A stretch of DNA of 33,131 nt from Phycisphaeraceae bacterium (lineage in GTDB: Bacteria > Planctomycetota > Phycisphaerae > Phycisphaerales > Zrk34), in the NCBI GenBank assembly GCA_028282685.1, contig JANQHK010000060.1, positions 1-33,131 on the forward strand, read 5' to 3'. Under the pieces are notes generated by a model. That model saw only the letters and a list, made by a program, of their open reading frames with translations. It made no database searches and was not told where the DNA came from. Positions 1 to 33,131 of this stretch are shown here, in pieces. Numbering within the stretch: the first letter of the stretch is position 1; each line of letters starts with the position of its first letter. The position numbers were made by a program, and so were the translations under genes.

Positions 1-459
1 CCGGCGCTAAGAAGCAATCCGCACGGTCCGGTGGTGGTTCACCCGGGCAGCGGCGGACCGAACAAGTGCTGGCCGACCGATCGATTCAATGCGCTGTTCA
101 AACATTTCCGCACCATCGGACGCGAGGTGGTCGTTTTGCTCGGCCCTGCGGAAGACGAGCGATTCGATCCTGCCGTGCTGGATCAATGGGATGCGCACGA
201 GCAGACCGTCCGTCCCACGGATTTGTTCGATCTGTCCCGGTGGATTGCGCGGGCGGGGGTGTTCATCGGCAACGATTCCGGCCCGACGCATCTGGCGGCG
301 CAACTCGGCGTGGCGACGGTGGCGCTGTTCGGCCCCAGCGATCCGCAGCGATGGTCGCCGGTCGGCCCTGCCGTGCGCGTCCTGGCTCCGCTGAATCCCG
401 CGCCGATGCATTGGTTGACGGTCGAAGCCGTTGCCGATGCCGTAGCGATGTGGGGCTGA
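1..459 (+). CDS. Glycosyltransferase family 9 (heptosyltransferase-like), C-terminal part
   Basis: The frame is open from the first base and ends with TGA at 457-459, so this is the 3' part (about 152 residues) of a gene that starts upstream of the window. The segment VVHPGSGGPNKCWP is the conserved opening of the C-terminal Rossmann half of GT9 enzymes. FIGNDSGPTHLAAQLG followed by ALFGPSDPQRW is the family's nucleotide-sugar binding signature. GT9 enzymes (WaaC/WaaF type) transfer ADP-heptose or a related sugar to the LPS core on the cytoplasmic face of the inner membrane. A role in surface polysaccharide or LPS fits the lptF/lptG and GnnA-like genes about 5 kb further on. The exact donor and acceptor cannot be told. 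A GTG in frame at 31-33 lies inside the conserved domain and is not a start. Confidence 0.85.
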   Translation, partial: PALRSNPHGPVVVHPGSGGPNKCWPTDRFNALFKHFRTIGREVVVLLGPAEDERFDPAVLDQWDAHEQTVRPTDLFDLSRWIARAGVFIGNDSGPTHLAAQLGVATVALFGPSDPQRWSPVGPAVRVLAPLNPAPMHWLTVEAVADAVAMWG

Positions 460-462
460 ATG

Positions 463-492
463 TTGGGTTTCGGTGGGATATGCAGCTACAAT
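463..492 (+). promoter_or_regulatory. Putative sigma70-type promoter for the DUF4870 gene
   Basis: TTGGGT (463-468) and TACAAT (487-492) are separated by 18 bp, close to the TTGACA/TATAAT consensus, and lie just after the GT9 stop codon. A start near 499-500 would leave a leader of about 28 nt, containing an AAGGGG Shine-Dalgarno (about 514-518), before the ATG at 528. This is pattern matching only. The -35 box is imperfect. Confidence 0.35.
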
Positions 493-527
493 GCGATCGT
501 CATTTCAACAGTACAAGGGGCTTGCAT

Positions 528-584
528 ATGACTGACGAACACACACCGCCCAACCCGGAAGCCGAAACGCCCAACCCCGGCTAG
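528..584 (+). other. Upstream 18-codon frame of the DUF4870 gene, ended by in-frame TAG
   Basis: An ATG at 528 is preceded at good spacing by AAGGGG, the best ribosome site in this locus. It opens a polar, proline-rich 18-codon frame that stops at TAG (582-584). The same frame continues without another stop as an alanine/proline-rich segment (585-647) directly into the DUF4870 domain at 648. DUF4870 proteins usually begin with just such a proline-rich tail. The simplest reading is that 528 was or is the true start and the TAG replaces a sense codon such as CAG. Sequencing error, a true nonsense mutation with reinitiation at 648, or a short upstream peptide cannot be told apart from one sequence. 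Confidence 0.6.
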
Positions 585-647
585 GCGCCGCCGCCGCCAC
601 CTCCGCCCAGTCAGTCCGATCCACAACTCAGCAACGATTCGAGAAAC

Positions 648-947
648 ATGGGCATGCTCTGCCACCTGCTGGCGATCTTCACCGGGTTCATCGGGCCGCT
701 GATCATCTGGTTGATAAAGAAGGATGAAGATCCGTACGTGGATTTCCACGGCAAGCAGGCGCTGAATTTTCAATTCACCTTGTTGATCTTTTACGTTGGC
801 GGCATGATTACCGCGTGCTTGTACATTGGTTTTGTTGTGATATTGGCTGCGACGGTCTTGCATTATGTATTCACGATCATCGCCACGGTCGCTGCGAACA
901 AGGGTGAGTATTACCGTTACCCGCTGGCGATTCCATTCTTCAAGTAA
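648..947 (+). CDS. DUF4870 family small membrane protein (N-terminus interrupted)
   Basis: The 99-residue frame from ATG 648 holds an almost complete DUF4870 domain. It opens with MGMLCHLLA, followed by a first membrane segment (about residues 5-25), the hydrophilic motif KKDEDPYVDFHGKQALNFQ, two further hydrophobic stretches (about 42-82), and the typical ending NKGEYYRYPLAIPF. The family is of unknown function and common in diderm bacteria. The codons just before 648 (encoding NDSRN) align with the DERT-like residues usually found before the domain, so the natural protein probably starts upstream, at 528, across a TAG stop. Initiation at 648 would lose only the low-complexity tail; the ribosome site there is weak. 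A rho-independent terminator follows 30 bp after the TAA, so the gene is probably monocistronic. Confidence 0.75.
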   Translation: MGMLCHLLAIFTGFIGPLIIWLIKKDEDPYVDFHGKQALNFQFTLLIFYVGGMITACLYIGFVVILAATVLHYVFTIIATVAANKGEYYRYPLAIPFFK

Positions 948-977
948 CCGAACGAGGTATTTGGTTTAACGGATTGG

Positions 978-1001
978 CCGCGCCGTGTTCGGCGCGGTTT
1001 T
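978..1001 (+). terminator. Rho-independent terminator of the DUF4870 gene
   Basis: CCGCGCC (978-984) and GGCGCGG (991-997) form a perfect 7-bp stem with a 6-nt loop, followed by TTTT (998-1001). It lies about 30 bp beyond the DUF4870 stop and faces the minus-strand terminator at 1011-1053. Confidence 0.8.
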
Positions 1002-1010
1002 GTGCGCGCA

Positions 1011-1053
1011 TTAAAACGGCGAGGCCGGGCACGAACATGCCACGGACCTCGCC
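1011..1053 (-). terminator. Rho-independent terminator of the minus-strand secreted-protein gene
   Basis: On the minus strand GGCGAGG (1053-1047) pairs with CCTCGCC (1024-1018). Inside it CCG pairs with CGG and GGCA with TGCC, interrupted by single unpaired bases, giving a long hairpin. It is followed by GTTTTAA (1017-1011). It lies 27 bp after the TAA of the gene at 1080-1718. Confidence 0.75.
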
Positions 1054-1079
1054 TGATCAGGGGGTAAAGGTAGGCAGAG

Positions 1080-1718
1080 TTATTTGGCCGGTCGGGAGCC
1101 GGCGAGCAGCGCGCCGTCCTTGGCCGGACGGGGGTGCTCGGGGGCGACGCGGATGTCGAATCGACGGCGATCCGGCTGCACATTCGGCCGACCGTCCCGG
1201 GGCGCCAGGGGACTGGGCAGGATCATCACCGGCAGGTTCGGTCTCTCCACGGCCGCCCGCACTGCACGGTTCGTGTGGCTGGGTGTGATGATCAGCAGAG
1301 CCCGATTGGCGCCGACGCCGCGCGGCTCCAGAGCCAGTGAAGCATGACGCAGCGCGTTGATCTGTTCGGTGGTGACGCCCCGCAGCGCGTTATAAAGACG
1401 TTGCGCACGGACCAGCGAATGGTTTGCGTCCAGTCGGCCCTCGCCGTCGATGCGGCGCAGGGGATCGATCCAGGTGGTCAGGGCCGCCGAACGGTTCGAT
1501 CCGCCGATCACCACCTGCACCATGTGCGGATGGACCGGTTGAGCGGCCAGCGTTCTGGAAACCGCCACTTCGGGATGAAGCAGCGGCGGCACAACGATCC
1601 GCGTGTTGTGTTCCAGGTTCACGTGCTTGGGATAGGTGGGCAGAAAAACGGTGTCTTGAGCGAAGGTTTCGCTGGCGAAGACACTCAGCCCGATCACGAC
1701 AAAAAGAAAACGTCTCAT
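1080..1718 (-). CDS. Secreted protein of unknown function
   Basis: This is a 212-residue protein I do not recognise. The start at ATG 1718-1716 is chosen because AGAGG lies at good spacing upstream and because it opens a clear signal peptide: MRR, a hydrophobic core, then a likely cleavage near ETFA/QD (about residue 18-20). The upstream extension of the frame to 1811 lacks such features. The mature protein has no cysteine and no membrane segment. It holds a proline- and histidine-containing N-terminal region, a central part with several arginines, and a basic, proline-rich tail. A central stretch (LIITPSHTNRAVRAAVERPN) looks like an alpha/beta segment, but no family can be named. It is transcribed alone and ends at a strong terminator. 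It is probably periplasmic. Confidence 0.65.
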   Translation of the reverse strand: MRRFLFVVIGLSVFASETFAQDTVFLPTYPKHVNLEHNTRIVVPPLLHPEVAVSRTLAAQPVHPHMVQVVIGGSNRSAALTTWIDPLRRIDGEGRLDANHSLVRAQRLYNALRGVTTEQINALRHASLALEPRGVGANRALLIITPSHTNRAVRAAVERPNLPVMILPSPLAPRDGRPNVQPDRRRFDIRVAPEHPRPAKDGALLAGSRPAK

Positions 1719-1805
1719 CACTACCTCTTTCTCGTGGACAGTGAACTCCACTCCGCCCCGACAGATCGCCTCCAGACGACTCACCGGGAAGGGGTGCAAC
1801 GGCGA

Positions 1806-1855
1806 TGCCAAATCTTCTTCCTGTGCCGGATATGCGTTTTATGAGGGATTTGGCA
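1806..1855. repeat. 9-bp inverted repeat in the divergent intergenic region
   Basis: TGCCAAATC (1806-1814) is repeated in inverted form as GATTTGGCA (1847-1855), with a 32-bp spacer. The position, about 90-140 bp upstream of the secreted-protein start, would suit an operator with two half-sites or an mRNA stem. A 9-bp match in a spacer of this size can also arise by chance. Confidence 0.35.
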
Positions 1856-2096
1856 CGTCCGGCTGCGACTCGCTCGGTTCGGGTGGGGTATGGATGTTGC
1901 GTTCAATCACCACCGCCGCCGCAAAATGATGTCTTGCGTCGACGTATGAAAGTGAGGGTTCGATGCTATCGGACGGCATTGTTCTCTTGCTGTGAGAACC
2001 GCTCCCCCGCGCCCGACGTAACATCAATGTCCCAAGCTTCGGCGTCATGCCGATTCTTGGTAGTACCGGATTGAAGATGGAGCCGATATATTGGTG

Positions 2097-2112
2097 CCGC
2101 CCGAAAGGGCGG
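2097..2112 (+). promoter_or_regulatory. GNRA-capped hairpin in the creD-like gene leader
   Basis: CCGCCC (2097-2102) and GGGCGG (2107-2112) form a perfect 6-bp stem closed by a GAAA tetraloop, about 20 nt upstream of the Shine-Dalgarno AAAGGGG (about 2133-2139). There is no U-tract, so it is not a typical terminator. It may stabilise the 5' end of the mRNA or influence translation. Confidence 0.4.
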
Positions 2113-2145
2113 TGGGCTCTCCTCGTGCAGAGAAAGGGGTACGAC

Positions 2146-3372
2146 ATGTTCTTGCGAGTTGTTGCGATCGGCGCAGTCTTTCTGGTTACCACCGTGGGGT
2201 GGGTCTTCCTCGGCGGAACGGTCGCGTTTCGCACCGACAATATGGACAGCAAACTGAAGCGGCAGGTCGGGGCGCTTTGGGGTATCGCCCACCGCCAACA
2301 GGCCCCGGGCGTGGCCTGCGAGTCCGGCCTTGCTGCCCAACTGGCCTCAAGCGATATCCAGGTCGGCCTGGAACTGGAACACCGCAAGAAAGGTCTGCGA
2401 TGGTACTCGACATACGAAGTCGACTTCCGGGGAACCTACGGCATACGGAACCCCGAACCGAAAAAAGCGACGCGTGCACGCATTGCCTTCACCCTGCCTG
2501 ATCCGCAAGGCGATTACGACAAAGTACACATCCTTCACGGGGAAACGGAGATCACACCCGCGCGCATTGCCGATGGCGTGATTCATTTTGAGCTCCCGGT
2601 GCCGGCGGGCCAAACCGAAACCTTCACCGTGGCCTACGAATCGAGCGGGCAGGAAAGCTGGTACTACGATTTCGGCGATGGCAAGGTGAATGACTTCGAA
2701 CTCACCATGACGACCAACTTCACCGACATCGATTTCCCGGACGGTTCGCGCAGTCCGGATAAAAAACAATCGATCGATGGCGGGATGCAGCTGATCTGGG
2801 AATACGAAAACAAACTGTCCGGGGTGAACGTGGGCATGGTCATGCCGGAGAAGCTGAACCCCGGCCCGTGGGTGCAGCGCGTTACTTTCGGGGCGCCGTT
2901 TTCCCTGGCGATGTTCTTCTTCCTCCTGTTTATCATCACGACACTGAAGAAAATCGAAGTCCATCCGGTCAATTACTTTTTTCTGGCCGCGGCCTTCTTC
3001 GCCTATCACCTGCTGCTGGCCTACCTGGTCGACCACGTGGACATCCACCTGTCGTTCTGGATTGCCTCGGCGGTATCGATCTTCCTGGTGGTCAGTTACA
3101 TGCGACTGGTGGCCGGAGCGAAATTCGCCCTGGTCGCTGTGGGGATCAGCCAGTTTATTTACCTGGTGCTGTTCAGCTACACGTTTTTCTTTGAGGGCTT
3201 CACCGGGCTGGCGATCACGATCATCGGCATCCTCACGCTCTTCGTGATCATGCAGGCGACGGGGCGTATGAACTGGTCGCAGTTGTTCTCGGGCAACGGC
3301 AGGGTGAGGCACGAGTTGCCGGTTTCTGAGCCGATGGTGGAATCGCCGTCCTCGCCATCGGCCGAGACGTGA
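2146..3372 (+). CDS. CreD-like inner-membrane protein
   Basis: The 408-residue protein fits the CreD family (about 450 aa in E. coli). It has one N-terminal membrane anchor (about residues 5-24) and a large extracytoplasmic beta-rich domain containing the family-like motif GLRWYSTYEVDFRGTYGIRN. A C-terminal membrane bundle (about 248-375) begins at the characteristic KIEVHPVNYFFLAAAFFAYH and ends at ATGRMNW. ATG 2146 is chosen because AAAGGGG sits 6-8 nt upstream and the upstream extension is not hydrophobic or family-like. CreD in E. coli is controlled by CreBC and affects envelope properties such as colicin tolerance. No creBC lies in this window, so regulation is unknown. The TGA overlaps an ATG of the pyrE frame, suggesting co-transcription with pyrE. 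Confidence 0.8.
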   Translation: MFLRVVAIGAVFLVTTVGWVFLGGTVAFRTDNMDSKLKRQVGALWGIAHRQQAPGVACESGLAAQLASSDIQVGLELEHRKKGLRWYSTYEVDFRGTYGIRNPEPKKATRARIAFTLPDPQGDYDKVHILHGETEITPARIADGVIHFELPVPAGQTETFTVAYESSGQESWYYDFGDGKVNDFELTMTTNFTDIDFPDGSRSPDKKQSIDGGMQLIWEYENKLSGVNVGMVMPEKLNPGPWVQRVTFGAPFSLAMFFFLLFIITTLKKIEVHPVNYFFLAAAFFAYHLLLAYLVDHVDIHLSFWIASAVSIFLVVSYMRLVAGAKFALVAVGISQFIYLVLFSYTFFFEGFTGLAITIIGILTLFVIMQATGRMNWSQLFSGNGRVRHELPVSEPMVESPSSPSAET

Positions 3373-3407
3373 TGAAACGACACCGCCCCTGCGGTATGCT
3401 GTGCGGC

Positions 3408-3926
3408 ATGAGCAAGGAACAACTGGCCCAACGGATTGCCGAGGTGGCGCTGCTGCATGGCGAGTTCACCCTCCGCAGTGGACGCAAGAGCAACTATTAC
3501 CTCGACAAGTACCTCTTCTCCACCCAGCCGGACATCTTGGATGCGCTGGGCAAAATGTTCGCCGAGCGCATCCCGGAGGGCGTGACGAAGCTGGCCGGGG
3601 CGGAACTGGGCGGCATCCCGCTGGTCACCGCCGCGTCGCTGGCGTCCGGCGTCCCCTGCCTGTTCATTCGCAACCAGAAGAAAGACTACGGCACCGCCAA
3701 GCTCATGGAAGGCGTGCTCGAAGCGAGCGATCGCGTGGTTGTCGTCGAAGACGTCTGCACCACCGGTGGTCAGATTCTCGAAGCAGCGAAGGTCATTTCG
3801 CAAACCGGCGCCGAGGTGGTCAAGATCATCGGCACGATCGACCGCGAAGAAGGCGCGCGCGAGAACATTGAGTCCGCCGGTTACACGTTTGAAGCGTTGT
3901 TCACCAAGACCGATCTGGGCGTGTAA
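3408..3926 (+). CDS. pyrE: Orotate phosphoribosyltransferase
   Basis: PyrE joins orotate and PRPP to give OMP in the cytoplasm, the fifth step of UMP synthesis. The 172-residue product carries the type I phosphoribosyltransferase signature VVVVEDVCTTGGQ (about residues 110-122), in which the acidic pair and TTGG loop bind PRPP. It also has the flexible-loop segment RNQKKDYGTAKLMEG and the N-terminal HGEFTLRSGRKSNYY typical of the compact PyrE group. ATG 3408 gives the usual family start (MSKEQLAQ). An ATG at 3372 overlapping the creD-like stop (TGATG) would add 12 residues and could reflect translational coupling; neither start has a strong ribosome site. The neighbouring genes are membrane proteins, so PyrE is a housekeeping gene in a mixed operon. 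Confidence 0.93.
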   Translation: MSKEQLAQRIAEVALLHGEFTLRSGRKSNYYLDKYLFSTQPDILDALGKMFAERIPEGVTKLAGAELGGIPLVTAASLASGVPCLFIRNQKKDYGTAKLMEGVLEASDRVVVVEDVCTTGGQILEAAKVISQTGAEVVKIIGTIDREEGARENIESAGYTFEALFTKTDLGV

Positions 3927-3945
3927 CCGCGTTCTCAAAACGCGG
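3927..3945 (+). terminator. Hairpin directly after pyrE (attenuator or weak terminator)
   Basis: CCGCGTT (3927-3933) and AACGCGG (3939-3945) form a perfect 7-bp stem with a 5-nt loop, starting at the base after the pyrE TAA. Only a poor T-run (CTCGCTTT) follows. The next gene starts 9 nt after the stem and lacks a Shine-Dalgarno. The hairpin could therefore terminate partly, protect the pyrE mRNA end, or limit translation of the downstream gene. Confidence 0.5.
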
Positions 3946-3953
3946 CTCGCTTT

Positions 3954-4892
3954 ATGAATGCCAACGATGACCAACCCGCTCCGACCTGGCGCAAAATCAA
4001 GCGCTGGGCCGGTTATACCCTCGGCGCGGCACTGCTGATCGCGTGCATCGTCATGGCTTTGCGCGGCGGGGATTGGCAACGCTTGGCCGAAGTCGAGCCG
4101 TCAACATTCGGCTGGCTGATTCTGCTTGTCGTTCTGAGTCTGTTCTTCTCCACCAATGTCTTCTCGTTATTGACCATCCCTTACGCACCGGAGGAAAAGC
4201 CGGTGCCGTGGATTGTCATGCTGGCGCTGATTTCGGCCAGTACGCTGCTCAATTACCTGCCGTTGCGTCCGGGGCTGATCGGACGGGCCGCCTTCCTGAA
4301 GAAGTATTACGACATTGCGTACCGCAGTTCCGTCAGGATCCTTCTGATTGCTATCACGATCAGTGCGACCATCTACGGATCGATCTTCGCCCTTGGGTTA
4401 AGACATCATTGCCCGGATTTTCTGATCACCTTGCTTCTGGCCGGTGCATTTATTCTTGCGCTCCTCGGCGCCGGTATGCATGTTCTGCATTTGTTGGTGC
4501 GGAAACGATTCCGCGCAGCGACACATATGTGGTATCTGACGGGTGTCGCCATTCACCGCTTCAGCGAGGTGGCCATTGCAACGATCCGACTGATGATCGT
4601 ATTTCATCTGCTGGATGTTGATATTTACTTCAGCCATGCAGCCATCCTCGCCACGTGCGGGATGTTCATCACGCTGGTGGGCATCACGCCCAACGGCCTG
4701 GGTCTGCGCGAGTGGTTGTACGGCCTGATCGCGGCGAGCGGATTCTTCGGTGGGGATGTGGAAGGGGGATTACGGTTGGGCTTGCAGGTGGCGCTGATCG
4801 ATCGCGCCGCCGAGTCGCTGGTGGTGATTCCATCGGGTCTGGCGGGGATGGTGTATTTGAAAAACAAGCCCCGCCGTTCACAGCGGAGCTAA
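3954..4892 (+). CDS. UPF0104 / LPG-synthase-type multi-pass membrane protein (YbhN-like)
   Basis: The 312-residue protein has a short polar N-terminus (about 20 residues) and about eight hydrophobic segments spread over the whole length. The pattern and motifs fit the lysylphosphatidylglycerol-synthase transmembrane family (YbhN/AglD/UPF0104). These include a conserved early segment with LNYLPLRPGLIGRAAFLKKY, and a late segment GITPNGLGLREWLYG corresponding to the family's GxxPxGxGxxE motif. Members without the soluble aminoacyl-transferase domain, like this one, are thought to move or flip lipids or glycolipids in the inner membrane. The substrate is unknown. The start ATG 3954 lies 27 nt after pyrE, right behind a hairpin, without a clear ribosome site. 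The gene ends before a convergent hairpin facing the lptG-like gene. Confidence 0.78.
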   Translation: MNANDDQPAPTWRKIKRWAGYTLGAALLIACIVMALRGGDWQRLAEVEPSTFGWLILLVVLSLFFSTNVFSLLTIPYAPEEKPVPWIVMLALISASTLLNYLPLRPGLIGRAAFLKKYYDIAYRSSVRILLIAITISATIYGSIFALGLRHHCPDFLITLLLAGAFILALLGAGMHVLHLLVRKRFRAATHMWYLTGVAIHRFSEVAIATIRLMIVFHLLDVDIYFSHAAILATCGMFITLVGITPNGLGLREWLYGLIAASGFFGGDVEGGLRLGLQVALIDRAAESLVVIPSGLAGMVYLKNKPRRSQRS

Positions 4893-4915
4893 GGTGACGC
4901 CTTTCACTCATTCGA

Positions 4916-4937
4916 GCCCCACCGTAAACGATGGGGC
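4916..4937. terminator. Hairpin between convergent genes
   Basis: GCCCCA (4916-4921) pairs with TGGGGC (4932-4937). An inner CG/CG pair (4923-4924 with 4929-4930) closes a TAAA loop, with a 1x1 mismatch between. It sits in the 50-bp gap between the UPF0104-type gene (plus) and the lptG-like gene (minus) and could serve both. Neither side has a U-tract, so intrinsic termination is uncertain. Confidence 0.4.
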
Positions 4938-4942
4938 ATGAT

Positions 4943-6064
4943 CTACGTTTCCAGCTTATCCATCAGGTAGAACGCCACGGGCAGGTAGAGCAGCACGGGC
5001 AGCCAGGCGATCAGTGCCGGGTGCAGGTTGTCCGGGCCGATCTGCAGCATGATGAACCCTCCGCCCCAGGCGCCCAGGCACACCCCCAATGCCGGTATGG
5101 ACTGGCGGACCAAATTCCCCGGCGTGCGCTTGAGGAAGAACGGCAGCGTCATCGCCATGATCAGCAGATTCATGACGGGAAAGCTGAATCGACTGTAGAC
5201 CATGCGGCGCAGCTCGGCGACGTTGACCATGCGTTCTTTTTCCATCAGCGCGCGGAGTTGGTTGATACTGAGCAGTTGCCGCACCTTGGCGAACTGCCGC
5301 AGACGCAGCGTGGTGGGATCGAGATCGGACGGCAGAAACGCGATCGGCACGCGCTGCTGGGCCAGGGGCCGATCCGGATCGCGCTCGACGATCAGCGTGC
5401 CGTTCAGCAGCCGCCAGCCGCGGTTGGTTTCATCCCACTCGGCCTCGTCGGCGCTGATGCGCTCGGTATTGATGCCCTCGGCGTTTCGGCGCAGGATGGT
5501 CACTTCCTTCATCGCATCCACGCGGTTATCGAACTTGCGCGCGCAGAACAGCGCGCCCTGACCGTCGGGAACGAACTCGACCGGGAACGACTTGAGATAC
5601 CCGCGGATCATGTCCGGGTGGGATCGGCTGAGCTTGCGCTGCATGGGGGGGGAGGCGATGACCCATTCCTGATCGATCACCAGCAGCGCGCTGCAGATCG
5701 CCCCGGCCAACAGCATCGGCAGCGCCGCCCGGTGCAGCGAAATACCCCCGGCCACCATGGCCACCAGTTCACGGTTGCGCTGCAATTGCGCCAGCGTGAA
5801 CCCCACCGCCGCCGCGCCCAGCAGGCCCGACAGGTAGATGAAGTAGAAGAAGACCTGCGGCCAGTAGAAATCCCACACCGCCCACGCCGTCGCCGCGAAG
5901 ACCGACCAGCCCCAGCGCTCGGCGAACACGCGCCCGGCCTTGATGAACTCGTCCTGGTTGAGGATCAGGTCCAGCGTGTTGATCAGAAGGGTCAACACCA
6001 CCAGCAGGATCAGGTAGTTGACCGCGAAGGCGCGCAGGATGTAACGGTCGATCGTTTTCATCAT
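4943..6064 (-). CDS. lptG: LptF/LptG family LPS export permease (LptG-like)
   Basis: The 373-residue protein fits the YjgP/YjgQ family, subunits of the LptB2FG ABC transporter that extracts LPS from the inner membrane and hands it to LptC/LptA. It starts with the family-typical TIDRYILRAFAVNYLILLV. Membrane segments follow at about 11-32, 57-85 and 94-115, then a periplasmic domain (about 130-270) and three C-terminal segments (about 275-365). MELVAMVAGGISLHRA-like residues in the cytoplasmic coupling loop correspond to here LVAMVAGGISLHRA, the site contacting the ATPase. Length matches E. coli LptG (360 aa). Two adjacent ATGs (6064 and 6061) are possible starts; neither has a strong ribosome site. 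It lies 85 bp downstream of the lptF-like gene. F versus G assignment rests on gene order and length, not on a decisive motif. Confidence 0.82.
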   Translation of the reverse strand: MMKTIDRYILRAFAVNYLILLVVLTLLINTLDLILNQDEFIKAGRVFAERWGWSVFAATAWAVWDFYWPQVFFYFIYLSGLLGAAAVGFTLAQLQRNRELVAMVAGGISLHRAALPMLLAGAICSALLVIDQEWVIASPPMQRKLSRSHPDMIRGYLKSFPVEFVPDGQGALFCARKFDNRVDAMKEVTILRRNAEGINTERISADEAEWDETNRGWRLLNGTLIVERDPDRPLAQQRVPIAFLPSDLDPTTLRLRQFAKVRQLLSINQLRALMEKERMVNVAELRRMVYSRFSFPVMNLLIMAMTLPFFLKRTPGNLVRQSIPALGVCLGAWGGGFIMLQIGPDNLHPALIAWLPVLLYLPVAFYLMDKLET

Positions 6065-6070
6065 TCAAAG

Positions 6071-6154
6071 GCATGGAGGCATGGAGGCACAACGGCACGG
6101 AGTTACGGTTTTGGCTGTGACTTCTGACTTCATACTTCTGCCTTCTGACTTAGT
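6071..6154. repeat. Short degenerate tandem repeats between lptF-like and lptG-like genes
   Basis: Two small repeat blocks fill most of this 85-bp gap. Units GCATGGAG (6071-6078, 6079-6086), GCACAACG and GCACGGAG (6095-6102) form an 8-bp series. A 7-bp series ACTTCTG, ACTTCAT, ACTTCTG, CCTTCTG, ACTTAGT runs from 6120 to 6154. The last unit overlaps the TAA of the lptF-like gene (6152-6150), so the repeat has reached the coding end. Confidence 0.65.
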
Positions 6155-7811
6155 TTCGGCTCAAGCGCCGATACACCAGCGCTCCCATCACGCCCATCAG
6201 CACGATGCCCGACCAGGTGACGGCCATGCCCCCAAGCAGGTTGAACGTGCCGCTGTCGATCAGGTTTTGTCCGCTGTTGATGATCACCATGTTCACGATG
6301 GCCGGCAGGAAGCACCAGAAAAAGATCATCAGCGGCCCCTGGCGGCGGAGCAGCATCGCCAGCAATCCCGCCAGCAGCATCACCATCATGCAACTGGTTG
6401 CCGTGGCTCCGCGCTCGTGTACGCGCGAAATGATCTCCCGGCGTAGATCGTTGATCCGCCTGACCAGCGCCTTGGCGCGCGCGGTAACGGCCGCATCGGT
6501 CGACTCGGCCGCCCGATCGCGCAATTCCAGACTCTTCAAATCATTCAACGGGTCGGCGATCTTCCGGTCGTAGCGCAGCAGCGTCAGGTACACCTGCCCG
6601 ACCCGGCTTTCCGGGGTCGGCAGCGCCTGATCGATCACCCTGACATCCTCCAGCGTGATATCGATGCGCGGTTCGTCGCCTTGCGGATTGACCGTGATGT
6701 CGACGCGGCCGCGCTGGGCTTCCAGTCGTTGCTGGATCGACAATCCGCGCCCCACGCGCACCAGCACCGGATGATCTTGGCTTGCCTGCAGTTGCAGCCG
6801 ATTTTCCCGGACCTGACAAATCGGGGCGCGCACGTGGTAACTCATGCCCTGCTGCTCGCGCTGGTCTTCCAATCGAAGCAGGCCGCCCGCTTCGCCATTG
6901 CGCAGTTGCTGTTCCAGATGCCTCAGCGTGCGCGCCGTGATCATCGCCTTGAGTAAATCCCGGCGATACTCCATGACATCGGGATGCAGGTCCGGTTCAC
7001 GCGCGGTGCGCTGCAGGTTCGGCAGCGACATGAACTTCGGATCGTATTGCAACGGCAGCGGCAGTTCCTGCGCCCCGAACGCCTGCCTCTTGACGCTGAC
7101 CAGTGTCCCCGAGCGCGGGTGTTTGAACGTGGCGTTGGAGAGCATCACCGTGGCGTACAGGCGGTTGTTGTAGCGGTACAGATCGATCACCGCCGTCTGG
7201 CCGGTGTAGTGGGCGGAGAGGTTGCCCGTGTGCTTGCTCAGTTTTCCGACGGCGGCGCCCTGCAGCGCGATGCTGCGGTACGGGCGGATCGAGTTCGGGT
7301 AGGCGGCCGGATCGATGCGGCGTTCGCTGGCGTTGTCGGCGTAGATCACCATGTCGCCCCAGCGGATCGTCTCCCGGCGTTGAATCTTGCGAATGAACAT
7401 GCGCGTGAAATCACGCTCGACCAGTTGCGTCGCCTGCTCCAGGTAATAAGGCACGATCCAGTTGCTCAGGTAGAACATCGTCAGCGTCAGCACCGCGCCC
7501 AGCACCACCATTGGCAGGCAGAGCGAGCGATAGCTGATCCCGCTGGCCGAGCAGGCGGCGATCTCGTTATCCTGGCTGAGGCGGAAGAAGACCAGCGTCA
7601 CCGCGAAGGCGGCGGCAAACGGCAACGCGATCACCAGCATCACCGGCATCGTATAACCGATCACCTTGATCAACTGCCACGGGCCCAGAAGCCCCTCGCT
7701 GATCGGCTTGAGCGTCGAACCGATACTCAGCAGCACCACCAGCGCACCGGTGGCCAGCAACAGTAACTTCAACAGGTCCCGCAGGATGTAGCGATAGAGC
7801 GTCAGCGGCAT
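6150..7811 (-). CDS. lptF: LptF/LptG family LPS export permease, enlarged (LptF-like)
   Basis: The 553-residue protein begins MPLTLYRYILRDLLK, the usual opening of YjgP/YjgQ permeases. It has membrane segments near residues 12-30, 50-72 and 98-118, the coupling-loop motif NEIAACSASGISY, a very large periplasmic region (about 120-460) and three C-terminal segments (about 463-548). The partner of LptG in the LptB2FG transporter, it would bring LPS out of the inner membrane. LptF in E. coli is about 366 aa, so this copy carries roughly 190 extra residues, all in the periplasmic region. The extra part contains charged helical stretches (LEQQLRNGEAGGLLRLEDQ) and a late helix before the last membrane bundle. 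The start at 7811 has a GGAG about 11 nt upstream. Its promoter must lie in the 98-bp gap shared with the GnnA-like gene. Confidence 0.82.
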   Translation of the reverse strand: MPLTLYRYILRDLLKLLLLATGALVVLLSIGSTLKPISEGLLGPWQLIKVIGYTMPVMLVIALPFAAAFAVTLVFFRLSQDNEIAACSASGISYRSLCLPMVVLGAVLTLTMFYLSNWIVPYYLEQATQLVERDFTRMFIRKIQRRETIRWGDMVIYADNASERRIDPAAYPNSIRPYRSIALQGAAVGKLSKHTGNLSAHYTGQTAVIDLYRYNNRLYATVMLSNATFKHPRSGTLVSVKRQAFGAQELPLPLQYDPKFMSLPNLQRTAREPDLHPDVMEYRRDLLKAMITARTLRHLEQQLRNGEAGGLLRLEDQREQQGMSYHVRAPICQVRENRLQLQASQDHPVLVRVGRGLSIQQRLEAQRGRVDITVNPQGDEPRIDITLEDVRVIDQALPTPESRVGQVYLTLLRYDRKIADPLNDLKSLELRDRAAESTDAAVTARAKALVRRINDLRREIISRVHERGATATSCMMVMLLAGLLAMLLRRQGPLMIFFWCFLPAIVNMVIINSGQNLIDSGTFNLLGGMAVTWSGIVLMGVMGALVYRRLSRN

Positions 7812-7909
7812 CGCCGATCATACTCCGTGATTCGCCCCCGATTGACAAGCCCGCCCCCGAATCGGCCGCCCCGGTTGACGCGCCCGGTGCCAGCTTGGAC
7901 CATGACGGC

Positions 7910-8950
7910 ATGAGCGATGCTGAATCCATTCCCGTGGCGGTGGTGGGGGTGGGCCGAATGGGCCGCCACCATGCGCGTATCTATCACGAACTGCCGCATG
8001 CAAAACTGCTGGCGGTGGTCGACAACGATACCGAGCGTGCCGACGCCCTGGCTGACAAATACGGCTGCGATTCTTTGAGCACCGTGGACGAGTTGCTTGA
8101 GCGCCATCCGCAGGTACGCGCTGTCTCGATTGCCGTACCCACCGTCCACCACGAACCGGTCGCCTCGCGCATGATCGAGCGCGGTGTGGCGTGCCTGGTC
8201 GAAAAACCGCTGGCCGACACCCCCGCCCAGGCCCGCAAGATCGCCGAGCTCGGTCGGAAGCAAGGCGTGCTGGTGCAGGTCGGCCACACCGAGCGGTTCA
8301 ATCCCGCCGTGCGCGCCATCGCCGACTGGAACATCCGCCCCCGATTCATCGAATGCGATCGCGTGTCGCCGATGACGTTCCGTTCGGTCGACGTCGGCGT
8401 GGTGTTCGACATGATGATTCATGATCTGGACATCCTGCTGAACATGGTCGCCTCGCCGTTGAAGACGGTGCAGGCGTGCGGCGTGGCGCTGCTCAGCGAC
8501 AAGGAAGACGTCGCCGATGCGCGCCTGGTCTTCGAGGACGGCACGGTAGCCAAGATCACCGTCTCGCGCCTCGCGCTGAAAACCGAGCGCAAACTCCGCG
8601 TGCTCAGCGAAGACGGTTACATCTCCCTCGACTATGCCGCCAAGTCCGGCATCGCCATCCGGCGCACCGGCAACATCGAAGCCCTTCTGGAAATCCGCGA
8701 GCAACTCGCCCAGGGCCACGACTTGTCCGATTTGAATTACTATGACCTGGTCAACATCCAGGAACTGACGATCAACGATGAAGAACCGCTCCGCGCGGAA
8801 TTGACTAATTTTCTCGATGCGGTGGAAGGCCGGGAACTGCCCGAGTGCGACGCCGAGGCCGGTTTCGCCGCGGTGAACGTGGCGCAGCGGATTCTCGACG
8901 CCATCGCCGAGCACCAGTGGGAAGGCATCGACGCCGGCAAGGTGGTGTGA
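7910..8950 (+). CDS. Gfo/Idh/MocA oxidoreductase, probable UDP-GlcNAc 3-dehydrogenase (GnnA-like)
   Basis: The 346-residue protein has an N-terminal NAD-binding Rossmann domain with GVGRMG (residues 13-18) and the family's EKP motif (98-100, Lys catalytic or structural). The C-terminal domain holds VGHTERFNP (124-132) and MMIHDLDIL (H171, D172, D174). The last two, together with the RVSP segment, are typical of the subgroup that includes GnnA. GnnA oxidises the 3-OH of UDP-GlcNAc so that GnnB can aminate it, giving the GlcN3N precursor of amide-linked lipid A. Divergence from the LptF-like gene supports a lipid A role, but no gnnB or lpxA is in the window, and other sugar-nucleotide dehydrogenases share these motifs. 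ATG 7910 is chosen over an in-frame TTG at 7895. Ribosome site weak. Confidence 0.8.
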   Translation: MSDAESIPVAVVGVGRMGRHHARIYHELPHAKLLAVVDNDTERADALADKYGCDSLSTVDELLERHPQVRAVSIAVPTVHHEPVASRMIERGVACLVEKPLADTPAQARKIAELGRKQGVLVQVGHTERFNPAVRAIADWNIRPRFIECDRVSPMTFRSVDVGVVFDMMIHDLDILLNMVASPLKTVQACGVALLSDKEDVADARLVFEDGTVAKITVSRLALKTERKLRVLSEDGYISLDYAAKSGIAIRRTGNIEALLEIREQLAQGHDLSDLNYYDLVNIQELTINDEEPLRAELTNFLDAVEGRELPECDAEAGFAAVNVAQRILDAIAEHQWEGIDAGKVV

Positions 8951-8992
8951 TCGGGGACACTTGAAACGATGCGGCGCTGTCGTGCGTGTGGT

Positions 8993-9349
8993 TTATTCGA
9001 TATTCAGCACGCCCATGCTGATCTGGTGGACGTCGGCTTTGCGGATCGCATTCAATACCCGTTCCAGTTGCTCAATGGGTGGGTCTGCGGGCGTTTGCAG
9101 GGTGACCGCCTGCACTTCCATGGCTTGCAACAGGGTGGTGAGATTCTCCAGGGGGGCTGGGTCGCCGTCGAGGGTGATCTTTCCCTCCTCATCCACCGCG
9201 ATGTTCAGCGGGGGCAGGTCGGCTTGCTTCTGCGCACTTTGCGCTTCCTCTTGTTTTACCTGCCGGGCGAGGTCTTTGTAGTAGCCGTAGCTGAAATACA
9301 GCACCACACCGATCACGATGTACGCTATGACTCGTATGCCGTATTTCAT
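8993..9349 (-). CDS. Small single-pass protein with ExbD/TolR-like periplasmic domain
   Basis: The 118-residue protein has one membrane anchor (about residues 5-24) and a charged linker. The C-terminal alpha/beta region (about 50-118) reads IAVDEEGKITLDGDPAP and later IEQLERVLNAIRKADVHQI. This is the pattern of the ExbD/TolR periplasmic domain: a beta strand, I-x-L-D-G, a helix, a V-x-L strand with an acidic residue, a long helix, then a final strand. ExbD/TolR work with ExbB/TolQ motors and carry an essential Asp in the membrane helix. Here the helix (IRVIAYIVIGVVLYFSYGYY) has no Asp, and no ExbB/TolQ gene is nearby. It may be a derived accessory protein rather than a motor stator. ATG 9349 has GGAG 7 nt upstream. 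It converges on the GnnA-like gene and diverges from the DUF58 gene. Confidence 0.6.
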   Translation of the reverse strand: MKYGIRVIAYIVIGVVLYFSYGYYKDLARQVKQEEAQSAQKQADLPPLNIAVDEEGKITLDGDPAPLENLTTLLQAMEVQAVTLQTPADPPIEQLERVLNAIRKADVHQISMGVLNIE

Positions 9350-9408
9350 GGTGACTCCGTTGGAACGCCGGGGCCTCGCCAAGTCTGCAGGACGCTACGG
9401 GTTCTTTA

Positions 9409-9414
9409 TACAAT
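9409..9414 (+). promoter_or_regulatory. Possible -10 box immediately before the DUF58 start
   Basis: TACAAT (9409-9414) within TTTATACAAT is a near-consensus -10 hexamer. It abuts the GTG codons at 9415 and 9421. Transcription from it would begin near 9421, so the message would have little or no leader, consistent with the absence of a Shine-Dalgarno. No good -35 box is seen at 17 bp spacing. Confidence 0.35.
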
Positions 9415-10368
9415 GTGTCCGTGGACCGGCAAGGCAAATCTCTGTTGACGGGGGCGGAACTGGCCGAGTTGGGCGACCTGATGTTCGTCGCCCGGCGGCT
9501 GGTGGAGGGGCTGTACGCCGGTCGTCATCGCAGCCCGCGCCGTGGCCACTCCACCGAGTTCTACGATTTCCGTCCGTACCTGCCCGGCGATGAGCCGCAT
9601 CGCGTCGATTGGAAACTGTTTGGCCGCACCGATCGTTTGTACGTGCGCCGATTCCGGCACGAATCGGAACTGAACGTCCACCTGCTGCTGGATCGTTCAG
9701 CGTCGATGGATTTTGATGGCTTGGGGGGGGAGCGGGGCGTGGGCAAGTGGACTTACGCGCGCCAGCTCGCCGCGGCCATTGCGTTTCTGGCCGTTCGCCA
9801 GCAGGACCGTGTGGGCCTGCTGATGTTTGGTGAGCAGGGCGAGGCGGTGCTTCCGGCCGGGGGCGGTCCCGAGCATTTACGCAAGATCATGGACGCGCTG
9901 GAATCGGCCGAGCCGGGCGGGCGCACCGATCCGCAGCGCGCCCTGGCGCAGGCCCACGCGGCGATCCGCAGTCGTTCAGGACGAAGCGGCATGCTGGTCG
10001 TTCTTTCCGACATGCTCGAGCCGGCCGGTCTGTGGTGTTCCGCGTTCGCTCGGTTTGTTCACGATCGTTTTGATCTGATGGCTTTGCAGGTGCTGCATCC
10101 GCAGGAGTTGGATTTACGGGGCATCGGCGGCGCCCGGCTGGTCGATCGGGAAACCCAGCGCTCGCTGCGCCTGTTCGGACCGCGCTTGCGCGCCGATTAC
10201 GGCCGACGGATGCGGCTGCACCTGGAGCGGTTGCGCCGGGGCCTGGGTCGCGCGGGCGTGGACCATCAACTGCTGCTCACCGGTCAGCCCCCGCTGGAGG
10301 CCTTGGGACGTTTCGTCGCCGGTCGGGCCGATCAAGTCGCCACGGCATCCACCCATCCAAGACGGTAG
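9415..10368 (+). CDS. DUF58 domain protein (VWA-like fold), first copy
   Basis: The product is 317 residues from GTG 9415, or 315 from GTG 9421. The signature YLPGDEPHRVDWKLFGRTD (about 55-73), preceded by STEFYDFRP, is the DUF58 hallmark. LLLDRSASM (DRSAS 93-97) is a von Willebrand A-type MIDAS DxSxS metal site. MLVVLSDMLEP later is the fourth-strand TD/SD position. No membrane segment is seen, so the protein is cytoplasmic. DUF58 proteins accompany MoxR AAA+ ATPases and VWA membrane proteins and are thought to be their substrates or adaptors. This copy is separated by 320 bp from the large cluster, whose own DUF58 is at 12922-13848. It may be an older paralogue serving the same ATPase. The start lacks a ribosome site; see the -10 box upstream. 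Confidence 0.87.
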   Translation: MSVDRQGKSLLTGAELAELGDLMFVARRLVEGLYAGRHRSPRRGHSTEFYDFRPYLPGDEPHRVDWKLFGRTDRLYVRRFRHESELNVHLLLDRSASMDFDGLGGERGVGKWTYARQLAAAIAFLAVRQQDRVGLLMFGEQGEAVLPAGGGPEHLRKIMDALESAEPGGRTDPQRALAQAHAAIRSRSGRSGMLVVLSDMLEPAGLWCSAFARFVHDRFDLMALQVLHPQELDLRGIGGARLVDRETQRSLRLFGPRLRADYGRRMRLHLERLRRGLGRAGVDHQLLLTGQPPLEALGRFVAGRADQVATASTHPRR

Positions 10369-10688
10369 GGCTTTTTTGGCCGTTTTGTGAACAATGGGCT
10401 TGGCCGAACCGTCTATCTATCAGGTAAGAAGGACCACAGGTGTATGGGGATCGTTGCCTGCGGCACGATCGGTATTAACGGCTATGATAGAACACGCCCC
10501 CAGGCGGTCGGATACGGTCCGGTCGGGCCGTGATGGAGAGCGCCATGTCTTGTTTTTCATCGAAGGCACCTGCACATAAGCGATTTATCAGTATGGGATT
10601 ACAGAAAACATTCTTGTGGGGTGTGCCTCGGTTGGCGTTGATTGCGGTCCCGACCGGCCGGGGCGGGTATCATGCCTGCAGGAATACG
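10369..10688. other. Intergenic region upstream of the large cluster
   Basis: This 320-bp spacer contains no convincing gene. It probably holds the promoter of the 10689-32969 cluster. Candidate -10 hexamers are TATGAT (10483-10488) and TATCAT (10668-10673), but neither has a well-placed -35. A hairpin ACGGTCC/GGGCCGT with a 4-nt loop lies at 10514-10531 without a U-tract. No strong terminator for the upstream DUF58 gene was found. Confidence 0.45.
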
Positions 10689-11777
10689 ATGAGGCCTTCA
10701 GTGAATACACATCGCAGCGGACACAAGGTCGGCCGAGTGGGATCGGTCTTGCTGATCGCCACGATACTTGTCTCGCTCGGTTCGCCCGCCCTTGGGCAGG
10801 GTGCGGCCAGACGACCGGACATGATCACGCCGCAGGCCGAGCAAGCGATTCAAAAGGGCTTGGCTCACTTGGCCAAGACCCAGGCGAAGGACGGTTCCTG
10901 GCGGAGTGGCTCGGCATACGAATCCTACCCGTGCGCGATGACCAGTCTGGCCGGTTTGGCGTTGATGGCCGGTGGCCACACACCGGTCGAAGGCGAGTAT
11001 GCGGCACACGTACGCAAGGCGGTGGATTATGTTCTCAGTTGCTCCCAGCCGACCGGTCTGATCTGCCGTCCCAGTGAAGAACAGCGCCCGATGTACGGTC
11101 ACGGCTTTGCGATGTTGTTTCTCGGTCAGGCCTACGGCATGGAGCGATCGCCCTCCCGTCAGGCGCGCATCAAGCGTGTGCTCGAACGTGCCGTCCGACT
11201 CACCGGCGCCAGCCAGAGCACTTACGGTGGGTGGTTGTACACTCCCGAAAGCGGCGGCGATGAGGGTTCGGTGACGGTCACGCAGATCCAGGGTTTGCGC
11301 TCGATTCGCAACGCCGGAATCAAAGTACCCAAAAGCGTGATCGACAGGGCGTGCAAGTACGTGGAGAACTCGGCCAATCCCGACGGAGGAATTCGCTACA
11401 CGGCGCGCGGCGGCGGTTCCAGTCGGCCGCCGATCACCGCCGCGGCCGTGGCCGTGATGTACAACGCCGGGCAGTATGAAAATCCCGTAGCCGAAAAGTC
11501 CCTGGAGTACATTAAAAATCTCGGCAAGGGCGGTTCGTGGAGCCGCATGTATGGCGGTCATAAATACTACGCCATGCTTTACACCTCGCAGGCGATGTAC
11601 CTGTCGAGCGAGGAGAACTGGAAGTGGTTTTTCCCATCGGCGCGCGAAGACCTGCTCCGCGAACAATCGTCGGACGGCAGTTGGCAGGGCGATCGCGTGG
11701 GCACGACGTACGGCACGTCGATCGCGCTGCTGATCCTCCAACTGCCCTACGGGTACCTGCCGATCCTGCAGCGGTAG
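10689..11777 (+). CDS. Secreted prenyltransferase/squalene-oxidase repeat protein
   Basis: The 362-residue protein starts at ATG 10689, with AGGA about 7 nt upstream. It carries a long signal peptide: basic N-terminus HRSGHKVGR, core VGSVLLIATILVSL, cleavage near ALG/Q at about 37. The mature part is a helical repeat protein with the QW-like motifs of squalene-hopene cyclases and prenyltransferases: KDGSWRSG, YGGWLYTPE, NPDGGIRYTA and SSDGSWQGD. These punctuate an alpha/alpha toroid. The DxDD acid motif of true triterpene cyclases is not seen and the protein is exported, so it is more likely a binding or scaffold protein than a cyclase. Secreted members like this are frequent in Planctomycetes next to MoxR clusters. 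It lies 57 bp upstream of moxR without a terminator between and probably heads the operon. Confidence 0.82.
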   Translation: MRPSVNTHRSGHKVGRVGSVLLIATILVSLGSPALGQGAARRPDMITPQAEQAIQKGLAHLAKTQAKDGSWRSGSAYESYPCAMTSLAGLALMAGGHTPVEGEYAAHVRKAVDYVLSCSQPTGLICRPSEEQRPMYGHGFAMLFLGQAYGMERSPSRQARIKRVLERAVRLTGASQSTYGGWLYTPESGGDEGSVTVTQIQGLRSIRNAGIKVPKSVIDRACKYVENSANPDGGIRYTARGGGSSRPPITAAAVAVMYNAGQYENPVAEKSLEYIKNLGKGGSWSRMYGGHKYYAMLYTSQAMYLSSEENWKWFFPSAREDLLREQSSDGSWQGDRVGTTYGTSIALLILQLPYGYLPILQR

Positions 11778-11834
11778 CCGGTGTTGGTTTCGTGCCGATG
11801 CCTTTCCATCCTTTTCATGTCTCGGAGAAGTCTG

Positions 11835-12908
<1,074 letters not shown>

Positions 12909-12921
12909 GGCAAGCCGATCG

Positions 12922-13848
12922 ATGACCCAAGCGCTCCGCCATTCCTACCTGGACCCCAAAACCCTGAACAAGATCACGCGGCTGGACCTGCGCGCCCGGC
13001 TGGTGGTCGAGGGATTTGTGACCGGCATGCACCGCAGCCCCTACCACGGCTTTGCGGTGGAGTTCGCTCAGCACCGTCAATACGTGCCCGGCGATGAAAT
13101 CAAGCACATCGACTGGAAAGTGCTGGCCAAGACCGACCGCTTCTACATCAAAGAGTACGAGGAAGAGACCAACCTCAAGTGCACGCTGCTGCTGGATTGC
13201 TCGCGCTCCATGCGTTACGGCGAAGACGGGGCCGAGGGCCTGGGCAAGTTTGATTACTCCTGCACGCTGGCGGCCTGCCTGGCCTACCTGTTGCAGAAGC
13301 AGCAGGACGCGGTGGGACTGGTGAGGTTCGATACCGATGTGCGGTTGAACCTGCCCCCATCCAGCCACCCCTCGCATCTCAAATTGCTCGTTCACGAACT
13401 GGAGCAGGCCCAGCCGGACCACCAGACCGACGTGGGTGGGGTGTTCCGCGGTCTGGCCGAGCAGATCGGCAAACGTGGATTGGTGGTGCTGATCAGCGAC
13501 TTGTTCGTCGATTTGGATACGCTGACGCAAACGCTTCTCCACTTCCGCCACCGTCGACACGAGGTGGTGGTCTTCCACGTGATGCACGAGCATGAGCACA
13601 CGTTTCCTTTCCAGGACAACACGCTGTTCAAGGGCCTGGAAACCGAAGCCCAGGTGCTCACCGAACCGCGCGCCCTGCGCGCAGCGTACCTGGAAGCGAA
13701 AGACCGCTTCTGCCATGAGGTGCGGCGCTGTTGCGCGACCGGCGGTATCGATTACGTCCCCCTGAGCACGGCCGATTCGCTCGATGCGGCGCTGGCCGGT
13801 TACTTGGCGTTCCGCCAGCGCACGGTGCGCGGCGTCCGACGCCATTGA
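12922..13848 (+). CDS. DUF58 domain protein (VWA-like fold), second copy
   Basis: The 308-residue protein follows moxR by 13 bp and is the canonical MoxR partner. The DUF58 signature HRQYVPGDEIKHIDWKVLAK (about 51-70) and TDRFYIKEYEEETN are intact. LLLDCSRSM (DCSRS 92-96) is a MIDAS-type metal site, and VVLISDLFVD supplies the later strand with its acidic residue. No membrane segment is present, so it is cytoplasmic. Compared with the copy at 9415 it lacks the extra basic C-terminal region and has a more acidic central part. It is followed by a 245-bp gap with palindromic repeats before the BatA-type gene, which could separate mRNA levels of the ATPase module from those of the envelope module. 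Confidence 0.92.
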   Translation: MTQALRHSYLDPKTLNKITRLDLRARLVVEGFVTGMHRSPYHGFAVEFAQHRQYVPGDEIKHIDWKVLAKTDRFYIKEYEEETNLKCTLLLDCSRSMRYGEDGAEGLGKFDYSCTLAACLAYLLQKQQDAVGLVRFDTDVRLNLPPSSHPSHLKLLVHELEQAQPDHQTDVGGVFRGLAEQIGKRGLVVLISDLFVDLDTLTQTLLHFRHRRHEVVVFHVMHEHEHTFPFQDNTLFKGLETEAQVLTEPRALRAAYLEAKDRFCHEVRRCCATGGIDYVPLSTADSLDAALAGYLAFRQRTVRGVRRH

Positions 13849-13859
13849 TGGCATTCCCA

Positions 13860-13927
13860 CCTCGCCCCCATGTGGGGGAGAGGTCGCCCGCCGAAGCGAA
13901 GCGGAGACGGGCGGGTGAGGGGGTAGA
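13860..13927 (+). repeat. Palindromic GC-rich repeat element, copy 1 (long form)
   Basis: The element holds a hairpin CCTC-G-CCCCC/GGGGG-A-GAGG at 13860-13883, then CGCCCG (13885-13890) pairing with CGGGCG (13908-13913), then GGGTGAGGGGGTAGA (13913-13927). The segments TGTGGGGGAGAGGT (13871-13884) and GGGTGAGGGGGTAGA recur in inverted orientation at 33102-33131, where a single T replaces the 28-bp middle part found here. It looks like a dispersed intergenic repeat unit (REP- or MITE-like) rather than a terminator, as no U-tract follows. Confidence 0.7.
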
Positions 13928-14039
13928 TTGAAAGCGCACGGAATTGTCAAAAAAGTATGCAGATGGAGAAGTATCGATCCAACCCGAATCGACGAAACGC
14001 GCTCGAACGCTGCGTAAGGAATCACCCATTAGCGATCAA

Positions 14040-14062
14040 CCCTCTCCCTGGGAGGGAGAGGG
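14040..14062. repeat. Perfect 10-bp palindrome upstream of the BatA-type gene
   Basis: CCCTCTCCCT (14040-14049) and AGGGAGAGGG (14053-14062) form a perfect 10-bp stem with a 3-nt loop. It lies 31 bp before the ATG of the BatA-type gene, outside any coding region. Its CCCTCCC-like composition and association with the element at 13860-13927 match the pair of palindromes at 33039-33059 and 33102-33131. As RNA it would be a very stable hairpin between the DUF58 and BatA-type genes. Confidence 0.7.
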
Positions 14063-14093
14063 GGCCGCGGAGACGACACGAAACGATTAAACC

Positions 14094-16361
14094 ATGTTTG
14101 ACTGGCTAGGCATTTCGGCGGTGAACCCCTGGCTGCTGATCGGAGCGGCGGGTGTCGCCGCGCCCATCATCATCCACCTGCTGTCCAAGCGTCGATTCAA
14201 GCGGATCGACTGGGCGGCAATGGATTTTCTGCTCGATGCAGACCGCCGCAACCGCCGGCGTATTCGGTTGGAGCATTTGTTGCTGCTTCTGTTGCGCTGC
14301 CTGGCAATCCTTCTGCTGGCGATGTTGGTTTCGCGCCTGTTCATCAAGCCGGGCGGATTGGCCTCGTTCGCATTGCAATCGGTGCGCACCGAACGGCTGG
14401 TGCTGCTCGACGATTCGCCCTCCATGCAGGTGCGCAACGGCGACCGCAGCGTGTTCGATCAGACGATTGAAGCCCTGAGTGATTTTGTCCGCGCCACCGC
14501 CAGCCAACGCCCCAACGACACCTTCTCCCTCATGCTCACCAGTCGACCGGGCCGCTTCGTGGTCAACGGCCGACTGTTCAGCCAGACCGAAGAGATTCTC
14601 CAGGGCATCGCCGCACTCAAGCCGGCGGACCTCTCGGCCAATCCGGATGCGAGTCTGGCGGCCGTGGCCGATGCCATCGAACAGCCGACCGGTGGCGCGG
14701 GCGAAACGCTCAACCGCGTGGTCTACCTGCTCAGCGATCTGCGCAGCACCGATTGGATGGGCGATCCATCCGATCCCGATTCCCAGGCATTGGACGGGCC
14801 GATCGAGCGCCTGTCTGAATTGGTCGAAGGGTTGGTGGTGGTGAATGTGGGGGCATCGCGCGTGGACAACCTCGCCGTGGCGTCGATCGGTTCGCAGGTC
14901 AAGAACGTGGTGGTCGGTGTGCCGACGCGCTTCGATGTCACCGTGGCCAATCACGGGGCCAAGGCCGCGCAGGATGTGGCGGTCACGTTCACCGTGGCCG
15001 GCGCTCCGCCCGCCGAGGCGTTGATTCGCCGGATACCCGCCGGGGAAAGTGGTCAGGCGGGATTCGATTTCACATTCCGCGAGGCCGGCTCAGCGGAAAT
15101 ACTCGTGGAGATCGACAGCGACCGTCTGCCCGTGGACAACCGGCGCCATTTCGCGGCGCGCGTGATGCAGGCCGTGCCCATTCTGGTGGTGGATGGCGAT
15201 CCGGCCGGCGAGTTCGGCCGCAGCGAATCGTTCTTTCTCAGTTATGCGCTGTCGCCGCCGGGTGAGGTGCCCAGCGGTTACGGAGTGCAGACCATCACGG
15301 AAAACCAGTTCATCGCTGCGGACCTGGCGCCCTACCAGGTGATCGTTCTGGCCAACGTGTACCGCATCTCCGCCCAGCAGCGCGATCGTCTGGAACAGTG
15401 GGTCGAGCGGGGGGGCGGCCTGGTTCTGGCGCTGGGCGATCAGGTCGACCGGCAGTCCTACAACTCCCTGCTGCACCGTGAGGGCAAAGGACTGCTGCCG
15501 ATTCGGTTGAACGAAGTGGCCGGCGATCCGGACGAGCGCCAATCGGCGCGCCTGGTGGTCGATCGGGCCAACCATCCGATTCTCAAGGTCTTTGCCGGTG
15601 AATCAAATCCGTTCCTGCAACGAATCCGGTTTTACCAGTGGTGGTCGGGTGAAATGCCGACGGAGCTGGTCGCCTCGGGCGACGGCCGGGTGATTGCCTC
15701 GTTTAACGACACCGCGCGCAGCCCCGCACTGGCGGAACGGCGGTTCGGCGACGGACGCGTGCTGACGATGACGATGCCCGTGGACGGCGACTGGCATTCC
15801 TGGCCTGCCGATCCCAGCTACATCATTACCGTCCTCGAAACGGCGCGCTACCTGGCCGGGTCGACCGCGATGCAGGGCAACCTGACGGTGGGGCAGCCGG
15901 TGCGTCATCCGCTCAATGTGGCGCGGTTTGCAACGGAAGCCGATTTTCTCGCTCCCGGCCAGGAACGACCGACCACGTTACGGGCCCGGGAAGACGGCAC
16001 TCACGGTGAAGCGGCGAACATGGCAACGACCGGCGTCAACGGCCGACCTGTCTTTCAGCATGACCTGGCTTCGTCCCGAGGCATCTACCAACTCATGCTC
16101 CATCGTTACGATGGCGAGCAGGAGCGCGTGCTGTTCGCCGCGAACCTCGATCCCGATGAAAGCGACCTGACTCCGCTCGATCGGGCCGCCGCTGAGAAAA
16201 TCGTGCACGGCGAAAATGTAACGCTGGTCGAAGGCGCCGCGGTTCTGGCCGGCGGCGTGACCGGCGGGCGGGCTGAAATGTGGCGGTGGATGCTGGCGGC
16301 GCTGGTGCTGGTGCTCTGTGCCGATTCCTTCCTGGCCTGGACTTTCGGGAGGAGGCGATGA
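14094..16361 (+). CDS. BatA-type membrane protein with VWA domain
   Basis: The 755-residue protein begins with the BatA N-terminal membrane region: a segment at about 12-30, then the conserved IIIHLLSKRRFKRIDWAAMDFL, then a second segment at about 60-83. A VWA domain follows with MIDAS DDSPS (106-110), DTFSLMLTS and later VVYLLSDLRS. After it come a beta-sandwich-like region (about 250-340) typical of this family and an alpha/beta region (about 350-560) with ILVVDGDPAGEF resembling a class I glutamine-amidotransferase-like fold. A last membrane segment (about 733-750) precedes the basic GRRR end. Most of the protein between the anchors should be periplasmic. It is the likely membrane partner of MoxR and DUF58. 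ATG 14094 has no strong ribosome site, only a purine stretch upstream. The end overlaps the next start in ATGA. Confidence 0.88.
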   Translation: MFDWLGISAVNPWLLIGAAGVAAPIIIHLLSKRRFKRIDWAAMDFLLDADRRNRRRIRLEHLLLLLLRCLAILLLAMLVSRLFIKPGGLASFALQSVRTERLVLLDDSPSMQVRNGDRSVFDQTIEALSDFVRATASQRPNDTFSLMLTSRPGRFVVNGRLFSQTEEILQGIAALKPADLSANPDASLAAVADAIEQPTGGAGETLNRVVYLLSDLRSTDWMGDPSDPDSQALDGPIERLSELVEGLVVVNVGASRVDNLAVASIGSQVKNVVVGVPTRFDVTVANHGAKAAQDVAVTFTVAGAPPAEALIRRIPAGESGQAGFDFTFREAGSAEILVEIDSDRLPVDNRRHFAARVMQAVPILVVDGDPAGEFGRSESFFLSYALSPPGEVPSGYGVQTITENQFIAADLAPYQVIVLANVYRISAQQRDRLEQWVERGGGLVLALGDQVDRQSYNSLLHREGKGLLPIRLNEVAGDPDERQSARLVVDRANHPILKVFAGESNPFLQRIRFYQWWSGEMPTELVASGDGRVIASFNDTARSPALAERRFGDGRVLTMTMPVDGDWHSWPADPSYIITVLETARYLAGSTAMQGNLTVGQPVRHPLNVARFATEADFLAPGQERPTTLRAREDGTHGEAANMATTGVNGRPVFQHDLASSRGIYQLMLHRYDGEQERVLFAANLDPDESDLTPLDRAAAEKIVHGENVTLVEGAAVLAGGVTGGRAEMWRWMLAALVLVLCADSFLAWTFGRRR

Positions 16362-19300
16362 TGCGAGACCGCTGGCTTCTCATCGCGTGGATTGGCGTGC
16401 TTTTGTTGCCGCTGACGCACGCCGGGTCCCAGGTCATCATTCGGGGCGGTAAAAGGCCCGTGATCTTGCCGCAGCGGGAGCAGTCGGAATCCACCGTCGA
16501 AGGGGAAGACGACGAATCGTTCACCGCCCACCGTTTCGATGTCAACGCCGATGCGGAAGTGCTGATGACGCGCGCACGCGATTCCTTCCGGAATGATCAG
16601 GCGCGCGAGGCCTTGTTGATGTGCCAGCGCGTGATGGACAAATACGGCCGGTCGCTCACCACAACGGACGATCGCCTGTACATGCCGGCGTCGCGGGCGG
16701 TCGAGCGTTTGATCCTCGAACAATCCGAAGAGGTATTGAAACTCTACCGTCTGAATGTCGACACGACGGCGCGGGCGCTGCTGGACGAGCCCGTCGATCG
16801 CAGTCGCAATCCGGCGCAGTTGCAGCAGATCAACGAACGGTACTTCCTTTCTTCCCTGGGCGATGAGGCGGTGTATCGTCTGGGATGTCTGCGACTGGAT
16901 CAGGGTCGATACCGCGCTGCCGCCAAGCTGTTCCGGCGCGTGCTGGAACATCCGGATTTGTCGCCGCGCGCCCCCGCGGGGGCATCGGCCGTGGACCGTC
17001 GGGAGTTGCAATGGCGACTGGCCTTGTGCGTGGCGCGCGTGGGCAATATGGACGAAGCCGCAAGCCGGCTCGCCGAACTGCGACGCCGCGCTGCTACGGA
17101 CGGCCGCGGACCGCTGATCTCCGGGTTGCTTGAGCAGCGTCGTCGGCGACTGGTCGTCGATGCCGAGCCCGACCGCTGGCCTCATTCGCAGGCCGCGATT
17201 CAGGGCGTGGGTGTGATGGCCGGATTGGGTGAGAGCGGCCACAAGCAATCCGGCGAAGGTTGGGCGGTGCTGTGGGATCGGAAGTACTCGATGCGACTTC
17301 CCAATTACACGCAACCGACTCGAACCTCCCACTCCCAGAACATCAGCCGCCACCAGTTGATTCAATGGTGGCAATCCTCGGGATGGATTCCCGCTGTGCG
17401 GTTGATCTTTCATGGCGATCGGCTGTGGCTGCGCAGCCACGATGGCTTGCTTTGCCTGGACACCGCCACGGGTCGAACGGCCTGGCCCCAGCCCTACCGC
17501 CAACCCGGCGATGCGGTCAACGCGACCCTGCGTTTCTCGTATTACAGTTCGGGCATGAGAACCCTGCCCCTGCATCCCCAGGCGGTGTTCGCCTTCGCCG
17601 ACAGTGCGGTGCGATCGTTGAGCTGGATCGACGGGACGGTCTATTGCATCGAGGGCACACCGATGGTCCAGACCCCCGATGCCATGACCCGAAGCAGTTC
17701 GGACCGGTTGACCAATTACGGCCTGAGCCAGGCGTTGGCGGCGCTCGATGCCGAGACCGGCAAATTCAAATGGCGCACCTACCTGGGCACCGATACGAAG
17801 CACACCGGCCAACGCATCGGCGCTCGCGTTCTCAATGCCCCGGTGCGCGTGGCCGATCGATTGTTTGTCACGTTTTCGGAGCAGGGCCAACTGTTCGCCG
17901 CCTTGCTCGATCCTCAAACGGGCAAGCCCGTTGTCGATCCGATCTACCTGATTCGTCTTCCCACCGGGGACGCGAGCTGGTCGCCGCTGGGTGTGTTGGC
18001 GTGGGACGATCGGGTTTACCTGACGGACGGGCGGGGTGTGGTATTGTCGATCGACGTGGGCGCAGGCCGCGTCGAATGGGCCAGAATGTGGCCTCGGGAT
18101 TCCAGTTCCGCGAGACCGCAGATGACTCGGCAGCGCGGCCGATTCATCGTGCCGGGCGGTATGCAGGCGCTGGCCGAAGACTTGTCCCACATCGTCATGT
18201 TCCAGTTCGACGGCTACCTGGTGGTTTCCGATGCGCAGAACCATTCGATTTACCAGGTCGATATTTCCTCGGGGCGCTTGCGTCGCCGAACCGGCAACGA
18301 CAAGCCGTTGCGGATCGAAACCGAAGCGTTTCGCTATGCGCTCGGCGTTCACCAGGGAAAACTGATTCTGGCGGACAAGAAACGACTGACCGCCTACGAT
18401 CTCCGCGACGGCAACATCGCGTGGCGCGCCAATGTGACTCATGCCACCGGTCGCGCTGCCCTGACTGAAAATGCGATCTACGTTCCGGCCGACGATCACA
18501 TCTTGCGCATCGATCCGCACAACGGTCTGCGCCAGTCGCGCAATCCTCTGCTGGTTCCACTCGACCAGCCGCTGGGTAACCTGTACAGCGACGGCCGACG
18601 CCTGTTTTCCGCGGGTATGGATCGCGTGATTGCGCTGGTCGATACCGACGTCTACGAGCAGGCGTTGACGGCGCGCTTTATGGACGGCGACGACTCCGCC
18701 CTGCTCGAGCGCGCCGTCCTGCGCCGCCAGCAGGGCCGCCTCGACGATGCCATGGCCGACCTGCGCCTGGCGCAGCGGCGCATCGATGATGACGACGCCG
18801 AGCGCGTGAAGCGGGAAATGGTGGAGTTGTTAATGTCTGGACTGGATCGGCTTTCCCTTGACGATGCCCTGGCGCGACTCGATGAAGCGGAACAAATCGC
18901 TCCTTCAACGGACTTGCGCATGCGCGTGCTCATGGCCGGCGCCAGACGCTTGATTGATGCCGATCGGCGACAGCAGGCCGCCGTCCTCTGCCTGAAAATC
19001 ATCCAGTTGGGCGGCTCGACGATGATCGACACCGACGATTCGCAGGGCCACTGGTCTGTCCGGGCCGACCAATGGGCGGCGGATCGCCTGCGCTGGCTCG
19101 GCAACGGCGTCGCCCCGGTCACCATCGATGGGTCTGCGCTGGACGTGCGCCAGGGACTCGATCGGGCGCTACGGGAAGAAGACCCCCAACGCCTGTACGA
19201 TCTGGCGCTGTTGCTCAGCGGCTCTCCCATGGGCAGCGAAGCGATGCAGGCCCTGTCCGGTTTGGTTCAGTCCGGTGCGTTGAATATCAAAGGCGCCCGT

Positions 19301-20926
19301 GATCGTTTCGAGTGGGCTGAGGCACTGTTACTGGAATTGACACGCGATAACCGATCCCGTGTTGCCGACGAAGCATTGGCCGAACTGGCCGACCTCTACC
19401 ACCGCGTCGGCTGGCACACACGAGCTTCGCAATGCTGGCGGCAGCTTTTGGCATTGACTGACGAACGGATGCTGGAGCGCGACGGCCTGCCTCTGCCCGC
19501 ACGGGAACTCGCCCGGCAGCGCCTCGAAGAGACGGGCCTGCTCGAAGCCCCCGTGACGCACGCATTGCGGCCTCCGCTGAAGCGATGGTGGAAAATGTCC
19601 AGCGCGGGGAATCAGCCCCTGCTCATGCCCGGCTGGACATTCGGGGAAGATCCCTTTTTCGACAACCATCTGCTGACCTATTCCGCCGGTTTCAATCGGT
19701 TGGAACTGCATCGGCTGGCGCGCAAGCGGCAGCGCGTGTGGTCGCTGGGCCTGCCCGATACCTTGCGCCTTTATCCGCGCCGCTCCAGCTCCTTCCAGAT
19801 GCTGTCCGGCGGGACGGACGGCCACATGCTGGTGATCCGTCGCGGCTCGTGGTTGCTGGGCGTGGGCGCAATCAGCGGACAACTGCGCTGGCAATCGCAG
19901 GTCGATCGCCTGGCCGACGAGCGGGTGCCCACCCCGCCCGACCTGGCCCAGCGGCTGAATTATCCCTTTGCCGTGGGGCATGGCATCGTTGCCGAGACCG
20001 TGGACGATGAGGATGGGCTCAGCGATCTGCTGCGCGTGGCCGAATCGCTGACCGGGCGGGAGCTGTGGCGCCGCGCGTTGCCCGACGGGTTGGTTCAGCA
20101 TCTGCACATCGCCAGTCGTTTCGTTGTGGCATTTCACAACAACGCGACGCATGTCTCCCTGTTCGACCGTCGCTCGGGTCGGCGACTGGGCGGCTATTCC
20201 CTCGAACAGTCGATGTTGAACAACCAGGCGTTGCTCACCGACGAATACATGGTCTACCACGTCGGTGGGAATCTGGTTTGCCGTCGGTTGCAGACCGGCC
20301 AAATTCTCTGGACGATCGCGGGCAGCGGCATACGACGGTTGCAGGCGCTGGGCGATCGACACATCGCCGTGGTCTGGTCGTCGAACATGCAGTTCGAGCG
20401 GATCGATCCCGAAACCGGAATCAAAGATAACTGGAAGGCCTTTCCCGATATGGTCGGAAAATTCGTTTACGACGTTGCGGTCAGCCCCGACGATCGGCAC
20501 ATCTATACCTTCGGACGTTTTCTGGACAGCACCTGGGCACTGGTGCGCACGAACGCTTACAACGGCAAGCGCGATCTGAGCATCCCGACCGGACGTTACG
20601 CCAACTACCGAATCGCCCTGCGCGATCTGGCTCGATGCGGACCGGTGCTGCCTCTGGTTCTTCGGGAAAACGATTCCAGCAATTACCGCCTGCGCTTCTA
20701 CGATCGGGACCGCGGCGGTGCACCTCTCAAAGACATCACGCTGCCATTCCAGGACGACGGCAGCGATACCATTGCCGCCCTGAGCAGTCCACCGCTGATC
20801 CGCAACGGCAAAATACTCATCCACGCCGGCAACGAATTGCATCTGTTCGGCCCCGCCGAGGAACCTCAACCCGAACCGTCCATTGAAAAACCGTCAACCC
20901 CACCGCAGAGGACCGACGCCCCGTGA
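16358..20926 (+). CDS. Giant secreted protein with two PQQ-like beta-propellers and TPR-like helices
   Basis: The 1522-residue protein starts at ATG 16358 (second ATG 16361), behind a strong GGAGGAGG and overlapping the previous stop by 4 bp. A signal peptide covers about residues 1-24. Regions in order: helical, TPR-like (about 40-270); first propeller (about 340-760) with blades ending in the tryptophan-docking pattern LDTATGRTAW, LDAETGKFKW, YDLRDGNIAW; helical, TPR-like (about 770-1075); second propeller (about 1090-1500) with SLTGRELW and RLQTGQILW. The tail is proline-rich. Such PQQ/BamB-like propellers may bind PQQ in dehydrogenases or serve only for protein contacts. No dehydrogenase active-site residues or cysteine pair were recognised, so a scaffold role is favoured. 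GTGA couples it to the next gene. Confidence 0.85.
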   Translation: MMRDRWLLIAWIGVLLLPLTHAGSQVIIRGGKRPVILPQREQSESTVEGEDDESFTAHRFDVNADAEVLMTRARDSFRNDQAREALLMCQRVMDKYGRSLTTTDDRLYMPASRAVERLILEQSEEVLKLYRLNVDTTARALLDEPVDRSRNPAQLQQINERYFLSSLGDEAVYRLGCLRLDQGRYRAAAKLFRRVLEHPDLSPRAPAGASAVDRRELQWRLALCVARVGNMDEAASRLAELRRRAATDGRGPLISGLLEQRRRRLVVDAEPDRWPHSQAAIQGVGVMAGLGESGHKQSGEGWAVLWDRKYSMRLPNYTQPTRTSHSQNISRHQLIQWWQSSGWIPAVRLIFHGDRLWLRSHDGLLCLDTATGRTAWPQPYRQPGDAVNATLRFSYYSSGMRTLPLHPQAVFAFADSAVRSLSWIDGTVYCIEGTPMVQTPDAMTRSSSDRLTNYGLSQALAALDAETGKFKWRTYLGTDTKHTGQRIGARVLNAPVRVADRLFVTFSEQGQLFAALLDPQTGKPVVDPIYLIRLPTGDASWSPLGVLAWDDRVYLTDGRGVVLSIDVGAGRVEWARMWPRDSSSARPQMTRQRGRFIVPGGMQALAEDLSHIVMFQFDGYLVVSDAQNHSIYQVDISSGRLRRRTGNDKPLRIETEAFRYALGVHQGKLILADKKRLTAYDLRDGNIAWRANVTHATGRAALTENAIYVPADDHILRIDPHNGLRQSRNPLLVPLDQPLGNLYSDGRRLFSAGMDRVIALVDTDVYEQALTARFMDGDDSALLERAVLRRQQGRLDDAMADLRLAQRRIDDDDAERVKREMVELLMSGLDRLSLDDALARLDEAEQIAPSTDLRMRVLMAGARRLIDADRRQQAAVLCLKIIQLGGSTMIDTDDSQGHWSVRADQWAADRLRWLGNGVAPVTIDGSALDVRQGLDRALREEDPQRLYDLALLLSGSPMGSEAMQALSGLVQSGALNIKGARDRFEWAEALLLELTRDNRSRVADEALAELADLYHRVGWHTRASQCWRQLLALTDERMLERDGLPLPARELARQRLEETGLLEAPVTHALRPPLKRWWKMSSAGNQPLLMPGWTFGEDPFFDNHLLTYSAGFNRLELHRLARKRQRVWSLGLPDTLRLYPRRSSSFQMLSGGTDGHMLVIRRGSWLLGVGAISGQLRWQSQVDRLADERVPTPPDLAQRLNYPFAVGHGIVAETVDDEDGLSDLLRVAESLTGRELWRRALPDGLVQHLHIASRFVVAFHNNATHVSLFDRRSGRRLGGYSLEQSMLNNQALLTDEYMVYHVGGNLVCRRLQTGQILWTIAGSGIRRLQALGDRHIAVVWSSNMQFERIDPETGIKDNWKAFPDMVGKFVYDVAVSPDDRHIYTFGRFLDSTWALVRTNAYNGKRDLSIPTGRYANYRIALRDLARCGPVLPLVLRENDSSNYRLRFYDRDRGGAPLKDITLPFQDDGSDTIAALSSPPLIRNGKILIHAGNELHLFGPAEEPQPEPSIEKPSTPPQRTDAP

Positions 20927-23634
20927 GTGACTTCTGGCTGAAACTGCTGGGTTACGAGGTGGCCGATCTTCCGGAGTCGGCGACGACGGAGTTTGTGCTG
21001 ACCTATGCGCCGCAGTCCTGGCGTGTGTTTGTCCTGATCGCGCTGGTGGTCATGCTGGTCTGGGGCATCATTCATCTCTATCGCCGCGAGAACGACACCT
21101 GCCCGCGCTGGGTCCGCCATGCCCTGGCCGGAAATCGCGGGCTGGTGCTGATCCTGTTGATCTTCGTTTTGTTGGGGCCGTCGCTGGTGGTTTACACGCA
21201 ACGCATGATTGAGCCGTACGTCGTGGTGTTGATCGATCGGTCGCTGTCGATGTCGCTGGTCGACCGTAACGAAGAGGCGAGCGCCCCCGATCTCCCCGCG
21301 CCCCGCAATGACAAAAACAGCCGCCTTGCCGAAGCGCAAGTGCTTTTGGAACAGAACGATCACCGGACGCTCAATCAATTGCGCCGCTACAACCACCTCA
21401 AGGTGATCGGGTTCGACGGGGGAACCGAGGATCTCAATACCTTCGCCCTGCAACGTCCGCGGGAAGACGAGGAACAAATCCGCGCCGCGCGCGCCGCCCG
21501 TTCCCTGCCGTTTGACCTGGTCTGGTGGCTGGGAGCGCCGTGTCTGGGATTGTGCGTGTTGGCGGTATGGTTGCTGGGAGATCGTCCGCTCACCGCCGGA
21601 GGCGCCGTGGCCGGTATCGTGGGTTTGTGCCTCGTGATGGGATTCGTCATCGTCCACCTGACGGCGCCGGATGCGCAGGCCGATCGCGCCCCGCCCGGCG
21701 AAACCTCCCCCGAAGTGCTGGAAGCGCAACGGCCGATTTCGCTATCGCCGTTGACGCAGGCGGGTTCGACCGTATTGACGACCGATCTGGCCGGCGCGAT
21801 CCGTGAAGCGCTGCAAATTCAATCGCGCAATCCGCTGGCGGGCATTGTCATGCTCACCGACGGGCAGGCCACGGCGGGCGACGATCCTCTCGCCGCCGCG
21901 GAGCAGGCCGGTCAGCTCGGCGTCCCGATCTTTCCCGTGGGCATCGGCGATCCCTCCGAGCCGCGCAATCTGCGCGTCGCCGAGTTGTGGACGCCCGAAA
22001 GCGTCTTCACCGACAACCCCCTGCAAATCCAGGCGCGATTGCACGTCACCGGGTGCGAAGGCCAAACCGTTCGGCTGGAGCTGGTCGAACGAACGGTCCG
22101 CGATGACGGTTCGGCCGGACCGGAAACCGTCATTGCTTCGCGCGATGTCACTGTCCCGGCAAACCGGACCACGATCGAAGGGGAATCGGCCGCGTTCCAG
22201 CATGCCCCCCGGGAGGCGGGCAATTACTTGTATACCGTGCGCCTGGCCGAACTGCCCAACGAGCTGGTCACCGCCGACAACGCCCGCTCCAACCGCGTGC
22301 AGGTGCTCTCCGACATGGCGCGCGTTCTGTTGATCTCCGGCGGGCCGACCTGGGAATACCGCAACCTCGCCCGACTGCTCGTCCGCGACAAAACCACCAA
22401 CGTCTCCTGTTGGTTGCAGTCGATGGACGAAGACATGCGCCAGGAAGGCAACACCGTCATAGCCGAGCTGCCCCGTGAACCCAGCGAGCTGTACAAGTAC
22501 GACCTGATCATCATGCTGGATCCCGATCCGCGCGACTTTGACCAGAATTGGATGACCAACCTTGAGCGTTTCCTGGATGAGCACGCGGGGGGCCTTCTGT
22601 ACATGGCCGGCCCCAAACATACCGCCCGCTACATGACCCACTTCAGTACGCGCGGCATCGCCGACCTGCTGCCGATTCGTCTGGGACAACTCAGTGCCGT
22701 CGATGTCGAATCGCTGGAAACCACGCACACCCATCCCTGGCCGCTCCGATTGACGGGGCTCGGCCAGGACCACCCGATCCTGCGTCTGGCCGATGAGCCG
22801 CAGGCCAACCCGTCGCTCTGGCAATCCATGCCCGGCGTGTACTGGTCGTTCCCGACGCGCGGCGCCAAGCCGGCCTCGAAAGTCATCATCGAACATTCCG
22901 ATCCGCGCCTGCGACGCAGCGAAGGCGCCCGGCCGTTGATGGTGAGCGGACAATTCGGCCCGGGTCGCACGCTCTACATCGGCTTCTCGGGAACGTGGCG
23001 CTGGCGACGGGTCGGTGAAATCTATTTCGATCGTTTCTGGATCAAGTCCGTGCGCTACCTGATCGAAGGTCGCCTGCTGGGCGGACGCAAGCGCGGACGC
23101 ATCGAAACCAATCGCGATGTGTATGATGTGGGCGAACGCATCGTCATCCGCGCCCGGCTTTACGATGCGCAATTCAAACCGCTGATCGAGCCGCAGATCG
23201 AAGCCGTGGTGCGCGAGCCCGGCGGGGCCACACGCCCGTTGACGCTCAAACCCGTGCCCAATCGCCACGGCTACTACCGGGGCGCTTACGGGGCGGGGGG
23301 GGCCGGGAGCCATGAAATCGCCCTGACGCTCGCGGGCAGCGGCGAAAAACCCGTCCGCGTGGCTCGGCAGGTCACCGTCCAGGTTCCCCAGGCCGAATAC
23401 GCCGACCCCCGACTCGATCTGGCGGCACTCACCGGCCTGGCGCAGGCCAGCCAGGGTCGTGTGCTTCGGCCCGACCAGTTCAACCAATTGCCCCAGTTCA
23501 TCGCCGACAAAACCGAAATCCTCATCGAGCCGGACAAGCCCGCCGGTTTGTGGGATACCGATCGACTGCTAATACTCCTGTTGATGTTGCTCACCCTCGA
23601 ATGGGGCGTGCGCAAGCGCTACAAGCTGATGTAA
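20923..23634 (+). CDS. VWA-domain membrane protein with internal membrane hairpin
   Basis: The 903-residue protein starts with GTG overlapping the previous stop (GTGA). Two membrane segments (about 34-51 and 72-91) precede a VWA domain whose MIDAS is DRSLS (105-109). The domain is interrupted by two extra hydrophobic helices (about 198-219 and 224-246) before it resumes with TTDLAGAIREAL and IVMLTDGQAT (TDGQ 312-315). Beyond it lie beta-sandwich regions and a class I amidotransferase-like segment, RVLLISGGPTWEYRNLARLL (467-486). The latter lacks a recognisable catalytic Cys, so it is probably non-enzymatic. A final hydrophobic segment ends in RKRYKLM. The overall plan resembles the BatA-type gene at 14094 and the two may form a hetero-complex. 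The even number of inserted helices would keep both VWA halves on the same side of the membrane. Confidence 0.85.
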   Translation: MSDFWLKLLGYEVADLPESATTEFVLTYAPQSWRVFVLIALVVMLVWGIIHLYRRENDTCPRWVRHALAGNRGLVLILLIFVLLGPSLVVYTQRMIEPYVVVLIDRSLSMSLVDRNEEASAPDLPAPRNDKNSRLAEAQVLLEQNDHRTLNQLRRYNHLKVIGFDGGTEDLNTFALQRPREDEEQIRAARAARSLPFDLVWWLGAPCLGLCVLAVWLLGDRPLTAGGAVAGIVGLCLVMGFVIVHLTAPDAQADRAPPGETSPEVLEAQRPISLSPLTQAGSTVLTTDLAGAIREALQIQSRNPLAGIVMLTDGQATAGDDPLAAAEQAGQLGVPIFPVGIGDPSEPRNLRVAELWTPESVFTDNPLQIQARLHVTGCEGQTVRLELVERTVRDDGSAGPETVIASRDVTVPANRTTIEGESAAFQHAPREAGNYLYTVRLAELPNELVTADNARSNRVQVLSDMARVLLISGGPTWEYRNLARLLVRDKTTNVSCWLQSMDEDMRQEGNTVIAELPREPSELYKYDLIIMLDPDPRDFDQNWMTNLERFLDEHAGGLLYMAGPKHTARYMTHFSTRGIADLLPIRLGQLSAVDVESLETTHTHPWPLRLTGLGQDHPILRLADEPQANPSLWQSMPGVYWSFPTRGAKPASKVIIEHSDPRLRRSEGARPLMVSGQFGPGRTLYIGFSGTWRWRRVGEIYFDRFWIKSVRYLIEGRLLGGRKRGRIETNRDVYDVGERIVIRARLYDAQFKPLIEPQIEAVVREPGGATRPLTLKPVPNRHGYYRGAYGAGGAGSHEIALTLAGSGEKPVRVARQVTVQVPQAEYADPRLDLAALTGLAQASQGRVLRPDQFNQLPQFIADKTEILIEPDKPAGLWDTDRLLILLLMLLTLEWGVRKRYKLM

Positions 23635-23655
23635 ACGTTTAACGAAAATGAACCG

Positions 23656-25815
23656 ATGACCGTACTGCCCCGCCAAATCCTCCAGCCCATCGAAAGCAAG
23701 CTGCAACGCCTGCGCCGTGAAGCGCGCCTCTGGCACCTCGCCAACGGATCGGCCTGGTTGGCGGTGGTGACGTTGGCCGTGATGTTGTTCGACTTGGGCG
23801 CCGATCGCCTGTTTCGACTGGATCTGCCGCAGCGCGTGCTGATGCTGCTGTTGATGTGCGGTGTGGTGAGCGCCGTCGCCTGGTACAAACTCATCCGCCC
23901 GCTCGGCGCGCGCCTGACCGACGATGCTCTCTGCCTGCAGGTGGAAAAGCAGAACGCCAATCTCAATCAATCCGTGATCAGCGCGCTGCAACTGGCTCGT
24001 CTGGATGACGCCGAATCGCTCGGGCTGTCTCCCCAACTGTTGCAGAGTGCTGTGGCGAGCGGTGTGGCGGCGGCCGAGTCCGTGGATTTTGCCCAGGTCA
24101 TCGATCGTCGGGCGCGTACCCGGCGCCTGGGCGTAACCGCCGCCGTCATCATCACGGTGTTCGGCCTGGTCACCTTTTTCCCTGAAACCGCCGAACTCTA
24201 TTTGGCGCGCAACTTCGCCTTTGCCGCCGAACAGTGGCCTCAACAGACGCAACTGGTCATCTTGGATATTGAAAATGGCGAACTGGTGGCGCCGCGCGGC
24301 GACGATGCCGTGTTCCGCGTTCGTGCCGAGGGCGTCGTGCCCTCTTCCGTCCTCATGGAGATCAATCCCACCGGCGCCCGGCGATACACGCGCAAGATGA
24401 CCGGCGCCGCACCCGGTCAGTTCGAGGTGCTGATCCGGAACGTTCTGGAGCCGATGAAAATCCGCGCGCGCGGCGGCGATGATCGCACCGAATGGGTGCC
24501 CGTGCGGCTGGTCGAGCGACCCGGTGTCGAGCAATTGACCCTCACCGTCCTGCCCCCGGCGTACACCGGCCTGCCCAGGCACGATCTCCCACCCGCCCAG
24601 GGCACCTACGACGTTCTGGCCGGGTCCACGTTGCTTATCACCGGCCAGGCCTCGCCCGATTCCCGCCGTGCCACGTTGCTCGATGAAAATCGCCCTCTCG
24701 CTGCGATCGCACTGGATGCGGAGCAATTCCAGTTCACCGTCGAACCCGATCAACTGCACAGCGGTTCGTACGGCATCGAGCTGATCGATACCAACGATCT
24801 GAAATCGCGTCGGCCCGTACGATTCAGCGTGCGCGTTCTGTCCGATACCCCTCCCGCGGTCCGCGCCCGGCTGGAGGGAATCAGCGATCTGATCACGCAG
24901 CGCGCCACCGTTCCCATCGTTTATCGTTTTACCGACGACCACGCCGTCACCGCCGCCGAACTGTCGTACCGTGATCCGAACATCGAGATCGCTGCGAATC
25001 AACCCATCCCGCAAATAAAACAACCCATCACCGCAATGGAAAGCGAGTTGGGTACGCCCGAGATCGGCCCCGCCGTACTCCGTTGGGAAATCGAGCCGCT
25101 TCAATTGCCGCCGGGAACGCATATCACCTTCCAGGTTCTCGCCACCGATAACAACGCCTTCGACGGACCGGGCATCGGGCGCAGCGGACAATTCGCATTG
25201 AAAGTCGTCAGCGATGAAGAGCTGCGCGGCGAGTTGCTTCGACGTGAACAGGAACAGCGCATGGAGTTCGAGCGGCTGTTGTCGGACCAGAAGGCATTGA
25301 TCGTCTCCGTGCGGGCGTTTGCAGCCGGCATCGGCAATACCGCCTCTCTTTCCGACGCGCAGCACAATCAGCTCAAGGAATTGGAAAAGCAACAGCGACT
25401 CGCCGCCGGGCGCTGCCGCGCCATCGCCGATCATTTCCGCCAGACCCTGGCCGAGATCGACAACAACAAGCTCGAAGAAATCGGTGGCCCGATGCACCGC
25501 CGCATGGCCGGTCACATCATCGAGCCGCTGGAAGCATTGGCCGATCGCCGGGTTCCCGAGGCCGCCGACCATCTCGATGCGGCCTCGCGCCCCTCCTTCG
25601 AGGCCGGGCAACGACAAATCGAAACGGAGCGTGCCCTGCAAGTCCAGCGCCAGATCGTGGACACCATGACCGACATCCTGACCAACATGGTCAAGGTCGA
25701 GGGCTACCACGAGGCGATCAATCTGATGCGCCGGATTCTTAAAGAGCAGAGCGAAGTGAACGAGAAGACCCGCAAAGCGCTAGAAGAACAGATCGAGGAT
25801 ATTTTCGACGATTGA
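23656..25815 (+). CDS. DUF4175-like membrane protein with coiled-coil C-terminus
   Basis: The 719-residue protein begins with an amphipathic helix (about 1-28). Membrane segments follow at about 31-50 and 60-80, then a soluble helical part ending in ALQLARLDDAESLGLS, and a third segment at about 157-175. A long extracytoplasmic beta-rich region (about 190-525) contains repeated sandwich-like motifs such as LTLTVLPPAYTGLP and VRARLEGISDLI. A helical, coiled-coil end follows (about 530-719), rich in Glu, Gln and Arg and closing with EQIEDIFDD. This layout and the PPAYTG motif match large DUF4175-type proteins that sit in MoxR/VWA clusters. Function unknown. The ribosome site before ATG 23656 is weak, and the 21-bp gap suggests read-through translation. 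Confidence 0.72.
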   Translation: MTVLPRQILQPIESKLQRLRREARLWHLANGSAWLAVVTLAVMLFDLGADRLFRLDLPQRVLMLLLMCGVVSAVAWYKLIRPLGARLTDDALCLQVEKQNANLNQSVISALQLARLDDAESLGLSPQLLQSAVASGVAAAESVDFAQVIDRRARTRRLGVTAAVIITVFGLVTFFPETAELYLARNFAFAAEQWPQQTQLVILDIENGELVAPRGDDAVFRVRAEGVVPSSVLMEINPTGARRYTRKMTGAAPGQFEVLIRNVLEPMKIRARGGDDRTEWVPVRLVERPGVEQLTLTVLPPAYTGLPRHDLPPAQGTYDVLAGSTLLITGQASPDSRRATLLDENRPLAAIALDAEQFQFTVEPDQLHSGSYGIELIDTNDLKSRRPVRFSVRVLSDTPPAVRARLEGISDLITQRATVPIVYRFTDDHAVTAAELSYRDPNIEIAANQPIPQIKQPITAMESELGTPEIGPAVLRWEIEPLQLPPGTHITFQVLATDNNAFDGPGIGRSGQFALKVVSDEELRGELLRREQEQRMEFERLLSDQKALIVSVRAFAAGIGNTASLSDAQHNQLKELEKQQRLAAGRCRAIADHFRQTLAEIDNNKLEEIGGPMHRRMAGHIIEPLEALADRRVPEAADHLDAASRPSFEAGQRQIETERALQVQRQIVDTMTDILTNMVKVEGYHEAINLMRRILKEQSEVNEKTRKALEEQIEDIFDD

Positions 25816-25890
25816 TGACCGCGCCGGTTCCGCCGCGATGCGCCCATAGAATGACGCTGCCGAACCGGACCTACCCGCAGGAGTGCCGAC

Positions 25891-27717
25891 GTGCAAACCA
25901 TCCGATGCAATCTGGCCGTTGCGATGTGGCTCCTGGCCCTCGCTGCGCAGGCGTCGGTCCAGGCCGAATCCCCGCAGGCCACCCCATTGGGCGTGCGGCA
26001 GGACAGCGTCAAGCAGATGGTCGAGGAGATGAAACAAAAATTCGTCCAGCTCTACCAGGCCTTACGCCTCGCCGAGCCGGATCAGGCCGCACGCCTTGAA
26101 CTGGCGTTGGAGCAGATCGGCGATGCCCAGATTGTCGAGCGCATGCAGCAAATCACCGCCCAGCTCGACGCCGAGCGCCTGGATGCCGCGGCACAGGAGC
26201 AGGCCGAACTGGTCGTCCAGTTACGACAGATCATCCGCCTGCTCACCGATGAAGACGAGCTCGACAAGCTGCTCAGGGAAATCCGCGAACTGGAGAAATG
26301 GAAACGGCAGATCAACCGGATCATCCGGGAAGAAACCGACCTGCGCAATCAATCCGACCGATTGACCGACAAGGACAAAACACTTGCGGGGCTGGATCAA
26401 AAGCTGGCCGTTCTGAAGGATCTGATTCGCCAGCAAGATCGGGTCACCCAAAGCACCGCGCAGGCCGCGGCGCAGGGCGCGCACAAGTTGTCGCGCATCG
26501 CCGATGAGCAGCGCCGCGTGCGCCAGGCCACCGAAGCGCTGACGAAATCCCTCCAGCCGCCCGGCCCGGACGGTCAATCACCCGATCCCTCCGCGCCGCA
26601 GGAGGACCAGGGTCAACAAGGCCGGGCGAACCAATCGTTGCAGAAGGCATCGCAGGAGCAACGCAGCGCCGAGAGCGACATGGCCGAGGGCAAAGGCAAT
26701 GCCGCACAATCCCACGCCGGCAATGCGCTTAAAAAACTGAAGCAGGCCTTGAAAGAATTGGAAGCCGAGCGCCAACGGATTGCCGAACTGCCCCCGGAAC
26801 ATTTTGAAGAACTGGCAAAGCAACAGGACCAGACCGGCGATGAAACCGCCAAGCTCGCCCAGGAGATGGCCAAGGGCGGCCAGCAAGGTGAACAAGGCGA
26901 ACAGGGCCAGCAGGACGTCGCCTCCGCCCGGCAGAGCATGGAAAAAGCATCGGGTCAATTGCGAGGCCGCAGTCCCGACGGTGCCAAGCAGAACCAGCAG
27001 CAAGCGATCAATCAACTTCAGCAGGCGCGCGAAAAGATCGAGGAAAAGCTCGCCCAGTTGCGCGAAGAGATGCAGCAGGAAATGCTGGCTGCGCTCGAGC
27101 AGCGCTTCGCGGAAATGCTCCGCCGTCAGCGTGAGGTCACCCTCGCCACCGCCGACATGCACCACGTCCGCACCGAAGCTTCCGATACTCCCAAGCCGCT
27201 GACCCGCGCCCAGCGCTTGCTCTGCGCCGGTCTGGCCGAGGAAGAACAGGTGCTTGCTTCGCTGGCCGAGAAGGCGCTGCAGATCATCATCGAGGACGGA
27301 ACCACCGTGATTTTCCCCACGATCGTCGAGCAGCTCCAGCAGGATCTGCAAACGGCGTCCGGATTCCTCGCCAGGGAAAAGACCGGGCCTTACACCCGGC
27401 AATTGCAACGGCAGATCGAGCAGATGCTCGAAGATCTCATCGAGGCCCTAAAGCAGGCCCAGCAACAACAGCAGCAGCAAACCCAACAGCAACCACAGCA
27501 ACAGCAGGAACAACCGCCCCTGCCCCTGGTGCCCGAGTCCGCCGAGCTCAAGCTGCTCCGCGCCGCTCAGATTCGCGTGAACCGCAGAACCGCCGGCTTC
27601 GATCGTTCGCGCCCGCAAGGCGAACTGGACGACCTGATGATTCAGGAAGTTCAGCGCATCCGCGACCGACAGGAGCAGGTCCGCACCATGGCCGAAGACA
27701 TGTACGACCTGGAATAA
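25891..27717 (+). CDS. Secreted coiled-coil protein with poly-glutamine tract
   Basis: The 608-residue protein starts with GTG 25891, set by AGGAG 8 nt upstream. It has a signal peptide (about 1-25, ending SVQA/ES). Nearly the whole mature part is predicted by eye to be long alpha helix with heptad-like patterns rich in Gln, Glu, Lys and Ala, such as REIRELEKWKRQINRIIREE and LKKLKQALKELEAERQRI. Low-complexity linkers lie near 226-246 and 328-341. A Gln-rich tract (about 521-541, encoded at 27451-27513) precedes a proline-rich hinge and a conserved-looking C-terminal helix. No catalytic motif is seen. It probably acts as a periplasmic spacer or scaffold between the DUF4175-like membrane protein upstream and the TPR-like protein downstream, which is 13 bp away. 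Similar Gln-rich coiled-coil proteins occur after DUF4175 genes. Confidence 0.7.
   Translation: MQTIRCNLAVAMWLLALAAQASVQAESPQATPLGVRQDSVKQMVEEMKQKFVQLYQALRLAEPDQAARLELALEQIGDAQIVERMQQITAQLDAERLDAAAQEQAELVVQLRQIIRLLTDEDELDKLLREIRELEKWKRQINRIIREETDLRNQSDRLTDKDKTLAGLDQKLAVLKDLIRQQDRVTQSTAQAAAQGAHKLSRIADEQRRVRQATEALTKSLQPPGPDGQSPDPSAPQEDQGQQGRANQSLQKASQEQRSAESDMAEGKGNAAQSHAGNALKKLKQALKELEAERQRIAELPPEHFEELAKQQDQTGDETAKLAQEMAKGGQQGEQGEQGQQDVASARQSMEKASGQLRGRSPDGAKQNQQQAINQLQQAREKIEEKLAQLREEMQQEMLAALEQRFAEMLRRQREVTLATADMHHVRTEASDTPKPLTRAQRLLCAGLAEEEQVLASLAEKALQIIIEDGTTVIFPTIVEQLQQDLQTASGFLAREKTGPYTRQLQRQIEQMLEDLIEALKQAQQQQQQQTQQQPQQQQEQPPLPLVPESAELKLLRAAQIRVNRRTAGFDRSRPQGELDDLMIQEVQRIRDRQEQVRTMAEDMYDLE
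27451..27513 (+). repeat. Poly-Gln (CAG/CAA) codon tract
   Basis: About 16 of 21 codons are CAG or CAA, mixed irregularly, encoding the Gln-rich part of the coiled-coil protein (residues about 521-541). The mixture of the two codons argues against simple slippage of one triplet, but the tract could still vary in length between strains. Confidence 0.75.
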
Positions 27718-27730
27718 ACGGAGCCGCCCG

Positions 27731-28846
27731 ATGTCACGCCTGTTCCACATCGTTATTCCGGTGCTGATCGCCGCGGTCCCGGCCGCAGCCCAGTTGCCGC
27801 GTCTGCCTCAGCTCGAATCGTTCGATGTGATGAACCCGCCGCCGATACGCATGCCGCTACGACCGGTCGCACACACGCCGCCGGATCCCCACGCCGTGGT
27901 TCGGGGATTGATCCAGCACATCGAATCGGATACTGCCTTATCGGCAAAGACACGCAGCGAAGCCCTGGAACTGTTGCACTTGCCCGATGTGGCCAACCAG
28001 CCCCAGGCGGTAGCCAACGCGTTGACGCTGCTCGATACGAATTTTGACAAGGCGATGAAGGAACTGTCCATGGAGCGGGTGGACGCGGCGTTGCAGTCCC
28101 TGGCTAAAGCTCGTGCAACCGGAAATCCATACCTCGCGGCCCATGCCGATTTCTTCGCCGCGCGCGCTCACTTGCAGCGGGAGGATTACGAAGCGGCGCG
28201 GCCGCTTCTTGAAAAGGTCGTCGGCGAGCACCTGTCACAAACGCTCTACAGCGGCGAGGCGATGTTCATGCTCGGTGTCTGCCGCGCCGAGTTGATCGAG
28301 CGCGACCGGGCCGTTGCCACGCTCAACCTCTTTCTCGAACACTACCCGCAGGCGTCGGAGCGTATGGCGATCGGAGCGGCGCACCTGCTCGATGAACTTG
28401 CCGCCATGGCGGACGGCACCATCATCGATGTTTCGGATCGGATGGATTACTCCCGTCGTCGACTGCATTTGCAGCGCACGGCCCGGGTCACCCAGCGCGA
28501 GCAGAACCACATCGTTCGACTGCTCGACGATCTGATCGAGGAGGCCGAGCAAAAGGAAAACTCCGGCGGGGGCGGCGGCCAAGGCAGCGGCCAGGGCTCG
28601 GGCATGCCGCAGGGCTCGGGCCAGCCATCCAACCCGGCCCAGGAATCCACGGCGCCCGTCGGGCAGGCGCAGATCGGCGAACTGCACCGCGTACATCGCG
28701 GCAGCGCCGAAGAGGAATGGGGCCAAGCGCGGAAGAAGGAAATCGACGCCGTCCTCAGTTCGCCCGACAGCAAGATACCCAACCATTACCGCGAGTTGAT
28801 CGAACAGTACTACCGTTCCATGCAGAAACAGGGAAGCACACCGTGA
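27731..28846 (+). CDS. Secreted TPR-like helical repeat protein
   Basis: The 371-residue protein starts at ATG 27731 with CGGAG about 9 nt upstream. The signal peptide (about 1-20) ends PAAA/QL. A proline-rich stretch (about 24-55) precedes a helical part (about 56-275) with TPR-like pairs, for example ADFFAARAHLQREDYEAARP and EAMFMLGVCRAELIERDRAV, the latter followed by LNLFLEHYP. A Gly/Ser/Gln-rich linker (about 277-303) joins a short conserved C-terminal helix containing EEEWGQARKKEID and IPNHYRELIEQYYRSMQ. The last motif is typical of the C-termini of secreted proteins in these clusters. It probably docks other envelope components. Its stop overlaps the GTG start of the NPCBM gene by 4 bp (GTGA), so the two are likely made in fixed ratio. 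Confidence 0.75.
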   Translation: MSRLFHIVIPVLIAAVPAAAQLPRLPQLESFDVMNPPPIRMPLRPVAHTPPDPHAVVRGLIQHIESDTALSAKTRSEALELLHLPDVANQPQAVANALTLLDTNFDKAMKELSMERVDAALQSLAKARATGNPYLAAHADFFAARAHLQREDYEAARPLLEKVVGEHLSQTLYSGEAMFMLGVCRAELIERDRAVATLNLFLEHYPQASERMAIGAAHLLDELAAMADGTIIDVSDRMDYSRRRLHLQRTARVTQREQNHIVRLLDDLIEEAEQKENSGGGGGQGSGQGSGMPQGSGQPSNPAQESTAPVGQAQIGELHRVHRGSAEEEWGQARKKEIDAVLSSPDSKIPNHYRELIEQYYRSMQKQGSTP

Positions 28847-30075
28847 ATCCAGTGTCGCCCATTCGCATGCTCTTCGCCTTGTCTGTCGCCTGGGTTGGGT
28901 GCGCCGGCGCGCTCGGGGATACGATCGCCCTGCTGGATGGCAAGACCGTTACGAATCAGTCCATTGCCGCCATTGCTGACGGCGAGGTTACGTACGGCGA
29001 CCAGACCTTCGATCTGATGAACATGAGGCGCGTTGAGCGCAAGACGAAATCCCTGCCGACGGATGCACAGCGTGGCGTCATCATGCTACACGATGGCAGC
29101 TCCGCACGCGTGAAACAACTCAGCGTCAATGAAGAAGTCTGCCGGATCATCCTTGTCGATGATGCGGAGATGGATTTTCCCCTGTCTTCGCTGCGCCTGG
29201 TGATGTTCAAAGCCGTGGAGAGCCGACCGCGCGGGTTCGTTTGGCCGAAAGAAGTGGCCGACGCCTTGGCCCGGCCGCGCACCGGCGACGACCTGCTGAT
29301 GGTGTACAAGCAGGAGAAGGTCACATCGATTCCCGGCGTGCTCAAGGCCGTCGACGATACGCATGTCACCTTCATCTACAAAGGCAAAGATCGCACAGTG
29401 GCCCGGGAGAAGGTACTTGCCGTGATTCTCGCCGCTTCCGCGCAGCCGCCTGATACCGCCGGCATGGGCCTGATCCATACCGCCCAGGGCCTGTCGCTCT
29501 GGGGCAAAGCATTACGCCTTGAAACCGATCGTTTGCACTTGCAACGATCGGATGGACAAACGTTGTGGCTGCCCTGGTCAAAAGTCCGGCGTATCGACAT
29601 CCGCTCCGATCGCATGGCCTGGCTTTCCGAACTGGAGCCGGTGGAGGTGGATGATACGCCGATGTTCACGCTGGGCGGGTGGGAGCGCGATCGCTCCTGG
29701 CTGGGCCGCCCCATCACACTGAAAGGAAAAACCTACGAGCGCGGCCTGGGTGTGCATGCGCCGTGCCGACTGGTCTACGAGCCGGCCGGCCGTTACCAGA
29801 CGTTTGCCGCGGTGATCGGTATTGACGACGAAACCCATCAGCAAGGCGGCGATTGTATATTTGTCGTGATCGGCGATGGCAGGATGATCTACAGGCAGCG
29901 CGTGACCAGCCGGGACAAGCCACGCCCCTTGCGTCTGGATATCACCGGTGTCCAGCGATTGGAGCTGCGTGTCGAGCCCGGAGAAAACCTGGACATCGGC
30001 GACCATGCCGACTGGGCCGATGCGCGATTGATCCGCGATACGCCCCGACGCACGCTGAACCGGAAGAATCGATGA
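28843..30075 (+). CDS. Secreted NPCBM-domain protein with four small beta-barrel-like repeats
   Basis: The 410-residue protein starts with GTG 28843, which overlaps the previous stop and has GGGAAG upstream. A signal peptide covers about 1-25 (ALG/D). Four segments of 40-55 residues follow (about 26-67, 78-125, 147-198, 208-255). They share a pattern of a hydrophobic strand, a DG turn, further strands and a closing LxxVxxI-type strand, as in Sm- or SH3-like barrels. The C-terminal NPCBM-like domain (about 260-397) contains YERGLGVHAPCRLVYE and later RLELRVEPGENLDIGDHADW, the usual NPCBM fingerprint. NPCBM domains bind carbohydrate and are usually attached to glycosidases. No glycosidase domain is present here, so the protein may bind a glycan on the envelope. 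The ATGA overlap couples it to the protease gene. Confidence 0.8.
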   Translation: MNPVSPIRMLFALSVAWVGCAGALGDTIALLDGKTVTNQSIAAIADGEVTYGDQTFDLMNMRRVERKTKSLPTDAQRGVIMLHDGSSARVKQLSVNEEVCRIILVDDAEMDFPLSSLRLVMFKAVESRPRGFVWPKEVADALARPRTGDDLLMVYKQEKVTSIPGVLKAVDDTHVTFIYKGKDRTVAREKVLAVILAASAQPPDTAGMGLIHTAQGLSLWGKALRLETDRLHLQRSDGQTLWLPWSKVRRIDIRSDRMAWLSELEPVEVDDTPMFTLGGWERDRSWLGRPITLKGKTYERGLGVHAPCRLVYEPAGRYQTFAAVIGIDDETHQQGGDCIFVVIGDGRMIYRQRVTSRDKPRPLRLDITGVQRLELRVEPGENLDIGDHADWADARLIRDTPRRTLNRKNR

Positions 30076-32969
30076 TGTGCTACGCACGTTTACATCTCGC
30101 CCTCACCGGGCTGCTGCTCGCCGCAACCGGCGCGATGGCCGTGGCCGAAGCGCTGGCGGATGAAAAGCTCGATCCCTCCGTGCCGCAGTTCGAGCAGGCG
30201 CGCATCGAGGCGATCGAATCGGTCCGCCCGACGGTCGTCAGCATCTTTGGCAAGGTGCGCCAGGGCGGGGGCAGCGGCGTGTTGATTTCGCCCGATGGAT
30301 TGGTTCTGACCAACTTCCACGTTGTTGCCGGGGCAGGGGGCGAGCAGGGCTGGGCCGGGCTGTCCGATGGCGTGCTCTATCCGTGGAAGCTGATCGGGCT
30401 GGATCCCGGCGGGGACCTGGCACTGATCCAACTGACCAACGATCCGCCCGACAAGCCCTTCCCCTACGCGGTGCTCGGTTCGGCGGCTTCGCTGAAACAG
30501 GGCGACTGGGTGATGGCGATGGGCAATCCCTTCGCACTCAATGAAGACCTGCGCCCGACCGTCACCATGGGCATCGTCTCCGGTTTGCAGCGGTACCAGG
30601 GCGGAACCGGGCCGCGGAAGACCATGCTCGTCTACGGCAACTGCATCCAGGTGGACACCTCGATCAACCCGGGCAACTCCGGCGGGCCGTTGTTCGACAT
30701 GGCCGGTCGAGTGGTCGGCATCAACGGCCGGGCGAGTTTTGAAGCGCGCGGTCGCGTGAACGTCGGCCTGGGTTACGCCATCAGCGCCGAGCAGTGCCTG
30801 TACTTCCTGCCGGAGTTGATGGCCGCGAAGGTCGCGCAGCACGGTTGGTTGGACGAAGCCACCTTCGGCGATCGCGGCGGACGCGTCGTCTGCGACAAAA
30901 TTGATTACGATTCGCCGATCGGCCAACTCGGCCTGCGACTCGGCGATGAACTGCTCCAGTTCAACGGCCGGCCGATCCAGACCGCCAACCGGTTCACCAA
31001 TCAACTGTCCATGCTCCCGGCGCATTGGCCCGTGACATTGCGGGTGCGCACCGGCAGCGACAAGCCGCGCACCCTGCGCATGCGACTGGGCGCGCTGGAC
31101 TACGGCCCGATGCCCGACAAGCCGACCATGCCCGATGGCGACAAACCCGAAAAGAGCAAAAAGCAACTGCTGCCGCGGCGCGGCCCGCTGTCGAAAACCA
31201 AACCCGGCGGGGTCATCGACGAACAAGTCAACCGCGCCATGGCCGAACTCATTCTGCGCAAGTACCGCCAGACCCTCGGTGGCGATGCGGCGCTGAGTCG
31301 AGTCAAAGCGATTCGTGTGAACCAGTCCTATCGGGACTCCGTCGGTGCTGCACCGCGGGAGTTTACCGCCGATTCGCTTCTCGCCCTCGATGGGCGATTT
31401 CGTCATGAGATAAAGCGGAAACGGCGTACCGGCCATGATCCCGACACGGAGTCGAATCGCCACGTCACGCAAATCTTGTGGAACGGCGAGAGAATGATCA
31501 GGGCCGGGGGCGATGAGGTCAACGAGAAATCGATGGAGCGCGCTCGCAAGAGCATGTACATGCCGCGCCGTACGGCCTTGATGGCGCTGTATCGGCCCGA
31601 TGGGATTGACCATTTCAAGCAAGTTCAACTCGAAGGCGCCGACCAGGCCCAGGGGCGCATTGCCGCGTTGATTGCGGCAAACGATGGACACGGCAACCGC
31701 TTCCGCTTTTACTTTGAACTCTACCGGGCCGATGTTGGATTTCGCGTGCGATTACTGAAGCACGGAGTATCACGCCTTGGCGGAAAGTGGCAATATTTTC
31801 TCGTCGGCCGGCCGCAACCGATCGGCCATGGCATCCGGTACGCACCCACGATCGCCGAAGGAGGCAGTGCGCAAGATCCCATTGCGAGGTATTCCCCAGC
31901 GCAAGCGGTGGCTCTGACCGAATTGCCCGATGGGATATTCGAGAACCCCGATGTTCCCTTGCCGGCGATCCATGCCCGCGCCGAAATATCGAATGGAACC
32001 GAAACGCCCAAAGACAATGTCCATCCGTACGACCCATGCCCCAACGTGTTTTCACCGGCTATCGCGTATGCCCAGCGGCGCTGCGTGAAAATCTACGGAG
32101 CAGGAATCGGACGTGAAAAGGGCTACGCCAGCGGAATCATTGTTTCCAACGACGGCCTGATCCTCACCGCGCAGGGCGTGTACCTGATCGGACGGAGGAT
32201 CAATGTGGCTCTGCCCGACGGTTCGATCCATCGCGCTCACGTGGTGCGCACCAACGACGACATCCAGGCGGCTTTGCTGCAAATCGACGCCGAGACGCCG
32301 GACTACTTCGATGTGCCTGCGGAGTCAGCGGCTCTGCCGGGCGATTGGGTGTTGGCCCTGGCGAACCCGTTCAACGTGGCCGATTTCGAAGAGCCGCTCT
32401 CGCTGAACCTCGGCGTGGTGTCGATGCGTGCGGCGTTGGATACCCGCCGGCGCGCGCAGGATTTCGATGTGCGGGGCGAAGTGTTACTGATCGATGCGAT
32501 TGTTTCCAATCCCGGTTCGGCCGGCGGGGCGGTGGTCGGGCTCGATGGCCGACTGGTCGGCATGGTCGGCAAGTTGCTGGAAAGCCAGTCCACCAACACG
32601 CGCCTGAATTACGCCATCCCCGCCGATCTGCTGCGGCGCTTTCTGGACGGCGAGCCGGTGAACGATGCGGCCGCTGCGGATGTTGATCCCACCGATACCG
32701 TGCCCGGTTACGTGGGGCTGCGCCTGTTCACGCTGCCCGGTCGCCGCGCCCCGGCGTACATCGATCGGGTGACCCCCGGCTCCCCGGCGGCAAAAGCCGG
32801 ATTGCGAAAAGACGATCTCATTCTCGTGATCGACGGTCGGATGGTGCGCAACATCAAGGATTACCAGGAGATCGAAAAAACGCTGTATGCCGACCGAACG
32901 TACCGGTTCATGATCAAGCGCGGGGAAGAAATCATCGAGAAGTCGCTCACCCCCGCGCGCAAGCCATGA
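30072..32969 (+). CDS. Double HtrA-type protein: active trypsin-like protease-PDZ plus pseudoprotease-PDZ
   Basis: The 965-residue protein starts at ATG 30072 (second ATG 30075), with GGAAG upstream and a 4-bp overlap with the previous stop. A signal peptide (about 1-29) is followed by a trypsin-like domain with His83 (TNFHVV), Asp115 (GGDLALIQ) and Ser203 (NPGNSGGP), then a PDZ domain (about 265-340). A linker (340-380) leads to a beta-rich domain (about 385-600), which resembles LolA-like lipoprotein-sorting folds (YRQTLGGDAALSRVKAIRV). A second trypsin-like domain (about 650-860) follows in which the three catalytic positions are Gly702, Gln732 and Ala817, hence inactive, and a second PDZ (about 875-955). 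It probably acts in periplasmic protein quality control for the cluster. It is about twice the usual DegP length. The gene is last in the co-directional run. Confidence 0.9.
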   Translation: MMCYARLHLALTGLLLAATGAMAVAEALADEKLDPSVPQFEQARIEAIESVRPTVVSIFGKVRQGGGSGVLISPDGLVLTNFHVVAGAGGEQGWAGLSDGVLYPWKLIGLDPGGDLALIQLTNDPPDKPFPYAVLGSAASLKQGDWVMAMGNPFALNEDLRPTVTMGIVSGLQRYQGGTGPRKTMLVYGNCIQVDTSINPGNSGGPLFDMAGRVVGINGRASFEARGRVNVGLGYAISAEQCLYFLPELMAAKVAQHGWLDEATFGDRGGRVVCDKIDYDSPIGQLGLRLGDELLQFNGRPIQTANRFTNQLSMLPAHWPVTLRVRTGSDKPRTLRMRLGALDYGPMPDKPTMPDGDKPEKSKKQLLPRRGPLSKTKPGGVIDEQVNRAMAELILRKYRQTLGGDAALSRVKAIRVNQSYRDSVGAAPREFTADSLLALDGRFRHEIKRKRRTGHDPDTESNRHVTQILWNGERMIRAGGDEVNEKSMERARKSMYMPRRTALMALYRPDGIDHFKQVQLEGADQAQGRIAALIAANDGHGNRFRFYFELYRADVGFRVRLLKHGVSRLGGKWQYFLVGRPQPIGHGIRYAPTIAEGGSAQDPIARYSPAQAVALTELPDGIFENPDVPLPAIHARAEISNGTETPKDNVHPYDPCPNVFSPAIAYAQRRCVKIYGAGIGREKGYASGIIVSNDGLILTAQGVYLIGRRINVALPDGSIHRAHVVRTNDDIQAALLQIDAETPDYFDVPAESAALPGDWVLALANPFNVADFEEPLSLNLGVVSMRAALDTRRRAQDFDVRGEVLLIDAIVSNPGSAGGAVVGLDGRLVGMVGKLLESQSTNTRLNYAIPADLLRRFLDGEPVNDAAAADVDPTDTVPGYVGLRLFTLPGRRAPAYIDRVTPGSPAAKAGLRKDDLILVIDGRMVRNIKDYQEIEKTLYADRTYRFMIKRGEEIIEKSLTPARKP

Positions 32970-33038
32970 TCGCAACGCCCTATTGATGAAAGTTCATTGA
33001 TGTTGTTACACACTCCCCAAGTTGATTCCACAACAATC

Positions 33039-33059
33039 CCCCTCCCTTCAAGGGAGGGG
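33039..33059. repeat. CCCCTCCC palindrome downstream of the cluster
   Basis: CCCCTCCC (33039-33046) pairs with GGGAGGGG (33052-33059) across TTCAA, an 8-bp stem that can extend by two T-A pairs. GGGTGAGG (33068-33075) can pair with CCTCACCC (33109-33116), so this hairpin lies beside a larger stem-loop of the same repeat element. It resembles the palindrome at 14040-14062. Confidence 0.65.
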
Positions 33060-33101
33060 CAAGGGGAGGGTGAGGCCTGGAAAGTCGAATCGTTTCGGGA
33101 C

Positions 33102-33131
33102 TCTACCCCCTCACCCAACCTCTCCCCCACA
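33102..33131 (-). repeat. Palindromic GC-rich repeat element, copy 2 (short form, cut by window end)
   Basis: Read on the minus strand, TGTGGGGGAGAGGT is followed after one T by GGGTGAGGGGGTAGA. These two segments are identical to 13871-13884 and 13913-13927 of copy 1. The 28 bases between them in copy 1 are replaced by a single T here. The element reaches the last base of the window, so its outer boundary is unknown. Confidence 0.7.

Follow-up and report, generated by a model that had tools for sequence, protein, structure and literature searches.

One active and two triad-less HtrA paralogues, most likely an obligate periplasmic set, in Planctomycetota

Why should one exported protein carry an intact HtrA protease and a second HtrA module that lacks the catalytic residues? 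The question is raised by an open reading frame of 965 amino acids at 30072–32969 (+) of the window, the whole stretch of 33,131 nucleotides analysed here, from a genome whose nearest named relatives are Phycisphaeraceae. The product begins with a signal-like hydrophobic stretch (amino acids 1–30; 30072–30161, +). This is followed by M1, an active HtrA protease with a PDZ domain (amino acids 31–345; 30162–31106, +), by a Pro/Lys-rich linker with a LolA-like domain at approximately amino acids 380–630 (31107–32006, +), and by M2, an HtrA pseudoprotease with a PDZ domain (amino acids 646–965; 32007–32969, +). Pfam matched Trypsin_2 twice, with values of 6.6e-49 for the whole 965-residue protein and 3.2e-15 for the second module alone, and placed a PDZ domain after each protease module; the order of trypsin-like protease domain and PDZ domain in M1 was recognised by both Pfam and NCBIfam. 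Together with the predicted structure of the region in between, these matches bear out the architecture proposed in the preliminary description, namely two protease-PDZ modules around a LolA-like region.

To compare the catalytic triads, we jointly aligned 334 domains from M1, M2 and a third HtrA paralogue, M3, which also carries a PDZ domain and follows M2 in the gene order M1-M2-M3 of most loci. In the 965-residue protein, residues 83, 115 and 203 of the first module are His, Asp and Ser, and the triad positions of the second module are occupied by Gly702, Gln732 and Ala817; all six residues had been named correctly beforehand as one intact and one lost triad. The His/Asp/Ser triad of M1 was intact in 106 of 106 domains. 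In regards to M2, none of the 117 distinct orthologues had an intact triad and none kept two triad residues together; single residues were retained as His in 2, Asp in 17 and Ser in 12 of them. In M3, Tyr replaces Ser in all 111 domains and the Asp is absent, and an earlier alignment had His at the His position in two M3 rows. The assignment of Gln732 to the column of the catalytic Asp is not forced, because 17 of the 117 orthologues have Asp there. A misread alignment as the source of the lost triad was considered and rejected, and no alignment restored His/Asp/Ser in the second module. Neither of the two outcomes named beforehand as refuting, homologues with an intact second triad or an alignment that brings it back, was thus seen. 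Activity of M2, and of M3, through other residues was also considered. Ser816 adjoins the lost nucleophile and the Tyr of M3 is invariant; however, Ser at position 816 is not a conserved feature of M2, and the loss extends to the His and Asp positions. A substitute nucleophile was rejected on these grounds, and we regard it as very improbable.

The M2 profile matched DegQ and DegP at about 1e-50 over the protease and PDZ domains, with DegQ at 3.4e-53, which is well outside what chance would give. A full-length structural model (pLDDT 81, pTM 0.79) was examined for both modules. M1 of this model superimposed on DegP and DegQ with Z scores of about 29, its structural matches reaching about 29–31, and M2 (model residues 620–832) matched DegS with a Z score of about 25 and an rmsd of 2.2–2.6 over 187–198 residues, so that M2 is predicted to keep the HtrA protease fold. 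A tree calculated without the triad columns separated M1, M2 and M3 completely, each being monophyletic with a support of 0.995–1.0, and the triad losses are therefore old. Across 40 close pairs, the dN/dS of M2 was mostly 0.03–0.08, rising to 0.23 where dS was low; that of M1 was mostly 0.02–0.03, somewhat below M2, and that of M3 was similar to M2. These values point to purifying selection on M1, M2 and M3 alike. The loss of all three catalytic residues would also be seen in a decaying duplicate, and this reading of the second module is refuted by the 117 orthologues, the monophyly, the low dN/dS and the predicted retention of the fold; we give it practically no credence. The triad loss in M2 is thus old and maintained, in agreement with the earlier proposal that the second module is a pseudoprotease with its fold kept and not a product of simple decay.

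The middle region gave no match to Pfam or NCBIfam models, and PF03548 (LolA) matched neither this domain nor any other part of the genome. A sequence search of the PDB returned only a sub-threshold match to MucB (E 0.06). When the region was modelled alone (pLDDT 80), nearly all of the leading structural matches were of the LolA/LolB type. The best was 3bk5, an outer-membrane lipoprotein-sorting-like protein (Z 15.9, 209 residues, 3.6 Å), followed by 3buu (Z 13.7), LolA/LolB proteins (Z 9–14) and RseB (Z about 6). The middle domain is accordingly predicted to have the LolA fold, and the original LolA-like call holds at the level of predicted structure. In regards to the origin of the protein, M1 (protease, PDZ and C-terminal domain) and M2 (protease and PDZ) are two adjacent genes in most genomes, and the gene in the window is a fusion of the two. 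The preliminary description had spoken of a fusion with a LolA-like insert. The fusion stands, as two neighbouring genes are merged; the insert does not, because the LolA-like part belongs to the product of the upstream gene M1, as its C-terminal domain, and this gene is separate from M2 in most relatives. Several close relatives have a tail of only about 130 amino acids in place of the LolA-like domain, so that the LolA-like tail is not essential to the M1-M2-M3 unit.

M3, the second dead HtrA, lies outside the contig of the window and appears to belong to the unit. The genome is a 2.9-Mb assembly in 157 contigs, and the contig of the window ends 162 bases past the fused gene, inside a dispersed repeat. 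In the same genome, the M3 gene starts right at the edge of another contig, C66. The contig break was probably caused by the repeat, since one contig ends in CCCCTCACCCAACCTCTCCCC and the other starts at the M3 gene, and for the same reason the three-gene set is most likely complete in this genome. The C-rich repeat CCCCTCACCCAACCTCTCCCC occupies 33039–33131 and has 10 copies in the genome at no more than 2 mismatches, 6 of which are exact. As a separate observation, M3 of some families (loci L043–L052) is about 670 amino acids long, and a weak second match suggests an extra PDZ domain.

We searched for M2 loci in a scan of 84,980 species with two short motifs, both of which lie outside the triad positions. 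All 80 named loci carried the label Planctomycetota or that of a group within it. A clear M2 orthologue (≥125 bits, the next score being 102) was present in 66 of 392 sampled Planctomycetota genomes. Orthologue thresholds were placed at gaps in the score lists, and many of the sources were draft metagenome assemblies. M2 is patchy within the order of the window, in which only 9 of 400 genomes have it. M1 was found in all 66 genomes with M2, and a clear M3 in 65; in the one remaining genome the M3 match, located beside M2, is weaker. The probability of the M2-M3 overlap was about 3e-72 by simple counting without correction for ancestry. One genome in a single contig keeps all three HtrA genes although they are scattered at 4.06, 3.73 and 6.61 Mb.

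Gene fusion is a classical sign of association. M1 and M2 are fused in the window and in 10 further distinct loci, and on the M2 tree this requires the state to have changed at least 8 times; the M1 rows were aligned with the fused rows alone. M2 and M3 are fused in three loci of one clade. These loci (L124, L136 and L140) lie outside the usual cluster, with M1 elsewhere in two of the genomes and not found in the third. The repeated M1-M2 fusion and the near-perfect co-retention suggest a close association of M1, M2 and M3. The same evidence weighs on the possibility that M2 and M3 are free-standing binders of peptides, metals or envelope components, which serve the same gene cluster and never touch M1. 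Most genomes encode M2 and M3 as separate proteins that are exported, and a precedent exists in the protease domain of MamO, which binds metal apart from the activation of MamE (PMC4794232); the fusions and the three-way co-retention nevertheless point to a closer link, and we consider free-standing binders rather unlikely.

In most cases the three HtrA genes close a MoxR-DUF58-BatA/vWA cluster, which in the window lies upstream on the same strand. The start codon of the fused HtrA gene overlaps the stop codon of its conserved immediate neighbour, an NPCBM-domain gene (28717–30075, +), in the sequence ATGA. Conserved neighbours further upstream encode a TPR protein (27731–28846, +), a coiled-coil-like Gln-rich protein (25891–27717, +), a 719-residue protein without a Pfam match (23656–25815, +) and a vWA-like protein of 903 residues (20923–23634, +). 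Beyond these lie a PQQ beta-propeller/TPR gene (16280–20926, +), variably present in the cluster, and the genes for a BatA/vWA/CARDB protein (14094–16361, +), a DUF58 protein (12874–13848, +) and a MoxR AAA+ ATPase (11781–12908, +). The order of the NPCBM, TPR, coiled-coil-like, 719-residue, vWA, BatA, DUF58, MoxR and squalene-cyclase-like genes is kept in distant relatives. Within 10530–25815, the order MoxR-DUF58-BatA-PQQ/TPR-vWA is kept over distant Planctomycetota, with the squalene-cyclase-like repeat gene in front. With MoxR, DUF58 and BatA-type vWA genes together, the cluster qualifies as a Bat-type gene cluster. A CreD-like membrane protein gene and a lysylphosphatidylglycerol-synthase-like transmembrane gene are found upstream of the cluster at 2047–4892.

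This gene content also brings to mind a MoxR-vWA conflict (defence) system, for which inactive trypsin effectors have been described (PMC7159879); the inactive trypsin domains would then be dominant-negative or peptide-binding effectors. The ternary systems of this type have VMAP, iSTAND, an FtsH pair or a beta-propeller as third component, besides hypervariable effectors. The MoxR AAA+, vWA and PQQ beta-propeller proteins of the cluster fit such a system. However, the HtrA proteins look exported, the gene content is stable across the phylum with no hypervariable effectors seen in the cluster, the DUF58 and BatA genes are Bat-like, and PADLOC matched only the active protease domain. A conflict system is hence improbable.

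The retention of M1 together with two dead copies suggests a protease assembly in which the inactive subunits have a job. We lean towards the reading that the three exported, Planctomycetota-specific HtrA paralogues form one periplasmic unit in which M1 works in assembly with M2 and M3; the three most likely make up an obligate set in the periplasm, with one active HtrA and two pseudoproteases. The simplest form of this assembly would be an HtrA oligomer of mixed composition in which active sites are few; the set is possibly a hetero-oligomer. M2 and M3, together with their PDZ domains, would bind substrates or signals and set the activity of M1; alternatively, M1 would simply be the enzyme and M2 and M3 its regulators. 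As in the preliminary description, the second module may be regulatory or substrate-binding, and the LolA-like domain could present a lipid or lipoprotein. The LolA-like domain may bind a hydrophobic ligand or an envelope partner, and the M1-M2-M3 unit could have a role in envelope stress. A more specific version, a mixed, asymmetric M1:M2:M3 particle in which all working sites are of one kind, with a LolA-like ligand-binding domain and coupled to the MoxR-vWA membrane cluster, is put forward tentatively, and we hold it to be no better than a possibility.

It is rare to find a pseudoprotease whose active partner is conserved throughout a phylum. In Planctomycetota, an active HtrA and two dead ones are retained jointly, also when they are unlinked, and are fused in varying pairs. 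The effect of a dead protease subunit on an active one can therefore be studied with recombinant proteins and in knockouts of culturable planctomycetes, and the set is a first point of access to a large, conserved envelope gene cluster of this phylum. If the mixed-particle reading is true, HtrA would have dedicated dead subunits across the phylum. We found no paper on the planctomycetal HtrA set or its cluster among the open-access papers searched, and a prior description may exist.

DegP, DegQ and DegS are active homo-oligomers. They have the protease and PDZ fold in common with M1 and M2; the planctomycetal set differs in that the triad is missing from M2 and M3 and a LolA-like domain is attached to M1. 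LolA/LolB and RseB/MucB share the predicted fold of the middle domain; however, the identity is about 10%, Pfam LolA does not match, and the planctomycetal domain is fused to an HtrA protease. In regards to the gene cluster, Bat (Bacteroides aerotolerance) clusters likewise place MoxR, DUF58, BatA-type vWA and TPR genes next to one another, and the planctomycetal cluster differs in that it also contains PQQ/TPR and NPCBM genes and three HtrA paralogues. The known function of Bat proteins is little guide to this cluster, because Leptospira biflexa showed no oxidative-stress phenotype when its bat genes were deleted (PMC3557215). Plant Deg5 and Deg8 are two HtrA paralogues with synergistic roles, and recombinant Deg5 did not degrade beta-casein (PMC3640471). 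Deg5 still has its catalytic Ser, and homo-oligomers were seen in the solved structures, whereas the planctomycetal dead HtrAs have lost the triad itself.

The closest precedent for a set of active and dead HtrAs is MamE/MamO of magnetotactic bacteria, in which a single gene cluster encodes an active HtrA together with a trypsin-like paralogue that is catalytically dead (PMC4794232). As with M1 and M2/M3, a dead paralogue is kept for non-catalytic work beside an active HtrA. The activation of MamE needs the TauE domain of MamO, the MamO protease domain alone being insufficient, and no physical contact between MamE and MamO was detected (PMC4794232). The MamE/MamO mechanism is consequently not transferable, because the transporter domain is required and contact was not detected there. 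The 965-residue protein scored 64 with the NCBIfam MamO model, against a cut-off of 800, and neither the protein nor its cluster contains a TauE domain or magnetosome genes. In MamO, Thr occupies the position of the nucleophile, and the protein carries a TauE transporter domain and acts in magnetite formation; the planctomycetal set, by comparison, comprises a pair of dead paralogues, has PDZ domains and a Bat-like cluster, and shows M1-M2 fusion and a LolA-like tail on M1.
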